Shown here: piece after piece, positions 1 to 64,000 of the stretch
Position numbering within the stretch: the stretch's first letter is position 1
Layout: each line of letters opens with the position of its first letter
Assembly (NCBI GenBank): GCA_018223105.1
Contig: JAAEYY010000004.1
Location: 1 to 64,000 of the forward strand
DNA from: a bacterium
GTDB taxonomy: Bacteria > Bacteroidota > Bacteroidia > NS11-12g > UBA9320
Reading direction: 5' to 3'
Length of the DNA stretch: 64,000 bases
Made by a program: the position numbers and the translations under genes
Notes under the pieces: generated by a model
Told to the model about the DNA's origin: nothing
Seen by the model: the letters and a program-made list of their open reading frames with translations, nothing else
Database searches by the model: none

Positions 1-803
1 GTACTTACGGGGGTCTTTAATGCATGCGACATCGTATTAATTAGGTCGTTTCGGATATCTGCCAGCTGTTTTTGTTTTTTGTATCTACTCAGAACAACTA
101 TGAACAGAACTCCTGTGCTCAAGATGAAGAGTAGAGCTAGGATCGCGGGCCATAGTAATTCGGTCAGTGTGCGCATATTGGTGTTGCTCACCCGTACCAC
201 AAGATAGATGGGATTTTTTATGAGATCTTGAGGAAATAATGGGGTAGAGTACTCAGAACCAGCAGAAGAATTCACAATATACTTTTGGGAAGTTAGGAGG
301 ATTGAATCCTTATGGTTTTTAATGCAGAACTCCGGCAATGATCCGAGTTTGTAGTTTTTGAAATGCCGCTCTAAACTCGATGATATGGTTTGAAGGTCGG
401 CTTTACTCAAACCCCTCTTTTCAGCAATGAATTCTTCCAATAGTTTATTGCTCCACTCTCTTAGTACAATAGTATCTAAAGTGCCGTCGTTGCTGTCTGA
501 TTGTATCCATACCTTACGGTCTACTTCTATATTTTCATTATACCCGGTCTTACTCCTTTTTTCATTAATTTCAATTTTTACATGCGTGTTTTTATTCAAA
601 GAAGTGTCGAATTCCTCTTTCATGGAGTTTCGGAAACGATCTCGGGTCATATCTTGAGCTACCTCGTCCATTGCCAGGTAGATATTCCTCTCCAATGTTT
701 CTTTTTTTAATTCAAAGGTTTCTTTAAGCAGGTAGATCTGAACTGCAGCTAATCCTACAAGTGCGATGATAGCGAGTATTAGTATGCGGATTCCGATCTT
801 CAT
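1..803 (-). CDS. Sensor histidine kinase, N-terminal part (cut by window edge)
   Basis: The minus strand is open from an ATG at 803 to the left edge (about 267 codons), so the C-terminal ATPase domain lies outside. The product has an N-terminal membrane helix (about residues 4-24), a sensor region of about 190 residues, and a second helix (about residues 219-243). It ends in the phosphoacceptor box NTMSHALKTPVS, where the histidine is the expected autophosphorylation site. This is the layout of an inner-membrane two-component sensor. An in-frame ATG at 809 directly abuts a TAATTTTG promoter element, so 803 is the better start. The stimulus is unknown, and the response regulator should lie beyond the left edge. 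Confidence 0.85.
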   Translation of the reverse strand, partial: MKIGIRILILAIIALVGLAAVQIYLLKETFELKKETLERNIYLAMDEVAQDMTRDRFRNSMKEEFDTSLNKNTHVKIEINEKRSKTGYNENIEVDRKVWIQSDSNDGTLDTIVLREWSNKLLEEFIAEKRGLSKADLQTISSSLERHFKNYKLGSLPEFCIKNHKDSILLTSQKYIVNSSAGSEYSTPLFPQDLIKNPIYLVVRVSNTNMRTLTELLWPAILALLFILSTGVLFIVVLSRYKKQKQLADIRNDLINTMSHALKTPVS

Positions 804-809
804 GAGCAT

Positions 810-817
810 CAAAATTA
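810..817 (-). promoter_or_regulatory. Promoter -7 element of the sensor kinase
   Basis: The minus strand reads TAATTTTG, a match to the Bacteroidota consensus TAnnTTTG, six bases upstream of the ATG at 803. The alternative ATG at 809 would lie at or before the transcription start. Confidence 0.5.
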
Positions 818-932
818 CGAAGACTAGTCAGCGTTTCAGTGCACTTTAACATAGCTTTAACAGAGTTTAGCTTGCTGTTAAGAGAATTTTGGGTGGCTCG
901 AGCCGAGTTTTGGATCAAATAAATTATCAATT

Positions 933-1706
933 ATGAAAAAAGTAGGAATAACTGTTTTGCTGATACTAGGTATTAGCTTTCTAGGATTTACACAAAGTGA
1001 AGAAGAGGAGGAATACAGATTAAAAATTAATAGGGTAGAGGATGGTGTGGTAACCAATATCGATACCATTTTTAATTCTCAAGAAGATTACGAAGCGTTT
1101 TTAAAATCTCTTGATATGGATCTTCCGGAGATGGATAAAGGGGATTTGGAGTATACTGAAATGAAGCCCGGGGATGGGAAAAAGATTAGGGTGTTTAAGA
1201 ATGTTGATGTGCAGGTTGACAGCAATGGAGATACTATCTACAAGAGTATTGATATAAAAGCAGATACCTTGTCGTGGTTAGAGGAAGGTGATGGTAAAAA
1301 TATCGTAATAGAAAGAATAGAGGAGACAGAAGATGTAAATGATGAGGGAGACATAATTACTGAGAAAAAAGTATTCATTCTGAGAAAAATAAGCCTGGAA
1401 GAATTGAGCGATGCTGAGATTAAGGAGATGGGCTTAGCACCAGGGTCTAACAATCTGGCGTTGGATCAGTTCAAAGTATATCCAAACCCAAGTCAAGGAA
1501 CATTAAATGTGGAAATGGAAGGGCTTAGAGGAAAGGAAGTTGAATTAAGGCTTAAGGATCTTAATGGGAGAGATTTACAAGTAGAGCAGTTTGTAGAGAT
1601 GAGTAACACCCATGTAGTAATGCTTGAAGATATAGCACCGGGGACGTATTTCATAGTATTGACATCTGGTGATGCAACATTTACGCGTAAGTTGATTGTT
1701 CTTTAA
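933..1706 (+). CDS. Secreted protein with T9SS type A sorting domain
   Basis: 257 residues. It has a signal peptide (about residues 1-20, ending GFTQS), an acidic mid-region rich in Asp and Glu, and a C-terminal domain of about 75 residues starting near DQFKVYPNPSQGTLNVE. That domain shows the hallmarks of the type IX sorting signal (YPNPSQG and a final beta strand ending KLIVL). The protein is therefore predicted to cross the outer membrane through the type IX machinery and to be released or anchored at the surface. The acidic body has no domain I recognise. It is transcribed away from the upstream sensor kinase and convergently with the GldN-like gene, with a shared hairpin between the two. 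Confidence 0.85.
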   Translation: MKKVGITVLLILGISFLGFTQSEEEEEYRLKINRVEDGVVTNIDTIFNSQEDYEAFLKSLDMDLPEMDKGDLEYTEMKPGDGKKIRVFKNVDVQVDSNGDTIYKSIDIKADTLSWLEEGDGKNIVIERIEETEDVNDEGDIITEKKVFILRKISLEELSDAEIKEMGLAPGSNNLALDQFKVYPNPSQGTLNVEMEGLRGKEVELRLKDLNGRDLQVEQFVEMSNTHVVMLEDIAPGTYFIVLTSGDATFTRKLIVL

Positions 1707-1720
1707 TTCATAAATAAAAA

Positions 1721-1748
1721 GAGGGCTCCGGCATAACACCGGACCCTC
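1721..1748 (-). terminator. Intrinsic terminator for the GldN-like gene
   Basis: Arms GAGGGCTCCGG (1721-1731) and CCGGACCCTC (1739-1748) pair with one bulged base around a 7-base loop. Read on the minus strand the stem is followed by TTTTTATTTA, so it best serves the minus-strand gene and may also stop the plus-strand gene. Confidence 0.7.
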
Positions 1749-1778
1749 TTCTACTGCCGAAAACTGAATGAAAAGGTC

Positions 1779-2594
1779 TTAGTATTCCCAGAGATCGTGC
1801 TCTGTGATGAAAAGATCGTTTTTAATGCGTTCTGCTTCTAAGAGTGCTGCAATTCCATCATCCCTAAACTCAGGGAAGAAGGCAATGTCCATATCGTAAA
1901 TATTGTTTTCTTTAACAATGGTGCTGGCGAAATGCCTCATCTCAAAAAACTGATTGTAGGTAAGGCGAGCTGCGTCATTGTGCGGGTTAAAGACCCTGAA
2001 GTCGGAAAGGATAGGGCGGAGGTCTTCCATCTTCAACCAGTACAGGACCTGTTCGCCTAAATCTATACCCGATTCTGTTTGTATTGGATACATTGGGCCA
2101 ATAGCAATAATGTGAGGCCTAAAGTCGCTATAGTTTGCATCGAACAACCAATCCTCCATGATCCTGTATTTTGTGATTTTCGATTTTTCAAATGGTGGTC
2201 TGATAATGGTATCCTTGAAACTTCCGGGGAGTTTTGGGTCTGGTATAGATACAATAATTTCCGGGGATACCAGGTTTCTGATTGCCGACGTGTCTGCTTT
2301 GCGTTCTAAGGAGTCATTGGCATAGGGTTGCACCCAATCATGGTCAGCAATTCGCTCCATTGCGGCATCCCAAAGCATCTGAGAAAAAGGTTGTCGAGGC
2401 CATTCCATCACTTTATTCTGCTTTTGTCGGTTATCGATTACGCGATGAATCCGTTTTGCGTATTTAATATTGGCTTCTCGCTGGTATCGTGAGCCTGTCG
2501 GAAAAACCTGGTCCGGGTCGGGCTTGCCTTGTGCTACAACATCAGTTGCAATACAGAGCAGCACGACCGATGTAAGGATCGTCTTAACTTTCAT
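1779..2594 (-). CDS. GldN/PorN-like type IX secretion protein
   Basis: 271 residues with a signal peptide (about residues 1-21, ending VVAQ). The segments around KRIHRVIDNRQKQN, IMEDWLFDANYSDF and IIAIGPMYPIQ resemble GldN, the periplasmic protein that forms a ring with GldK in the type IX secretion and gliding apparatus. The length is a little below the usual 300 or so. A canonical gldN sits at the end of a gldKLMN operon. Here it stands alone between a T9SS cargo gene and the fatty-acid operon, so it is probably a paralogue. Assignment is by motif recall only, so the family call is likely but not certain. Confidence 0.65.
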   Translation of the reverse strand: MKVKTILTSVVLLCIATDVVAQGKPDPDQVFPTGSRYQREANIKYAKRIHRVIDNRQKQNKVMEWPRQPFSQMLWDAAMERIADHDWVQPYANDSLERKADTSAIRNLVSPEIIVSIPDPKLPGSFKDTIIRPPFEKSKITKYRIMEDWLFDANYSDFRPHIIAIGPMYPIQTESGIDLGEQVLYWLKMEDLRPILSDFRVFNPHNDAARLTYNQFFEMRHFASTIVKENNIYDMDIAFFPEFRDDGIAALLEAERIKNDLFITEHDLWEY

Positions 2595-2689
2595 AGTGTC
2601 ATCATAACGTCACCTTAGCCGGAAATAGTATATCCACCTCTGGAAATTGTGAACTGTTACCGAACTTTAAAGCTTTTGTTATTTTAATC

Positions 2690-2729
2690 TACCAATCGTT
2701 TGGTATAAATAAATTTTGTTGTATATTTG
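2690..2729 (+). promoter_or_regulatory. Promoter and palindromic operator of the fatty-acid operon
   Basis: A perfect inverted repeat TACCAA-TCGT-TTGGTA (2690-2705) overlaps a -33 box TTTG (2699-2702). Nineteen bases later comes TATATTTG (2722-2729), the -7 consensus. Four bases then separate it from the tetR ATG. The palindrome resembles a TetR-family operator and would block RNA polymerase, so I infer autoregulation and control of the downstream fad genes. Confidence 0.65.
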
Positions 2730-2733
2730 AGCA

Positions 2734-3330
2734 ATGCCCAAAGCTAAAATCGATAGAAAAACACTGTTGAGAAATGCGCTTAGCGTTTTCAAGGTGAAAG
2801 GGTATTCGGCTTCCTCCATGCAAGATCTGGCATCCGCCAACGGAATTCTCAAAGGAAGCATGTATCATTACGTTGAAAGTAAAGAAGCATTAATGATTGA
2901 GGTGCTTAACGCATTGAAAGATCATTACGTTGCAAAGGTATTTGCTAAAGCATATGATGATGATTTAGCGCCCGTAGAACGATTGAAGGAACTCGCAAGA
3001 AGATCTGAAGAGATTTTTATGTATGAAGAAGGGGGCGACTTCTTCGTTAATATCGGTCTGGAAACCAAACAAAGCGTTCCGGTATTTGCTGAAATAATAA
3101 AGACGTTCTTCGAAGAGTGGATACGTACTTTGAAACATTTGTACTCTTTTGTCACAAATGAAAAAGAGGCTATGGAAAAAGCTGAACTTGCTGTGGCCGA
3201 AATCGAAGGAAGTGTTATCTTAATGCGCTTGTTAGACGACCCTATGTATCTACAACGCACGAATAAAAAATTGATAGAGGATTTTAACCGCCTTGCGCTA
3301 GAGAATCCGGAAAATAAATTGAAGTATTAA
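2734..3330 (+). CDS. TetR-family regulator of fatty-acid degradation
   Basis: 198 residues. An N-terminal helix-turn-helix (about residues 8-55, including SASSMQDLASANGILKGSMYHYV) is followed by a helical ligand-binding domain, the standard TetR fold and length. It lies one base before fadN-fadA-fadE, the place occupied by the acyl-CoA-responsive TetR repressor FadR in Bacillus-type fad regulation. A perfect palindrome overlaps its own promoter. Inference: a repressor that releases DNA when long-chain acyl-CoA binds. The ATG is only four bases from the -7 element, so the transcript may be almost leaderless. Family call is firm, ligand is inferred. Confidence 0.85.
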   Translation: MPKAKIDRKTLLRNALSVFKVKGYSASSMQDLASANGILKGSMYHYVESKEALMIEVLNALKDHYVAKVFAKAYDDDLAPVERLKELARRSEEIFMYEEGGDFFVNIGLETKQSVPVFAEIIKTFFEEWIRTLKHLYSFVTNEKEAMEKAELAVAEIEGSVILMRLLDDPMYLQRTNKKLIEDFNRLALENPENKLKY

Positions 3331-3331
3331 A

Positions 3332-5728
3332 ATGAGTCAAAAAAGAAATATACGAAAAGTAGCAGTTTTAGGATCCGGTGTAATGGGATCGAGAATAGCA
3401 TGTCACTTCGCCAATATTGGGCTTGAAGTGCTTTTGCTTGATATTGTTGATCCAAAACTTTCGGAAGAAGAAGCAAAATCAGAGGCTAAAAGAAATAGTC
3501 TGGTTAATTCCGCTTTAACTGCTGCTCTTAAATCGAATCCTTCTCCTATCTATAGAAAATCCTTGAGTTCTCTCATTGAGACCGGAAATTTTGATGATGA
3601 TCTTGAGCGGATTTCAGAATGCGATTGGGTGCTGGAGGCGATCATTGAGAATCTCGATATTAAGAAATCCCTCTACGAAAAGGTAGAAAAATACAGGAAA
3701 GAAGGAACGGTCATAAGTTCTAATACATCCAGTATTCCAATGAAAATGTTGGTTGATGGAAGATCGGAAGACTTCAAAGCAAAATTCGTTGGGACTCACT
3801 TCTTTAATCCCCCGAGATACCTCCGACTCTTGGAAATTATTCCGGGTCCGGATACAGATCCCGAGCTACTGGATTTTATGATGCATTACGGGGATCTGTT
3901 TTTAGGTAAAACCACCGTATTATGTAAGGATACACCAGCTTTTATTGCAAATAGAGTGGGTGTTTTTGGCATTATGGCCACCTTTAAATTGATGAAAGAA
4001 TACGGTTTAAGTGTGGAGGATGTTGATTCCATAACCGGACCGATTTCAGGAAGGCCAAAATCAGCAACGTTCAGGACCTGCGACTTGGTAGGTTTGGATA
4101 CCTTAGCGAAAGTCGCCAATGGCGTTCAAGCTACTTGTCCGGAGGATGAAATGAATTCCTGGTTTGCTTTGCCTGATTATCTCAAGACCATGATAGACAA
4201 TGGCTGGATTGGCGATAAGGCGGGACAGGGTTTTTACAAAAAATCTAAAGATGCTGAAGGGAATAGAGTGATTTTAGCGCTTGATCTCGACAACTTAGAA
4301 TATAAAGAGAAGAGTTCTCCCAGACATTCCAGTATCGGAGAGGCGAGACAGTTTTCAAAGCTGAGTAAGAAAGTGAAGCACCTTTATCAGGGCACGGACA
4401 GTATTTCCAAGTTTTTTAAAGACCTCACTACAGCTGTGTTAATTTATTCTGCGAATCGAATACCGGAAATAGCAGACAATCCCTTTCAGGTGGATGACGC
4501 ATTACGCGCCGGTTTTGGCTGGGAAGCGGGTCCTTTTGAATTATGGGATATGATTGGCTTTGGCAGTGTGATAGCTCATGCTAAAGAAAAAGGGTATGAT
4601 ATTCCGGAGTGGATTTCAGAAATGGAGAAGTCCGGTTCAGACAGCTTTTACAGTGCAAAAGAAGGGAAGCAATACTCTTACTTGCCAAGTGCTAAACAAC
4701 AAGAACCAAAACCCGGTACGGAAGCCTATATTAAGCTCGATAATTTCAGAAATCTCGAGCCGGTTTATAAGAATAAAGAATGTACAGTGCACGACATTGG
4801 AGATGGAGTGCTTTGCCTCGAATTTCACACTAAAATGAATGCCATTGGCAGTGGAATTCTTCAAGGGATTAATAAAACCATTGATATCGCTGAGAACGGT
4901 GATTGGAAAGGCCTGGTAATTGGTAACGATGCCACCAATTTCTCTGCAGGAGCAAATTTAGCGATGATGTTAATGCTGGCTATTGAGCAAGAATACGATG
5001 AGCTTAATATGGCTATCAGCTACTTCCAAAATACAGTTATGAGGTTGCGTTACTCAGCCGTTCCGGTGGTTATGGCTCCTCACGGCATGACCTTGGGCGG
5101 CGGTTGCGAAATGTCGCTTCACGCTGATTCAACAGTAGCTGCTGCAGAAACCTATATTGGTTTAGTGGAAGTAGGAGCCGGCTTAATCCCCGGTGGTGGT
5201 GGAACGAAGGAGTTTGTGCTTCGAGTTTCAGATGGTTTTTCCGCCGGAGACCCACAACTACCTTCATTACAGGAGAGGTTTACTACCATTGCCACAGCAA
5301 AAGTAGCCACCAGTGCTCATGAGGCTTTTGATATAGGTGTATTGCACGACGATAAAGATGAAATCGTAATCAATATTGATCGACAAATCGCGGATGCAAA
5401 GAATAAAGTAATTGAACTTTACGATGAGGGATATACCCAGCCGGCCAGAAGGTCGGATATAAAGGTCTTGGGTAGAACAGCCCTTGGTGCTTTGTACAGC
5501 GGAGTAGAAGCTTTTGGTATAGGAAATTACGCCAGCGAGCACGATCAGAAGATCGCAAGGAAATTAGCGTACATCATGGCCGGTGGAGATTTAAGTGAAG
5601 CTACCATGGTTACAGAGCAATATTTACTGGATTTAGAACGAGAAGCATTCCTGTCCTTATTAGGTGAACGCAAAACCTTGGAGAGAATGCAGCATATATT
5701 AAAAACAGGAAAACCATTAAGAAATTAA
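3332..5728 (+). CDS. fadN: 3-hydroxyacyl-CoA dehydrogenase / enoyl-CoA hydratase, FadN type
   Basis: 798 residues, the length of Bacillus FadN. The N-terminal Rossmann domain carries GSGVMGSRIACHFANIG (about residues 14-30) and the family motif THFFNPPRYLRLLEIIPG. A 3HCDH C-terminal region follows, and a crotonase-fold domain occupies roughly residues 485-700 (FSAGANLAMM and GMTLGGGCEMSLHAD). It catalyses hydration of trans-2-enoyl-CoA and NAD-dependent oxidation of the 3-hydroxyacyl-CoA in the cytoplasm. The dehydrogenase-first order distinguishes it from the E. coli FadB arrangement. It is co-transcribed with tetR (one-base gap), fadA and fadE. Confidence 0.9.
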   Translation: MSQKRNIRKVAVLGSGVMGSRIACHFANIGLEVLLLDIVDPKLSEEEAKSEAKRNSLVNSALTAALKSNPSPIYRKSLSSLIETGNFDDDLERISECDWVLEAIIENLDIKKSLYEKVEKYRKEGTVISSNTSSIPMKMLVDGRSEDFKAKFVGTHFFNPPRYLRLLEIIPGPDTDPELLDFMMHYGDLFLGKTTVLCKDTPAFIANRVGVFGIMATFKLMKEYGLSVEDVDSITGPISGRPKSATFRTCDLVGLDTLAKVANGVQATCPEDEMNSWFALPDYLKTMIDNGWIGDKAGQGFYKKSKDAEGNRVILALDLDNLEYKEKSSPRHSSIGEARQFSKLSKKVKHLYQGTDSISKFFKDLTTAVLIYSANRIPEIADNPFQVDDALRAGFGWEAGPFELWDMIGFGSVIAHAKEKGYDIPEWISEMEKSGSDSFYSAKEGKQYSYLPSAKQQEPKPGTEAYIKLDNFRNLEPVYKNKECTVHDIGDGVLCLEFHTKMNAIGSGILQGINKTIDIAENGDWKGLVIGNDATNFSAGANLAMMLMLAIEQEYDELNMAISYFQNTVMRLRYSAVPVVMAPHGMTLGGGCEMSLHADSTVAAAETYIGLVEVGAGLIPGGGGTKEFVLRVSDGFSAGDPQLPSLQERFTTIATAKVATSAHEAFDIGVLHDDKDEIVINIDRQIADAKNKVIELYDEGYTQPARRSDIKVLGRTALGALYSGVEAFGIGNYASEHDQKIARKLAYIMAGGDLSEATMVTEQYLLDLEREAFLSLLGERKTLERMQHILKTGKPLRN

Positions 5729-5731
5729 TAT

Positions 5732-5799
5732 GAGGTTAAAGGCTGCCGAAATGATAAACATGAAGCTAAGTGTTTCAATTTTTGGCAGTCTTTTACCTC
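5732..5799 (+). promoter_or_regulatory. Long inverted repeat between fadN and fadA
   Basis: Arms 5732-5747 and 5784-5799 (16 bases each) pair at 14 positions plus one G-U around a 36-base loop. The right arm ends 15 bases before the fadA ATG. No long T-run follows, so it is more likely an mRNA processing or stability hairpin, or a leaky attenuator, than a full terminator. Confidence 0.55.
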
Positions 5800-5814
5800 T
5801 TAAAAAATAAAATT

Positions 5815-6996
5815 ATGAGAGAAGCATATATAGTTAACGGATACAGAACAGCGGTAGGGAAAGCCGGAAAAGGAGGCTTTAGATTTACTTCACCGGTTGA
5901 TCTTGGAGCTGAGGTTATAAATTATCTCATTGCAAATACGCCGGGTTTTGACCCTTCGGTGGTTGACGATCTTATCGTCGGTAACGCCGTTCCCGAAGCC
6001 GAGCAAGGGCTTCAAATGGCGAGATGGGTTGGAGTACGTTCCAATCTTCCGCTGGAGATTCCGGGGGTTACGGTAAATCGTTACTGCGGATCGGGAGTTG
6101 AAACCATCACTATGGCTGTAGCTAAAATTAAAGCAGGTCTGGCCGATTGTATTATCGCCGGAGGTACCGAGAGCATGAGTCTGGTTCCTACGGTTGGTTA
6201 TAAAACCGTTCCTAATTATGAAATCGCTAAAGATCACGGAGATTATTTCCTTGGAATGGGTCTTACTGCAGAAGAAGTAGCTGTGAAATACGATGTAAGC
6301 AGAGAAGACCAAGATCAATTTTCCTTAGAATCTCATCAAAAAGCATTGAAAGCCATTGAAGATGGAAAGTTTAAAGATCAGATCGTTCCAGTTGAGGTTG
6401 AAGAAGTGTATTTCGATCCTGAAAGCAATAAGAAAAAATCTAGAAGCTACACTGTTGATACCGATGAAGGTCCGAGGGCAGACACTTCACTTGAAGCACT
6501 TGCGAGATTAAGGCCGGTGTTTAAACAAGGGGGAAGTGTTACTGCGGGTAATAGTTCGCAAACTAGCGATGGGGCTTCATTTGTTCTAGTGATGAGCGAA
6601 GAAATGGTAAAAGAACTAGGTCTCGAACCCAAAGCAAGATTGCTTTCATCCTCAAGTGTGGGTGTAAACCCGAGATATATGGGTATTGGTCCGGTAGAAG
6701 CAGTTCCTAAGGCGCTGAAAAGAGCGGGCTTGAAGCTGGATGATATAGAGCAGATCGAGTTAAACGAAGCATTTGCAGCTCAGAGTTTGGCGGTTATTAG
6801 AACCCTCGGACTCAATAAAGACATCGTAAATGTGAATGGAGGAGCAATTAGTTTAGGACATCCATTGGGTTGTACCGGAGCTAAACTCACAGTTCAGATT
6901 TTAGACGAAATGAAACGAAGAAATCAGAAATACGGATTGGTTACAGCATGCATTGGCGGTGGCCAGGGAATAGCAGCAGTTTACGAAAGATTATAA
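5815..6996 (+). CDS. fadA: Acetyl-CoA C-acyltransferase (thiolase), FadA
   Basis: 393 residues, typical for a thiolase. The nucleophile cysteine sits in [12 protein letters not shown] (about residue 88), the catalytic histidine in [14 protein letters not shown], and the second catalytic cysteine in ACIGGGQG. It cleaves 3-ketoacyl-CoA with CoA to acetyl-CoA and a shortened acyl-CoA, the last step of beta-oxidation. I use the ATG at 5815 ([16 protein letters not shown]) because the open frame upstream (from 5770) would be read through the hairpin and lacks homology to the fold. It lies between fadN and fadE in one operon. Confidence 0.92.
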
Positions 6997-7010
6997 ATAA
7001 AGACAATATC

Positions 7011-8786
7011 ATGGAACAATTAAAAGGAGGAGAATTTTTAATACGAGCTCAGAAAGCATCTGAGGTATTTATTCCCGAAGAAATAAACGAAGAACAGCGC
7101 ATGTTTCGCGACATGACCGCCGATTTTTTAGAGAAGAATGTTACGCCTCTTCGAATGAAAATCGATAAGCAAAAAGAGAACCCGGATTTGATTCCAAAAT
7201 TAATGGAACAAGCAGCGGAGTTGGGTTTGTTAAGCGCTTCATTGCCTGAGGAATACGGTGGAATGGCCGTTGATTTCAACACAGAAACAGTATTGAGCGA
7301 GGAGTTGGGGAAAAGTCAGAGTTTTTCGGTGGCCCTGGCGGCTCATACCGGTATCGGTACGCTTCCCATCGTTTATTTCGGAACGGAGGCACAGAAGAAG
7401 AAATATTTACCGGGTTTAGGAAGTGGGCAGATCAAAGCTGCGTATTGTTTAACAGAACCCGATAGCGGATCGGATGCCCTGGCAGCGAAGACAAAAGCGG
7501 TATTAGATGGAGATGAATGGGTGATCAACGGCCAGAAGATGTGGATCACCAATGCAGGCTTTGCAGATCTATTTACCGTTTTCGCCAAAGTAGATGGGGA
7601 ACATTTCACCGGGTTTTTAGTAGATGCAAAAACACCCGGAATTACTCTGGGAGATGAAGAGGTTAAGCTTGGAATCAAGGGAAGTAGTACCCGTCAGGTA
7701 TTTTTTGAAGACGTTCGAATTCCGAAGGATAATCTCCTCGGAGAAATAGGCAAAGGCCATAAAATTGCCTTTAACGTTTTGAATATCGGTAGATATAAAC
7801 TCTGCGCCATGGTAATGGGCGGAAGTAAAAGGTCGATTGATGTTGCAGTGAATTATGCGAACGAGCGTCAGCAGTTTGGTGTTCCTATTAGCAGTTTTGG
7901 TGCTATTCAGCATAAACTCGCTGAGATGGCCATCCGAACTTATGCTTGTGAGAGTTCTACGTTTAGAGTCTCAGATTTGATCCAAGATCGAATTCAGGAA
8001 TTGGTAGATAAAGGAACAGATCGAGCACAGGCTAAATTACAAGCAGCCGAGGAATACAATATTGAATGCGCCATTTTGAAAGTCTTAGGTTCTGAAGTTT
8101 TGGACTATGTAGTGGATGAAGCCGTTCAGGTATTTGGTGGAACCGGGTATTCCGAGGAGTTTCCTGTAGCGAGTATGTATCGAGACAGCCGAATTAACCG
8201 AATATTTGAAGGAACCAATGAGATCAACAGAATGTTGGCAGTGGGTCAGGTGATGAAGAAGGCCATGAAAGGCGAATTGGATGTGATGGGACCTGCAATG
8301 AAGATTCAGGAAGAGTTGATGGAAATCCCCGATTTCGGCGAAGAAAGCGATGGAACTGAATTTTATTGGGAGCATAAGGCCATCGCGCAAGCAAAAAAAG
8401 CCATCCTGATGACAGCAGGAGCTGCTGCTAAAAAGTACATGATGGAGTTAGAGCAGCAACAGGAAATTCTCATGAACTTAGCTGATATGGCCATAGAAGT
8501 TTTTGCAATGGAGAGTACGGTGCTGAGAACGGAGAAACTCATTGATTTAAACGGACGAGAATCCGCAGACTTACAAGTTAAAATGAGTCGATGCTACCTT
8601 TCAGATGCCATGGAGAAAATTAATTTGAGTGGCAAGCATGCGATTACAGGATTTGCCGAAGGCGATGAATTGAGAATGATGTTACTGGGTCTTAAACGTT
8701 TTACGAAGTACGAGCCAATAAACACCATAGCAATTAGAAAAGAGATTGCAAAAGCTTTGATTGAAGCTAATGCATATTGCTTCTAA
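7011..8786 (+). CDS. fadE: Acyl-CoA dehydrogenase, FadE type
   Basis: 591 residues. The FAD-dependent acyl-CoA dehydrogenase core covers about residues 25-430. It includes YCLTEPDSGSDA and WITNAG at the flavin and substrate site and FEGTNEINRML, whose glutamate region holds the catalytic base. A C-terminal extension of about 150 residues makes it like the roughly 594-residue Bacillus FadE rather than the 380-residue short-chain enzymes. It introduces the trans-2 double bond, feeding FadN. The ATG at 7011 is chosen because the upstream frame is a continuation into fadA. Its stop directly abuts the stop of the convergent gene at 8787. Confidence 0.92.
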   Translation: MEQLKGGEFLIRAQKASEVFIPEEINEEQRMFRDMTADFLEKNVTPLRMKIDKQKENPDLIPKLMEQAAELGLLSASLPEEYGGMAVDFNTETVLSEELGKSQSFSVALAAHTGIGTLPIVYFGTEAQKKKYLPGLGSGQIKAAYCLTEPDSGSDALAAKTKAVLDGDEWVINGQKMWITNAGFADLFTVFAKVDGEHFTGFLVDAKTPGITLGDEEVKLGIKGSSTRQVFFEDVRIPKDNLLGEIGKGHKIAFNVLNIGRYKLCAMVMGGSKRSIDVAVNYANERQQFGVPISSFGAIQHKLAEMAIRTYACESSTFRVSDLIQDRIQELVDKGTDRAQAKLQAAEEYNIECAILKVLGSEVLDYVVDEAVQVFGGTGYSEEFPVASMYRDSRINRIFEGTNEINRMLAVGQVMKKAMKGELDVMGPAMKIQEELMEIPDFGEESDGTEFYWEHKAIAQAKKAILMTAGAAAKKYMMELEQQQEILMNLADMAIEVFAMESTVLRTEKLIDLNGRESADLQVKMSRCYLSDAMEKINLSGKHAITGFAEGDELRMMLLGLKRFTKYEPINTIAIRKEIAKALIEANAYCF

Positions 8787-9800
8787 CTAAGATCGAGTGA
8801 AGAGTCGGTTATTGAATTTTTGAATAACCCTTGCACTAAGATCGGGTTCGCTAAAACAATCTTCTGAAAGACCAATATTATATGCTGTGAAAACGGGGTA
8901 AGGAAACTCGGTAAGGGTAAAGGTGTGGTCCAAGAGGAAAATGCCTTCTGATTCAGGCTCACCCATACCTGCATAATATCTTCCAACGTATGCAAAGTAA
9001 AGAGTGGGGCGAGCAGATTTATAGCGATCTACTTCTTCTACATTGATGACCTTAAAGGCCGAGAAGCGATAGTATTTACTAAATAGTTCGGCGAGTACGT
9101 CGTTGGTCATAGTTTCGGCGCAAGCCTTGTTAACTACATATAGAGTATCGCTCTGCAGCTTACTTAATGACTCTTCCATTTGAGCGCGTTCATCGTTGAG
9201 AGTGCCTGAACCACCAATGGTGTAATAGAGTCCAAATTTTACAATATTTGGTCGTGCATCAATGTATTCAAGCTCTAATCTAGAAAGAGTTTGTATGCTA
9301 TAAGAGGTGTTGAGTTTTAGTCCCGGTGCCACTTGTATTCCCGCTCCAATTTCAAATCCTACATCAATAATATTGTCCAGTCCTTTCACTTGACCGGGAT
9401 ACACTAATCCGGTTTTACTTATAATCGCTTCGGTAACATTATTGTAGGATGGCCCCACATGTGCAAAGAGATCCAGACCTTTTACCGGTACAACATCATA
9501 TTGAAATCCCAACATGAGCTCAAAACTTCCAACACTCACGTTTACGGTAGGTATTTCGCTGTAGTAGAAAATTCGATTGTATTGAATTCTGCTGGATAGG
9601 TTCCAAGGAGAATCGTCTAACCTCAGTCCGAAATTTAGCCCAAATCCATACCCGGGCAAAGCGGAGAAACGGGTTTGGTTGCTTCCTACTTGAGGAAGGG
9701 TGAGGTTTGCTCCAACGCCGTAGTAAAAATCATCGCTGATTTGAGCTTTAGAGGGTGCAAAGCAGAAAAGGAACAATAAGAGCCCGACAATTTTTTTCAT
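8787..9800 (-). CDS. Outer-membrane beta-barrel protein
   Basis: 337 residues from the ATG at 9800, which opens a signal peptide (MKKIVGLLLFLFCFAPSKAQ); the frame extends upstream but without secretion features. Residues 20-205 alternate hydrophobic and polar strands with glycines (YYGVGANLTLPQVG, GYGFGLNFGLRL), as in the porin-like OMP_b-brl family. The C-terminal 130 residues look soluble and may face the periplasm or surface. No specific substrate can be read. It is convergent with the fad operon with no gap between stops, so the two messages must overlap at the 3' ends. Confidence 0.7.
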   Translation of the reverse strand: MKKIVGLLLFLFCFAPSKAQISDDFYYGVGANLTLPQVGSNQTRFSALPGYGFGLNFGLRLDDSPWNLSSRIQYNRIFYYSEIPTVNVSVGSFELMLGFQYDVVPVKGLDLFAHVGPSYNNVTEAIISKTGLVYPGQVKGLDNIIDVGFEIGAGIQVAPGLKLNTSYSIQTLSRLELEYIDARPNIVKFGLYYTIGGSGTLNDERAQMEESLSKLQSDTLYVVNKACAETMTNDVLAELFSKYYRFSAFKVINVEEVDRYKSARPTLYFAYVGRYYAGMGEPESEGIFLLDHTFTLTEFPYPVFTAYNIGLSEDCFSEPDLSARVIQKFNNRLFTRS

Positions 9801-9914
9801 TCTCTGCTTCAAAGGTAATTTAAGATTACTACATACTAGTGTGCGCTTTGCCACTGTCAGATTTGATCTTATAAACAAACTTGGATTTGCTAGGCTCGAG
9901 ACTAAACAGTTCCT

Positions 9915-9922
9915 TATTTTTG
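9915..9922 (+). promoter_or_regulatory. Probable anmK promoter -7 element
   Basis: TATTTTTG followed by CGCC matches TAnnTTTG. The nearest TTTG upstream (9886-9889) is 25 bases away, longer than the usual 19-21, so the -33 box is weak. The leader to the anmK ATG would be about 105 bases. Confidence 0.4.
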
Positions 9923-10029
9923 CGCCCTATTTTACCGGCTGAAGACTTTTAAGCATGCTCATCGAAAATTATAGTGGATGGGATATGCCATATTACCTTT
10001 GGCTGCCATAACTAAGAAATCTATACATT

Positions 10030-11121
10030 ATGACAACATATAATATAATTGGGGTAATGTCGGGAACATCAATGGATGGACTTGATATTGCTCATGTGAG
10101 CTTAACAGAGCAGGAACCGGGGAAGTGGGATTACAAGATTAATAAGGCGGTAACTATACCGTATGGTGATAAGTGGAGATTGAGATTGTCGAAGTTGAGA
10201 CACCAAAATTCATTGATTTTTTATAAGACCGATCGTTATTACGGTCAGTTTATCGGGGAGAATATCCGCAACTTCATGGAAGAGCATAACCTAGAGGCAG
10301 ATTTGATTGCATCTCATGGCCATACTGTATTCCATCAGCCGGAGAATAATCTTACTGTTCAGGTGGGTGATGGTAATTCAATTTACGCTCAAACCGGAGT
10401 TCCAACGGTAACTAATTTTCGCGCATTAGATGTAGTGAGAGGCGGCGAAGGAGCGCCATTAGTTGCATTGGCGGATCATTATTTATTTAGTGAGTTTGAT
10501 ATGTGCCTCAACTTGGGTGGTTTTGCCAATATTTCGGCAAATATCAGCGGTGTGCGAATCGCGTATGATATTTCACCTTGTAATATTGTTCTAAACAGAA
10601 TTGCCAGAGAATTTGATCAGGAATATGACGAAGATGGAGCGATTGCAGAGCGCGGACAAATCGATTATGATTTGTTGGCTGACTTGAATGATATTCCATT
10701 TTACAGTCAGGAACCGCCAAAATCTCTAGGTCGAGAATGGATCAGCAAGAATTTCTGGTCATTTGTACGAAATTCAACTGCAAGCAAAGAGGATCGTATG
10801 AAAACCCTATGTGATCACATCGCGCAGCAAATAGGCGACAATGTTTATGATCTTGCAAGCACAGAACCTGCCGGAAAAAGAGTGTTTATTACCGGTGGTG
10901 GTGCATTTAATAAGACCTTGATTGAGCATTTGAGGAGTCATACTGAAGCAGAAATTGTTATTCCCGAAGACGATGTGGTGAATTACAAAGAAGCCTTGTC
11001 TTTTGCCCTATTGGGGATATTAAGAGTTAAAAACGAAATTAATATTTTAGCCAATGCTACCGGAGCGAGTGAAAACTCGGTTTCAGGAGCGTTATACGGC
11101 GATTTTTCAAAATTGAACTAA
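10030..11121 (+). CDS. anmK: Anhydro-N-acetylmuramic acid kinase
   Basis: 363 residues, the normal family length. The N-terminus carries the diagnostic IGVMSGTSMDGLDIA, the phosphate-binding loop of AnmK. Further family segments are ASHGHTVFHQPE, GEGAPLVALADH, NLGGFANIS and the C-terminal FITGGGAFNKTLIEHL. The enzyme uses ATP to open the anhydro ring and make MurNAc-6-phosphate, recycling cell-wall muropeptides in the cytoplasm. The next gene begins one base after its stop, so both are probably one transcript, although their pathways are not obviously linked. Confidence 0.93.
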   Translation: MTTYNIIGVMSGTSMDGLDIAHVSLTEQEPGKWDYKINKAVTIPYGDKWRLRLSKLRHQNSLIFYKTDRYYGQFIGENIRNFMEEHNLEADLIASHGHTVFHQPENNLTVQVGDGNSIYAQTGVPTVTNFRALDVVRGGEGAPLVALADHYLFSEFDMCLNLGGFANISANISGVRIAYDISPCNIVLNRIAREFDQEYDEDGAIAERGQIDYDLLADLNDIPFYSQEPPKSLGREWISKNFWSFVRNSTASKEDRMKTLCDHIAQQIGDNVYDLASTEPAGKRVFITGGGAFNKTLIEHLRSHTEAEIVIPEDDVVNYKEALSFALLGILRVKNEINILANATGASENSVSGALYGDFSKLN

Positions 11122-11122
11122 A

Positions 11123-12352
11123 GTGGAAAAGCTTTTAAAAAAATTCGAGAATAAGCAGCCAGAGATCGTTTTTGAATGGAAAGATTCAGAAACAGAGGCT
11201 GAAGGATGGGTAGTAATTAACTCATTAAGAAATGGTGCTGCAGGTGGTGGTACTCGTATGAGAAAAGGTCTTGACAAAAGAGAAGTGGAGTCATTGGCCA
11301 AAACCATGGAGATTAAATTTACGGTGGCGGGACCTCCAATAGGGGGAGCGAAATCGGGGATTAATTTCGACCCTGCAGATCCGAGAAAAGAAGGCGTTTT
11401 AAAGCGCTGGTACCATGCAGTTGCACCCTTGTTGCGCAATTATTACGGTACAGGAGGTGATTTGAACGTAGATGAAATTCACGAGGTAATTCCTATTACT
11501 GCTGAATTGGGTGTACTTCACCCACAGGAAGGAATTGTACAGGGGTATTTTAAAGATTACTCTAAAGTAGATAAACTTCAGGCAATCACCCGACTTCAAA
11601 CCGGAGTTTTACTTCCAATTGTGGATGATAGATTTACTCCTGATGTACATAAACGATACACCATTGCCGATATGATTACCGGTTGGGGTGTTGCTGAAGC
11701 TGTGCGTCACTACTACGAGATCTGGGGTGGCATGATGCAGAATAAGCGTGCTATTATTCAAGGATGGGGAAATGTGGCAGCAGCTGCAGCCTTTTATCTG
11801 GCTAAGAACGGAGTACATATCACCGGAATTATTGATCGAGACGGTGGATTGATAAAGAAGGAAGGATTTACCGTTGAAGAAATTATTGAGCTATTTGTAA
11901 GTCGAGATGGCAATAAATTGAGTCATCCTGATATGATGAGTTTCGATTATGTAAATGCTCAAATCTGGGATTTAGGCGCTGAAATCTTTATTCCTGGCGC
12001 AGCTTCAAGACTGGTTACCAAAGAACAGGTCGACAGCCTGATAGAAGGTGGAGTTGAAGTAGTAAGCTGCGGAGCAAATGTTCCTTTTGCCGATGAAGAA
12101 ATCTTTATGGGTCCAATCTCTATGTATGCCGATGCAAACATGGCGGTTATCCCGGATTTCATTGCAAACTGTGGTATGGCAAGAACCTTCGGATACTTGA
12201 TGAGCAAGGAAGGTCATGTTGAGGACGTACAAATCCTGAAAGATGCCACCGAAACCATTAGAAACCAAATGATGAGATTACATCAGTTTAATCCTCGTCA
12301 GACCGGTTTAAGCAGAAAAGCACTCGAAATGAGTCTTACTGATTTGGTTTAA
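11123..12352 (+). CDS. Glu/Leu/Phe/Val dehydrogenase family enzyme
   Basis: 409 residues from a GTG one base after anmK. The glycine-rich catalytic loop PPIGGAKSGINFDP includes the lysine that binds the substrate carboxylate, followed by YYGTGGDLNVDE. The C-terminal NAD(P) domain has QGWGNVAAAAAFYLA and GIIDRDGG. The family oxidatively deaminates glutamate or branched-chain amino acids. The substrate cannot be set from sequence alone: the divergent N-terminal half and 409-residue length differ from classical 450-residue GdhA and fit an amino-acid dehydrogenase common in Bacteroidota. A 10-bp hairpin after the stop may end transcription. Confidence 0.85.
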   Translation: MEKLLKKFENKQPEIVFEWKDSETEAEGWVVINSLRNGAAGGGTRMRKGLDKREVESLAKTMEIKFTVAGPPIGGAKSGINFDPADPRKEGVLKRWYHAVAPLLRNYYGTGGDLNVDEIHEVIPITAELGVLHPQEGIVQGYFKDYSKVDKLQAITRLQTGVLLPIVDDRFTPDVHKRYTIADMITGWGVAEAVRHYYEIWGGMMQNKRAIIQGWGNVAAAAAFYLAKNGVHITGIIDRDGGLIKKEGFTVEEIIELFVSRDGNKLSHPDMMSFDYVNAQIWDLGAEIFIPGAASRLVTKEQVDSLIEGGVEVVSCGANVPFADEEIFMGPISMYADANMAVIPDFIANCGMARTFGYLMSKEGHVEDVQILKDATETIRNQMMRLHQFNPRQTGLSRKALEMSLTDLV

Positions 12353-12374
12353 TCATTTCAGATTAAAATACACA

Positions 12375-12410
12375 GATTGGGCAGGAGAAGAAAATTCGTT
12401 CTGCCCAATC
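12375..12410 (+). terminator. Perfect 10-bp hairpin before uvrB
   Basis: GATTGGGCAG (12375-12384) pairs with CTGCCCAATC (12401-12410) around a 16-base loop. It follows the dehydrogenase stop but has no T-run, and its right arm overlaps the spacer of the uvrB promoter. It may be a terminator, an operator or both. Confidence 0.5.
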
Positions 12411-12417
12411 ATACTTC

Positions 12418-12425
12418 TATATTTG
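12418..12425 (+). promoter_or_regulatory. uvrB promoter -7 element
   Basis: TATATTTG, an exact TAnnTTTG match, four bases before the uvrB ATG. A partial -33 box TTCG lies at 12395-12398, 19 bases upstream. The transcript would be nearly leaderless. Confidence 0.6.
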
Positions 12426-12429
12426 CCGG

Positions 12430-14436
12430 ATGCCGTTTAAACTCCATTCTCCATTCAAACCAACGGGTGACCAACCGGAAGCAATAAAACAGCTTGTGAA
12501 TGGTATCGAGGATGGTCAACCGGCACAAACGCTCCTCGGTGTTACGGGTTCCGGTAAAACCTTTACCATGGCCAATGTGATTGAGAAGGTTCAAAAGCCC
12601 ACCTTGATCATCAGCCATAACAAAACCTTGGTAGCTCAACTCTATGGAGAGTTTAAGCACTTCTTTCCGGAAAATTCAGTGCAGTATTTTGTCTCCTATT
12701 ACGATTATTATCAGCCGGAGGCGTTTATACCCACCACCAATACATACATCGAGAAGGACCTCAATATCAATGAAGAGATTGAAAAAATGAGGTTACAAAC
12801 CACTTCGGCATTGTTAAGTGGAAGAAGAGATGTGATCGTGGTGGCTTCAGTTTCCTGTATTTATGGTGCGGGTAATCCCAATGATTACGAAGGCTCTATT
12901 ATTCGGATTGAAAAAGGGCAGAAAATAGCGAGGAATGCATTTTTATATTCTTTGGTTGAGAGTCTTTACTCAAGAACAACTGCTGAATTTAAACGAGGAA
13001 CCTTTAGGGTAAAAGGGGATACGGTAGATATCTATTTGGCCTATGATGATGTTGCGGTTAGGGTGAATTTTTTCGGAAACGAAATAGAAGATATTAAAAC
13101 CATAAATCCTGATTCCGGGCAAACGCTTGAAAAGATGGACCATGTTGCCATATTCCCAGCGAATTTATTCGTGACACCGAAGGATAGATTGCATCATGCG
13201 ATACGCGAGATACAGGATGATATGGTGGCTCAAGTGAGTTACTTTAAAGACATCCAGAAATTCCTTGAAGCGAAAAGATTGCAAGAACGCACTGAGTTTG
13301 ACATGGAAATGATGCGGGAGCTGGGGTACTGTAATGGTATTGAGAATTACAGTCGATATATGGATGGAAGAGAGCCCGGACAGCGGCCTTTTTGCTTGAT
13401 CGATTATTTCCCGGATGACTATATGATCATTATTGATGAGAGTCATGTAACCATCCCACAATTAAGGGCGATGTATGCCGGTGACCGATCTAGAAAGGTG
13501 AACTTGGTTGAATACGGTTTCAGGTTGCCTGCAGCGCTCGATAACCGACCATTGAAGTTTGAGGAGTTTCAGAGCATGGTAAATCAGGTGGTTTACGTGA
13601 GTGCAACTCCGGCAGATTATGAAATTGAAGAAAGTGAGGGAGTAGTTGTAGAGCAGGTAATTAGACCTACGGGCTTGTTAGACCCTGTGATAGAAGTAAA
13701 ACCATGCACGAACCAAGTGGATGATTTACTGGAGCAGATAGAAGAAAGAGTGAAGATGGGTGATCGGGTTTTGGTGACCACCTTAACCAAAAGAATGGCA
13801 GAGGAGTTGGATAAATATCTGAGAAATCTGGGCATATCGGCGACTTACATTCACTCAGAAGTTAAGACCTTGGATCGCGTTGAAATTTTGGAGCGATTAA
13901 GAAAAGGTTCTATCGATGTACTTGTAGGTGTAAATTTGCTGAGAGAAGGATTAGATTTACCTGAAGTATCTTTGGTGGCGATTTTAGATGCTGACAAAGA
14001 AGGCTTTTTAAGATCTGAACGTTCTTTAGTTCAAACCATTGGAAGGGCAGCGAGAAATGTTCGGGGGAAAGTGATTATGTATGCTGATAAGATGACGGAT
14101 AGTATGCAGAAAACCATTGATGAGACGAACAGAAGAAGAAGTCTGCAGATCGAGTATAACGAGAAACACGGTATTACTCCTCAGACCATTATTAGAGATC
14201 AAACCTCTGTATTTAAAAGCAGGGAGAATCTGGAATATGGAATTGAGAAGGAAGCGGCTATTGCGGCAGATCCTGTAGTAGAGTTTATGGATGAAAAAGC
14301 CTTGAAGAAGGCCATTGAGAACTCGAAAGCAAGTATGTTGAAGGCAGCGAAGGAAATGGATTTCATGGAAGCGGCCCGCTTACGAGATGAAATGACTCGA
14401 TTAGAAGAGAAATTAAAAGACATTAAAGAAAAATGA
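12430..14436 (+). CDS. uvrB: Excinuclease ABC subunit B
   Basis: 668 residues, full length. Walker A is GVTGSGKT (residues 37-44). The DNA-inserting beta-hairpin region is seen as SYYDYYQPEAFIPTTNTYIE, the DEAD-like box as IIDESHVT, and helicase motifs V and VI in VGVNLLREGLDLPEVSLVA and QTIGRAARN. The UVR domain that binds UvrC is at the end. UvrB verifies DNA damage handed over by UvrA and positions UvrC in nucleotide excision repair. The stop overlaps the next ATG (ATGA at 14433-14436), so a lipoprotein gene is translationally coupled. Confidence 0.97.
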   Translation: MPFKLHSPFKPTGDQPEAIKQLVNGIEDGQPAQTLLGVTGSGKTFTMANVIEKVQKPTLIISHNKTLVAQLYGEFKHFFPENSVQYFVSYYDYYQPEAFIPTTNTYIEKDLNINEEIEKMRLQTTSALLSGRRDVIVVASVSCIYGAGNPNDYEGSIIRIEKGQKIARNAFLYSLVESLYSRTTAEFKRGTFRVKGDTVDIYLAYDDVAVRVNFFGNEIEDIKTINPDSGQTLEKMDHVAIFPANLFVTPKDRLHHAIREIQDDMVAQVSYFKDIQKFLEAKRLQERTEFDMEMMRELGYCNGIENYSRYMDGREPGQRPFCLIDYFPDDYMIIIDESHVTIPQLRAMYAGDRSRKVNLVEYGFRLPAALDNRPLKFEEFQSMVNQVVYVSATPADYEIEESEGVVVEQVIRPTGLLDPVIEVKPCTNQVDDLLEQIEERVKMGDRVLVTTLTKRMAEELDKYLRNLGISATYIHSEVKTLDRVEILERLRKGSIDVLVGVNLLREGLDLPEVSLVAILDADKEGFLRSERSLVQTIGRAARNVRGKVIMYADKMTDSMQKTIDETNRRRSLQIEYNEKHGITPQTIIRDQTSVFKSRENLEYGIEKEAAIAADPVVEFMDEKALKKAIENSKASMLKAAKEMDFMEAARLRDEMTRLEEKLKDIKEK

Positions 14437-15404
14437 AAAAATACACTACAATATTAGTTTTGGCTTTACTGATTGCAGGATGTGTGAGTACTCAAACTGT
14501 GAGCTGGCCGGCAGGCTTTAGCGAAGGGACAATCACACTTCCCGAAAATACTGAAAGTGTTGCGGTGGTAAACCGAACAAAGTTGACCTATATGCCTCCT
14601 CTTCCGGATGCAACTAAAATTTATCCCAACAGATTAGAAACTAGCGAGGGTTTAATAACAGGCTTTTACAATGAAGTGTATAACCGTCACTTCTTAACAT
14701 ATAAGGGCACTTCATACCAGTTTCAGGATGTTGCTACGGATTCTTTTCTTCCTCGATTAGAGCAATCTCAGATTCAATCCGTGAGCAAATCTGCCGATAT
14801 TTTAGTATCCCTTGAGATGCTTCATCAGTTTTATGAGGATCAATATGTTGTTGAGATCAGAAAGCAAAAAGCAGAAGGCGATACCTACAGAGAGGTAGAC
14901 TACATCGTAGGAAAAAGAAAGATGCATCTCACTGCAGGGTGGAGAGTATACAATACAAAGACGGGTGAATTGGTCGACAGTTTTGTTAGTGTTGAGGATT
15001 ACACCTATGAAGCAGAAGATGTAGATCGTCCGAAGGTTACAGAGCTTCTCGACAAGAACCTTGCTAGGGAGTTGAGAAACATGGGTTTGAGGTTAGGTCA
15101 TGCTTATGCAGCCAAGGTTTCTCCAACCAAGCATTTTACCTACAGAAACATCTACGACAGGGGTTCTGATGAGCTTGAAATGGCAGCGGCAAAAGTGAGA
15201 GATGACAAGTGGGAAGAAGCTGCAGAGATCTGGGAATCAGCGCTTGAGACTGAAGGTAATAAAAAGAGAAAAGCAATGTTGTACCACAATTTGGCGATGT
15301 ATAAAGAGCGCAGCGGAGATCAAGAAGCTGCGAAGAAATATGCCAAATTAGCCGCGAATCACCACAAGCTGGGTGCTCAAACACAGCAGCAGGTTGGATT
15401 TTAA
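14433..15404 (+). CDS. DUF6340-like lipoprotein with TPR-type C-terminus
   Basis: 323 residues. The signal peptide ends in the lipobox LLIAGC, so the protein is lipidated at Cys16. The body has the pattern of the DUF6340 lipoproteins of Bacteroidota (opening strand VAVVNRTKL and a long-helix C-terminus). The last 90 residues (from about DELEMAAAKVRDD) form two helix pairs resembling tetratricopeptide repeats (WEEAAEIWESAL and KRKAMLYHNLAMYKERSGDQ). It overlaps uvrB by four bases. Function is unknown; a role in envelope assembly or scaffolding is only a guess. Confidence 0.65.
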   Translation: MKKYTTILVLALLIAGCVSTQTVSWPAGFSEGTITLPENTESVAVVNRTKLTYMPPLPDATKIYPNRLETSEGLITGFYNEVYNRHFLTYKGTSYQFQDVATDSFLPRLEQSQIQSVSKSADILVSLEMLHQFYEDQYVVEIRKQKAEGDTYREVDYIVGKRKMHLTAGWRVYNTKTGELVDSFVSVEDYTYEAEDVDRPKVTELLDKNLARELRNMGLRLGHAYAAKVSPTKHFTYRNIYDRGSDELEMAAAKVRDDKWEEAAEIWESALETEGNKKRKAMLYHNLAMYKERSGDQEAAKKYAKLAANHHKLGAQTQQQVGF

Positions 15405-15495
15405 TTGAAATTTATTAGCATTGTGCATCTGAAGTAGCAATATTTTCATTTGAAAATACTTCGGCACTTCATTTGCACGTTATTGGACGGAAACT

Positions 15496-16212
15496 ATGCG
15501 GACTAAAATATTTTTTACCCTACTATTTAGCTTTTTTTTCTTTTCGAGTATGGCCCAGAAGGGTTCGGAATGGCTGATCAAAGCCAACCGTGCTTCGCTT
15601 GAAAAGCGTTATGATGAAGCTGTAAGATGTTATACAGAATACATCAAAATCAATCCAAAAGACTTTAGAGGTTATTTTAACCGAGGTACAACCTTGTACA
15701 ATGCGAGAAAATACACCGATGGAATTCAGGATTTCAGTCATTGCCTAAGCCTAAATCCAATTTTCAAGGAAGCCTATTATTACCGAGGTAAATGCAAAGA
15801 GGAACTCAATAATCACTCAGCAGCAGTATCGGATTATACGCATGTATTGGAAAGCGATTCTAATAATGTTGGATTCTTGAAAGCCAGAGCAAATTGCTAT
15901 TTGGCAATGAATGAGAATGAGAAAGCATTGCAAGATTTAGATCGTGCAATTTCAATTTCAAAACTCGAAGGGGAGGTATACAAACAAAGAGCGGAGTTAA
16001 AGCTGAAGATGAATGATTTTGAAGGTGCACTTCGCGATTACAATGCCGTTGAGAAACTTATGCCTGAGTATAAAATGGTACATTATCTTAAAGGCAATAT
16101 CTACTTAGAACTAGAAGAACCTGAAGAAGCTTGTATTCAGTACAAGAAAGCATTAGATAATCGAGTGCTGGTTGCTGAGCGTCCTTATCAGGAGAATTGC
16201 TCGGCAGAGTAA
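15496..16212 (+). CDS. Exported tetratricopeptide-repeat protein
   Basis: 238 residues with a signal peptide (about residues 1-20, ending SSMAQ). About five tetratricopeptide repeats follow, for example KRYDEAVRCYTEYIKINPKD, FRGYFNRGTTLYNARKY and KEAYYYRGKCKEELNNHSA. Such repeats form a superhelix for protein-protein contacts, here in the periplasm. It follows another TPR-like lipoprotein but has a 91-base gap, so may have its own promoter. No partner can be named. Confidence 0.8.
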   Translation: MRTKIFFTLLFSFFFFSSMAQKGSEWLIKANRASLEKRYDEAVRCYTEYIKINPKDFRGYFNRGTTLYNARKYTDGIQDFSHCLSLNPIFKEAYYYRGKCKEELNNHSAAVSDYTHVLESDSNNVGFLKARANCYLAMNENEKALQDLDRAISISKLEGEVYKQRAELKLKMNDFEGALRDYNAVEKLMPEYKMVHYLKGNIYLELEEPEEACIQYKKALDNRVLVAERPYQENCSAE

Positions 16213-16232
16213 GCGGAAGTCAAAGCTTCGAC

Positions 16233-16240
16233 TATTTTTG
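16233..16240 (+). promoter_or_regulatory. Probable promoter -7 element of the bestrophin-like gene
   Basis: TATTTTTG matches TAnnTTTG and lies eight bases before the ATG at 16249. No clear -33 box was found. Confidence 0.4.
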
Positions 16241-16248
16241 TCTGAAGC

Positions 16249-17289
16249 ATGATTACCCATAAAAATCCCACCCTTAAATCTGTATGGACTTTCACCGGAG
16301 GTCATATAATATGGCTTACCGTATGGATGAGTGCAGTAGTGATCGTCTACAAGGTTACCCACTGGAGCTGGATGTCGATTCCGTGGCTTCCAATGTCTGT
16401 AATAGGTACTGCGGTTGCCTTTTATGTGGGTTTTAAGAATAATCAGGCCTACGATCGTATGTGGGAAGGTCGGACAATTTGGGGTGCCAGTGTAAACAGC
16501 AGCCGATCCTTGGGGATTTCAGTTCGCGGCTCTGTAGGCAACACCTTCAGGGAAAATCCGATTTCCGAACATGATCTTTCCAATATTCATCGAGATTTAA
16601 TCTACCGTCATATTGCATGGCTATATGTTCTTAGAAAGCAGCTACTTCAGCCCGAACCATGGGAACATATCAATCAGGGACTTGCAATTCGTTGGGCAGC
16701 TGAAAAGAGGATGCAGCGATTCGGACTCGGTACGATTGAAAAGCAAGAAACTGATATTTTGATAAAGCAATTCATTTCAGATGAAGAGTTTGATGCTGTC
16801 AATTCCAAAAAGAATGCAGCAACTCAGCTTATAGATCGTCAAGCTCAATTATTAAAGAAACTGAGAGAAGAGCAACTTATTGATGATTTCAGACATGTAG
16901 AGCTCCAGGAAGTATTGCAAGACTTCTACGATCACCAAGGTAAGGCAGAACGCATCAAGAAATTTCCTTTTCCAAGGCAGTTTGGAGGGATGAGTATGGT
17001 TTTCGTTGGTATCTTCATTTTCCTTCTTCCCTTCGGAATGCTCAATGCCTTTCAGGAGTTTACTGATACATCATTCTATTGGCTCTCTATTCCCTTTTCT
17101 GTTCTGGTAGGATGGATTTACTTGACAATGGAATTGGTGGGTGATTATTCGGAGAATCCATTTGAAGGATTACCCAATGATGTTCCCATGCTAGCCCTTT
17201 GCAGAACCATAGAGTTAGATCTCCGCGAAATGCTCGGAGAAACAGATCTTCCCGAAGCTGTTCAACCCCGAAGAGGTATCTTGATGTAA
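16249..17289 (+). CDS. Bestrophin-like anion channel (YneE family)
   Basis: 346 residues. Membrane helices occur near residues 17-35 and 40-60, then near 250-268 and 275-295. The signature FKNNQAYDRMWEGRTIWGA follows the second helix and matches bacterial bestrophin homologues. These form pentameric inner-membrane channels for chloride or other ions. The C-terminal segment ENPFEGLPNDVPMLALCR is also typical of the family. Its stop abuts the stop of the convergent PIG-L gene, so the two messages overlap at the ends. Ion selectivity cannot be read from sequence. Confidence 0.85.
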   Translation: MITHKNPTLKSVWTFTGGHIIWLTVWMSAVVIVYKVTHWSWMSIPWLPMSVIGTAVAFYVGFKNNQAYDRMWEGRTIWGASVNSSRSLGISVRGSVGNTFRENPISEHDLSNIHRDLIYRHIAWLYVLRKQLLQPEPWEHINQGLAIRWAAEKRMQRFGLGTIEKQETDILIKQFISDEEFDAVNSKKNAATQLIDRQAQLLKKLREEQLIDDFRHVELQEVLQDFYDHQGKAERIKKFPFPRQFGGMSMVFVGIFIFLLPFGMLNAFQEFTDTSFYWLSIPFSVLVGWIYLTMELVGDYSENPFEGLPNDVPMLALCRTIELDLREMLGETDLPEAVQPRRGILM

Positions 17290-19635
17290 TTACAAACTCA
17301 GGATATTCGCCCAAAGTTGATAGGCTCCTTCAACACCGGCAGGCAACTCTCTAAAGAAAGAGATTCCGGTGTATACCAAAGTTCCATCTCCATAATCAGC
17401 GATAAGTAATGCACCGTTTTTAGCGGTTTCATCTCTGTCGTTCATCAACAATGGAGCTTTAAACTCTTTTGACCAATCATCAGGAAAGTATAAACCGCGT
17501 TCTTGTACCCAGTTTTCCCATGATTTCTTGGTAATCTCATTTGGACTCTGCAGAACTTTGTGAATCTTGTCGACTTTAATTTCTGCATCTTCTTCGGTTA
17601 CTCTATCGCGTGATAAAGTGATATCATATCCCTCCGGCATAATCTGCTCTGTTTTGAGTCGGTGAGCAGTGTTGTATTGGAATACTAAATTTCCACCGGC
17701 CTTGGCATAGGCATGAAATTTTGGAAGTGCTTGATCAATACCTTCAATGGTATTTAGCGCTCTGATTCCGAAGACAATAGCATCGAATTGAGAGAGCTCG
17801 TAAGGATCGATGCTTAATGGATCCAATATAATTACTTCAGCTCCCAATTGCTCTATAGCCTCGGGCACTTTATCTCCGGCACCCATAACATAACCCACTT
17901 TTTTGGCCTCTAGCTTAGCATCTACAAAGTGAATTCGAATCGTAACCGGTTTTACATTGTAAATCCAAGGTAAATGATCGTGTTTGATGGTGACCATACT
18001 CTGCTCGATATCCTGTCCATCCGCTTTTACATTCAGCGTAATTTCTGTGCTGCTGGTATTGAATTCAAATGGAATTACATCGCCTTGATTCACATTAGTA
18101 AAGGTTTTTACATCGGCAAATCGACCTTGTTTATCTTTGAATTGGAGGAGTACTTCTTTACCAATATCTCCAACAATTTTTAACTGACCTTTAACCGTAG
18201 CTTCCTGAGAATTTACTGCAATTAAATCGCGGTTTTCTACTTCTATGACTACAGGAGCAGAAACTATCGCAGGCTGAATAATCTCTCCTTTTACAGGGTC
18301 ACTACTTCGATACACCAAGGGTATTTCCCATTTGTATTCATCAATTTCCAGAGTAAATGTGGGTTGAGAGAATGCATCCCAAACCATAATATCTAAGGGC
18401 AGTACTTCTTCTACTCCCGGCTGAAGTTCTTTGTTTACTGCAATCATCATGTCTTTGTATTGCATGAATCTGGCATCTTTAACCGTGGGTCCGAAATGAA
18501 GCATATGCAATTCAGCATGAACTTTCCCCGTAGGCACCACGGGTTCATCTACCGAGATAAATATTCTCAATCCCTGGCTGTAATAATAGAGTTTAGCCAA
18601 GGCTTGTTGTTGATCGTAATCTATAAAACCTTCTTTCTTAAATCGTTTGAGTCTGTTTAGATAATTCGCATCCTCAAATCGCTTGAGCTGCTGAAGTTTC
18701 TCTAATTCTGCTTTTGCTTCTTCTGTTTCTTCCAGCACTTTTTTCTGCAGTAAGAGATGATTGTTTTCTCCATCCAGAAGCTGGAGATATTCATATTGTT
18801 CACCGTATCTCGCCATGGTTCCAAAACCCTGACTTTTATGCATGCTTCTGCTTTTGGACGCAATTTCTGAAGTGGTCATTCCTAACTCCTCAACATAGGC
18901 TTCCACATTGAGCTTTACGTAATCAGCCGGGTTGGCATTCACTACTGAATCAAGTTTTTCTTGAGATCCGTAAGACCAGTAGCTGGTATTCCAGTAAATT
19001 GCTTTTGGAGTCCACACTTCTAGTTCCTCTAACTGCTTTGAGAAAGCGCGTGGATTTCCGGCCATTTCAAAGGCTTCCTGAGCTAAAATTGCGCTTGCTG
19101 TATGGTGACCATGAGTAGATCGCAATCCGTCGGTCTCGGGAGAGAAACGGGTAATAATAATATCCGGTTTGAAAGAGCGTATCGCATACACTACTTGCTC
19201 TAGTATTTCTTTCTTACCCCATTTTTCAAAGGTTTCTTCATGACTCTTAGAGTATCCAAAATCTACAGCAGAAGTAAAAAACTGTTGTCCACCGTCAATT
19301 CTTCTCGCTGCGAGTAATTCTTGTTCGCGAATCAATCCCAATTCTTCTCCTAATTCTTCTCCAATCAGGTTTTGACCTCCGCTTCCACGGGTCATGCTGA
19401 GATAAGCCACATCGGCATGGAGGTCATTGACTAACCAAGAAATAAGGCGTGTGTTTTCATCATCCGGGTGGGCTGCAACATAGAGTACACGGGTAGTATT
19501 CATTATTTTGTTTACCTCGAGCTCGAGTTGACCTCTAGAGAAATTATGTGAATTTTGATACCAATCGCTTTGAGCAAATCCGCTCGTAAAGCAGATCAGA
19601 ACAAGCGCAATTAGGGTTTGGATTCTTACGTTCAT
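17290..19635 (-). CDS. PIG-L family deacetylase, exported, multidomain
   Basis: 781 residues from the ATG at 19635, which opens a signal peptide (MNVRIQTLIALVLICFTSGF). The PIG-L/LmbE zinc-hydrolase domain covers about residues 35-290, with the metal-binding HPDDE in LYVAAHPDDENTRLISW, and later HGHHTASA. The rest includes beta-rich segments and a C-terminal glutamine-amidotransferase-like fold (FDAIVFGIRALNTIE). PIG-L enzymes remove acetyl groups from N-acetylglucosamine derivatives. The long secreted form is common in Bacteroidota and probably acts on envelope or dietary glycans. A longer frame to 19707 exists but would precede the signal peptide. Confidence 0.85.
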   Translation of the reverse strand: MNVRIQTLIALVLICFTSGFAQSDWYQNSHNFSRGQLELEVNKIMNTTRVLYVAAHPDDENTRLISWLVNDLHADVAYLSMTRGSGGQNLIGEELGEELGLIREQELLAARRIDGGQQFFTSAVDFGYSKSHEETFEKWGKKEILEQVVYAIRSFKPDIIITRFSPETDGLRSTHGHHTASAILAQEAFEMAGNPRAFSKQLEELEVWTPKAIYWNTSYWSYGSQEKLDSVVNANPADYVKLNVEAYVEELGMTTSEIASKSRSMHKSQGFGTMARYGEQYEYLQLLDGENNHLLLQKKVLEETEEAKAELEKLQQLKRFEDANYLNRLKRFKKEGFIDYDQQQALAKLYYYSQGLRIFISVDEPVVPTGKVHAELHMLHFGPTVKDARFMQYKDMMIAVNKELQPGVEEVLPLDIMVWDAFSQPTFTLEIDEYKWEIPLVYRSSDPVKGEIIQPAIVSAPVVIEVENRDLIAVNSQEATVKGQLKIVGDIGKEVLLQFKDKQGRFADVKTFTNVNQGDVIPFEFNTSSTEITLNVKADGQDIEQSMVTIKHDHLPWIYNVKPVTIRIHFVDAKLEAKKVGYVMGAGDKVPEAIEQLGAEVIILDPLSIDPYELSQFDAIVFGIRALNTIEGIDQALPKFHAYAKAGGNLVFQYNTAHRLKTEQIMPEGYDITLSRDRVTEEDAEIKVDKIHKVLQSPNEITKKSWENWVQERGLYFPDDWSKEFKAPLLMNDRDETAKNGALLIADYGDGTLVYTGISFFRELPAGVEGAYQLWANILSL

Positions 19636-19689
19636 TAAGTGCAAAGTAAATTGAAGGATTGAATTTGCATATATATACCGACAATCATC

Positions 19690-19697
19690 TAAATTTG
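19690..19697 (+). promoter_or_regulatory. Promoter -7 element before the 19706 gene and mutL
   Basis: TAAATTTG (exact TAnnTTTG) lies eight bases before the ATG at 19706, with TTTG at 19664-19667 as a -33 box 22 bases upstream. It is divergent from the PIG-L gene. Confidence 0.55.
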
Positions 19698-19705
19698 TTC
19701 GATCC

Positions 19706-20026
19706 ATGTTTGGTTTAAATTTTAACAGACTACCGAGACATAGACAATTTGACTACAAGCCAGTCTACTTCAACCCTGAAAAGGAGGAATTAGACGAGCG
19801 TGTTAGTTATATCCGAAGATCTATGGGGGAGGAAGAAAAGAAGGAAGAGTCTATCGAAGAACGTATTCGCGCCGGATTTAAGCATAACCAAAAAGGCTTG
19901 CAGCTGGCAAAAAGCCCATCAAATCGCTTTTACGGTCTGAGAATCGTGTTGATTGGTGGATTTTTAACATATGTTTTCTACAAATTATTGAATACTAATA
20001 TCCTTGAAACTATCTTCCGGCTCTAA
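19706..20026 (+). CDS. Small membrane-anchored protein of unknown function
   Basis: 106 residues with no family I recognise beyond small riboflavin-synthase-subunit-like annotations seen in Bacteroidota. The first 80 residues are charged and hydrophilic (KEELDERVSYIRRS, GEEEKKEESIEERI). A single hydrophobic helix near residues 86-100 (IVLIGGFLTYVFYKLL) would anchor the C-terminus in the inner membrane. It begins the transcript that continues into mutL six bases after its stop. Confidence 0.6.
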   Translation: MFGLNFNRLPRHRQFDYKPVYFNPEKEELDERVSYIRRSMGEEEKKEESIEERIRAGFKHNQKGLQLAKSPSNRFYGLRIVLIGGFLTYVFYKLLNTNILETIFRL

Positions 20027-20032
20027 TAAGAG

Positions 20033-21814
20033 ATGTCCGGTCAGATACAGTTATTACCAGAGAGTATAGCCAATCAGATCGCTGCGGGAGAAGTCGTTCA
20101 GAGACCGGCTTCAGTGGTGAAAGAGTTATTGGAAAATTCGGTAGACGCAGGTGCTACTCAGATCCGTTTATATATCAAAAACGGGGGAATCAATTATATA
20201 CAAGTAGACGATGATGGAAAGGGGATGAATGCCCTGGATTCCAGAATGTGTTGGGAGAGACATGCTACTTCCAAGATTAGGTCTGCTGATGATTTATATA
20301 AACTTAACACGCTTGGATTTAGAGGTGAAGCTTTGGCGAGTATAGCTTCCGTGGCCCAGGTTGAAATGAAGACCAAAACCCGGGATGAGCCCTATGGAAC
20401 CCGTTTGGTGATTGATGGCGGTAGAGTGCTTGAGCAAGAGAATACAGCTACTACTGATGGGACCTCTATCACTGTAAAAAATCTGTTTTTCAATATTCCG
20501 GCAAGGAAGAACTTCCTGAAAAGTATTACGGTAGAAACCAAGCACATCATGGATGAGTTTAACCGTGTGGCTCTTGCATATCCGGGGATAGGTTTTGAAC
20601 TTTTCAATCAGGGTAAATCTGTGGTGAAACTGAATTCGGGAACCTTACGTCATCGTATTTCTGAACTATTCAGAATAAAAGAGGATGATTTATTAGATGC
20701 CGGTGAGGAAACTGAAATTGTAGGAATAAGCGGCTTTATTGGAAAGCCAAAGCTATCCAAAAGAACCAGAGGAAATCAATATCTATTTGCCAACGGAAGA
20801 TTTATTCGCGATGCATATTTGAATCATGCCATTAGCAGTGCTTTTGCAGGTTTAATGGAAGAGGGATATCACCCTTTTTATGTGGTATTTTTACAGGTAG
20901 ATCCTGCTAAAATTGACGTGAATATTCACCCAACTAAAAGCGAGGTGAAATTTGAAGATTCAAGGCATGTATATAGCATGTTACATGCTGTAATCAGAAA
21001 GAGTTTAGGGCAGTTTTTTAGTTTGCCCAGTGCGCAGCAGCTTCAAAATAATATTCAGCGCAGTGAGAGCCGAGGTCAATTCCAGAGTACAGCGCCTAAT
21101 CCAAGGTTTAACCCCTTTGAACCGAGTAAGCAAAAGCAAAAAACGGAATGGGAGAAGCTGGATGAACTGCTAAAGCCTGCAGAGCCTGAAGTTGAGCGTC
21201 AAGCTGATTTCTTTCAGGATTTAGTGCGGGAAGATGCATTAGATATCCGCGGTATATTTCAATTGTTGGGCAAGTATATTGTGGTCCAACTGGATGAAGA
21301 AATGTGGTTGGTTCATCAAAACAGAGCGCATGAGCAGATCTTATTTGAGCGATACAGCAAAAAGAAAGGGGCTGCGCATACACAGCAGCTGTTATTTCCG
21401 AGAACGTTGGAGCTGAGCGCCTCCGATTTTCAGATGTATCAAGATATAGAAGAAGAAATTAGAAATTTAGGTTTTGATGTAAGTGTTTTTGGGAAACAAA
21501 CCGTGATCATCAATGGCTTGCCCGGAGATCTTGCAAAATCGGATGGAGCTGATGTGCTGGAGCAGATATTTCAGGACTTTAAAACTGATTTTCAGGCTTT
21601 GAAGATCAGCAAGAAAGAGGCTTTGATTAAAGCAACGGCTAAGAACACTGCCATTAAGGCAGGAAAGGTTCTGAGCGAAACCGAGATGAGAAAGATAGTG
21701 CAAGACTTGAGTCACTGCGACCAATACAACGTTAACCCTAAAGGCGCTCCAATCGTAATTAAATTAGACGAGGATAGTTTGGAACGCTTTTTTCAGAGTC
21801 AAGGAAAGAAATGA
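20033..21814 (+). CDS. mutL: DNA mismatch repair protein MutL
   Basis: 593 residues. The GHKL ATPase domain carries IANQIAAGEVVQRPASVVKE, DAGAT, DDGKGM and TLGFRGEALASIASV. The linker (about residues 335-405) and C-terminal dimerisation domain follow. MutL couples mismatch recognition by MutS to strand processing. The C-terminal endonuclease motif (DQHA-x2-E-x4-E in nicking MutLs) reads HQNRAHEQILFE at residues 428-439, with the first Asp and His replaced. The expected cysteine-rich motifs near the C-terminus are not obvious. So nicking activity is doubtful. It overlaps the downstream rhomboid gene by four bases. Confidence 0.95.
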   Translation: MSGQIQLLPESIANQIAAGEVVQRPASVVKELLENSVDAGATQIRLYIKNGGINYIQVDDDGKGMNALDSRMCWERHATSKIRSADDLYKLNTLGFRGEALASIASVAQVEMKTKTRDEPYGTRLVIDGGRVLEQENTATTDGTSITVKNLFFNIPARKNFLKSITVETKHIMDEFNRVALAYPGIGFELFNQGKSVVKLNSGTLRHRISELFRIKEDDLLDAGEETEIVGISGFIGKPKLSKRTRGNQYLFANGRFIRDAYLNHAISSAFAGLMEEGYHPFYVVFLQVDPAKIDVNIHPTKSEVKFEDSRHVYSMLHAVIRKSLGQFFSLPSAQQLQNNIQRSESRGQFQSTAPNPRFNPFEPSKQKQKTEWEKLDELLKPAEPEVERQADFFQDLVREDALDIRGIFQLLGKYIVVQLDEEMWLVHQNRAHEQILFERYSKKKGAAHTQQLLFPRTLELSASDFQMYQDIEEEIRNLGFDVSVFGKQTVIINGLPGDLAKSDGADVLEQIFQDFKTDFQALKISKKEALIKATAKNTAIKAGKVLSETEMRKIVQDLSHCDQYNVNPKGAPIVIKLDEDSLERFFQSQGKK

Positions 21815-22449
21815 GTTTTCGCTCCAATACCTTTATTCCCGAACTGGTTAAGAACCTCTTAATCATCAATGTTCTGCTGTTTCTTGGAACAACTTTGTTA
21901 GAAGGCAGTGGAATGACCTTCGCCAAATACTTGATTTTATACTATCCGGCTTCGGATCATTTTATGCCGCATCAGTTTATCACGCATATGTTTATGCATG
22001 CGGATTTATGGCATTTGTTTTTTAATATGTTCGCTTTGTTCATGTTTGGGAGCAGGTTGGAAGTATCGTGGGGTCCAAGACGGTTTCTAATTTTTTACAT
22101 CATTGCCGGCTTGGGAGCAGCCCTGGTGCACATCGGTTTTGTTTACTATCAGCTCAGTGTTGGTGATATTAATTATTATCCTGCGATGCTGGGAGCTTCC
22201 GGAGCGGTCTATGGTATACTAGCAGCTTTTGCTTACTATTGGCCAAATACACAGCTCTTTATCTTGTTTATTCCTTTTCCTGTCAAAGCTAAATACGTCA
22301 TACTATTTTTAGTATTTTTAGAGTTAACTTTAGGCTTAGGAAATTTCAGCGGGGATAATATTGCACATTTCGCCCATCTCGGTGGTGCACTTGTTGGATT
22401 TATTCTGGTGAAAATTTGGAACAAAACGAACAGAAATTCGTTGTATTAA
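21811..22449 (+). CDS. Rhomboid family intramembrane serine protease (first copy)
   Basis: 212 residues, six hydrophobic segments. The catalytic serine lies in GASGAVYGILAAFAY and the histidine in IAHFAHLGGALVG. The N-terminal HMFMHADLWHLFFNMFALFMFG is a hallmark of the family. Rhomboids cleave membrane proteins within the bilayer. It overlaps mutL by four bases and is followed four bases later by a second rhomboid. Substrates are unknown. Confidence 0.9.
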   Translation: MSFRSNTFIPELVKNLLIINVLLFLGTTLLEGSGMTFAKYLILYYPASDHFMPHQFITHMFMHADLWHLFFNMFALFMFGSRLEVSWGPRRFLIFYIIAGLGAALVHIGFVYYQLSVGDINYYPAMLGASGAVYGILAAFAYYWPNTQLFILFIPFPVKAKYVILFLVFLELTLGLGNFSGDNIAHFAHLGGALVGFILVKIWNKTNRNSLY

Positions 22450-22453
22450 TGCT

Positions 22454-23314
22454 ATGACCATCCGCGACCGTATTCAGATGCAGCTATCTCAGGGCTTATC
22501 TGCTCTGCAACAGATCATTGTTCTGAATTTAGCGGTATACTTAATCACCCTTCTTATTTCAATCTTCAGTTCCTTAATGCAGGTTAATTTAACCGCAGGG
22601 CTGGAATACTTTTACCTACCCAGTAATTTGAGTCATTTAATTATGCGTCCATGGACCATAATTACCAATATCTTCATGCATGCCGGCTTCTGGCATATTT
22701 TAATGAATATGCTGATTCTGTATATGATCGGCCGGATTTTGCAGGATTTTATTTCGAATAAAAGGTTTTGGACCATCTTTTTAGGTGGAGCTTTGGCAGG
22801 TTGTTTTCTCTATGTATTGAGTTTCAATATTTTTCCTGCTTTTAGCGATACTGTAGGTCAATCCGTACTTTTAGGAGCCAGTGGTGGTGTAACCGCTATT
22901 GCAGTGGCTACGGGGGTGTTTCTGCCCAATTATGAAGTTTTTTTATACGGTTTGTTCCGAGTAAAACTGAAATGGATTGCACTTGTGATGGTGTTGCTGG
23001 ATTTAGTTGCATTGCCGGATTTGGTGAATGCCGGAGGTAGGTTTGCTCATTTAGGCGGCGCTATTTTCGGGGCTTTATACATCTTATATATGAAAGGGAG
23101 TATAAATTTGCCTACAGCAAACATTAAAAGGTCTCGTAGGTCGAAGATGAAAGTGGTGCATTACGATGAAAGAGTAATTCACCGAAAAAGAAAGGCAGAA
23201 CGCCATAAACCGGATCAGGAGGAAATCGATGCTATTTTAGATAAGATTAATCAATCCGGTTACGACAGCCTCACCCGCGACGAGAAGGAGACCCTGATCA
23301 AAGCTAGTGAGTAA
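22454..23314 (+). CDS. Rhomboid family protease with cytosolic C-terminal tail (second copy)
   Basis: 286 residues. It shares the family plan with the preceding gene: NIFMHAGFWHILMNMLILYM, the serine motif LLGASGGVTAIAV and the histidine motif GGRFAHLGGAIFG. A charged tail follows the membrane domain (about residues 205-286). It has basic stretches and a helical end, EEIDAILDKINQSGYDSLTR, as seen in Bacteroidota rhomboids with a DUF6576-like tail. The tail may recruit a partner. The next gene starts inside its end (eight-base overlap). Confidence 0.9.
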   Translation: MTIRDRIQMQLSQGLSALQQIIVLNLAVYLITLLISIFSSLMQVNLTAGLEYFYLPSNLSHLIMRPWTIITNIFMHAGFWHILMNMLILYMIGRILQDFISNKRFWTIFLGGALAGCFLYVLSFNIFPAFSDTVGQSVLLGASGGVTAIAVATGVFLPNYEVFLYGLFRVKLKWIALVMVLLDLVALPDLVNAGGRFAHLGGAIFGALYILYMKGSINLPTANIKRSRRSKMKVVHYDERVIHRKRKAERHKPDQEEIDAILDKINQSGYDSLTRDEKETLIKASE

Positions 23315-24356
23315 ATTGCGCTTTGTACTTAAAAATATCCTCTTCTTATTTAACCTGGTCTTCGTACTGGGCTTACTCATTTCATATTTAGCTCCTTATG
23401 TTGATCCTCAAGATTTTTGGCCCGTTGCTTTTTTCGGCTTAACCTATAAAGGATGGCTTCTCGCTAATGTTTTACTCTTAATTTTATGGCTTGTTCTCAA
23501 GCGAAAGATATGGGCCTATAATGCCATTGTAATCGTAGTAGGAATACAGTTTTTGCTGCGCGATTTTCAGTTTAATGAAGCTGAAGAAGGAGAGGGGAAT
23601 TTTAAGGTGATGGTCTTTAATACCAGGGTACAGCAGGTATACGACGGTGATAATACCTCTCAACAAATCAATGATTTCTTAGTGGGTAATGATCTAGATG
23701 TTGGAGTATTGGTGGAGTGGCTTGATAAGCAAGGCAATATTGATATTGATGCTTTTCCCTACCAACAAATGGTGGCGCTAAATACCAAATCTGATCGTCA
23801 TAGATACGGACTAAAACTCGTTTCTAAATACAAAATCTTGCGCTGGGAAAGGATTGAATATCCTCATTTTTCAAATAATGTCACCGCTTTCTTTGATCTG
23901 GAAGTTGGAGAAAAGATTATTCGGGTGATCGGAACCCATCTTCAGAGTAATAATCTTGTTGCCTCGGATTACTCGAAGTTTATCGAGATGGACTTTGATG
24001 ATGAGTATAAAGAACATGCAAAGAACGTGGTAAGTAAAATGCGAAGTGCCATGCTGCGAAGAGCTGTTCAGGTTGAGCGAATTTTAGAGATTGTAGATGA
24101 GTCGCCTTACCCCGTGATCATTTTGGGCGATTTTAATGATACCCCACAAAGCTTTGCATATCAGCGGTTAAAAGGCAGTAGAAAAGATGCCTATGTAACT
24201 AATGGAAGTGGCATAGGAGCTACCTATTTAAAACCCTTTCCTTTGCTTAGAATTGATTTCATGTTGTACGATCCTATCTTTGATTGTAAATCCTTTGAAA
24301 GTAGCAATGAAATTGAATCGGATCACAAATTATTAGTAGCAGAATTTAAAATATAG
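23307..24356 (+). CDS. Endonuclease/exonuclease/phosphatase family membrane protein
   Basis: 349 residues from a GTG overlapping the rhomboid stop. Three hydrophobic segments (about residues 8-30, 38-60 and 66-86) precede an EEP-fold domain. That domain carries FKVMVFNTRV, IGTHLQSNN, the metal/catalytic motif VIILGDFNDTP and the final ESDHKLLVAEF. The C-terminal Asp-His pair SDH is characteristic. Members cleave phosphodiesters in DNA, RNA, lipids or inositol phosphates. The membrane anchor suggests a lipid or cell-surface phosphodiester, but this is inference. Confidence 0.8.
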   Translation: MSKLRFVLKNILFLFNLVFVLGLLISYLAPYVDPQDFWPVAFFGLTYKGWLLANVLLLILWLVLKRKIWAYNAIVIVVGIQFLLRDFQFNEAEEGEGNFKVMVFNTRVQQVYDGDNTSQQINDFLVGNDLDVGVLVEWLDKQGNIDIDAFPYQQMVALNTKSDRHRYGLKLVSKYKILRWERIEYPHFSNNVTAFFDLEVGEKIIRVIGTHLQSNNLVASDYSKFIEMDFDDEYKEHAKNVVSKMRSAMLRRAVQVERILEIVDESPYPVIILGDFNDTPQSFAYQRLKGSRKDAYVTNGSGIGATYLKPFPLLRIDFMLYDPIFDCKSFESSNEIESDHKLLVAEFKI

Positions 24357-24358
24357 TT

Positions 24359-25003
24359 ATGGAGTTTATATCAGAAGAATTAAGCGATTACGCCGAAGCA
24401 TTTACTAGTAGAGAAAGCGATTTGTTGGCCGAGATTAATCGGGATACACATGCAAATGTATTGAATCCAAGGATGTTAAGTGGCCATTTACAAGGCAGGA
24501 TCTTGAGCCTATTTTCAAAGCTTCAGAAGCCGCGTAATATCTTAGAGATCGGGACTTACACCGGTTATTCAGCATTGTGTATGGCAGAGGGCCTGGCTGA
24601 AGGAGGACAACTTCATACCATCGACATCAACGAAGAACTCGAAACTCGTTTGCGCTCCTATTTCGATCGTAGTGAGTATAAAGATCAGATTCGCCTACAT
24701 ATAGGAAATGCTCTAGAGATTGTTCCAGCTTTAGGAAAGACCTTTGATTTAGTTTTTATTGATGCGGATAAGGAGAACTATCTCAATTACTATAAAATGA
24801 TCATAGACGATCTACCTTCGGGTGCCTTGATTATCGCCGATAATGTACTGTGGAGTGGAAAGGTAGTAAGTGATAAGGAACGCGCCAATGACGAAGAAAC
24901 CAAAGCGCTTCACGAGTTCAATTCATATGTAAATGATGATGAGCGAGTAGAGCAGGTGCTTATGCCTGTGAGGGACGGGCTACTGGTGATCCGGAAGCTC
25001 TAG
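24359..25003 (+). CDS. SAM-dependent O-methyltransferase (class I, CCoAOMT-like)
   Basis: 214 residues, usual length. The SAM-binding motif is ILEIGTYTGYSALCMAEGL, with HTIDINEE at the ribose site. DLVFIDADKENYLNYY and ADNVLWSGKV match the catechol/caffeoyl-CoA O-methyltransferase family. These metal-dependent enzymes methylate catechol-type hydroxyls. The bacterial substrate is unknown. It starts two bases after the EEP gene and its 3' end overlaps the convergent glycosyltransferase by 44 bases. Confidence 0.88.
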   Translation: MEFISEELSDYAEAFTSRESDLLAEINRDTHANVLNPRMLSGHLQGRILSLFSKLQKPRNILEIGTYTGYSALCMAEGLAEGGQLHTIDINEELETRLRSYFDRSEYKDQIRLHIGNALEIVPALGKTFDLVFIDADKENYLNYYKMIIDDLPSGALIIADNVLWSGKVVSDKERANDEETKALHEFNSYVNDDERVEQVLMPVRDGLLVIRKL

Positions 25004-25940
25004 ATCCGATTCTCAAAAAAGAATCATCTTCATTTAATTTCTCTAGCATGCCATTGTACTGGGGTCCGAAAGAAAAATGACCCACCAAGATTTCGTCTGA
25101 AACCACTACGTGTAAAGATTCAGCAGCGCAGTGTTCTGCAAGTTGAATCTCTTCTATACCTAGATAGCCATCCGGCCCGTGTTTAAAATAATTTAGGTCT
25201 TCCCAAAGCGATCTTTTAAACAGAAAAGCGCCAATACTAAAACGATGTGGACATACTGTAAACTCGTTTTGATTGCGGTATAAGCGTTCTGCTGTTTCGT
25301 CTATTGGTGCGATTTGATCCCATAGAAATACTGCAGCTTCAGGGTCAGACCAAGCCGGTATATCAACACAAGCAGATTTTAGCGGTCCAAATTTGCTTTT
25401 ATATTCAGCTTCGGCGTTTAGTTGGTCGAGAACTCTGTGGTAGGAATATCCGTTGATATGTAATAGCGGGGCCACGTATGCCACATCCATCTCGGGACTG
25501 GCTTCGGCATGTTCATGAAGTGCAATCATTCGGCCGAAGAAATCTTCGGTGATCATGATATCTTCATCCAACTTCATGATGAGTTCTGCTTTTGGATGGT
25601 TTAAGATGGCAATGTTTTTCGCCTTAGATATCTTGTTTTGATAGCAAAGGATGATACTCCAGCCATTTTCCTCGCATTTCTTTTCGAGTTCGGGGTGTTT
25701 TGTGAAACCCGGGCAAACCATGCAGACATCCCAGTCTTTTGGTAAGAATTGTTCGATACGATTAAAGAAGTAAGGCCAAAGCGGTCGTTTATAGCCACAA
25801 ACCAGAATTAAAAGCTTCGACTTTCCGGCTTGCCGATCGCTAAATCTGAAGGTTGAGCGAGTTCTCAATACACGTTGTATTCTCTCTTTTCTTAGAAAAG
25901 GAAAATACTTCCGCAGGAGATATCGCAGTTCCTTGAACAT
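24960..25940 (-). CDS. Glycosyltransferase, GT-A fold
   Basis: 326 residues. The acceptor-independent nucleotide-sugar site is suggested by AELIMKLDEDIMITEDFF, where DED fits a GT-A metal-binding DxD. IRPLWPYFF-like and LLILVCGYKRP segments form the N-terminal Rossmann-like part. C-terminal acidic and histidine residues (HGPDGYLGIEEIQLAEHC) could complete the active site. It probably adds a sugar to an envelope polysaccharide, but the donor and acceptor cannot be read. The last 44 bases overlap the convergent methyltransferase gene. Confidence 0.6.
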   Translation of the reverse strand: MFKELRYLLRKYFPFLRKERIQRVLRTRSTFRFSDRQAGKSKLLILVCGYKRPLWPYFFNRIEQFLPKDWDVCMVCPGFTKHPELEKKCEENGWSIILCYQNKISKAKNIAILNHPKAELIMKLDEDIMITEDFFGRMIALHEHAEASPEMDVAYVAPLLHINGYSYHRVLDQLNAEAEYKSKFGPLKSACVDIPAWSDPEAAVFLWDQIAPIDETAERLYRNQNEFTVCPHRFSIGAFLFKRSLWEDLNYFKHGPDGYLGIEEIQLAEHCAAESLHVVVSDEILVGHFSFGPQYNGMLEKLNEDDSFLRIGSRASGSPVARPSQA

Positions 25941-26049
25941 AGTACAAATTTAGCCAATTCAAAGCGGCCGATTTTTTTACATGCATAATATAGCGATTGT
26001 TTTAGGAAAGATTGAGCTCCAATTAGCTGTAAAATTTGGGGAAAGGACG

Positions 26050-26057
26050 TAATTTTG
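26050..26057 (+). promoter_or_regulatory. purQ promoter -7 element
   Basis: TAATTTTG, an exact TAnnTTTG match, four bases before the purQ ATG at 26062. No convincing -33 box at the normal spacing. Confidence 0.5.
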
Positions 26058-26061
26058 TCGC

Positions 26062-26754
26062 ATGAAATTTGGCGTAGTAATATTCCCCGGCTCTAATTGT
26101 GATCACGACTTAATTCATGTTTTAGAACAAGTTGGTGGTCAGCCAGTTGAAGAGCTATGGCATAAAGATACGGACCTCAAAGGCTGTACTCATATTTTTT
26201 TACCGGGTGGATTTAGCTACGGAGATTATTTGAGAAGTGGCGCTATTGCCAAACTTTCGCCTATTATGGAAAGTGTAATTGCGCATGCAAATCAAGGCGG
26301 ATTTGTAATGGGGATTTGCAATGGTTTCCAGATTCTATGTGAGAGCGGATTGCTCCCCGGTGCTCTGCTTCGCAACGAAAAGCAATTGTTTATCTGCGAT
26401 AATGTGTATTTGAAATGTGAAAACACCAATACAGCGGTTACTCACCTTTTAAGCAGCGATAAAGCTTATAAAATTCCAATCGCCCATGCTGAAGGCAGAT
26501 ACTTTGCAGATGATGCTACATTGGAAAAGCTTAAAGCGAATAAGCAAATCATTTTCAGCTATTGCGATGCCAACGGTATTGTTGATGAAGCCAGCAATCC
26601 AAACGGAAGCAAGATGAATATTGCCGGAGTTTGCAATGAGGGATTCAATGTCTTCGGGATGATGCCTCATCCGGAACGAGCAGCGTCTGCCGATTTGTTC
26701 AACGAAGATGGACTCGCTTTCTTTCAGGCTTTACTTACAGAAGTAAGCGCCTAA
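26062..26754 (+). CDS. purQ: Phosphoribosylformylglycinamidine synthase subunit PurQ
   Basis: 230 residues, the length of a stand-alone glutaminase subunit. The oxyanion and nucleophile region reads FVMGICNGFQIL, with the catalytic cysteine, and the C-terminal MMPHPERAAS provides the His-Glu pair. It hydrolyses glutamine and passes ammonia to PurL in the fourth step of purine synthesis. Many Bacteroidota instead carry a single large PurL with a fused glutaminase domain, so a separate PurQ implies separate purL and purS genes elsewhere. The ATG sits four bases from a promoter element. Confidence 0.93.
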   Translation: MKFGVVIFPGSNCDHDLIHVLEQVGGQPVEELWHKDTDLKGCTHIFLPGGFSYGDYLRSGAIAKLSPIMESVIAHANQGGFVMGICNGFQILCESGLLPGALLRNEKQLFICDNVYLKCENTNTAVTHLLSSDKAYKIPIAHAEGRYFADDATLEKLKANKQIIFSYCDANGIVDEASNPNGSKMNIAGVCNEGFNVFGMMPHPERAASADLFNEDGLAFFQALLTEVSA

Positions 26755-27603
26755 TTACTTCGTAAAGTTAAATACCTTCTGGTTACTACTTCCGAAGACT
26801 CCCAATCCACCTTCAATGTTGGTGTGAATAATGGTAGGCTCTGTAAAAGGGTTATCCGGGTCAAAGGTGAAATTGGCATACGAATTCATAGAACGATTAT
26901 AGAGGTATAGATCTCTACTTATCGATTGAAGCACCATGTAGAAATCAAGGGTGTTGTCATATTCAATCTTATAACCTCTTCCCGTTTGATCAATAGATTC
27001 CCCATCTCTGTCCTTGTCGTCTGCTAAGTATAGTGGCGTCTCGTATTGAATCTGCTCCGTCCCAAAACCACTGCTATAACGGCCTAGTAATTGGTAATAA
27101 TGACCTTCTCCCGGCATATCCTGAAAGGAGGATTCAAATAGCATTTCACTGATACCAAATCGCGGGTTTACGGGTATAGAATCGTAATCCATTTTAATGC
27201 CTTCAATGGTATTAAAGGGTATGGTAGTTTGACTGGTGATTTTCTTCCCATCCACGGTTGTTATTTCCAAATAATAGGTATCTCCTGCTTTTTGAAAATC
27301 TATGCTATCATTAAATTGATATTCTTCAAGCGTTGAGTTGTATTCTAAGGTAATGGTCTCATTTGGACCTATTATTTTAACAACTGCATCCGTTACAGGG
27401 TCGTAATCTTCAAACTCAGTATCTACGGGGCCAAAGATTTTTTTTGAATGATAAAGCTCTGCTTTAATCTGTGCTTGATCAGCAAATAGAACGCAATACA
27501 CTGATATTTGATCCTCTGCTTCGGGGTTTGGAAGTTTTTTCAAAAACTGATCTTCACAACTTATGAAAACCAGACCTATGATGATGTAAATTAAGTTTTT
27601 CAT
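26755..27603 (-). CDS. DUF4249 outer-membrane lipoprotein
   Basis: 282 residues. The signal peptide ends LVFISC, a lipobox with Cys16. The rest is beta-rich, with segments typical of DUF4249 (VVKIIGPNETITLEYN and GDTYYLEITTVDGKKITSQT). DUF4249 proteins are encoded with TonB-dependent receptors and are believed to be surface-exposed partners in substrate capture. Here the ATG shares one base with the receptor stop (27603), so the two genes are co-translated. The ligand is unknown. Confidence 0.85.
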   Translation of the reverse strand: MKNLIYIIIGLVFISCEDQFLKKLPNPEAEDQISVYCVLFADQAQIKAELYHSKKIFGPVDTEFEDYDPVTDAVVKIIGPNETITLEYNSTLEEYQFNDSIDFQKAGDTYYLEITTVDGKKITSQTTIPFNTIEGIKMDYDSIPVNPRFGISEMLFESSFQDMPGEGHYYQLLGRYSSGFGTEQIQYETPLYLADDKDRDGESIDQTGRGYKIEYDNTLDFYMVLQSISRDLYLYNRSMNSYANFTFDPDNPFTEPTIIHTNIEGGLGVFGSSNQKVFNFTK

Positions 27604-29975
27604 TAGTTAAATTTTAAAGACCATGAGATTGAAGGAAGGATTGGGAAGAGCGATATCTGGTAAAGGTTACGCTCGCTATTGTCCGTTTGCCAGTTATCAT
27701 CCGGATCATCAACAATGGCCATATAGAAGAACGGATTTGAGCGGCTATATGCATTGTAAACGCTAAACTCGAAGGTTCTTTCATTTCCTTTTGCCGTTGT
27801 TTTAGAGAGTTGAAGCCCTAAATCAAGTCTGTGATAAGCTCGCATTCTATGGCTGTTTTTCTCCCCGTAATTGTATACCGATCGATAGTCTAAAATATTG
27901 CTTCCAAAGTATTCTTGATAGGCCACACCTTTAGATGTTGTGGTTGCTAAAGAAATAGCGTTACCCGTTCCATAAACCCAAACCCCTGAGATTTTCACAC
28001 GGTCTGAGATTTTATAGATTCCTACAAGAGATATATCGTGTCTACGATCGTATTTGGCGTAAAATGGTTTGCCGTTGTTTAGGTCGTCGTATTGCAAGGT
28101 GGTCCAAGAAAGAGTATAGCCAATCCAACCGCTAAAAGCTCCATATTTCTTCTGTATGAAGAGCTCTGCTCCGTAGCTTTCTCCTTCACCGGCCGTCACT
28201 TTATCTTGCCAATCGCCGAAAGAAACTCCATTTCCATCAAACTCAGGAGCGAGGAAGCTACTGCCTTCTTTATATCCCAAAATATTATTCATGGTTTTAT
28301 AGTAGGCCTCTAAGGTGATAGAGAAATTGCCTTTGGCGATGTCTTTGGCAACTCCAATGGCTACTTGCTGAGAACGCTGAGGTTTTACTCTGTTTGTAGT
28401 TGGAACCCAAAGGTCGGTTGGTAGTCCTAGTCCGGTATTGCTCAATAGATGGATGTACTGATTCATCATAGCATAGCTCGCCTTTAATGAGAAAGAGTTT
28501 GTAAGGAGATAGGCCATTGAGAGTCGAGGCTCCGGGTTAATGTAATTTACTTCGCCTTGATAAAAATGGCTGATGCGAAGACCTCCATTAATTTTCCAAA
28601 CATCAATGGGTTTGTAGGTATCTTCTATATAAATACCGCTTTCAAATGCATTGGTAATATTATCACCTTCGATTGTAGGGAAATCCGTTCCTTTTATAAC
28701 CACTGCATTTGGATTAAACTGATGATAAGTGACAACAGCTCCTGTCTTAATTGAATGCTGCGGGCTATGGAAATAATCTAAATCGTACTTCAGAGTTAAG
28801 TCGCGAATACTCGAACCGAAATTGAGTTCAAATACATCGTCATCCGTTTCTGTTTCAGCATTGATTCCCAAATCGAATTTACTAAGAACAAAAGAGGTGT
28901 TAGAGAACATTTTCTTGTTCATTAATCGGTTCCAGCGAAGGGTAGTGGTGTAGTTCCCCCAGCCGAGGTTTCCTTTTTCGGTAAGATCATCGAAGCTATA
29001 ACGGTAATAGAATTTATCTTTTCCGAAGTATCCACTGAGATAGAGACGATCTTTTTCGCTGAGATCATAGTTCAATTTGGCATTAAAATCGTGAAAGAAA
29101 TAACCGAAAGTCTCGCCACCTGAAGCAGCAAAGATTAAGGGTTGTGCCAGTATATCGATATAGGTTCTTCGCGCAGCAATAACAAATGAGCCTTTCCCTT
29201 TTAAACCGGGAATAGGTCCTTCAAAAACACCTCTGGATGATATTATACCAATTCCTAATTCTCCGGTATATTTTTCGCGGTTTCCTTCCTTCATGCTCAT
29301 ATCGATAACAGAGGAGAGTCGACCGCCATAACGCGCCGGGAAACCTCCTTTTATTAGCTCCACACTCTTAAGCGCGTCACCATTAAAGAGCGAAAAGAAA
29401 CCAAATAGGTGAGAAGCGTTATAAACAACAGCATCATCCAAAATGATTAAGTTTTGATCGGGGCCACCTCCTCGAACATAGATTCCGGATTGACCTTCGG
29501 AACCGCTTTGAACACCAGGCATGAGCTGGATGGTTTTTAGAACGTCTTTTTCGCCCAGGAAGGTAGGAATATCCTTAATCTGCTGAATGGGGATATCGAT
29601 ACTACTCATTTGTACCTTCTTACTTTCTTCCACCTTTCTCGCCGCCACAACCTTCACTTCGCCAATGGCATTGGGAGCATCGCCTAAACTTGCATTGTAG
29701 GTAGTATCTGCATTGAGGTTGATCATTAAGGTATCTACCTTATAACCTATAAATGAATAGATGATACGGTATTCTCCCGCAGGGAGAGTTAAGGAATAGA
29801 ATCCGTATTTATTGGTGGTTGTTCCAATTTTCAAATCTGCTTCATAAATACTTACTCCGGGAAGCAGTTCACGGCTTCCGGCTTCTGTGATAGTACCTGA
29901 AATAGTATACTGTTGTGCTAAGGTGAATAATGAAGATCCAATCAAAGCCAAAATGAACGCGAGGCGTCTAATCAT
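27603..29975 (-). CDS. TonB-dependent outer-membrane receptor with carboxypeptidase-like N-domain
   Basis: 790 residues. After the signal peptide (about residues 1-20) comes a carboxypeptidase-regulatory-like domain (GTITEAGSRELLPGVSIYEA). The plug follows (PTFLGEKDVLKTIQLMPGVQSGSEGQSGIYVRGG, residues about 138-180) and then a beta-barrel ending IFPILPSISWSLKFN with a final aromatic-rich strand. TonB-dependent receptors import ligands too large for porins. It pairs with the DUF4249 lipoprotein in one operon. It is not a SusC-type glycan receptor by length; the ligand is unknown. Confidence 0.9.
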   Translation of the reverse strand: MIRRLAFILALIGSSLFTLAQQYTISGTITEAGSRELLPGVSIYEADLKIGTTTNKYGFYSLTLPAGEYRIIYSFIGYKVDTLMINLNADTTYNASLGDAPNAIGEVKVVAARKVEESKKVQMSSIDIPIQQIKDIPTFLGEKDVLKTIQLMPGVQSGSEGQSGIYVRGGGPDQNLIILDDAVVYNASHLFGFFSLFNGDALKSVELIKGGFPARYGGRLSSVIDMSMKEGNREKYTGELGIGIISSRGVFEGPIPGLKGKGSFVIAARRTYIDILAQPLIFAASGGETFGYFFHDFNAKLNYDLSEKDRLYLSGYFGKDKFYYRYSFDDLTEKGNLGWGNYTTTLRWNRLMNKKMFSNTSFVLSKFDLGINAETETDDDVFELNFGSSIRDLTLKYDLDYFHSPQHSIKTGAVVTYHQFNPNAVVIKGTDFPTIEGDNITNAFESGIYIEDTYKPIDVWKINGGLRISHFYQGEVNYINPEPRLSMAYLLTNSFSLKASYAMMNQYIHLLSNTGLGLPTDLWVPTTNRVKPQRSQQVAIGVAKDIAKGNFSITLEAYYKTMNNILGYKEGSSFLAPEFDGNGVSFGDWQDKVTAGEGESYGAELFIQKKYGAFSGWIGYTLSWTTLQYDDLNNGKPFYAKYDRRHDISLVGIYKISDRVKISGVWVYGTGNAISLATTTSKGVAYQEYFGSNILDYRSVYNYGEKNSHRMRAYHRLDLGLQLSKTTAKGNERTFEFSVYNAYSRSNPFFYMAIVDDPDDNWQTDNSERNLYQISLFPILPSISWSLKFN

Positions 29976-30056
29976 GCTGCAAGAATATATTCGTTTGCAG
30001 CTTAAACGACATTAGTAGATGAAAAGTTACAATTAGATTAAAAATAATTGGATGAA

Positions 30057-31259
30057 TTAACCAGCGTCTATAAAATCCTGTAAATAAGCGTACTCATTTG
30101 TGAGCTTACCCCCTTCTGTAATGGTGGCATTTTTAATGATATCGTCTTTGTCGCCCTCAATAATAAGTGGTAAGACGTGCTTTTTTAGCAGTGCGCCAAA
30201 TTCTTCGCTGGCATTTACCGGTAACTCTGTAGGTAAATTGGTTACTGCCATAATATCAATGGTATCCTCGCCGAAGGGCTCAACTTGTTTTTGTTGAGAC
30301 TTAGACCAGCCAAAAGTGGGGTGATAGATGTCGGTGGCTTCCATCGTAATGGGTACTGATCCTTCTACATCGCAGGTGATATCGGCAATTACTTTAATCC
30401 TAAAATCAGCTTTAGCGGTATCTTCTTTAGTGAAAAGTGGGGGCATATCATCCTCCCAATACATTCCGTTGATTAGAATATCGGTCTGAGAAAGAAAGGG
30501 TTTAAATTTTCCTCGATATGCTTCATGATTTTCGTAAAAATGAGCAGTATCCCAATCGCTACCATCTATTCTCTCGTAGATGTCTTGATTGTCGAGTTGG
30601 GTAAATACAGGTTCTTCAGATTCGCTGTTTAAAAAGTCTTCCTTGCTCCATTCTTTGATCCCCATGATATCGAGAACCTCTCTAATACCCGCTGCAACTC
30701 TTCCTGTGCCGGTATAGGCGATTTTTACCGGTCCGGGATGTATAAATTTGAGGAGATCCATGCATTGCTCAAAACCCTGACTCTTATAAGCAGGAGGCAA
30801 CTCAAAACGACCTGTTTTTGTGCCCCAAGTTAGAAATGCATTATAGGTTCCTACGATTCCGGCCCATTTACCAAAACCTAAAATTCGGCCGCCTTGTGGC
30901 CAAACCAAGGTTTCGTAATCTATGAGTTTAATTCTTTTATTTACAATGTTTTGAAGCAGTTTTCGATTGTAATCCTGTGCCTTAATGGTATGCGAAAAGA
31001 ACATATAGGTTTTACCCGCAATAAGTTGGTCTATAGGCACTTCTTTAATCCCGAGAAGAAGGTCGCATAGCTCCATGTTTTCGCCCAAAAGTACACCTGC
31101 ATCCAGGTAATCTTCAATGGGTATTGCCCTTGCAGGAGAAGGCTCTATGAAGATTTTTATTTCCGGATAATCTCGAAGTAGCTCTGCGCATTGTTTAGGG
31201 CTCAAGGCTACTCTTTTATCTGCCGGTTCTTTGAATTCGCGGATAAGACCGATGTTCAT
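30057..31259 (-). CDS. Saccharopine/alanine-dehydrogenase-like oxidoreductase
   Basis: 400 residues. The N-terminal half (MNIGLIREFKEPADKRVALSP) and FSHTIKAQDYNRKLL match the AlaDh/PNT N-terminal domain as seen in lysine-forming saccharopine dehydrogenase. The C-terminal half holds the glycine-rich PVKIAYTGTGRVAAGIREVL dinucleotide loop. The family oxidises saccharopine to lysine and 2-oxoglutarate using NAD, or acts on related substrates. No lysine genes are nearby, so the substrate stays open. A terminator hairpin at 31311-31337 lies upstream, ending the previous gene. Confidence 0.75.
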   Translation of the reverse strand: MNIGLIREFKEPADKRVALSPKQCAELLRDYPEIKIFIEPSPARAIPIEDYLDAGVLLGENMELCDLLLGIKEVPIDQLIAGKTYMFFSHTIKAQDYNRKLLQNIVNKRIKLIDYETLVWPQGGRILGFGKWAGIVGTYNAFLTWGTKTGRFELPPAYKSQGFEQCMDLLKFIHPGPVKIAYTGTGRVAAGIREVLDIMGIKEWSKEDFLNSESEEPVFTQLDNQDIYERIDGSDWDTAHFYENHEAYRGKFKPFLSQTDILINGMYWEDDMPPLFTKEDTAKADFRIKVIADITCDVEGSVPITMEATDIYHPTFGWSKSQQKQVEPFGEDTIDIMAVTNLPTELPVNASEEFGALLKKHVLPLIIEGDKDDIIKNATITEGGKLTNEYAYLQDFIDAG

Positions 31260-31310
31260 GGCGTGAAAGATACGTCTTTACATCATAGATTTAAATTTCA
31301 ATACATTAAA

Positions 31311-31337
31311 AAGCGAACCTGAAAATCAGGTCCGCTT
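31311..31337 (-). terminator. Intrinsic terminator after the ARPP-1 gene
   Basis: A 12-bp stem (31311-31322 with 31326-31337, one G-U pair) around a 3-base loop. On the minus strand it ends CGCTTTTTAAT, supplying the T-tract. It ends the rhodanese-ARPP-1 transcript and separates it from the dehydrogenase gene downstream. Confidence 0.8.
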
Positions 31338-31382
31338 ATCTTACACAATCCACCAAGGCAGAACAAGGGTTAATTGGCAATC

Positions 31383-32402
31383 TTAATCATCGTTCAGTAT
31401 GCTCATATGGAGCGTTTTGTTATTTACTTTTAGATCTGTTCCTTTTTCTTTAATGAGCTCTTCTTGCTTGTCTTCAGCCAGTAATTCTCTAATAAATTCA
31501 TCGACTTGTGCTGTAGTAACAGTGAGCTCACCTTCTACTTGCAATGCTTCAACCACATAGCTTTCCAAAAGAGATTCCAATTGTTTATTCAGTAAGTCTT
31601 GAGATGAGAAAAGCTCTGCACCTAAAATATTGGATCCGGAGACAATCACAAAGCCAATAAGATTATCTACATTCAGCAGTTTTGCTTTAAAATGTTCTTT
31701 AATCTCCGACACTTGCTTTTGAAATTCTTCCGAGTTTTTAATGTCTTTAAAGGACCCCGTTGAAGAATTAGCTCCTGCTTTTTCGTGGGTCTTGCTAATT
31801 TCTGACCATACTTCGCCTTGGTTTTTGTCAACCACTACTTTCTTTCTGACCTGATTTCCGGCGATACCATAATAGCCTTTAAAGTCGGTTCCGGTGCCGT
31901 TTTGCGACCAGCGTCCGTGTTCCACACAGAAAACCTTTACCAGCACATTTTTAGCATCGGGAGGTAGAATAAGTTGTTCGCCTATGGCGCGATCTTGTTT
32001 ACCGCCGAGCACAATCTCACCCGCCATAATAAAGATGGTGTCTTTGCCGAGATTGGTAATACTTACGGTGTTAACGGTACCGCTGCTACTCACTTCGTGT
32101 ATGGCAATAGCGCCGGTATCCAGAGCTTCTTGAAGACTGAGGTAATTGGGAGATATTTTACTCTCCTCTTCAAATTCTTTAGTAGCGATAATGGGGTAAA
32201 TCCGCATATCGTTTTTGGTCCACTCGTCTTCTACCACTTTAAGGGAATCGATCATGGCTTCATATCTGGTATTATCAATATCCGGAGATGTGAAGCTGTA
32301 ATTCACCGAGTGGTACATTGATAGGTTTACATTTTGCGAGTTGAACTGAGCAAAACCGGTAATAGTCAGAAGCAATAAGGTAAGTGTAAGTAGCTTTTTC
32401 AT
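31383..32402 (-). CDS. Secreted ARPP-1-domain protein
   Basis: 339 residues with a signal peptide (about residues 1-18, ending TGFAQ). The central conserved segment is IFIMAGEIVLGGKQDRAI followed by LPPDAKNVLVKVFCVEHGRW (residues about 122-168), characteristic of ARPP-1 proteins. That family is widespread in bacteria but has no assigned chemistry. The C-terminal 90 residues are predicted helical and may be a separate interaction region. It follows the rhodanese gene after a single base. Confidence 0.75.
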   Translation of the reverse strand: MKKLLTLTLLLLTITGFAQFNSQNVNLSMYHSVNYSFTSPDIDNTRYEAMIDSLKVVEDEWTKNDMRIYPIIATKEFEEESKISPNYLSLQEALDTGAIAIHEVSSSGTVNTVSITNLGKDTIFIMAGEIVLGGKQDRAIGEQLILPPDAKNVLVKVFCVEHGRWSQNGTGTDFKGYYGIAGNQVRKKVVVDKNQGEVWSEISKTHEKAGANSSTGSFKDIKNSEEFQKQVSEIKEHFKAKLLNVDNLIGFVIVSGSNILGAELFSSQDLLNKQLESLLESYVVEALQVEGELTVTTAQVDEFIRELLAEDKQEELIKEKGTDLKVNNKTLHMSILNDD

Positions 32403-32403
32403 G

Positions 32404-33018
32404 TTAATCTTGATTTTCTGCAGGTGAGACTTCGGGATTTGGATCTTCTAAGTTTGGTGTAAAAACGGCAGTGCCTTCCATAGGCATTACTTCCGACGGA
32501 AGCGGAATCAGCTGAGCAAGCTCGTAGATGTTTTTATAGCCATATCCGTAGAGGTTGATGAAAGTGGGGATGTTTAGTGCTAAAGGCGGTCCTTTACTTA
32601 CATAAAATAGGTTGTCATTCATGAAATTGTTATTACAATAAATCAGGATTCGAGTGTTGGAGTCCGGGATTACTTTGGCCAGTTTTTCTTCGGAGAAATC
32701 GGAGAAGTTAAGATGTACAGCACCTTTAACATGTTTGGCATCATACATCGCTTTTGAACGTGTATCAAGGATGATGGTGTTTGAATCTTGAGCCATCGCC
32801 CAGAAGCTATCAGCCATAACCATTCTGGTTTGTCTAAAGCTATCAACCTCGTTTGTAAGCTGAACAAAACCAGAATAATCTACCATAGAAGGATTGGTGA
32901 TTTGGGTGATGTGAGGAAGTGTCGCTTCACTTAAGTTTAGAAAGCCTAAATCACCGGGCTGCGCAGATGAAGTGCAGGCGTAAACGGTGAAAGCTAATAA
33001 ATACATAATCTTTTTCAT
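32404..33018 (-). CDS. Exported rhodanese-like protein
   Basis: 204 residues from the ATG at 33018, which opens a signal peptide (KIMYLLAFTVYACTSSAQ); an upstream frame to 33042 adds only eight residues. The rhodanese domain includes NTIILDTRSKAMYDAKHVKG, LNFSDFSEE and the active-site loop ILIYCNNNF, where the cysteine would carry a persulfide. The position after the signal peptide puts it in the periplasm, so sulfur transfer or redox handling there is inferred. It forms a two-gene transcript with ARPP-1. Confidence 0.75.
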   Translation of the reverse strand: MKKIMYLLAFTVYACTSSAQPGDLGFLNLSEATLPHITQITNPSMVDYSGFVQLTNEVDSFRQTRMVMADSFWAMAQDSNTIILDTRSKAMYDAKHVKGAVHLNFSDFSEEKLAKVIPDSNTRILIYCNNNFMNDNLFYVSKGPPLALNIPTFINLYGYGYKNIYELAQLIPLPSEVMPMEGTAVFTPNLEDPNPEVSPAENQD

Positions 33019-33143
33019 AATCGATATCATTTTGTCTTTCAAAGTTGAGCAGAAAAAGAGCTGTAAATGAGGCTATTGAGCGAATTGTCGGCTTCAATAT
33101 GTGAAACTGTAAGATGAAGCTGTGAACCTGTATTTTAGGCAAC

Positions 33144-35054
33144 TTGGAAGGGGTGTTTTTGAGCAGTGGAGCAGAAATTTCAAAGTATATTCGTACAAGA
33201 TTGATACTATTAAGATATATATTGATTCTCCTATTTCTGTTTTCGGGCCTTTTAGGGTTTACGCAGACAAAGACTTCGAACAGTATTTTGGTGGATTCTG
33301 CCAATAAGAAGCTGAAATCCGCACCTTTAGATGCCTTTGCAATCGCAGGAAATGCTTTAGCTAAGAGTAAGAAGGAAGGAGATCGGCGAGGCGAAGCCGA
33401 AGCCAATAAAACCCTTGGCACCTTGTATTACAACAATAGCGAATACAATAAGGCCATTCCTTATTTTTTGCAAGCCGACAAGTTGTTTGAAGTCTTAAAA
33501 GACGATAAAAACAGAGAGTACGTCTTAGATTATCTAGGCAAGTGTTACGAAGCCTTGGGCGAGTTAGATAAATCAATCGGGTATTTTTCTAAAGCAGAAG
33601 ATTTGGCCGATTCTGATTCCAGCAGATTTGAATTTGCTTTTTCCAATTCCAGAGTTCAGAACAAAGCGGGAGATAAGGAATTGGCGAAGAAGAGCTTAGA
33701 GTACGAGCTGGATAATAACTCGGCCTTGGATCCTCGACAAAAAGCCAATGCTTAACTCGAGCTAGGAGGGCTTTACATTCAGGAAGATAGTGTTAAAGGG
33801 ATTGATCTGATAAAGAAGGCAGTGAGTGAAACAAAGGACAAAGCCGGAGACTCAGTTCAATTGGTCACCTTACAAAATGCGAGTAAAATTCTGAGTTATA
33901 ATGGTTTTAAGGCACAAAACAGAGATCTGCTTAATTCCGCATTGCAAGAGCCCAGTGTGCCTTCCTATACTTCCGTATCTCACTATAATTTGGGGATGGA
34001 TTACTTAGATATCAACCCGGAACTCGCAACCTACCATTTTGAACAGAGTGCTGCTCTTGTGGAAGATCAGCCCAAAACACCGGAATACATAAGAGCAGTA
34101 GAAAAGCTGAGTGAATCTTATGCTAAAGAAGGCAAATACAAAGAAGCCTTGAGCTCTTACAAGAAGTACGTAGAGCTGGTTGATTCCATGAAAATAGCAG
34201 ATCTAAAAGCAGAGCTGCGAAAAGAAGTATTGAGTGCTCAGTTTGAAGTGCAAGAGGCTCGAATTAAAGACTTGGAAGATGCTCAAATTGCCGGGGCATT
34301 GGAGTTAAAGCGACAGCAGAGAACCATTCTCGGCTTGGCGGTAGGTTTGAGCTTGTTTTTAGTCCTTACCTACTTTTTAGTGAAGAACATTCGCGATAAA
34401 CAACGCTCTAATTTGCAGATTCAACTGGCTTCGTTGCGAAGTAGAATGAATCCTCATTTCATTTTTAATTCCTTGAACTCGGTGAATGAGTATATCAGTT
34501 TGAACGATGAAGTAAAGGCCAATCATTACCTAAGTGATTTCAGCAAATTGATGCGAACGGTTTTAGATAATTCTAACCATGCTACCATCAGTTTAAGTGA
34601 AGAAATTCAAAGTTTAGAGATCTATTTAAAATTGGAGCATGCTCGATTTGAAGATCAATTCGACTATGAAATAGAAATTGAAGAAGGCCTACAAGTTCAG
34701 GCTTTGTCTATACCTCCCATGCTGATTCAACCCTACATCGAAAATGCAATCTGGCACGGGTTGAGGTACAAGGAGAACCAGGGGAACTTAGAACTCAGTT
34801 TTAGTAAGCATAAGAATAAGCTCCGGGTAGAAATTGCAGATGACGGGATAGGACGCGCACGTTCTAAGGAGATGAAAACACCTCATCAGAAGGATTATCA
34901 GAGTATGGGAATAAAGACTACGGAAGAGCGAATTCGCCTGTTAAATGAGTTGAATAAGACCTCGGTTGAAGTGAGGATTGAAGATGCATTTCCCGGGAGT
35001 GAAGATGTGGGAACCCGCGTAATTTTAAGCTTACCATTAGACTACAGTGAATAG
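33144..35054 (+). pseudogene. LytS-type sensor kinase with TPR domain, split by an in-frame stop
   Basis: One frame runs from about 33144 (TTG) to 35054 but carries a single TAA at 33753-33755, with homology-like sequence on both sides (DPRQKANA stop LELGGLYIQEDSVKG). The N-terminal part has a membrane helix (about residues 22-40) and TPR repeats. After the stop come more TPRs, a membrane helix (ILGLAVGLSLFLVLTYFLV), and a LytS-type kinase with the phosphoacceptor RMNPHFIFNSLNSVNEYI and ATP-site LIQPYIENAIWHGL. Such kinases sense an unknown signal through TPRs. The start could instead be the TTG at 33201. Unless the stop is suppressed or a read error, this kinase is inactive. Confidence 0.75.
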
Positions 35055-35802
35055 TTCAGGAAACATAAGAGTATTGATCGCCGACGATGAAAAGATGAGT
35101 CGGGATTTGATAGAGAAGTACGCACTTAAATACTGTAAGGGATTAGAAATAGTGGCAAAAGCGAAGGATGCGAATGAGGCCATAGCTAAGATACAGGAGT
35201 TCAAACCCGATTTGGTATTTTTAGATGTGGAAATGCCCTTTGGGAATGCATTTGATGTGTTGGAAGGTACATCGGAGCTTGAGTTTCAAACCATTTTCAT
35301 TACTGCTTATTCTGAGTACGCCATAAAAGCCTTCAACTACAGTGCGGCCTATTATATATTGAAACCAATAAACATTGAAGAGTTGGTGAAAGCCGTAGAT
35401 AAAGCCAAAGAGCTTATCGCCAAGGGCGAAACTTCGGTATTGAAAGAAGTATTAAAGCAGAATCTTCAAGGCGATGGAATTCAGAGGATCGTGGTCCCGG
35501 ATCAGCAGGGTTTTGAGATTATTCAAACTGCAGATATTGTTAGGATTAGCGGAAACGGGAATTATTCAGATATATATCTTAAGAGCGGAAAGAAGAAAAC
35601 CATCAGTAAAGTTTTGAAGTTCTTTTCAGATTTGGAAGACCAAAACGGGTTTATGCGGATTCATCGTTCCCATATCATCAATCTTTCCTGTGTTACCGCT
35701 TATAGGAAAGGTAGAGGAGGCACGGTTATATTAACAGATGATAGCGAAGTTGAGGTATCAGAAAGCAAGAAAAAGCAGCTATTAGATCAATTGGGTGTGT
35801 AA
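35047..35802 (+). CDS. LytTR-type response regulator
   Basis: 251 residues from a GTG overlapping the kinase stop by eight bases. The receiver domain shows IRVLIADDEKMSRD and DLVFLDVEMPFGNAF, where the aspartate in FLDVEM is the phosphoacceptor. The LytTR DNA-binding domain (about residues 150-250) includes IVRISGNGNYSDIYLKSGKK and MRIHRSHIINLSCV. It should bind direct-repeat operators and activate or repress targets when phosphorylated. Its cognate kinase is the adjacent, probably broken, LytS gene. Confidence 0.9.
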   Translation: MNSSGNIRVLIADDEKMSRDLIEKYALKYCKGLEIVAKAKDANEAIAKIQEFKPDLVFLDVEMPFGNAFDVLEGTSELEFQTIFITAYSEYAIKAFNYSAAYYILKPINIEELVKAVDKAKELIAKGETSVLKEVLKQNLQGDGIQRIVVPDQQGFEIIQTADIVRISGNGNYSDIYLKSGKKKTISKVLKFFSDLEDQNGFMRIHRSHIINLSCVTAYRKGRGGTVILTDDSEVEVSESKKKQLLDQLGV

Positions 35803-35914
35803 TAAATCCACAGCTCGGGCAATGTCGATGCCAAGAGTATTAATTTCTAAAACGTAAAGCGCTGAAAATCAGGTCTTGAAATGTCGGAATAGCCTTTGCG
35901 GTACTTATAATATC

Positions 35915-36109
35915 ATGGAAAACGCAACTAAAGAACAATTAAAAGGAAAGTGGAATCAACTCAAAGGAGTTCTCCGCCAGAAATACGGACAATTAACCGA
36001 AGATGATCTTCAATATGTTGAGGGTCAGGAAGACGAATTCATCGGTAAAATTCAGGAGAAAACCGGAGAGTCTAAAGAGAAACTAAAATCTATTATAGAT
36101 AGCATCTAA
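35915..36109 (+). CDS. CsbD family small stress protein
   Basis: 64 residues from the ATG at 35915; the upstream frame starts earlier but the CsbD domain begins at this MENATKEQLKGKWNQLKG. The length and motifs (LKGKWNQLKGVLRQKYGQL and EGQEDEFIGKIQEKTG) match CsbD, a general-stress protein of unknown molecular role. It lies downstream of the LytTR regulator with a terminator right after, so it is probably on its own short transcript. Confidence is high for the family. Confidence 0.9.
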   Translation: MENATKEQLKGKWNQLKGVLRQKYGQLTEDDLQYVEGQEDEFIGKIQEKTGESKEKLKSIIDSI

Positions 36110-36128
36110 AATCGAAATTGATGATGAT

Positions 36129-36163
36129 AATCCCGTGTGTATGTAATACCACGGGATTTTTTT
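36129..36163 (+). terminator. Strong intrinsic terminator after csbD-like gene
   Basis: AATCCCGTG (36129-36137) pairs with CACGGGATT (36150-36158) over a 12-base loop, and seven T bases follow (36157-36163). Clear rho-independent terminator. Confidence 0.92.
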
Positions 36164-36245
36164 ATGCCATAGGTATATTCTTACTTAAGCGTGACCGGGC
36201 TTGGAGAATAGTTTAATTACTTCGGTAGTATTAAAGAAAACCACA

Positions 36246-36767
36246 ATGAACATAAAAACAATACTCCCGGCCTTGGCACTATTAATTTTCACCTTTAGCT
36301 CATGTATAAAATGCGATGAGCCCGAGCCGGTTTATCAAGATTTTGATCAGCAAGAAGATCAACTCAGACGCGGTGGAGATAATAAAGGAAAAGGTAAGAA
36401 TAAGGACAATGATACTACAGATCCTGATCCCGACACTGAAACCGGAAATGCAGTAGAGTATATGCTCACAGAAGTTGAGGATCACGATCCTTTATACCGA
36501 TTCGCGGTCGATGGAGATCAGGTCATGTTTTATACCGACCCAAGTGTTACCTCATGGGGAACCGATTACTGGGGATACTGGGACGAGGCTTATGATTGGA
36601 ACAATGGAGAAGTAAATTACATCATCGGTCTTACCAATGTAACCTACAGTTTCGATGAGATATCTGAAGGGACTTATGAGGTAACGAAGACCCTCATTGT
36701 TTCGCATTATTTAACCGGAGAATCTACCACAACAGTAACTGTTCCCGGTATTTACGAAATTCAGTAG
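36246..36767 (+). CDS. Hypothetical lipoprotein
   Basis: 173 residues from the ATG at 36246, which opens a lipoprotein signal with Cys19 in FTFSSCIKCD; the frame extends upstream (36201) but without that logic. A glycine and charge-rich linker (DNKGKGKNKDNDTTDPDPD) follows, then a beta-rich domain (residues about 70-173) with aromatic residues in YWGYWDEAYDWNNGE. No family recognised. It opens a run of small envelope genes that continues to 40849. Confidence 0.6.
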   Translation: MNIKTILPALALLIFTFSSCIKCDEPEPVYQDFDQQEDQLRRGGDNKGKGKNKDNDTTDPDPDTETGNAVEYMLTEVEDHDPLYRFAVDGDQVMFYTDPSVTSWGTDYWGYWDEAYDWNNGEVNYIIGLTNVTYSFDEISEGTYEVTKTLIVSHYLTGESTTTVTVPGIYEIQ

Positions 36768-36793
36768 TATTTTAGTGCTTTGTAATTAACAAT

Positions 36794-37537
36794 GTGCGAC
36801 CCCTATTTTTAACTTTTCTTGTAGTTTTTGGAACTAGCTTTTCGGCTTACTCGCAATTGGTGAATAAATTGACGAGAGACACCCTTGGTTTAGAGGTTTT
36901 AAGAGAATCGCGGGTGTATCAAAGACATGCATTGCTACCACGGGTTGGATTAGATGTCGGATTTGGAGTTGCTCAATATTTAAAGAACAGGAATGAGGAA
37001 AAAAACACAGCGACTCTTACCCTAAAATCTGAGCTCACGTATCAATTGCGCAATTCTAATTTTGGATTTGCTGCCGGATTCTCTTACACCGATGGCCCGT
37101 CAAGCTATGTAGATGTTAATCAGTACAGTTTAACAGAGCATTACAGTTTTCCGTCCATTTACGGTTTTCTTGATTACTCTTTAATGCGGTACAGCGGAAT
37201 TAATGTAAAGAAGTTCGATTTGATTTTGGGATTAGGACTGAATTATACCCAAATAAGAGGGGTGCAGTTGATTATAGCATCGGCGCCAACTATCGGACTG
37301 TATGGAGACCGAAGGAAATACAGAGTTCCGGCAATTGGACCTAGCCTGAGGTTCAAAGCTGTGCGCTATATTCGTTCGAGGGTAAGTGTGAGTTTCGATT
37401 GGCAACAGCGATTAATGTTTGGAGGTAAGGTCTCGGAGTTTAAGCTAAGCACAGCCAATGGAATGCAGGGCTTTGAAGAACAGCAACATGATGTTGGTGG
37501 CAGTTTTATTCATGTGGGATTGGGAGTTTTGTTTTAG
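36794..37537 (+). CDS. Small outer-membrane beta-barrel protein (first of four)
   Basis: 247 residues from a GTG. A signal peptide ends SAYSQ. The rest alternates short strands with Gly and aromatic residues (FGFAAGFSYTDGPS, FDLILGLGLNY), and the final strand ends VGLGVLF, a C-terminal aromatic consistent with outer-membrane insertion. No family hallmark or function is visible. It is followed by three similar-sized proteins in the same direction. Confidence 0.6.
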   Translation: MRPLFLTFLVVFGTSFSAYSQLVNKLTRDTLGLEVLRESRVYQRHALLPRVGLDVGFGVAQYLKNRNEEKNTATLTLKSELTYQLRNSNFGFAAGFSYTDGPSSYVDVNQYSLTEHYSFPSIYGFLDYSLMRYSGINVKKFDLILGLGLNYTQIRGVQLIIASAPTIGLYGDRRKYRVPAIGPSLRFKAVRYIRSRVSVSFDWQQRLMFGGKVSEFKLSTANGMQGFEEQQHDVGGSFIHVGLGVLF

Positions 37538-37548
37538 GAATTAGATCG

Positions 37549-37556
37549 TATCTTTG
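37549..37556 (+). promoter_or_regulatory. Promoter -7 element of the 37572 gene
   Basis: TATCTTTG fits TAnnTTTG, with TTTG at 37528-37531 seventeen bases upstream. It overlaps the TTG at 37554 that opens a longer frame, so the ATG at 37572 is the better start. Confidence 0.5.
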
Positions 37557-37571
37557 GTATTGCCCACAAAC

Positions 37572-38393
37572 ATGAACCTGAGGTTGAAATATTATATTTT
37601 CATCGTCTTTAGTTGCTTAACTTTAGACCTCAAATCACAAGTTTTGAAGGAAGGTTTGAAAATCACTTTGGATCGGATTGAGGAAAAAGAACAAAGTAAA
37701 AGAGAGCAAGAAGAAGTAGAGCAAGAGGTTGAACAGCATTTGGATACATTTCAAACTACAGATCGTGTATATCAGCATCAAGCTCAAGAGTATCAAAGGA
37801 AGTATACCAGATTTGAGTTTGGAGTTGGCTTAACTTTTCCTGAACTGCTGCGAGATGGAATTCAGGATTTAGAAGATAATCCGATGCTCTTGGAACTAAA
37901 TTATTATGTCACAAACCGGGAGAGGTATGGATTTAGTTTTGTCCATTCCTACTATAAACAAGATGTGGAAGTAAGTGCCGAGTATAGGTTACTCTCCAGT
38001 ACTAAAAGACATCGCTTTAATTTGTACTACGACCACTTAGTTAGTGATAATGTATTCATGTTTCATAAGAATCTTGAAGTTCTGGTTGGAGCCGGTATAA
38101 GTTTAACTCATATCGAAGCTGGCTATTTTGTGATGTTACTAGACGGACCTAAACAAATCGTAAGCACGGTTAAAATTAGAGATAGAATAGGACTAAATCT
38201 GAGGCTTCAGGCCAATCAATATTTAGCACGAAATTTAAAGTTTTTTTGCCGATTTGAATACGTGGTATCACCTCCTTTTTGGGTAGAGGATGTTACGGCA
38301 ATAACGATCTCAGGTGAAGAAGTTGGATTCCCGGGGCATTATGCTCAATTGTCAAATGCATCATTATCTTTAGGTCTTGGAATACGTATGTAG
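37572..38393 (+). CDS. Outer-membrane beta-barrel protein (second of four)
   Basis: 273 residues from the ATG at 37572, just downstream of a promoter element. A signal peptide (about residues 1-23) precedes a charged segment rich in Glu and Gln (residues about 34-70) that may be coiled coil, then a beta-barrel-like body with strands such as KYTRFEFGVGLTFPEL and LNYYVTNRERYGFSFVHSYY. The last residues, LSLGLGIRM, form a plausible terminal strand. No homologue recognised beyond the neighbouring barrels. Confidence 0.55.
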   Translation: MNLRLKYYIFIVFSCLTLDLKSQVLKEGLKITLDRIEEKEQSKREQEEVEQEVEQHLDTFQTTDRVYQHQAQEYQRKYTRFEFGVGLTFPELLRDGIQDLEDNPMLLELNYYVTNRERYGFSFVHSYYKQDVEVSAEYRLLSSTKRHRFNLYYDHLVSDNVFMFHKNLEVLVGAGISLTHIEAGYFVMLLDGPKQIVSTVKIRDRIGLNLRLQANQYLARNLKFFCRFEYVVSPPFWVEDVTAITISGEEVGFPGHYAQLSNASLSLGLGIRM

Positions 38394-38397
38394 ATGG

Positions 38398-38405
38398 TAT
38401 ATTTG
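38398..38405 (+). promoter_or_regulatory. Promoter -7 element of the 38424 gene
   Basis: TATATTTG is an exact consensus match. It lies just inside the open frame that begins at 38394, so translation cannot start there; the ATG at 38424 is downstream and follows normal signal-peptide logic. CTTG at 38376-38379 may be the -33 box. Confidence 0.6.
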
Positions 38406-38423
38406 GGTGTTGTCCGATTATCC

Positions 38424-39236
38424 ATGAGAATAATTCTAGGAATTGTAACCTTACTAATAACTTGGAATCTAGCCGGTGCCCAGGCCTTAAAACTTGCAGA
38501 TTTTGGCTTGTCTTTTGGATCAACAGCTTGGAAAAAACCCGATCGAGTAATATTTAATCATTCAAAGGAAGGGCGAACCGGAACCTTAACAGAATGGCCT
38601 GCCATTCATGTCGAAGATATTAGCGAAGGTGAAGGACCTACAAGACCTTACCCCCCTACTTTTTATTATGGCGTTCAACTAGAACTTAAGATAGATGAAC
38701 AGGCAACAAAGTCGATTTCAACTGAAATTGGATTCTTAAATCTTAATTCACTTTGGGATGGTCCAACAGTGGGTACTTTTCGATTCAGTGACATGATTGA
38801 TCCAGTACATGGTTTTGTAAAACCCTCAAACTATAAGGTACAAGAATATCGGCTGCGATTTAGGGTAATATACAGTAAAATTCAAGGTAAGTTGAGGATA
38901 GGTGCCTCAAAGGTATTCTTTGGAGTAGGGGTGAATATGCAGTATCTCTTGAGTCAGGATTACACACTTTACCTCTCCCATTTTAAAGATTTTAGTCAGC
39001 ATCATTATCAATTTTCTAATGATTTAAGAAAGTACGGTAGATTTAATCTTACTCCCATCCTCTCGATAAGCAGGTCTATTTACGAAAGTCGTGGTATAAA
39101 CATAGTTGCAGACGGATCAATAACCGGGGGATATATGTTTACCAACGTTCATAGCTATGGTTTGAAAAATTGGAAATACACTTCGATGCTATTTGATCTG
39201 GGGATAAGGATGAATTTTAAAAGAAAAATGCCGTAA
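38424..39236 (+). CDS. Outer-membrane beta-barrel protein (third of four)
   Basis: 270 residues. The start at 38424 gives a signal peptide (RIILGIVTLLITWNLAGAQ) that the longer frame would bury. The body contains alternating strands (VQLELKIDEQATKSISTEI, VFFGVGVNMQYLLSQDYTL) and ends with FDLGIRMNFKRKMP. It looks like a relative of the neighbouring barrels, but identity is not obvious by eye. No enzymatic motif. Confidence 0.55.
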   Translation: MRIILGIVTLLITWNLAGAQALKLADFGLSFGSTAWKKPDRVIFNHSKEGRTGTLTEWPAIHVEDISEGEGPTRPYPPTFYYGVQLELKIDEQATKSISTEIGFLNLNSLWDGPTVGTFRFSDMIDPVHGFVKPSNYKVQEYRLRFRVIYSKIQGKLRIGASKVFFGVGVNMQYLLSQDYTLYLSHFKDFSQHHYQFSNDLRKYGRFNLTPILSISRSIYESRGINIVADGSITGGYMFTNVHSYGLKNWKYTSMLFDLGIRMNFKRKMP

Positions 39237-39262
39237 TTATTTGTATCTTTTCAGAGTAAACT

Positions 39263-40000
39263 ATGTTCCGGATCTCAAATCTACTCCTTGCTATTTTCAT
39301 CTTGACCTGTACAGCAAATTGTGCAATTAAGGAGCTTTATTCAGAATCAGATTCGCTCATTATCGGAAAGAAAATACATCACAGAGTTTCAGCCGGTTTT
39401 CTTTTAAACCGCGTGCTTTCTGATCCTAAGGATGTGTTTCGCCCTAACCGTTTTAGCATGTGTTTTGAATATAGTTTGTTGTTCAAATCAAACTGGTCTC
39501 TGGGTATTTTTTATAGTCAGCAAGAAGCTATTTATGTCAATTTCAGGAACGGTACCGGGGTAACTGAAATGTTGCAGACCGCTAGGAATAATATCATACA
39601 ATTACAGACAGAGTACAATATCTTACCTCATCTTAAACAACAGAATCCAGCGCATGAGCTTTGCTTGGGCTTAGGAGTTTTATATAATAATCTCAAACTC
39701 AGACATGAAGTGAAATCGTTTCAGCTTACCGGAGGGACCAATCGAAATAATAGAGATGGATATGAAAAACAGGAGCTCGACCGATCGAATTTTGGTGCAT
39801 TATTTAGGTTGAGGTATACGTATCAACTTGAAGAAAGAATCTGCTTTTCGGGGATTATCGACCAGAAATGGGCACCGGGGGTGAGTGTAGAGGGGTATAA
39901 TTACTATCGAGAGCTCACCGAAGAGAATATCCCGATTAGCTGGAAAGAATATGAAGTTTCAGGCACTTATGTCTCGGTAGTGATGGGATTTATATTTTAA
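39263..40000 (+). CDS. Outer-membrane beta-barrel protein (fourth of four)
   Basis: 245 residues, signal peptide about residues 1-19. Strand-like segments include SAGFLLNRVLSDPKD, FSMCFEYSLLFKSNWSLGIFY and ELCLGLGVLYNNLKLRH, with the terminal strand SVVMGFIF ending in Phe, which favours outer-membrane assembly. It is the last in a tandem series of four barrels. Function unknown. Confidence 0.6.
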   Translation: MFRISNLLLAIFILTCTANCAIKELYSESDSLIIGKKIHHRVSAGFLLNRVLSDPKDVFRPNRFSMCFEYSLLFKSNWSLGIFYSQQEAIYVNFRNGTGVTEMLQTARNNIIQLQTEYNILPHLKQQNPAHELCLGLGVLYNNLKLRHEVKSFQLTGGTNRNNRDGYEKQELDRSNFGALFRLRYTYQLEERICFSGIIDQKWAPGVSVEGYNYYRELTEENIPISWKEYEVSGTYVSVVMGFIF

Positions 40001-40066
40001 AGGATGTTTTATGTTTTCATACCATCTTCATTGAGAATATATTTTGAAAAATTTCGTTTGAGCATC

Positions 40067-40849
40067 ATGAAGTACTTAAGTATCGTTCTGGCTTTTTTTC
40101 TTTTCGCATGTGGTTCACCGCAAACAGAAGAGGTAGTGAGTAAGCCACCGGTCCCGGAGCAAATCGACACTTCAAACTCTCTGGTTATAGGCGATCCGGT
40201 CTCATACAGTTTAGATGATATCCTCATTTTTCCGGTGGGACGATCGTACAGCCCCGATATTATTAAAAAGAAGATCCCCATTACTCCTAGCTCAAACCAA
40301 GAGAAGGAGACCATCATCATATTGAGGTCGTATTATGCCACAGATGGAGCGATGATGTTCGATAGAACGGCAAATGCCGAATTTAGGAACGATTTACAGC
40401 TGAAAAGCGATATTCAAAATCTAATTTTCTATAATAAGAAGACGAAGAAGAGCTATTCTTTATACTACGATTCCCTTCATATTCTGTCGTTTGCTATCCA
40501 CGAAGATTATAAGAAGCCTATGATTTTTTATCGCATTGTAAAGACGGATTTCAATGGAGATTCTATGTACACGGATGAAGATGCCGTGGTGCTTTATGTA
40601 TCGGATTTAAATGGTAAAAATTTCAAGCAAATCACTCCGGATGAAACGTATTACGACGGTTACACGGAGTATTTAGAAGATGATATGATATTGGTTAAGA
40701 CACTTCGAGATCTTAATGGCGATAGTACTTTTACGGCTTTGGACGAGACCGATTATACAGAAGTAGACTTGATTCATCCGAAATTTGGTGAATCAATTTT
40801 TGCTGAGGGTTTGAAGGACTCTTTGAGGGTGATGATGGGGAGGCGATAA
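40067..40849 (+). CDS. Hypothetical lipoprotein
   Basis: 260 residues from the ATG at 40067, which opens a lipoprotein signal with a lipobox (FFLFACGS). The frame extends upstream to 40004 without such a signal. The mature region is mixed alpha/beta with repeats of aspartate-rich turns (NGDSMYTDED and NGDSTFTALDE). These resemble calcium-binding dockerin-like or EF-loop DxDxDG patterns (two copies about 56 residues apart). No family recognised. A long gene-free stretch with hairpins follows. Confidence 0.65.
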   Translation: MKYLSIVLAFFLFACGSPQTEEVVSKPPVPEQIDTSNSLVIGDPVSYSLDDILIFPVGRSYSPDIIKKKIPITPSSNQEKETIIILRSYYATDGAMMFDRTANAEFRNDLQLKSDIQNLIFYNKKTKKSYSLYYDSLHILSFAIHEDYKKPMIFYRIVKTDFNGDSMYTDEDAVVLYVSDLNGKNFKQITPDETYYDGYTEYLEDDMILVKTLRDLNGDSTFTALDETDYTEVDLIHPKFGESIFAEGLKDSLRVMMGRR

Positions 40850-40958
40850 TGAGTTGATGATTATGTTGATCAGTAAATTACTATCATAAGATCTCTTTTA
40901 TAAGCTCAGTTGAAAATAAAACTAACGCTCGCAAGTGTATGAAAGTCCTCAAATCTTC

Positions 40959-41041
40959 TTAGGTTGTGGAAAATAGTCCTCAGTTCGCAGATTTTAGATT
41001 AGCGCTAGATCGCAAAGTAGCGCTGTTTAACCACAATCTAA
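40959..41041 (+). ncRNA. Candidate structured RNA element, main stem
   Basis: Arms TTAGGTTGTGG (40959-40969) and CCACAATCTAA (41031-41041) pair over all 11 positions with one G-U, enclosing a 7-bp inner hairpin, AGCGCTA (41001-41007) with TAGCGCT (41018-41024). It lies in the gene-free 40850-41310. Further pairing of CGCAAG near 40931 with CTTGCG near 41193 could close a larger fold. No known RNA family was recognised and the strand is assumed. A leader RNA, an independent small RNA, or a degenerate palindromic repeat are all possible. Confidence 0.35.
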
Positions 41042-41090
41042 TGCAGTAAGATTCGCAGTAACTCCAAGGAAAATAGATCTGTTACAGCTT

Positions 41091-41120
41091 GATTTTCAGT
41101 ATATCAGCTTGCTGAAAATC
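41091..41120. repeat. Perfect 9-bp hairpin in the intergenic region
   Basis: GATTTTCAG (41091-41099) pairs with CTGAAAATC (41112-41120) over a 12-base loop. Similar CTGAAAATCAG palindromes occur at 31311-31337 (terminator) and near 35862, so this may be part of a dispersed motif. Confidence 0.45.
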
Positions 41121-41251
41121 CTAATACCATTACACCTTCTGTTTCTATTCAAATTGCGTTCTCTTTATCATAAGATAATGGAAGACTTCTTGCGCTATTT
41201 ATATCAGCAAGAGCCTGTATGGCTCAAGAAATGTAAATAGAGCATTGTGCT

Positions 41252-41293
41252 GCCGTGACCCTTGCACTACCATGAAGTACAAGTTGTCACGGC
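41252..41293 (+). promoter_or_regulatory. Terminator-like hairpin just before the 41311 gene
   Basis: GCCGTGAC (41252-41259) pairs with GTCACGGC (41286-41293), and the inner CTTG pairs with CAAG (41261-41264 with 41280-41283); TTTTAAA follows. It is 17 bases before the ATG, so it may work as an attenuator, or end a small RNA that precedes the gene. Confidence 0.5.
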
Positions 41294-41310
41294 TTTTAAA
41301 CGAGATGATT

Positions 41311-41625
41311 ATGAAAGCAACAGAACACGATTACGACACCCTGTCTCAAGCTATGAACGGATTGAGAGATGAAGGTTATACCGCTCAATTTGAGTGTAAT
41401 GAGAAAGGTATTCGCTCTGTTAGCTCAGACCAATACTATAAACCTGAAAATCTTAAGATTACACGTCAATTTCGATTCGAGGGAATGTCGAATCCGGCGG
41501 ATAGTAGTCTTTTATACGCTCTTCGCTCGAGTGATGGAACCAAAGGGACTTTGGTGATGTCATATGGCAGCGAACACTCTCATCACTTAGATCAAATTAT
41601 TGAAATTCAGGAGGAGGATAAGTAA
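41311..41625 (+). CDS. Small conserved protein (often labelled PRPP synthetase-like)
   Basis: 104 residues from the ATG at 41311; a longer frame (41245, TTG) would run through the hairpin. The pattern DYDTLSQAMNGLRDEGYTA, then FRFEGMSNPADSSLLYAL and GTKGTLVMSYGS, matches a small Bacteroidota family often named phosphoribosylpyrophosphate synthetase in databases. It has none of the real enzyme's motifs, and the annotation is probably wrong. Function unknown. The hairpin-rich upstream region could be its leader; the lipoprotein SodC gene follows one base after the stop. Confidence 0.7.
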   Translation: MKATEHDYDTLSQAMNGLRDEGYTAQFECNEKGIRSVSSDQYYKPENLKITRQFRFEGMSNPADSSLLYALRSSDGTKGTLVMSYGSEHSHHLDQIIEIQEEDK

Positions 41626-41626
41626 G

Positions 41627-42151
41627 ATGAAGTATTTATATATTACCGTTTTTGCCTTCCTATTTGCAGCTTGCAATAGCTCAGAGAAGAATGTTGAAGT
41701 GAAGGAAGCAGAGGCCTATATCAGCGATAAAACAGAAGCCAATATTTCGGGCTTGGTAACTTTTACTCAATCCAATGACACGGTTCACATGAGAGCACGC
41801 TTGAGTAACCTTTCCGCAGGGAAACATGCAATTCACCTTCACGAGAATGGAGATTGTTCAGCCTCAGATGCATCATCGGCCGGAGGCCACTGGAATCCAT
41901 TAAATATGAATCATGGGAAGATAGGATCTGCCATGTTCCACCGAGGTGATATTGGGAATTTAGATGTTGATTCTAGCGGGAATGTAGACTTTGAATTTAG
42001 CACCAATCTTTGGTGTTTGAATTGCGATGATTCTACCAAAAATATCCTGAACAAAGCCGTGATTATTCATTCCGGAGCGGATGATTTCACCTCTCAGCCC
42101 TCGGGCGCAGCAGGAAAAAGAGTGGCTTGTGGTGTTATTGAAGCCAAATAA
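41627..42151 (+). CDS. sodC: Cu/Zn superoxide dismutase lipoprotein
   Basis: 174 residues from the ATG at 41627; the frame starts earlier (41600) but the lipoprotein signal MKYLYITVFAFLFAAC begins here, with Cys16 as the lipid site. Metal-binding and structural motifs are HAIHLHENGDC, GGHWNPL, the GDIGNL loop, VIIHSGADD and the C-terminal GKRVACGVI. The enzyme dismutates superoxide in the periplasm, anchored to a membrane. It lies one base after the small gene upstream, so both may be co-transcribed. Confidence in the family is high. Confidence 0.92.
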   Translation: MKYLYITVFAFLFAACNSSEKNVEVKEAEAYISDKTEANISGLVTFTQSNDTVHMRARLSNLSAGKHAIHLHENGDCSASDASSAGGHWNPLNMNHGKIGSAMFHRGDIGNLDVDSSGNVDFEFSTNLWCLNCDDSTKNILNKAVIIHSGADDFTSQPSGAAGKRVACGVIEAK

Positions 42152-42219
42152 ATCGTTAAAAAATCTCTTAATAAGGTCAAATTCAGCACTTAAAGTATGA
42201 TTTAAGGGGAGTTTCGAGC

Positions 42220-42227
42220 TATTTTCG
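42220..42227 (+). promoter_or_regulatory. Probable promoter -7 element of the 42234 gene
   Basis: TATTTTCG (one mismatch to TAnnTTTG) lies six bases before the ATG at 42234. Confidence 0.35.
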
Positions 42228-42233
42228 CCTTGC

Positions 42234-45128
42234 ATGAAATCTTTCCACCCCAAGCTAGTACTTATTTTCCTATTACTGTTTAGCGCGATAGACTCAAGCG
42301 CATTGCTGACGGCACCTACGGGACAAATTCCCGCAGATAACAGTACGGATGTAGTTACATCGCCGAGACTGAGCTTTGCTCCACAGTGGAACAAAGACTA
42401 TTGGGTATTTGAAGTTTCTGAAGACAGTAATTTCAATACTGATGTTACTCGAGTAACATCTGATTACTACAATACCTATGCTAATGCTCTGGCGTACAAT
42501 ACAAAGTACTATTGGAGAGGGAGATATTACGATAATAATGATTCATCCCACTGGTCTACAACTTTAAGTTTTACTACCGGAACAAAGGCGACAATTTATT
42601 CACCTGCTGATGGAGCAGAATTGTACGGTGCTATTTATCTAACAGTATATCGAAGTAATCATGAATTTTATGAATACTTACTTGATACTACAGCAGACTT
42701 TAATTCAACCTTGTTCAGACGAAGAGTTGAAAGTGATAGCGCTGCAACAGGATATTGGGAAAACACGGAGTTTGATTCACTTTATTTTGGAATAAACTAT
42801 TACATGAAAGTGAGGTCATTCGAAGATGGAGACACCTCTGAATGGTCTGTTGTTCATCAAATTTTTTCTACCACACGTTATCAATACAGGAAGTTTTTAA
42901 GCAGAAATTTAACCAGTGTGAAAATTAGTTGGGTTAATTATCCTGGTATAGTGAAGTACGAAGTGCAATTTGATACCGATACTTTTTATAACTCTCCGGA
43001 TTTAGTGGAGTTTGATAAGCCTTCAGAACAACTTAATAATGAAATTTGGATTCATGAACTCAATTTTGATACAAAGTACTATTGGCGACTCCGAGCTATT
43101 TCTGCAGTGGACACCTTTACTTGGTCTAGTTCAGAGAGCCTAAGCACAGATGATATTCGTAATCCTGACATAGGCTATTACTGCAATACTGAAATCGACT
43201 ATTTTCAAGACGATGCGATTCACGGAACACAGTTGCAGTTAGATACAGTTGCCGATTTTTCTTCACCCTATTTGTTGGATTCGTTTATCATGACTGATAC
43301 TAGTTCTCCTAACGGTTATTTTGTGACCATACCCGCTGAAAATCTGTATTATGGAAGAACCTATTTCGTTCGAATTCGTGGTTTCCACAGTAAAGATACA
43401 TCAGATTGGAAATTGAGAACGCGAACGATAAGTCCTTTTGGCCAACTCAGATATCCTTATACCAATGACATTGTTAGTCCGGGAGATTCTGTGACCTTTG
43501 ACAACTCAAAAAGGCATGGGAATTATTTTAGAATTCAAATAGATAGCACTTCCGACTTTTCATCGGTGGGATTGTTCGATACGGTTATAACTGAAACCAA
43601 TGAGTTTCTAACTTATTTTAGACCTAAACTGGATTACAGTAAGACGTATTATTGGCGAATTAAAGTTGCTAATGAAAATGATACGAGTGTTTGGAGCAAT
43701 ATCCAAGTCACTAGAACTTTCAATACATTGAGTTACCCTAATCTGGTTTATCCTTATGAAGGCTGGAATACAGGGACGATTATTTCTCCGGAAATTCGCT
43801 GGGATAAGGAGAGTAATACCCATTATCAGATTCAACTGGATACAAGTCCCAACTTCAACAGTGCAGTCTTGTACGATTCCCTGGTAACTGAATACGACGG
43901 GAAACATAAAGTTGAACATCTATATTTTGATCAGGAGTATTACTGCAGGGTGAGATTTGTGAAAGGCAACTTGAAATCGGATTGGTGTCCCACACGAAAT
44001 TTTAATACGATTCGGGAGATCAGAGATTTAGATCCCGAACAGAATGATAGCAACATTTATCCAATCAGCTTAGATTGGAGGTCAATTACCGGCACTACGG
44101 GTTATATCATGAGATTGGATACCAATTCCGATCTATCGACAGCAAGAGTTGATACGGTAATGGAAGAGAATGCCTTTTTCCATTATTTGTGGGTGTATGG
44201 TATTGAATTAGATTTTGATCAGGAGTATTTCTATCAGGTGAGTTTATTTCATCCAAAAGACACTCTGGATTCGGAGATTATACGTTTTATCACGAGGTCG
44301 AGGCAAGCACCGGTGCATAATAGTCCGGCAGATGGAAGCACCGACGTACCATTGAACATCAATTTGAGTTGGAAAGCCTATTCCGGTTCGAATACCAACG
44401 GTTACCTCATTGAATATTCTGAGAATCCGGATATGTCGGATTCAGTTGCGAAGTACGTAACCGGAACGGGGCATAATCCAAATTTGACCTTTAACAAGAC
44501 CTATTACTGGCGAGTGAGAGCCATGTACAATACTACCATTGTTACTTCGGATTATTCAGAGCCGTGGAGTTTCACGACCATCAAAGGCTATCCTCAAGTG
44601 ATTCTTACATCGCCTGCAAATGGCGCAAATGATGTTAAAATCGACACGAAATTGAAGTGGGAACCCGCGCAGAATGCATCGGAGTATACCATAGAAATCG
44701 GCTTGGACCCCGACTTCCTCGGCAAATTTACCAGAACCAGCAGTATCAATGAATTAGAGTTCAGTTTTTCCAAAAACAAAACTTATTACTGGAGGGTGAA
44801 GTACAAGCGAAATGGAGTTTCAAGTCCATGGAGTGAAGCTTGGACCTTCACCACCGGTGAGCGAAGCAGTTCTATAGAAGACATCGCAGAAATAGGGGTG
44901 AAAGTATATCCTGTTCCTGCAAGCGAAGTATTAAACGTAGACTGCAGAAACAGCACCTTCAGACCTGTGATGATGATCAATGCTATGGGTCAGGAAGTGT
45001 TTGTTCAGTCTTATGCAGATGCAACTCCTGTAAGCGCGATAAACGTTTCCGGTTTTGCGAAGGGTGTTTATACTTTGGTCTTCACAGATGGTGTTTCACT
45101 TGTCCGTAGGACAATCTTAATAAACTAA
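42234..45128 (+). CDS. Large surface protein with fibronectin-like repeats and T9SS sorting domain
   Basis: 964 residues. A signal peptide (about residues 1-23) is followed by about eight repeats of 90-100 residues, each ending in a motif like NKTYYWRVRA, DTKYYWRLRA or NKTYYWRVKY. This is typical of fibronectin type III-like modules. The final 80 residues hold the type IX sorting domain (IGVKVYPVPASEVLNVD through VSLVRRTILIN). The protein is predicted to be displayed on or released from the surface, where the repeats would mediate adhesion or structure. No catalytic domain is visible. The lipoprotein gene at 45137 follows closely. Confidence 0.85.
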   Translation: MKSFHPKLVLIFLLLFSAIDSSALLTAPTGQIPADNSTDVVTSPRLSFAPQWNKDYWVFEVSEDSNFNTDVTRVTSDYYNTYANALAYNTKYYWRGRYYDNNDSSHWSTTLSFTTGTKATIYSPADGAELYGAIYLTVYRSNHEFYEYLLDTTADFNSTLFRRRVESDSAATGYWENTEFDSLYFGINYYMKVRSFEDGDTSEWSVVHQIFSTTRYQYRKFLSRNLTSVKISWVNYPGIVKYEVQFDTDTFYNSPDLVEFDKPSEQLNNEIWIHELNFDTKYYWRLRAISAVDTFTWSSSESLSTDDIRNPDIGYYCNTEIDYFQDDAIHGTQLQLDTVADFSSPYLLDSFIMTDTSSPNGYFVTIPAENLYYGRTYFVRIRGFHSKDTSDWKLRTRTISPFGQLRYPYTNDIVSPGDSVTFDNSKRHGNYFRIQIDSTSDFSSVGLFDTVITETNEFLTYFRPKLDYSKTYYWRIKVANENDTSVWSNIQVTRTFNTLSYPNLVYPYEGWNTGTIISPEIRWDKESNTHYQIQLDTSPNFNSAVLYDSLVTEYDGKHKVEHLYFDQEYYCRVRFVKGNLKSDWCPTRNFNTIREIRDLDPEQNDSNIYPISLDWRSITGTTGYIMRLDTNSDLSTARVDTVMEENAFFHYLWVYGIELDFDQEYFYQVSLFHPKDTLDSEIIRFITRSRQAPVHNSPADGSTDVPLNINLSWKAYSGSNTNGYLIEYSENPDMSDSVAKYVTGTGHNPNLTFNKTYYWRVRAMYNTTIVTSDYSEPWSFTTIKGYPQVILTSPANGANDVKIDTKLKWEPAQNASEYTIEIGLDPDFLGKFTRTSSINELEFSFSKNKTYYWRVKYKRNGVSSPWSEAWTFTTGERSSSIEDIAEIGVKVYPVPASEVLNVDCRNSTFRPVMMINAMGQEVFVQSYADATPVSAINVSGFAKGVYTLVFTDGVSLVRRTILIN

Positions 45129-45136
45129 TAGGTGCA

Positions 45137-45784
45137 ATGAGTAATAAGATTTTCGGCATTGCTTTGTGCATCCTAGCACTTTCTTGTAGTAGCACCGAAA
45201 ACAATGAGGAAGTACCTGCAAGTTTAGGTACTTTCGAAATGGGCGTAGGTGAGGAGTACATTAAGTTTAATGAAGGAGATCGATGGGTTTTTCAAGACGA
45301 AATTTCTGCAGAGTTTGACACTATAACTTTCAGGTCGTTTAAAAAATATGAGAGTGGCTTGTACAACCCTAAAGCAGGATTAATTTATTCAAAACCTGAT
45401 TATCAAATATTATGGACAAGTAGTCTAGGAGATTTCCATATTTTTACTCTTGGGCCTTGCTCGCCTACAAGCGTTGATACAGGCTTTTTTAAGTTCTTTA
45501 CTTCTACAAATGGGAATGTTAACATGATTTTTTTCTACCCTTTCAGAGAAATGGTGGATGAGCCATGCTTAACACGAGATTTTGATGCGCCTGATTTATT
45601 TGACTCCATGGAACTTAACAACATCATTTATCGCGAGGTAGCAAGATTTACTATAGATGAATACACCTTAGATACCACCGGAACCTACAAAGCTCATTAC
45701 TATTGGGCTAGAGGAGCCGGCTTAGTTCGGATTTCTTTATTTGATGAGAATGATGAGCTTGTAAAGGATCTTATAAGGTTGTAG
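45137..45784 (+). CDS. Hypothetical lipoprotein
   Basis: 215 residues. The signal ends ILALSCSS, a lipobox with Cys17. The mature domain is beta-rich with no family recognised. It starts eight bases after the large T9SS protein and may accompany it to the surface, but that is only positional inference. Confidence 0.65.
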   Translation: MSNKIFGIALCILALSCSSTENNEEVPASLGTFEMGVGEEYIKFNEGDRWVFQDEISAEFDTITFRSFKKYESGLYNPKAGLIYSKPDYQILWTSSLGDFHIFTLGPCSPTSVDTGFFKFFTSTNGNVNMIFFYPFREMVDEPCLTRDFDAPDLFDSMELNNIIYREVARFTIDEYTLDTTGTYKAHYYWARGAGLVRISLFDENDELVKDLIRL

Positions 45785-46218
45785 AATTTATCTTACTTTT
45801 TTGAAAAAGCGCTTAGTCACCCGTAAGGGGGGTAACAAATCTTCCTTCTCCGCCAGTCGGTGGATATGAAAGACATAAGCCTCTCCTTGAACTTCCGCAT
45901 TCTCCGAAACTTGTGTATGAGGATCTTTTGTCTTGACACTTATCTTTTCTTTTTGAGATCTTCCTTCTCAGTTGGCTAACTGATACGGAAGACATGGGCC
46001 GCCTTGACCTTAAGCTCTGGGTCTATTTCTTTCACAATATTATACTTCGCTCTTCATCCCCCGAATCCGTTGGCTAACGGAGTAGGGGGACCGCAATATT
46101 GTGAGGCCCACCACACGGTTTTCGTCTTTAAGTCTGGGCTTCAATTTAAACTTCTTAATTCTTGAACTATTGTCCGCCAGCTGGCGGATTCATATTTGAT
46201 ATTTCCATCTGCCCTCCC
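45785..46218. repeat. Repeat-rich intergenic region, copy 1
   Basis: Gene-free 434 bases. The head at 45809-45840 matches 27 of 32 bases with 47649-47680. Palindromes include CAGTTGGCTAACTG (45969-45982), a hairpin at 46058-46089 (CCCCC, CCGTT, GGCT loop, AACGG, GGGGG) enclosed by TCACAATAT (46032-46040) and ATATTGTGA (46096-46104), and a perfect 16-bp palindrome at 46173-46188. Short open frames here look like repeat by-products. Confidence 0.7.
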
Positions 46219-46848
46219 TCACCAAGCCAACGAGAGCGCGATAAGGAAGCCCATTATGATCGTCAACATTGAGAATAAGATTAACATGATCATCCCTATA
46301 ACCAGCCCTTTGTAGGGTTCTGGATTGTAGAGCACGAAAGAAACACCGGTAAATAAATTTACAAGTCCAATAATTAAGAGAAGCCCTGCTAGTGCTAACA
46401 GTAGTGAACCGAAAAAGGTTGAATAGTAAAATACATAAATGCTTGCTAGTAAAACAGCTACGCCTATAAAGGATTGACCGATTCCTTTTTTAATATCAGG
46501 ATGAAAAGGTCTTTTTGAATTAGTTTTTAGGCTGTCGTTTTGAGGGATGTCCGTCACTTGGGTGAAGACGCTCCTTTCTCTTTCTATAAAAATTTCCCGA
46601 GGTTCTATAAGAGGTTTGGGATGTAATTGAGGGTCAGTTTTAAACTCGGGTTGTACAGATTCACCTTGGAAATCAACAGTGCTGATGTTGGTCGGTTCAA
46701 GTTTAGTGTCCTTGTCTCTTTTTGACTTGGAAGCCCACGTTTTTTTATGTTTTACCTTGTATCTTGTACTCTGGTAGTATCCGTTTTGTTTCACTACAGA
46801 ACAGGATGCGAGAGTTAGGATAGTTAGGACTAAAACAAGCGGTTTCAT
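46219..46848 (-). CDS. Membrane lipoprotein, paralogue of the next gene
   Basis: 209 residues. The signal ends TLASCS with a lipobox, followed by VVKQNGYYQSTRYKVKHKK, a motif shared with the upstream neighbour. The C-terminal third has two to three hydrophobic helices (about residues 124-143, 145-170 and 183-208). The middle is charged and lacks a recognised domain. The paralogous pair at 46219 and 46926 arose by tandem duplication. Function unknown. Confidence 0.65.
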   Translation of the reverse strand: MKPLVLVLTILTLASCSVVKQNGYYQSTRYKVKHKKTWASKSKRDKDTKLEPTNISTVDFQGESVQPEFKTDPQLHPKPLIEPREIFIERERSVFTQVTDIPQNDSLKTNSKRPFHPDIKKGIGQSFIGVAVLLASIYVFYYSTFFGSLLLALAGLLLIIGLVNLFTGVSFVLYNPEPYKGLVIGMIMLILFSMLTIIMGFLIALSLAW

Positions 46849-46925
46849 AGCGATATGCCTTAGCCAAAGATAGGGATTTTGAATTTTCTGTTGGGTTTCA
46901 CCGTTTTCTAAATTGATGTGAAGCT

Positions 46926-47552
46926 TTAAAGAACAAAGTAGATTAAGATCAACCCTCCCATTATGATGGACATCATCAGCAGATTTAATATAATAAGTGC
47001 AATAGCGAGATTTCGGCCTTTGAGGCTAGGGGCAAGCCATTTTAGAGAGCAAAGCCCATCAAAAAACCTGAAGGTAGAAATGTAAAGTGCATAAACAATG
47101 AACGGTGCTACAACTATGTAAGGACCATAGATAGTGCCAAAGAGAATAGTTTGAATAATGAAGTACAGTAAAATACCATAGGTTTGAAGAGTGAACTTGG
47201 TGTTTTCTATAATTAAAGGATGATACTTCACTCTATATAATGCCGTATCATAAGAAACTGGATCCGGTGTATCGATCTGAATAGAAGGAGTGGTATAAAG
47301 AACTTCTTGTTTTAAACTTATAGAGTCAAACTTCCCTGGAGGTCTTATATCTGAACTATTTAGATCTTTACTTTTAATTTTTTGAGGCGCAGAGAAATGA
47401 ACCACATCTTCAATGGTTTTCTTGGAATCCTGCCTTTGAAAGATCTTGGGCGTTTTAATCCTGTATTTCCGACTTTGGTAGTATCCGTTCTGCTTAATTA
47501 CAGCGCATGAACTGAATATAATACAGAGTAGAATGAAGGCCTTGGGTTTCAT
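46926..47552 (-). CDS. Membrane lipoprotein, paralogue of the previous gene
   Basis: 208 residues. It has the same plan as its downstream neighbour: lipobox near IIFSSCAVI, KQNGYYQSRKYRIKTPK, a charged linker, and two or three C-terminal membrane helices. The conserved signature right after the lipid-anchored cysteine suggests a common envelope role. The two genes lie in the same orientation with a 77-base gap. Confidence 0.65.
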   Translation of the reverse strand: MKPKAFILLCIIFSSCAVIKQNGYYQSRKYRIKTPKIFQRQDSKKTIEDVVHFSAPQKIKSKDLNSSDIRPPGKFDSISLKQEVLYTTPSIQIDTPDPVSYDTALYRVKYHPLIIENTKFTLQTYGILLYFIIQTILFGTIYGPYIVVAPFIVYALYISTFRFFDGLCSLKWLAPSLKGRNLAIALIILNLLMMSIIMGGLILIYFVL

Positions 47553-48286
47553 GTTACGGGACTTTGAACTTATACAACGTTAATACGCAGATGGTAAAGA
47601 AAAGATACATTCTGACGGCTGGCAGGAGGTTTTATTTACTTTTTAAGAGCGCTAAGTCACCCTTAAGCGTGGTAACAAACCTGCCTGCCGGTAGGCAGGA
47701 AATCAGGAAATATAAATGTGCTGCTTTTTGACTTTTCGCACAAGCTATCGCCTCAATTGCCGTCATTCCCTTTTCTTTTTGAGACCAAAAAGAAACAAAA
47801 AGTCTTTCACAATATAATGCTGTCCACCCTCTCTCAGATAATTGAAGAAAATTTAATAAAAGCAACAAATCTGTTAACCTATATGGGAACTTCAGTGCTG
47901 CTAGATATCATTACATTTTATTTTTATATGGCTTTTTGCAGGAGCTACAGATTTAAATGCAAGCACTTTTATTAATTTTCTAATCAATAATCTGATTCAC
48001 CCCAACGCCGGCCCGCAATATTGTGGTACACACGCACAGATTCGACTTTATATCCAATTGATAGTTATTTAGACGAACTTTTTAGGTATTGATACATGAG
48101 TATTGGAACTTCCTTGGAATTTGGAATTTGGTTTTTGAATATTTTCTGGTGCTTGTAATTTCCGAATTGAGTATTCAATTTCAGATTTCACAAATCTGAA
48201 TTTGCAGTTGTAACCAAAACCAAATCCGGTGTTCTATTAATAAAGGAGGTTCAATATGAGATAACACATACTCTAAATTTTAAGCT
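47553..48286. repeat. Repeat-rich intergenic region, copy 2
   Basis: Gene-free 734 bases. It opens with the head shared with copy 1 (47649-47680), followed by the hairpin CCTGCCTGCCGGTAGGCAGG (47680-47699). TCACAATAT (47807-47815) and ATATTGTGG (48018-48026) are the same outer arms as in copy 1, but about 200 bases apart, so copy 2 looks expanded by an AT-rich insertion. The remaining stretch to 48286 holds nothing I can identify. Confidence 0.65.
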
Positions 48287-50101
48287 ATGAAAAATATCAG
48301 TTTTCTTATCGTCGTCCTTTTCTCTCTTTTACATGTTCAAGCTCAAGTGGTAAGTGATACTCTTTTCTATGGAGTAGATGACTATCATTTAAGTGAGCAA
48401 CATAAATCTAAACTCAGGTCTATTTTTAAGCAAATACCTTCTTATAGTAGCATTGATATTATAGGCTATGCCGATAGCTCAGGCTCTTTTGATTATAATG
48501 ACGCACTTTCTAAGAATAGGGCTTCTAATGTGGCGGAATACGTGAAAAGTTTAAGTGAAGAAGAGGTAAAAATAAAAGTATCATTTAAAGGTGAGGGAGA
48601 AGCTAAACAAGGCAATATGGCTCAAAATCGAAGGGTGGTGTTATCATACAATGTCAACAACAGCCATATCCGCGATCTATTTAAAGAATTAGCAAATCCG
48701 CTTCAACGGTTTTGCATAAAACCCAACCGCGACACTGTTATCACAGGTCAGCAAGGCACGGTTCTTCATATAAAAGCTGGCACATTTAAAGCGAATAAAT
48801 GCGTGAACATTGAATTGAAAGAGGCATATACGTTTTCTGATATGCTGCTTGAGAACCTGAATACCACCTCCAATGGTCAGTTATTGTCTACCCAAGGAAT
48901 GGTCTACCTTAACGCCATGGTGGATGGAGATACGGTGAAACCTAAAAAAGAGATTACCATTATGATGCCTTCGGATGGCGTGGATCCTGATGCCAAAATA
49001 TTCGACGGTGAACGAGACCCTCATTCCGATGTGATGAACTGGACTGTGAATAATAGCTCTGTTCTCCGATCTTTTAATGTTGTACAAGTAGATCGGTGTA
49101 TTACTACAAGGGGGAACTGCTTGCCTTGTTTTGAAAATAGTCAAAGTTTCGTGTACAATAGTGACTCTATTGCTTCCAGGTGTCGAGATTATTTCTACAG
49201 TTGTATTCAAGGTGCACTCGGTTGTTACAGATGTAAATTCTTATGCAGAATAGCTAGAGCACCTTTGGGTCTACTGGGGATTGTTAGTCGAGATCAGCAT
49301 TGGATCAACAAAGAATTTAGAGCTTGTCAGAGAAGCTTGCGCCGGCTAGAAAGAATGGAGCAAAATGCCCCTAGTTTTTCTTTAGACAGTATGATGAGTT
49401 TTATGAGAATTACTTGGCCTGAGATCAATTTCAACAATCCAATAAAAAACAACAAGAAGCAAGAGGAGATTTATGACATTTATAATGCTTTGCGTGAAGC
49501 TGATGCAATAGCAAAAAGTGGAACGGTTTCATTGGATCTTGCGAAATGTGAAGAATTGCAATCTCTCATGCAAACTTATGATGTCGAGACCCTCGAAGAG
49601 CTCTTTATGGCTATCAATAAGCCATTATTAGATGAGTTTGGAGTAGACAATATGCCTGAGTTAATGTCTGCTATACAGAACCGTAATCTGGATGATATTG
49701 AAGTTGCATACCAAAACAAAGAAATCTCGTTTCAAGATTACAATTTTTACATCTTCAATTCATCTAATCTTGGTTGGAAGAATATCGATGTTTTTGCTGA
49801 CCTAGCTGGTTCAGAATTGGTAGATATGGTTGTAAAGTTTAAACCCGATAGCAGCACCGATTTTAAAATAGTAATCCCCTCAATGAACTTTGTGATTGCT
49901 GCAGATATCGAAGCACGAGACTATCAATTTAAAGACTTTCCAAAAGATTTGGAAGCCTATATCGTTGGCCTAAGATATGAAAATGGAGTCCCTTTGTTTT
50001 TCATGCTCAAAACCCTCACTCAAAAACTCAAAATCGACCCGGATTTTAAATCCTTGAGTTTGGAGGAGTTGAAGGGGAGGTTGAGGGAGTTGGAGTTTTG
50101 A
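48287..50101 (+). CDS. Exported protein with N-terminal OmpA-like domain
   Basis: 604 residues with a signal peptide (about residues 1-19). Residues 25-125 form an OmpA/MotB-like domain (IDIIGYADSSGSFDYNDALSKNRA) ending in AQNRRVVLSY, which normally binds peptidoglycan. OmpA domains are usually C-terminal; here it comes first. A cysteine-rich stretch (about residues 265-330) follows, then helical segments and a C-terminal domain of unknown fold. Function beyond cell-wall attachment is unknown. Confidence 0.75.
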   Translation: MKNISFLIVVLFSLLHVQAQVVSDTLFYGVDDYHLSEQHKSKLRSIFKQIPSYSSIDIIGYADSSGSFDYNDALSKNRASNVAEYVKSLSEEEVKIKVSFKGEGEAKQGNMAQNRRVVLSYNVNNSHIRDLFKELANPLQRFCIKPNRDTVITGQQGTVLHIKAGTFKANKCVNIELKEAYTFSDMLLENLNTTSNGQLLSTQGMVYLNAMVDGDTVKPKKEITIMMPSDGVDPDAKIFDGERDPHSDVMNWTVNNSSVLRSFNVVQVDRCITTRGNCLPCFENSQSFVYNSDSIASRCRDYFYSCIQGALGCYRCKFLCRIARAPLGLLGIVSRDQHWINKEFRACQRSLRRLERMEQNAPSFSLDSMMSFMRITWPEINFNNPIKNNKKQEEIYDIYNALREADAIAKSGTVSLDLAKCEELQSLMQTYDVETLEELFMAINKPLLDEFGVDNMPELMSAIQNRNLDDIEVAYQNKEISFQDYNFYIFNSSNLGWKNIDVFADLAGSELVDMVVKFKPDSSTDFKIVIPSMNFVIAADIEARDYQFKDFPKDLEAYIVGLRYENGVPLFFMLKTLTQKLKIDPDFKSLSLEELKGRLRELEF

Positions 50102-50235
50102 AATTAGAGCCCAATTACCTGAAAAGGTATCTCCTTTCTCCAGATGTTGCCATAAGGGTCGTTTAGGTATTGAAATGTCGATGTTTGGTAGGTTAATGGA
50201 TTGATTTGTGCCGAATATGACTTGAGCAAATGATT

Positions 50236-51174
50236 TTAAGTTCTAATCCTCAAGTATTTCATGATTTCTATTAAATGATTTATAACTTTATTCATTCCAT
50301 CTTTAAGGATATAGATATTTTTCCTAAAGTCTTCTCTATACCAGTTTGGATATACTGTTTTATTAGCATAGATCGTAATATTGGACTTGTAGTAACTCCA
50401 ATAGACGTCAATGCCATGAATACAATTCATGGCATTTTTTCGCCAAAAAATATCATACAATTGCTCCAACTCTTCCTCCTTAATTTTTGGTTTAAGGCTT
50501 ACACGCCTAATATTTTCATCAAGCTCATTATTTTCACTTCCGAATTCTATATCAACACTTAATTTTTCTAAATAAGGGTCACAACTAAGCCATACATAAT
50601 TGTTGTTCTCAAATAACTCAAACTTTTTATTCTCAAAGACCTCATTTACTATTTCACTCAGGTGTAAGTAGTTGTCCTTCTTCGGTTTCAATAAATTGAA
50701 TCCAAATGTTTTTAAATCCTGTTGCTTTTGACTTTTTTTCTCAATTTGTGCCGTTTGGATTATTGCTGAAGCTTCTTCAAGTGCATCATAATAAAGGTTG
50801 TCATCTGAGTGCCAGCCGTTTTTAGAGAGAAGTACTCCCATTTCTCGATTTTCCTTTTCTGTTGGCCCATAAAGGTTCATAGACCCTATTATCATTTGAT
50901 TTTCATTGAAGTAACATTTTGCGTGTACGTTAGAATGATTCAAGATAGTCAGGTGATCAAGCTCATATAGCTCTTGTCGTTGTTTATGATCCATTGAGTT
51001 TTCTCGATACACTAACATTATTTCTTTCCCATTTTTACCGGCTTCGATTATTTCACCTTTCAGTAGTGGTGAAACTTTGATAAACGGAACTATCAACACG
51101 ATTTCTGACTCTGCGTTTTTAATTATTTCAGCAATCGCTGCAACTGAATTATCTCTATTTAGAAATTTGGCCAT
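50236..51174 (-). CDS. Phospholipase D-like domain protein
   Basis: 312 residues. A PLD-like fold covers about residues 8-130, with one HKD-type motif (HAKCYFNENQMIIGSMNL, His84 and Lys86). PLD nucleases need two such motifs, so this protein would act as a homodimer. The C-terminal 180 residues show no recognised domain. Similar single-HKD proteins are nucleases or partners in defence systems, and this one borders a defence island, but its target is unknown. It is on the strand opposite to its neighbours. Confidence 0.7.
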   Translation of the reverse strand: MAKFLNRDNSVAAIAEIIKNAESEIVLIVPFIKVSPLLKGEIIEAGKNGKEIMLVYRENSMDHKQRQELYELDHLTILNHSNVHAKCYFNENQMIIGSMNLYGPTEKENREMGVLLSKNGWHSDDNLYYDALEEASAIIQTAQIEKKSQKQQDLKTFGFNLLKPKKDNYLHLSEIVNEVFENKKFELFENNNYVWLSCDPYLEKLSVDIEFGSENNELDENIRRVSLKPKIKEEELEQLYDIFWRKNAMNCIHGIDVYWSYYKSNITIYANKTVYPNWYREDFRKNIYILKDGMNKVINHLIEIMKYLRIRT

Positions 51175-51333
51175 AAATGATGGCCGCTAATTTAATATTA
51201 CTCTGAAGTTTCTTTGAAAAACTAATTATTCATGTTTTAGTTCTATTTGGTGTTACTCCTATTGAGGTAATACACCCCCTCAATCCTGTCAGTTAAAGAA
51301 ATATTTCATATTTTCACCAGCCAATTTACCCCG

Positions 51334-52815
51334 ATGAGTTTAGTTCAATTAACCAAGTCACGAATTACCAGAGGTATACAATGCCCTAAATCTCTGTGGC
51401 TATACAAGCACAGTCCTGAACTTCGTGAAGTTGACGATTCTTTGCAAAGACGGTTTGATACTGGTACAAATGTTGGGATTCTAGCCCAACAACTTTACCC
51501 GAATGGTATAGATGCGAGTGAAGGTTTCAAGTACCCTTGGGTTCCATCAGCTGAAAGTACCACAGAACTTATTGCCAAAGGGCAAAGCGTGATTTATGAA
51601 GCTACATTTATTGCTAATCAGGTTCTGGTTGCGGTAGATATTTTGGTTAAGAATGAAGATGGCTGGCATGCTTATGAGGTTAAAAGTACCAACGATTTAA
51701 AAGAGCAGCACATCCCTGATGCGGCAATTCAGTACTATGTAATGCAGCAATATGGCCTAGAACTCAAAAGCATGAATATCATCACTTTCAATAGAGACTA
51801 CGTTCGAAGGGGAGCGCTAGATATTCAGAGTTTATTTAAAGTTCACGAGATTACTGAGGAAGTTCAGGAAATGGAAGACAGCCTGCCTGATATTATTTCG
51901 GATTTAATGGAGGTACAGCAATCGGATACTTGTCCTTCGGTAGAAATTGGAACCCATTGCAGCAATCCCTATTCCTGCGATTTCATGGGACACTGCTGGA
52001 AAGAGGTACCGGAATACTCTGTTTTTAACTTGACACGTGCGGGTTCTAAAGCCTGGGATTTGTATGAGATGGGAATTGAAAAAATTGAAGATATTCCGGA
52101 GGAATTTCCTTTATCTGATGCGCAAGCCATCCAAAGAGATGCTGAGTTAATGGGTAAAGAGTTCATTAATGAAGAGGGTATCCAACGATTTCTTGATCAG
52201 CTTGTTTACCCCATTTACCATTTCGATTTTGAAACCATCATGCCGGCTGTTCCCATGTTTGACCAGAGCAGGCCCTACCAGCAAATACCTTTTCAATATT
52301 CCTTACATATTGAGCAGAAAGATGGAAGTGTGGAGCACAGGGAATTTTTAGCGGAATCCGATGGCACGGATCCAAGACCAAAACTAATTCAAAACATGCT
52401 GGCAGACTTAGGGGCAGGAGTAGAAGGAACTATACTTGCATATAGCAGCGGTTTTGAAAAAGGAAGAATTAAAGAACTGGCCCGGGATTTTCCTGAATTT
52501 GAAACAGATTTAATTTCCCTTATTGAACGAATCCAAGATCTCGCTATCCCTTTCAGCAAGAAATATTACTACACCAAAGAAATGCAGGGAAGCTACAGCA
52601 TTAAAGCGGTATTACCTGCCCTCTGTCCGGACCTCTCCTACTCCGACCTCGAGATCCAAGAAGGCGGCACGGCCAGTGACACTTTTTTGGCCATGATTCA
52701 AGGAACTTTTGAAGGAGATATAGACAAAACAAGAAAAGCGCTTTTGGAATATTGCAAGATGGATACGAGAGCGATGGTGGAGGTGTTGGGGAGGTTGAAA
52801 CGGCAAGTATTATGA
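51334..52815 (+). CDS. DUF2779 nuclease (Cas4-like plus DnaQ-like domains)
   Basis: 493 residues. The N-terminal half resembles Cas4/RecB nucleases: Cys17 in GIQCPKSLWLY, Asp102 (VDILV), Glu115-x-Lys117 (YEVKST), and Cys200, Cys209, Cys215 and Cys221 that could complete an iron-sulfur cluster. The C-terminal half is DUF2779, with an exonuclease-like FDFET (Asp298, Glu300) and a late EYCKMDTRAM that fits the final Asp of a DEDD-type nuclease. The protein is therefore a likely two-nuclease DNA-processing enzyme. It heads a four-gene operon. Confidence 0.75.
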   Translation: MSLVQLTKSRITRGIQCPKSLWLYKHSPELREVDDSLQRRFDTGTNVGILAQQLYPNGIDASEGFKYPWVPSAESTTELIAKGQSVIYEATFIANQVLVAVDILVKNEDGWHAYEVKSTNDLKEQHIPDAAIQYYVMQQYGLELKSMNIITFNRDYVRRGALDIQSLFKVHEITEEVQEMEDSLPDIISDLMEVQQSDTCPSVEIGTHCSNPYSCDFMGHCWKEVPEYSVFNLTRAGSKAWDLYEMGIEKIEDIPEEFPLSDAQAIQRDAELMGKEFINEEGIQRFLDQLVYPIYHFDFETIMPAVPMFDQSRPYQQIPFQYSLHIEQKDGSVEHREFLAESDGTDPRPKLIQNMLADLGAGVEGTILAYSSGFEKGRIKELARDFPEFETDLISLIERIQDLAIPFSKKYYYTKEMQGSYSIKAVLPALCPDLSYSDLEIQEGGTASDTFLAMIQGTFEGDIDKTRKALLEYCKMDTRAMVEVLGRLKRQVL

Positions 52816-52818
52816 AAT

Positions 52819-53565
52819 ATGAGTGAAATAGATAAAAAATTGACGAAACTTTACGATTTTCTGGAAGAAAATAGAAAGTACAACCATCAGGTCCAATACA
52901 ACTATTATAAAGCTTACATAGGTGCTTATTCCGAGCCCATTGAACGAACCTTGCACCTTCTTTATCACGTTACAAACACTCAATCTCAGCCCCGGATACA
53001 AAATGTTGCTAAATTTTATAGGAAGATTTTGGGCCAAGGTGGATCATTAGATTCAATGCAAGAATTCATTCTAACTTTAAATCCAAACGAAGAAATATTT
53101 AACTTGACTACTCTTTTTAAGAATATGACTAGTGAAGATAGTTGGGGCCCTAAGACCTCTTCATTATTTGTAAAATCGGTGTATCAACTGCATTGTGGTT
53201 CTTATCCAAAAGAGTTTGAATTTTGGCAAGATGTGCCACAACAGTTATCGGATGAGAATCAACTCTACTTGCCGGTTGATACAGTAATAATTGAGCTATT
53301 TGAACGAATAACGAATGGGGCTATATCAGACTTTTATAGTATCAATGAGGTTATCACAAGTTGCTCTCAAAACGGTGTTGAAGTTTGGGATGATTTATGG
53401 TTTTGGGGATATATAAATCAGAAAGGATCTGGTAAAAACAGAAGTTTGGAATGGAATCTAGATAAGTATTGGGCTAATCAATTCACTGATAAGGACCCCG
53501 CTACAATTAATGAAATTGAATTACTATCCAAACAGTTTAGATCAATAATACTAGGTAATGGCTGA
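52819..53565 (+). CDS. HhH-GPD DNA glycosylase-like protein
   Basis: 248 residues. No family assigned with certainty. Residues 109-116 (WGPKTSSL) and 150-155 (YLPVDT) have the spacing of the helix-hairpin-helix and catalytic aspartate of HhH-GPD base-excision glycosylases (compare the hOGG1 GTK and PVD sites), so Lys112 would be the lyase lysine and Asp154 the catalytic aspartate. It starts four bases after the DUF2779 gene and overlaps the next by eight. An alternative is a helical defence protein with chance similarity. Confidence 0.45.
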   Translation: MSEIDKKLTKLYDFLEENRKYNHQVQYNYYKAYIGAYSEPIERTLHLLYHVTNTQSQPRIQNVAKFYRKILGQGGSLDSMQEFILTLNPNEEIFNLTTLFKNMTSEDSWGPKTSSLFVKSVYQLHCGSYPKEFEFWQDVPQQLSDENQLYLPVDTVIIELFERITNGAISDFYSINEVITSCSQNGVEVWDDLWFWGYINQKGSGKNRSLEWNLDKYWANQFTDKDPATINEIELLSKQFRSIILGNG

Positions 53566-54076
53566 GAAAACCTTGAATCAAATCCTGACAGAGCTCACTT
53601 TAAGGGAAGATGAGCAATTAAGAGCCCTTACAGGAAAAGGAATATTCTTTATTCCTGAGCTTGCCTTTGCTTATTTGTGTGGGAAGGCGCTTTTTTCAAA
53701 AAATGAGATATCCAAAGAATACATTTGGGTAAGAGAACGCACATATCCGGAGTATGGCATTGCAGATTTAGTCTTGGAACCAATAGATCAATCAGTTCAT
53801 AAAGAAATAGTGCTTGAATTTAAAATGGATGTGGCTATTGATTCGTACATATCTGATATCATAAAGCTGCAAAGACTCAGTGAATCTTATCACAGATATC
53901 TCATTGCTCTCAAATTTCTGTTCAGTGAACAAATTGAAGACTACAAGGAATCACTCCGGTCTAAGGTAATTTTAGAATGGAGTGCCACTATTGTGGCACA
54001 AAAGGAATTTCAAACAATTCACCCAGCATATGCAACACCAGGAGTAGGCTTGCTTAATATCATTAAAGTTAACTAG
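53558..54076 (+). CDS. PD-(D/E)XK-like nuclease protein (first)
   Basis: 172 residues. The nuclease core pattern is visible: Glu34 (PELAFAYL), Asp70 (YGIADLVLEP) and Glu87-x-Lys89 (VLEFKMD), a full E...D...ExK set. The protein has nearly the minimal fold length, so it is likely a small restriction-type endonuclease or a scaffold for one. It overlaps the upstream gene and is followed one base later by a second protein of the same type, which suggests a heteromeric complex. Confidence 0.6.
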   Translation: MAEKTLNQILTELTLREDEQLRALTGKGIFFIPELAFAYLCGKALFSKNEISKEYIWVRERTYPEYGIADLVLEPIDQSVHKEIVLEFKMDVAIDSYISDIIKLQRLSESYHRYLIALKFLFSEQIEDYKESLRSKVILEWSATIVAQKEFQTIHPAYATPGVGLLNIIKVN

Positions 54077-54077
54077 C

Positions 54078-54719
54078 ATGACCGCAAGTGAAATTACAAA
54101 AGCTATGGAATCGCTCTCAAAGAGGCGACCTATTTTCCATTCAGAAGCCGATTTTCAATTTGAACTGGCTTGGGAGTTAAAATCTATTAATCCGGAGCTT
54201 GAACTTCGAATGGAAAAGCCGTATGATATAAATGAAAGCGAAAGATGGTACTTGGATATCCTGATCATGGATGGCCAGAGTCGAATTGGCATTGAGCTGA
54301 AATACAAAACCCGGGTAATTCCACAAGCTCAACTTTCTTCTTTAGGCAATCTAGAATCATTTCGACTTACCAACCATGCTGCTACCAGCCTTGGACGGTA
54401 TGATTTTCTGAAGGACATTGAACGCATTGAATATTTAATTGAGAATGAAGAACTGGATTCTGGATTTTGCATATTTCTTTCAAACGACAGGTCTTACTGG
54501 ACAGGAAACCCCAAACACAGCACATTGGGACCCAACTTCTACATTAATCCAGGAATGACCAAGTCAGGAAAAATAGATTGGGTAAAGCCCAAAGAAAGTA
54601 GTGTTGGTAAAGGTAGAATGAAACCGATAATGCTATCGGGTCATTACTGTATGCAATGGTTCAACTATGAGGAACTGCAGCCGATATTCAGTTATAATTT
54701 GGTTGAAATAACTAAGTAA
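54078..54719 (+). CDS. PD-(D/E)XK-like nuclease protein (second)
   Basis: 213 residues. The core residues are Glu23 (HSEADFQFELAWEL), Asp60 (WYLDILIM) and Glu73-x-Lys75 (GIELKYKTR), again the PD-(D/E)XK arrangement. It has the same gene order and spacing logic as the preceding nuclease. It closes the operon that starts with DUF2779 at 51334. No sequence specificity can be read. Confidence 0.65.
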   Translation: MTASEITKAMESLSKRRPIFHSEADFQFELAWELKSINPELELRMEKPYDINESERWYLDILIMDGQSRIGIELKYKTRVIPQAQLSSLGNLESFRLTNHAATSLGRYDFLKDIERIEYLIENEELDSGFCIFLSNDRSYWTGNPKHSTLGPNFYINPGMTKSGKIDWVKPKESSVGKGRMKPIMLSGHYCMQWFNYEELQPIFSYNLVEITK

Positions 54720-54776
54720 AGTTTGTTCGATTTCATCCAGTAGTTCATCTTTACTGTAATTATATTTATGAATATT

Positions 54777-54809
54777 TTTGGAAATTTCGGAGTCGAGCTA
54801 TTATATTTG
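54777..54809 (+). promoter_or_regulatory. Promoter of the type I RM / Argonaute operon
   Basis: TTTG (54777-54780), 21 bases, then TATATTTG (54802-54809), both exact consensus elements, and an ATG at 54827 (17-base leader). All genes from 54827 to at least 61870 run in the same direction with gaps under 13 bases, so this promoter probably drives the whole operon, including the Argonaute. Confidence 0.65.
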
Positions 54810-54826
54810 TGCAGTAAAGATAAACT

Positions 54827-55789
54827 ATGCACAAAAATAACTTGCACTCCATCGCCAAAATCGATTCCGGAAAATCCTTTCGGTCTAAGCCGGAATTCGT
54901 TTACGGTTATGGTGTGGGTCTTGTTCAAATGAAAGACGTTTCACCATCAGGAGTTTCCAGCAATTTAATGAAAATTGACCACAACGAAGCGAACCCCGAG
55001 CAGTTACTGCAGGATGGGGACATCCTGTTTGTTGCCAAAGGGAATAACAACTACGCAGTTACCTTTCGGTCTTCGGATCCTGCCCCTGCCATTGCGGCTT
55101 CATTCTTCTTTGTGATTCGTCCAGATAAGAATCAGGTTCATCCTGAATATCTCACATGGTACATAAACTCATCCCCGGCACAACAATATTTTGATCAGCA
55201 CAGGATGGGTGCTACTGTTGGAAATATTCGAAAACGGGTATTGGAAGAACTTGAAATTCCACTCCCGGATCTGCAACAGCAGAGTAGGATAGAAACTATT
55301 TATGGTTTGTGGGAGCTTGAAAAGAAGAACACTTTAAGTCTCCTGAAAGCAAAAGAGACCCTTTACAAAAACCTTTTAAAAGAACTATCTATGAGCAGAA
55401 CAGTGGAACGACAAACAGACAATGAATACATGAACTGGTGTGACATCTGGGTTCACAGCAAAATGTACCCTGCAGAAATCGAATTGATTGAAAATATAGT
55501 TAGCGATGAAGGATTGACTACTAACAAGATCTATTGCACATTTTTTCACATTGAAACTACTACACGAACTTACAAGAAAGATGATGGAAGCGTATTGCAC
55601 AAGCCAGAACTCAGTGGCTGGCAATACATTGAGTTAAAAAATGTCAGACATTGGAATAACCCCAAAATTCCACAGAAGGAGAAGGCAGAAAAGTATCTAA
55701 AACGTATAGATCATGAAATGGTTAAACGAATTACCCTTTATGACAATGCGACCAAAAACATAATGTTTCAAAAAGAGAACGTACTATGA
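54827..55789 (+). CDS. Single-TRD specificity-like subunit with extra C-terminal domain
   Basis: 320 residues. Residues 1-190 look like one half of an HsdS subunit: one target-recognition domain (LLQDGDILFVAKGNN through GNIRKRVLEELEIPLPDLQQQSRI), then a helical spacer LKAKETLYKNLLKEL. A normal HsdS has two such halves. The remaining 130 residues (from about SMSRTVERQTDNEYMNW) have no match I recognise. It overlaps hsdM by four bases (ATGA). It may set or alter recognition by dimerising, or act as an accessory subunit. Confidence 0.65.
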   Translation: MHKNNLHSIAKIDSGKSFRSKPEFVYGYGVGLVQMKDVSPSGVSSNLMKIDHNEANPEQLLQDGDILFVAKGNNNYAVTFRSSDPAPAIAASFFFVIRPDKNQVHPEYLTWYINSSPAQQYFDQHRMGATVGNIRKRVLEELEIPLPDLQQQSRIETIYGLWELEKKNTLSLLKAKETLYKNLLKELSMSRTVERQTDNEYMNWCDIWVHSKMYPAEIELIENIVSDEGLTTNKIYCTFFHIETTTRTYKKDDGSVLHKPELSGWQYIELKNVRHWNNPKIPQKEKAEKYLKRIDHEMVKRITLYDNATKNIMFQKENVL

Positions 55790-57330
55790 CAAGCGCTAAA
55801 GCAAAACCAACACAAGACGAAATAAACGCGGCCCTCTGGGCAGCCTGTGACAGCTTCCGTGGATCCATCGATTCACAGGGATATAAAGACTATATCCTGG
55901 CATTTCTCTTCTTTAAATACCTGAGCGATAAGTACAGGGACAAGTATGAGGAGTTCAAAGACCAGTACGGTGATGATGAGGAGATTATCAAACGAAAAAT
56001 GAGCCGCGAGCCTTTTGTGCTACAGGACGACTGCACTTTTGAGTATGTTGTACTAAACAAGAATCATGATAACCTGGGCCAGTTCCTGAATAAGATCTTT
56101 GAGAAAATAGAGGACGATAACAAGAAGAAGCTGGAAGGGGTGTTTGGCGACCTCGATTTCAACTCCAGTTCTAAGTTGGGAGATACCAAAGACCGGAACC
56201 GAAGATTGAAAAACCTCATTGAGGATTTCGACAAACCAAAGCTAGATTTTCGCCCATCGGTGATAGGTACCGAGGACATTATAGGTAATGCCTATATGTA
56301 CCTTATTGAACGTTTTGCCGAAGGTGCCGGGAAGAAAGGCGGAGAATTTTTTACACCACATGAGGTATCTGTTCTGCTAGCTAAACTGATGGCACCGGAA
56401 GCAGGTGCACGGATCTATGATCCTACCTGTGGTTCCGGTTCATTATTGATTACCGTTGCAGAAGAGGTGCCATTCAAAGCCGGAACCCACATCCGCAACT
56501 GTTCCCTTTATGGACAGGAAAGCAATGGTGGTACCTGGTCTCTGGCCAAAATGAACATGTTTTTGCACGAGATGGATGCAGCCCAGATTGAATGGGGTGA
56601 TACCATCAATAACCCAAAGCTGATTGAAGGCGACCACCTGATGAAGTTTGATGTAGTGGTGGCTAATCCACCTTTTTCTCTTGCCAAATGGGGAGCTGAA
56701 CATGCGGCAGACGACATCCACAAACGTTTTATGCGCGGTGTGCCTCCCAAAACCAAGGGCGACTATGCATTTATCCTGCACATGATAGATTCTGCCGTAG
56801 AAGGTAGTGGTAAAGTGGGTGTGGTGGTACCACACGGCGTTTTGTTCCGCGGAAGTTCAGAAAAAACTATCCGGGAAGCACTGATCAGAGAAAACTTGTT
56901 GGAGGCAGTCATTGGTCTGCCTGCCAACCTGTTCTTTGGCACCGGGATTCCGGCAGCCATCCTTGTTTTCAACAAAGGAAAGAAGCATAAGGATGTGCTT
57001 TTCATTGACGCCAGCAAGGAGTTTCAAAGTGGAAAGAAACAGAATAAGATGCGGGAAGGGGATATCAAGAAGATTGTAGACACGTACAAAGATTTCATAG
57101 CCATGGCAGCCAATTGGGAAGATGTAGCAAAGTTTGCACACAAAGCAAGCTATGAGGAAATTGAAAGCAATGGCTTTAACCTGAATATACCGCGATATGT
57201 GGACACCTTTGAGGCAGAAGAGGAAGTGGATCTGAATGCAGTGAAGGAAGAGATTGAGACACTAGAGAATAACCTTTCCAAAGTAAAGGCTGAGATCAAG
57301 AATTATTTACAGGAATTGGGGTTGAACTAA
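55786..57330 (+). CDS. hsdM: Type I restriction-modification methyltransferase subunit M
   Basis: 514 residues. The N-terminal HsdM_N helical domain (about residues 8-150; AACDSFRGSIDSQGYKDYIL) precedes the N6-adenine methyltransferase domain. Motifs are FFTPHEVSVLLAKLM, the SAM site DPTCGSGSLLI, and catalytic NPPF in VVANPPFSLAKWG. The enzyme methylates adenine within the site chosen by HsdS. Its start overlaps the single-TRD protein and its stop shares a base with hsdS, so translation is coupled. Confidence 0.95.
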   Translation: MTSAKAKPTQDEINAALWAACDSFRGSIDSQGYKDYILAFLFFKYLSDKYRDKYEEFKDQYGDDEEIIKRKMSREPFVLQDDCTFEYVVLNKNHDNLGQFLNKIFEKIEDDNKKKLEGVFGDLDFNSSSKLGDTKDRNRRLKNLIEDFDKPKLDFRPSVIGTEDIIGNAYMYLIERFAEGAGKKGGEFFTPHEVSVLLAKLMAPEAGARIYDPTCGSGSLLITVAEEVPFKAGTHIRNCSLYGQESNGGTWSLAKMNMFLHEMDAAQIEWGDTINNPKLIEGDHLMKFDVVVANPPFSLAKWGAEHAADDIHKRFMRGVPPKTKGDYAFILHMIDSAVEGSGKVGVVVPHGVLFRGSSEKTIREALIRENLLEAVIGLPANLFFGTGIPAAILVFNKGKKHKDVLFIDASKEFQSGKKQNKMREGDIKKIVDTYKDFIAMAANWEDVAKFAHKASYEEIESNGFNLNIPRYVDTFEAEEEVDLNAVKEEIETLENNLSKVKAEIKNYLQELGLN

Positions 57331-58589
57331 TGAGCAGGCTGAACAAAATAGTCCCTGATGGATGGACCTCAAAGAGGTTTAGTGAAGTTTTTGAGTTCCT
57401 TTCAACAGCAACATTCTCTCGGGATGAACTTTCTATTGAAAGCCGAGGGATTGGGGTGCACAATGTTCATTATGGAGACATTCATTCCTCATTTTCTTTT
57501 CCAATTCTGGATTGTAATAAAGAGCAACTTCCAGAAATTATAAAGCAAGAAGTAGATCAGACTAAATTACAATATCTACAGGATGGAGACCTGATAATAG
57601 CAGATGCAAGTGAAGACTATGAAGGTGTTGGATCTTCCGTTGAAATTGAGAATGTAAATGGTAAGAAAATTACGGCAGGCCTACACACCTTTGCTGTCAG
57701 GGATAAATCCCGCATTACAGCTCCGGGATATAGGAGCTATTTGTTCAAGCATCCATGGGTAAGCAATGAACTCAAGAAGATTGCAACGGGATCGAAGGTT
57801 TTTGGTATTTCCAAGACCAACCTGGCAAATCTGGAAATAGTATTACCTACCCTTCCTGAGCAACAAAAGATCGCCCGGATACTCCGCACCTGGGATAAAC
57901 TCATAGAACAACAAACCAAACTCATTGCCGCCAAAGAGCGGTTTAAGAAGGGTCTGATGCAGAAGTTGCTGAGTGGTGAGTTGAGGTTTCCGGGGTTTGA
58001 GGGGGAGTGGGAGGAAGTCCAAATTAGAAAGATTGGATATGAGAAGCCTGCAGTCATAGAACCTGGAGATTCCCTTTATAACTACTATAGCATACCAGCG
58101 TGGGAGGAAGGAAAGCCTTTAGTTGTTAACGGTGAAAAGATAAAAAGTTCCAAAATTGTTGTCGGTCCAGATACAATCCTGTTCGGCAAACTCAATCCTA
58201 GGGTTTGGAAAGTGTGGAAAGTTGAAGTTAGAGATAATGGTTATGTTAATGTTGCCTCAACAGAATTTTTGCCTATTACTCCAGATAAATCAAGCTTTGA
58301 TGTAGAGTTTGTTTTTCATCTTCTCAATAGCCATGTCATTAAGAATGAGGTCAATCGAATTATTGGTGGAAGTACAGGATCGCATCAAAGAGTTAACCCT
58401 CAGGATTTTTATCAGATCCGAGTTCTCATTCCAACGTTGGACGAACAGAAAAAGATTGCAAGATTATTTACAAAAATTGATCAGGAATTAGACTCCCTTA
58501 ACAATGAATTAGGATTTTTCATGAACCAAAAGGAGGGTCTAATGCAGCAATTGTTAACAGGTAAATTAAGAGTGCGGTCAACCAATTAA
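57330..58589 (+). CDS. hsdS: Type I restriction-modification specificity subunit S
   Basis: 419 residues, normal length. Two target-recognition domains (about residues 5-180 and 225-375) alternate with helical repeats: LPTLPEQQKIARILRTWDKL after the first and IPTLDEQKKIARLFTKIDQE after the second. The paired helices set the spacing between the two half-sites. It follows hsdM directly and is followed 12 bases later by the Argonaute gene. Confidence 0.93.
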   Translation: MSRLNKIVPDGWTSKRFSEVFEFLSTATFSRDELSIESRGIGVHNVHYGDIHSSFSFPILDCNKEQLPEIIKQEVDQTKLQYLQDGDLIIADASEDYEGVGSSVEIENVNGKKITAGLHTFAVRDKSRITAPGYRSYLFKHPWVSNELKKIATGSKVFGISKTNLANLEIVLPTLPEQQKIARILRTWDKLIEQQTKLIAAKERFKKGLMQKLLSGELRFPGFEGEWEEVQIRKIGYEKPAVIEPGDSLYNYYSIPAWEEGKPLVVNGEKIKSSKIVVGPDTILFGKLNPRVWKVWKVEVRDNGYVNVASTEFLPITPDKSSFDVEFVFHLLNSHVIKNEVNRIIGGSTGSHQRVNPQDFYQIRVLIPTLDEQKKIARLFTKIDQELDSLNNELGFFMNQKEGLMQQLLTGKLRVRSTN

Positions 58590-58601
58590 AAAGAACTCTA
58601 A

Positions 58602-60896
58602 ATGGAAACAAACATTTACCCAATAGAGATAGAATTTGAAGAGTACCAAATAAGTCGTCTTCAATATTCAGAAGAAAAGCTCAAAGAGCTCAGAGAACAA
58701 CACAACAATACACATTCATTTTTTAGAAATGGTGATTATATCTATATCTCTAATATGGATGGTGATGATTCTGTTCGATTAGGCGAAACATTCACTGCTT
58801 CTACTTATAGTGATGACAAAATTACAGCTTCCCTCATCAAACATATTTTTTTCAGAACATTTAAAGAAAGGTTTAGTCATATTGTCCCGGTTAGCTTTTA
58901 CCCATTCAGAATTTATTCAACACGAGAAAGCGACGATTTAGTAAGAGCATTATTACCTGACCATCTTAAAGATGTAATATCCTATAAGAAACTTATTGAG
59001 ATACAGCTTCGATTGTTAGAAAAAGACGGACAACCGTACTTCGGATTGGTGATACGAACCAACAGGAAATGGCTCCTGAACAAGAACTGCAAAGAGCTTA
59101 GACAAGAAGGATTTGATTTAATCGGATGCGAAGTCCTGCACTCTGAACACTTACTAGGACTTGAAGGGATATTGGCTCCGAATGAAGAATTCATAGGTAA
59201 GATTAAATCAGTAACTGGAGGTTTGGCTGTAGTTGCGACAAATTTTGGAGACCAAACTATCCCTTTGATTGAGCTTTCACTTATAAAAACCACAGGAAAT
59301 ATAAAAGCGTACCTCACGTTTGCAACAACTGAACAAGAATGTGATAGGATATTTAGTGAAATTGAGAAAGGGAAAGCTGAATACTTGAACCCAAAAAAAG
59401 AATTCAAAGAAATCGCATCCATAGCAAGAATGTTATCAACCGGCAGGGGTTCTGACAATCAACTTCTGCACTTAAACAAAGATGGGTTTTGTTTTAAAAT
59501 TAGTACAACACCTCTTTCTTCACAGCAGAGTTCATTTGAGTTGAAGACTCCCACTTTTGTCTTTGATCCAGCCGCAAATAGAACAGAAGCCATTTATCCT
59601 GATAGGGGACTAAGCAATTTTGGACCTTATGATAGTTTAAATTTTGACACTAAAAGCCCAAATGTTTTAGCCATCTGCGCAAAAGATAACCGTGGAAGTT
59701 TCTCGACTTTCATGGCTAATTTGGTAGATGGATTACCCAACTCAAAGTATTTTAAAAAGGGATTGAAAAAGAAATATGATCTTAACGATATTCATTTAGA
59801 AATTCGAGAGGTTAACAGCACAACCTACGAAGAGTACAACAGCATTGTTAGTGACATAGATCGAAAGCCTGATATGGCGATCATCGAAATACCAGGTAAT
59901 TTCAAGAAGCTACCTGATAACCAAAATCCATATTATAGACTCAAAGCACAACTTCTTACCTTGGAAATACCGGTCCAATTTGTTCTACAAGAAAAGGTAA
60001 GAAATCACGATGAGTACCTCTTGAATTCAATTGCTCTTCAGATTTATGCCAAGCTCGGTGGTACGCCATGGGTACTAACATCAAGCCAATCAGTAGATCG
60101 TGAGATTATTATTGGTATCGGTCATAGCGTAATTCGATCAAACGCATTCAGTGGTAATGAACAAAGCCGGGTGGTGGGTATCTCAACATTCTTTTCCAGC
60201 GATGGACAATACCTGCTATCAAATAAAGCGAAAGAAGTACCATATGAAGAATACTTTGAGGAGCTATTGACAAACCTAAAAGATTCTTTTGCGCGCCTTC
60301 AAGAAGTACAAGGATGGAAAGATGGTGATACGATCCGACTTATCTTCCACATATTCAAACCAATTAAGAATGTTGAGTTTGATGTTGTAAGTGAACTTAT
60401 ACGTCAGTACTCCCAATATAGAATTCAGTTTGCATTTGTAACAATAAGCAAGAAGCATCCTTACATGCTGTTTGATTCATCTCAAACCGGTACTCAAGGA
60501 TACCGTAGACATATCAAGGGGCAATTTGTTCCTCAAAGGAAAAGTAACCTTATCTTGGATTCTTCAACCTGTCTTGTTCAAATGTTAGGTCCTCAACAAA
60601 TTAAAACTAATAGACATGGAGCCAGTGCCCCAATACTAATCAGGATTCGATTACCACAGGGAAATTACAATGCAGAATCGATAGAAGAACTGCTGTTTAC
60701 CGACATCCAATACATTACCCAACAGATCTATTCATTTTCGTATTTGTCTTGGCGAGGATTTCTACCAGGAGAGACTCCGGCAACAATGCTGTACTCGGAC
60801 CTCATTTCACAACTCCTTGGGAAACTAAGAAAAATTGAAGGCTGGCAAGCCAATGTGTTGAATTTTAACTTAAAAAGAAAGAAATGGTTTCTTTAA
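58602..60896 (+). CDS. Prokaryotic Argonaute, probably catalytically inactive
   Basis: 764 residues. RGLSNFGPYD (residues 335-344) marks the start of the L2-MID region, and NSIALQIYAKLGGTPW (residues 475-490) is a hallmark of the MID-PIWI junction. Candidate 5'-end-binding residues Tyr444, Lys448, Gln459 and Lys484 are kept. Of the PIWI DEDX tetrad, the first Asp is Gly at IIIGIGHS (about residue 506), and the strand that normally supplies the third Asp reads FHIFKPIKN (583 onward), so slicing is unlikely. Residues 1-330 are weakly conserved; PAZ is not clear. It likely binds a guide and senses invading nucleic acid. The membrane gene downstream overlaps it by 13 bases. Confidence 0.82.
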   Translation: METNIYPIEIEFEEYQISRLQYSEEKLKELREQHNNTHSFFRNGDYIYISNMDGDDSVRLGETFTASTYSDDKITASLIKHIFFRTFKERFSHIVPVSFYPFRIYSTRESDDLVRALLPDHLKDVISYKKLIEIQLRLLEKDGQPYFGLVIRTNRKWLLNKNCKELRQEGFDLIGCEVLHSEHLLGLEGILAPNEEFIGKIKSVTGGLAVVATNFGDQTIPLIELSLIKTTGNIKAYLTFATTEQECDRIFSEIEKGKAEYLNPKKEFKEIASIARMLSTGRGSDNQLLHLNKDGFCFKISTTPLSSQQSSFELKTPTFVFDPAANRTEAIYPDRGLSNFGPYDSLNFDTKSPNVLAICAKDNRGSFSTFMANLVDGLPNSKYFKKGLKKKYDLNDIHLEIREVNSTTYEEYNSIVSDIDRKPDMAIIEIPGNFKKLPDNQNPYYRLKAQLLTLEIPVQFVLQEKVRNHDEYLLNSIALQIYAKLGGTPWVLTSSQSVDREIIIGIGHSVIRSNAFSGNEQSRVVGISTFFSSDGQYLLSNKAKEVPYEEYFEELLTNLKDSFARLQEVQGWKDGDTIRLIFHIFKPIKNVEFDVVSELIRQYSQYRIQFAFVTISKKHPYMLFDSSQTGTQGYRRHIKGQFVPQRKSNLILDSSTCLVQMLGPQQIKTNRHGASAPILIRIRLPQGNYNAESIEELLFTDIQYITQQIYSFSYLSWRGFLPGETPATMLYSDLISQLLGKLRKIEGWQANVLNFNLKRKKWFL

Positions 60897-61768
60897 TCGA
60901 TCACATAGGATACCTCAAAGAGTATGAGGATAAGCCCAAAATCAAATCATTTATCGAACTGATAAATGGAAGAACAATTGTGGCAACATCTGATCCAACT
61001 AATGAAATGGATAAGATTTATTCTAAAATGATAATAGCTCTTTCTTCGAACTCAAAAAAAGATTTCATATCAGCATATGAGGATTTTACAAGAAGAAAGC
61101 CCTCTGAAGAAAGTCCATGGCTTTATAATGATTTTCTTGTTTTTGTGATTCTGATAGGAATCGTGAAGTATTTCTTAAAACGGAATTGGATAGAAGGAGT
61201 ACTTTCATTGCGAAGTAATTCAAACACTGATTTTCAGGCAATTAACCAAACCCTGAAAAATGTATTGTCTGGAAATCTAACTAACACTGATAATTTGCAT
61301 GAAATAGTAATTGTCTATCTGGATATATTGAATCAACCACAGCTTTCTCGAGAATTATTGGACACTACTTATCTGAAGTTATCTAATCAATCAGATCTTT
61401 TAGAAAAACACAATGACTTCTTGGCCGTTATGTCCCTGCGTGCTTATGATGTCATTATTACCACTAAAGACACTCCTGATGCTATTGAAGTAAAGAACCT
61501 GAGAAATTTCAAGGTTGACTTTGAAAAGCGGGTATCGATTATAGGAGATGTCATTTACTTTTCGATTCTTACGACCCTAGTAGTCCTCATATTCATTTTC
61601 TATACACGGTCACAAGATTTCAAAGATTTTATTAACGACTTAGGAGCTGTTTTCTCCATTATTGGGATTGCATTATTAACAGGGATTCAGCTTGTTAGAA
61701 AATGGATAAAAAGACTTATTAAAGCCCTTTTCGGTTTTAGCAGAAATTTCTCGAGAAAGAAAGACTAA
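60884..61768 (+). CDS. Two-helix membrane protein, probable Argonaute effector
   Basis: 294 residues, no family recognised. Residues 1-215 are mostly helical and soluble; a hydrophobic stretch at 83-98 (FLVFVILIGIVKYF) might be buried or membrane-associated. Two clear membrane helices, about 218-240 and 251-271, lie near the C-terminus, followed by a basic tail (KRLIKALFGFSRNFSRKK). The start lies inside the Argonaute gene, so the proteins are translationally coupled. By analogy to inactive pAgo systems with separate membrane or nuclease effectors, I infer that it damages or depolarises the membrane when the Argonaute senses a target. That role is unproven. Confidence 0.65.
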   Translation: MVSLIDHIGYLKEYEDKPKIKSFIELINGRTIVATSDPTNEMDKIYSKMIIALSSNSKKDFISAYEDFTRRKPSEESPWLYNDFLVFVILIGIVKYFLKRNWIEGVLSLRSNSNTDFQAINQTLKNVLSGNLTNTDNLHEIVIVYLDILNQPQLSRELLDTTYLKLSNQSDLLEKHNDFLAVMSLRAYDVIITTKDTPDAIEVKNLRNFKVDFEKRVSIIGDVIYFSILTTLVVLIFIFYTRSQDFKDFINDLGAVFSIIGIALLTGIQLVRKWIKRLIKALFGFSRNFSRKKD

Positions 61769-61771
61769 ACT

Positions 61772-61870
61772 ATGAACTATACAGAAATGATTGACTCCCA
61801 AACACCAGCCCTCAACCTCCTCCAAATACTGGGCTGGAAAAACATTTCTCTGGAAGTAGTAAAATTTTGA
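61772..61870 (+). pseudogene. hsdR 5' remnant
   Basis: An ATG three bases after the membrane gene opens 32 codons ending in TGA. The product matches the first 27 or so residues of the hsdR gene at 63629 (21 of 27 identical, for example DSQTPALNLLQ against DSQGPALNLLQ), then breaks off. It is a leftover of a type I R subunit whose body is gone. The codons are diverged, so this is not a recent exact duplicate. Confidence 0.8.
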
Positions 61871-62256
61871 AAAATACCCCAACATACACCCAACTCCTCG
61901 GAAACATCAAAGCCGCTGTAGTTTCTGCCCAGCAACAAGCTACCATGGCGGTAAACAGCCGCCTTTTATTTGCCTATTGGCAGGTGGGGAACCTTATCCT
62001 TAGAGAGCAGGCCAAACAAGGGTGGGAAGCTATGGTTATAGATCAATTATCGGCAGACCTTTCTAAGGCATTTCCTGATATGAAAGGCTTGTCAAGGCGG
62101 AACCTTATTTACATGCAAAAGTTCGCCCAGGAATGGGGACATGAACTATTTGTGCAACAGCCTGTTGCACAAAATAAATGCGCTGAAGATGAGGGCAATA
62201 GTATTGTAGCAGGCTGCTTCACAACTTTAGACAGTATAACAATGATGACGATATGA
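61867..62256 (+). pseudogene. Truncated DUF1016 (YhcG-like) nuclease protein
   Basis: 129 residues from a TTG that overlaps the hsdR remnant stop. Residues 1-100 match the DUF1016 N-terminal domain (TMAVNSRLLFAYWQVGN, LSADLSKAFPDMKGLSRRNL, then VQQPVAQ). Normal members have about 350 residues with a C-terminal PD-(D/E)XK nuclease domain, which is missing here. The last 25 residues look unrelated. Its stop overlaps the next ATG. It is probably a broken remnant. Confidence 0.75.
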
Positions 62257-63620
62257 GCAAAACCCTGACATCTCAAGATATAGAAAGTATAGTGCAATCC
62301 GGAGAAGGGTATAATGCCGAGTTTAAGGTTCGGGTCCCAAGCAAAGTAAAAGAACTTACTGAAGAAGTTTGTGCATTTGCGAATGCGGCAGGAGGTGTGT
62401 TATTGATTGGGGTTGATGATAACAATGTAATACATGGCGTTACCATTGATAATGGAAAAAGATCTGCCATTCAAAATTCACTCAATGAGATTGATCCTCA
62501 TCTTGCAACTTCATTCTACCTGGTAGAAGTTCAGGGGAAAACGGTTGGAGTTATTGAGGTTGACTCAGGCCCACAAAAGCCCTATGCTCTTTCAGGGGCC
62601 ATCTATATGAGGCAAGGCCCTAATACACAAAAGTTGACGGCTGTGGAACAAATGCGGGACTTCTTTCAGCAATCAGACCGCATTTATTTTGATGAATCTC
62701 CATGCTCCGGGTTTTCTTTATCAAATGATTTAGATAAAGCGTGGTTTGAGGAGTTTAGAACTAATTCTGGCTTATCTAAAGCTGTTAGCCAGGAGCAGAT
62801 CATTCGGAATTTAAAATTGTTACTTCCAGATAATGATATCAAAAATGGAGGAGCTCTTTTCTTTGGGAAAAAGCCTGAACAATTTATTGATACCGCGACC
62901 ATTCGGTGTATAGCATTTGACGGCAAGACCAAGACTATCATTATTGATGACAAGATCTTTGGTGGTCCGCTAATCAGGCAATACGAACAAGCCATGCACT
63001 GGTTAAAAGGCAAGCTAAATGTTCGTTATGAAATTGAGGGTAGTGGGCCAAGGAAGGAATATTGGGAAATTCCGGAAACAGCTTTTAAAGAAGCCATTAT
63101 CAATGCACTCTCCCATCGCGATTACTATGACAAAGGAGCTCGTATTACCATTGAATTATTCGATGACCGCGTGGAGATCAGCAATCCCGGTGGACTTACT
63201 AGTGCTATTACTCCAAGCGAGTTTGGAACAAAGAGTCATAGTCGCAATCCTCTCATCTTTGGTTTGTTCGTTCGTATTAATATGGTCGAACAGGTAGGGT
63301 CTGGTATCGGCAGAATGAAAGATCTAATGAAAGAAGCTAAGCTTCCTGAACCCGATTTCAAAATGGATGGAATGTTTACAGTGGTGTTCCACAGGACTGT
63401 GGAAGAAACTGTGGAAGAAACTGTGGAAGAAACTGTGGTGAAAATAATAAAGGCGATGGAGCAAAACCCTAAAGTGACCGCTAAAGAACTTGAAGAAGTT
63501 ACAGGACTTACCAGAAGAGGAGTTGAATATAACCTGGACAAAATGAAGAAAATGGGCTTGATAGAAAGAGTAGGATCTACTAAGGCTGGTCAATGGAAAA
63601 TATTGAAAAAAATTAAGTGA
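62253..63620 (+). CDS. AlbA_2/AAA_4 (Schlafen-like) ATP-binding protein
   Basis: 455 residues. The N-terminal AlbA_2 domain (about residues 15-130) shows GEGYNAEFKV and FANAAGGVLLIGVDD. The region from about residue 270 resembles the AAA_4/RecG-like ATPase C-terminal domain (FKEAIINALSHRDYYDKGA and NPGGLTS). A C-terminal winged-helix region (TAKELEEVTGLTRRGVEYNLDKMKKMGL) may bind DNA. A VEET-repeat (12-base units) links them. These proteins are often transcriptional regulators or accessory factors in type I RM loci. The role here is unknown. Confidence 0.8.
   Translation: MSKTLTSQDIESIVQSGEGYNAEFKVRVPSKVKELTEEVCAFANAAGGVLLIGVDDNNVIHGVTIDNGKRSAIQNSLNEIDPHLATSFYLVEVQGKTVGVIEVDSGPQKPYALSGAIYMRQGPNTQKLTAVEQMRDFFQQSDRIYFDESPCSGFSLSNDLDKAWFEEFRTNSGLSKAVSQEQIIRNLKLLLPDNDIKNGGALFFGKKPEQFIDTATIRCIAFDGKTKTIIIDDKIFGGPLIRQYEQAMHWLKGKLNVRYEIEGSGPRKEYWEIPETAFKEAIINALSHRDYYDKGARITIELFDDRVEISNPGGLTSAITPSEFGTKSHSRNPLIFGLFVRINMVEQVGSGIGRMKDLMKEAKLPEPDFKMDGMFTVVFHRTVEETVEETVEETVVKIIKAMEQNPKVTAKELEEVTGLTRRGVEYNLDKMKKMGLIERVGSTKAGQWKILKKIK
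63396..63439 (+). repeat. 12-base tandem repeat in the AlbA_2 gene
   Basis: Three copies of ACTGTGGAAGAA (63396-63431) plus a partial fourth, encoding VEETVEETVEETV. Because the unit is a multiple of three, copy changes would only lengthen a linker. Confidence 0.85.
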
Positions 63621-63628
63621 AGATTACC

Positions 63629-64000
63629 ATGGCAGAATACACAGAACAGATAGACTCTCAAGGTCCAGCCCTAAACCTCCTCCAAAAGCTCGGCTGGAAA
63701 TACATTTCTCCGGAAGAAACCATCCGGGAACGCGGTGGAATTAAAAGCAATGTGATCCTGGAAGGCATCCTGGAACAACAACTTCACACCATCAACTCAT
63801 TTGAATATAAAGGCAGTGAATACGATTTCTCCAAAGGCAGCATACACGATGCCATCTACGCCATTAAAAATGTACCCGATGAAGGATTGGTAAAAACCTC
63901 AGAGAAGATTTTTGACCTCATCAACCTGGGCAAGAGTTTTGAGGAATATGTGCAGGGAGACAAAAAGAGTTTCACGATAAAGTACATAGACTGGGAAAAC
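63629..64000 (+). CDS. hsdR: Type I restriction enzyme subunit R, N-terminal part (cut by window edge)
   Basis: 124 codons remain open to the right edge. The sequence (DSQGPALNLLQKLGWKYI, REGG-like RERGGIKSNVILE, and GSEYDFSKGSIHDAIYAIKN) is typical of the HsdR N-terminal region before the RecB-like nuclease domain. HsdR is the DNA-translocating, cleaving subunit that would complete the HsdM-HsdS system upstream. A separate remnant of the same start occurs at 61772. It is separated from hsdS by the Argonaute pair and two accessory genes. Confidence 0.9.
   Translation, partial: MAEYTEQIDSQGPALNLLQKLGWKYISPEETIRERGGIKSNVILEGILEQQLHTINSFEYKGSEYDFSKGSIHDAIYAIKNVPDEGLVKTSEKIFDLINLGKSFEEYVQGDKKSFTIKYIDWEN

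Follow-up and report, generated by a model that had tools for sequence, protein, structure and literature searches.

The second of four adjacent genes at positions 51334–54719 of the window (the whole 64,000 nucleotide stretch of DNA that was analysed) was found to encode a 248 amino acid (aa) protein that belongs to a new, previously unnamed family and is predicted to be a DNA glycosylase of the HhH-GPD superfamily. The reading preferred here, to which a probability of about 0.5 is assigned, is that the row consists of independent genes, and that the glycosylase, which would also be an AP lyase, is an accessory and probably anti-phage gene that is coupled to nucleases.

Organization of the gene row and its surroundings

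The four open reading frames are all on the forward strand and lie head to tail, with the coordinates and the spacing (+3, -8 and +1 bases) given for them in an initial annotation made from the sequence. They encode a DUF2779 protein of 493 aa (coordinates 51334..52815), the predicted HhH-GPD-like DNA glycosylase/AP lyase of 248 aa (52819..53565), a probable PD-(D/E)XK nuclease of 172 aa (53558..54076), encoded by a gene whose first 8 bases are shared with the glycosylase gene, and a PD-(D/E)XK nuclease of 213 aa (54078..54719). Only one of the four proteins was named by PADLOC and NCBIfam, and a simple promoter scan yielded a number of sites no higher than chance.

The defence island that had been proposed to adjoin the row is real, as genes for a type I restriction-modification (RM) system, a class II prokaryotic Argonaute (pAgo) with its partner, and McrBC, among others, lie on the right. 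The left border of the island is a gene on the reverse strand (50236..51174) for a divergent PLD-family nuclease-like protein of 312 aa (PLDc_2, 1e-8; DrmC-like, 1.8e-9). On the right, the type I RM locus includes forward-strand genes for a single-TRD HsdS-like protein (54827–55789), HsdM (55786–57330) and HsdS (57330–58589), together with hsdR (C42:63617–66760), most of which is past the end of the window. Inside this locus (58602..61768) are the forward-strand genes for the class II pAgo (58602–60896; PADLOC pAgo_II, 1e-250) and its partner 'Aga_Unknown' (60884–61768; PADLOC, 2e-63). Further to the right, an AlbA/Schlafen protein, a UvrD-type helicase, a CoiA-like protein, a McrB-like protein, McrC and an HNH protein are encoded.

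The 248 aa protein and its family

The 248 aa protein did not match any Pfam, NCBIfam or PADLOC model, and PDB sequence searches with single proteins and with profiles returned nothing useful. However, a scan of genome contigs identified 60 loci that encode relatives, mostly in Bacteroidota and also in Chlorobiota, Ignavibacteriota, Pseudomonadota, Thermodesulfobacteriota and Verrucomicrobiota. The protein was aligned with 40 relatives that are 29–43% identical to it, and residues G110, K112, T113, P152, V153, D154, W190–G197, Q201, N213 and W218 were found to be invariant in the 41 sequences. The GPKT/PVD pair picked out in the initial annotation was located at G110-P-K112-T113 and P152-V153-D154, and across the alignment its conservation is far beyond chance. 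The WDDLWFWG element at residues 190–197 is a signature of the family. Among the matches listed for the 41 members there were none to the Pfam HhH-GPD, Ogg-HhH and AGOG models, and the HHH motif gave one weak match (E = 0.048). The missing Pfam match lowers the case for membership of a named family, not the claim made at the level of the fold, and as the family has no model in the three databases it is invisible to current annotation.

The AlphaFold2 model of the 248 aa protein (pLDDT 93.9, pTM 0.91) was all helical. When it was compared with the PDB using Foldseek, AGOG (1xqo) was ranked first, then TmOGG (3n0u) and MutY, with EndoIII, Mag1, OGG1 and AlkA lower in the list; the best E-value was 0.56 with TM scores of 0.43–0.50, and the E-values alone are not significant. 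Profile comparison using hhalign gave a score of 28.9 against Nth-type proteins, compared with a maximum of 21.0 for 100 column-shuffled controls, and paired GWGxKTAALF with GVGRKTA and LPVD with VDTHV. The score against Ogg-HhH proteins was 21.1, which is borderline as one of 100 shuffles scored as high. The G-x-K of the hairpin followed by an Asp loop, a feature of the HhH-GPD superfamily, was found as G110-x-K112-T and PVD154. In Pae-AGOG, K140 and D172 are essential for catalysis (PMC9638937). K112 in the hairpin and D154 in the PVD element appear to correspond to these two residues, and they are the predicted catalytic pair. The invariant Lys112 (GxKT) and Asp154 (PVD) fit an OGG- or AGOG-type enzyme with both glycosylase and AP lyase functions, and, going by the model and the conserved residues, it is very probable that the 248 aa protein is a glycosylase with AP lyase ability. 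The earlier proposal of an HhH-GPD-like glycosylase is thus supported by the model, the ranking of structures, the profile comparison and the invariant Lys and Asp.

The nucleases encoded in the row

The 493 aa protein had been described as a DUF2779 protein with two nuclease domains, and this was borne out by matches to DUF2779 (PF11074; E = 2e-46; 157.8 bits against a curated cut-off of 23.3) and Cas4 (E = 7.7e-6; 26.5 against 22.7), and by a PADLOC match to Cas4 (5e-8). The N-terminal Cas4/RecB-like PD-(D/E)XK domain includes D102 and E115-V-K117, and Cys17, Cys209, Cys215 and Cys221 are present, as in 4Fe-4S Cas4, while the C-terminal DnaQ-like exonuclease domain includes D298-F-E300 and D477. 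DUF2779 has been grouped with 3'-5' exonucleases, with DUF83 as a partner domain (PMC3985635). With both sets of catalytic motifs, the 493 aa protein is a full member of the DUF2779/Cas4-DnaQ two-domain nucleases, but differs from these nucleases generally in that its gene adjoins a glycosylase gene; DUF2779, of which genomes of the phylum have ~0.15 copies on average, is mostly found without one.

The 172 aa and 213 aa proteins had both been assigned to the PD-(D/E)XK nucleases, and the motif was confirmed in both, with the fold supported by a model for the 213 aa protein. In the 172 aa protein the motif is E34, D70 and E87-F-K89, and the match to PDDEXK_9 was weak (E = 0.05). A single distant relative was found in 376 genomes of the phylum, in an unrelated setting, and it retains E34, D70 and E87-x-K89; no further relatives were found in viral contigs, plasmids, phages or the 376 genomes. 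The 172 aa protein is therefore very rare, and from its motif is a probable PD-(D/E)XK nuclease.

In the 213 aa protein, S22-E23, D60 and E73-L-K75 are conserved in alignments. The AlphaFold2 model had an overall pLDDT of 61.8, with values of about 75–92 in the core and an unreliable C-terminal part, and the topology of the core (alpha-beta-beta-beta-alpha-beta) is that expected for PD-(D/E)XK. Nearly all of the leading Foldseek matches were PD-(D/E)XK enzymes (best E = 0.0076), and the matches included Can2, AddAB, Hjc, McrC, MGME1, EcoRV and Cas4. Taken together, the modelled core and the conserved motif identify a PD-(D/E)XK core in this protein. Relatives of the 213 aa protein are encoded between prophage head genes, by small plasmids and in viral contigs, and in a haloarchaeon the gene adjoins the pglZ gene of a BREX-5 system.

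Genetic context of the glycosylase family

The glycosylase family was found in 6 of 396 genomes of the phylum, and a DNA search did not find the gene in any of 37 relatives. One member is carried by a mobile element in Flavobacteriaceae that also has AbiE-like genes, and others adjoin type I RM, CD-NTase, TIR or WYL genes. A copy on a Cupriavidus plasmid is near genes for DNA polymerase Y and an SOS peptidase, and a prophage copy (L116) is on the strand opposite the prophage tail genes. Many other relatives (L015, L017, L027, L028, L045, L048 and L054) are solitary and are found in ordinary chromosomal settings.

Several relatives were found next to a nuclease gene. The gene for a NOV_C-type PD-(D/E)XK protein is 0–9 bases upstream of the glycosylase gene in two separate settings, the Flavobacteriaceae mobile element and a type I RM locus. 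Another relative is followed after 16 bases by the gene for a NucS-like endonuclease, a PLD protein gene overlaps a further one by 17 bases, and a gene for an AddA-like helicase-nuclease overlaps yet another by 16 bases. The junctions with nuclease genes are tight, at 0 to 9, -17, -16 and 16 bases elsewhere, and 3 and -8 bases in the window. Including the NERD, GIY-YIG and DUF2779 proteins that are also found as neighbours, nucleases of seven families made up 8 of 50 close same-strand neighbours and none of 30 distant open reading frames (Fisher p 0.019), a count in which the NOV_C pairing was entered twice and the Pfam scan covered some but not all of the close neighbours. The glycosylase gene therefore recurs with varied nuclease partners, but the statistical signal is modest, and defence genes cluster anyway.

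Alternative explanations for the gene row

The initial annotation had proposed that the DUF2779 protein, the glycosylase and the two PD-(D/E)XK nucleases act together as a dedicated anti-phage system, and the gaps of 3, -8 and 1 bases, suggestive of a single transcript with translational coupling, are in keeping with this, as is the presence of a nucleic-acid-processing domain or motif in the product of every gene. However, the four genes do not travel together. The row was not found in any of the 37 sampled relatives by DNA search, neither the 172 aa nor the 213 aa gene was found in any of the 60 glycosylase loci, most of which had 10 kb flanks on at least one side, and no other locus examined included more than two of the four. 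The one relative of the 172 aa protein is located elsewhere, and genes of the 213 aa family stand alone in prophages, on plasmids and in haloarchaea. For the 172 aa and 213 aa genes, such separate neighbourhoods are the outcome that the initial annotation had named as refuting its proposal. A four-gene system is therefore largely refuted by the neighbourhoods and highly improbable, and the foursome appears to be a chance-assembled run of independent defence-island genes that are probably co-transcribed. It was also considered that the DUF2779 and glycosylase genes form a functional unit in which the 172 aa and 213 aa genes are passengers. A DUF2779 gene is directly upstream of the glycosylase gene and on the same strand in both the window and Thiomicrospira (L052), which belongs to another phylum, and as the two glycosylases are sisters in the tree (support 93/87), this pairing may be old in that branch. 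DUF2779 is also close by in L043 and L055, and was found 2 kb or less from the glycosylase gene in 3 of ~44 separate loci, against ~0.007 expected by chance. However, DUF2779 is present in only 3 of the 60 glycosylase loci, the remaining 57 being without it in the DNA examined, and DUF2779 proteins with and without a glycosylase neighbour intermingle in their tree and form no clade, which gives no support for a single origin of the pairing. The DUF2779 protein in the window is closest to a second copy in the same genome (64% identity), whose neighbours are a WYL regulator and a PDDEXK_4 nuclease and not a glycosylase. A two-gene unit of this kind is considered unlikely.

The main rival to an anti-phage role is host base-excision repair, with the family representing an accessory OGG-type glycosylase for 8-oxoguanine or another oxidised base that has been spread by mobile elements and has no part in defence. 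The structures nearest to the model are those of 8-oxoguanine glycosylases. The genome encodes neither Fpg/MutM nor an Ogg-HhH protein, and its only HhH-GPD proteins are two that presumably represent Nth and MutY, hence an 8-oxoguanine enzyme could be missing in this host, which keeps a repair role alive, although the assembly is 90% complete, making this weak evidence. The neighbours of the Cupriavidus plasmid copy point in the same direction, and the many solitary copies fit repair as well as they fit defence. However, the patchy presence of the family, its carriage by a prophage and a mobile element, its tight coupling to nuclease and RM genes and the location of the window copy within a defence island all argue against repair, which is considered somewhat unlikely.

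Possible mechanism and comparison with known systems

Base excision followed by nuclease cleavage had been put forward as the anti-phage logic of the row, and while this does not hold for the foursome, it can be retained as a hypothesis for the glycosylase, as an accessory gene coupled to nucleases, and one nuclease partner. By analogy with the Brig enzymes and R.PabI, the glycosylase would flip out a non-canonical base, one modified by the phage or marked in some other way, and take it up in a pocket close to WDDLWFWG. D154 would activate K112, and K112 would attack C1', releasing the base and forming a Schiff base. Beta-elimination would then nick the strand, and a co-encoded nuclease, here the DUF2779 protein and/or the overlapping 172 aa protein, would degrade the DNA from or across the lesion, such that incoming DNA would be destroyed and not repaired. 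It is possible, though tentative, that the mobile HhH-GPD glycosylase/lyase family provides base-excision immunity against non-canonical bases in incoming DNA, and has repeatedly been re-paired with different nucleases (DUF2779, NOV_C, NucS-like, PLD, AddA-like, GIY-YIG and NERD) that would destroy the abasic or nicked DNA.

Anti-phage DNA glycosylases have become known only recently. Brig1 and Brig3 excise a phage-modified base (PMC11078745, PMC13160076), and both resemble uracil DNA glycosylases (UDGs), which are the top structural matches of Brig1 (PMC11078745). The idea of excision and the defence-island setting are shared with the 248 aa protein, and Brig3 has an operon partner. However, the Brig proteins are UDG-like, whereas the 248 aa model is of an all-helical HhH-GPD type with a candidate lyase Lys, and the Brig neighbour is a glucosyl hydrolase, whereas nucleases are found beside the 248 aa family. 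A Brig-type UDG fold was rejected for the 248 aa protein as its model is all helical and no UDG was among the listed Foldseek matches. Restriction by R.PabI involves glycosylase and AP lyase activities and is promoted by AP endonucleases (PMC10273834). R.PabI (HALFPIPE) has another fold and a methyltransferase partner, whereas the 248 aa gene has no tied cognate methyltransferase, and membership of the PabI/HALFPIPE group was likewise rejected, given the all-helical model and the lack of R.PabI among the listed Foldseek matches.

The recurrence of the 248 aa family in other bacteria and in mobile elements, fairly often with a different nuclease as neighbour, points to a little-explored mode of defence against viruses. 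If this is true, defence would have recruited the other great glycosylase fold, HhH-GPD, besides the UDG-like fold, with base excision wired to nucleases. The copies carried by mobile elements, by a plasmid and by a prophage are ready material for testing this. The model of the 248 aa protein is all helical, like AGOG, OGG1 and OGG2, and its hairpin Lys and the Asp further along correspond in position to theirs. The predicted Lys–Asp spacing of 42 residues is nearer to that in AGOG (32; K140–D172) than to that in OGG1 (19; K249–D268). However, the family has no detectable sequence match to the Pfam models of these enzymes, carries its own WDDLWFWG and NTQSQP elements and, unlike them, is accessory and mobile with nuclease neighbours.

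The type I RM locus (54827-61768 in the window and 63617-66760 on the window's contig, C42) was found to carry a class II Argonaute gene and its 'Aga_Unknown' partner as an insertion separating HsdS from HsdR, and an additional, single-TRD HsdS-like gene is located upstream of HsdM. Further along the same contig, at about 70995-75012 (positions 8996-13013 of locus L158), an McrB-like protein is encoded, followed by McrC. The McrB-like protein includes an additional N-terminal part, with a stretch resembling PADLOC PDC-S02, that is perhaps an EVE-type reader.

The same genome carries a second DUF2779 gene, 64% identical to the window copy, in locus L107 (G000:C45:110000-128000). Its neighbours in the stretch 7224-12593 encode a PDDEXK_4 nuclease, another possible PD-(D/E)XK protein and a DnaB-like ATPase, together with a WYL regulator that is divergent. 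In Mesonia (L043, 6953-11627), DUF2779, HAD, esterase, glycosylase and WYL regulator genes lie in an operon-like order.

Most of loci L021-L047 represent one mobile element common to Flavobacteriaceae and near-identical across many genera (e.g. L038, around 9500-12900), in which a NOV_C-type nuclease and the glycosylase form one row, often joined by AbiE-like genes, with SSB, mobilisation and metal-resistance genes nearby. A lone glycosylase relative in a prophage (L116, 4959-5741), on the strand opposite to the tail genes, is possibly a defence moron, and that of Flavobacterium tructae (L056, 9992-10716), split into two separate frames, is apparently a broken copy.

Members of the 213-aa nuclease family (L079, 4983-5624; L077, 4995-5624; L078, 4992-5621) were also found amid prophage head genes and adjoining BREX-5 pglZ in a haloarchaeon.
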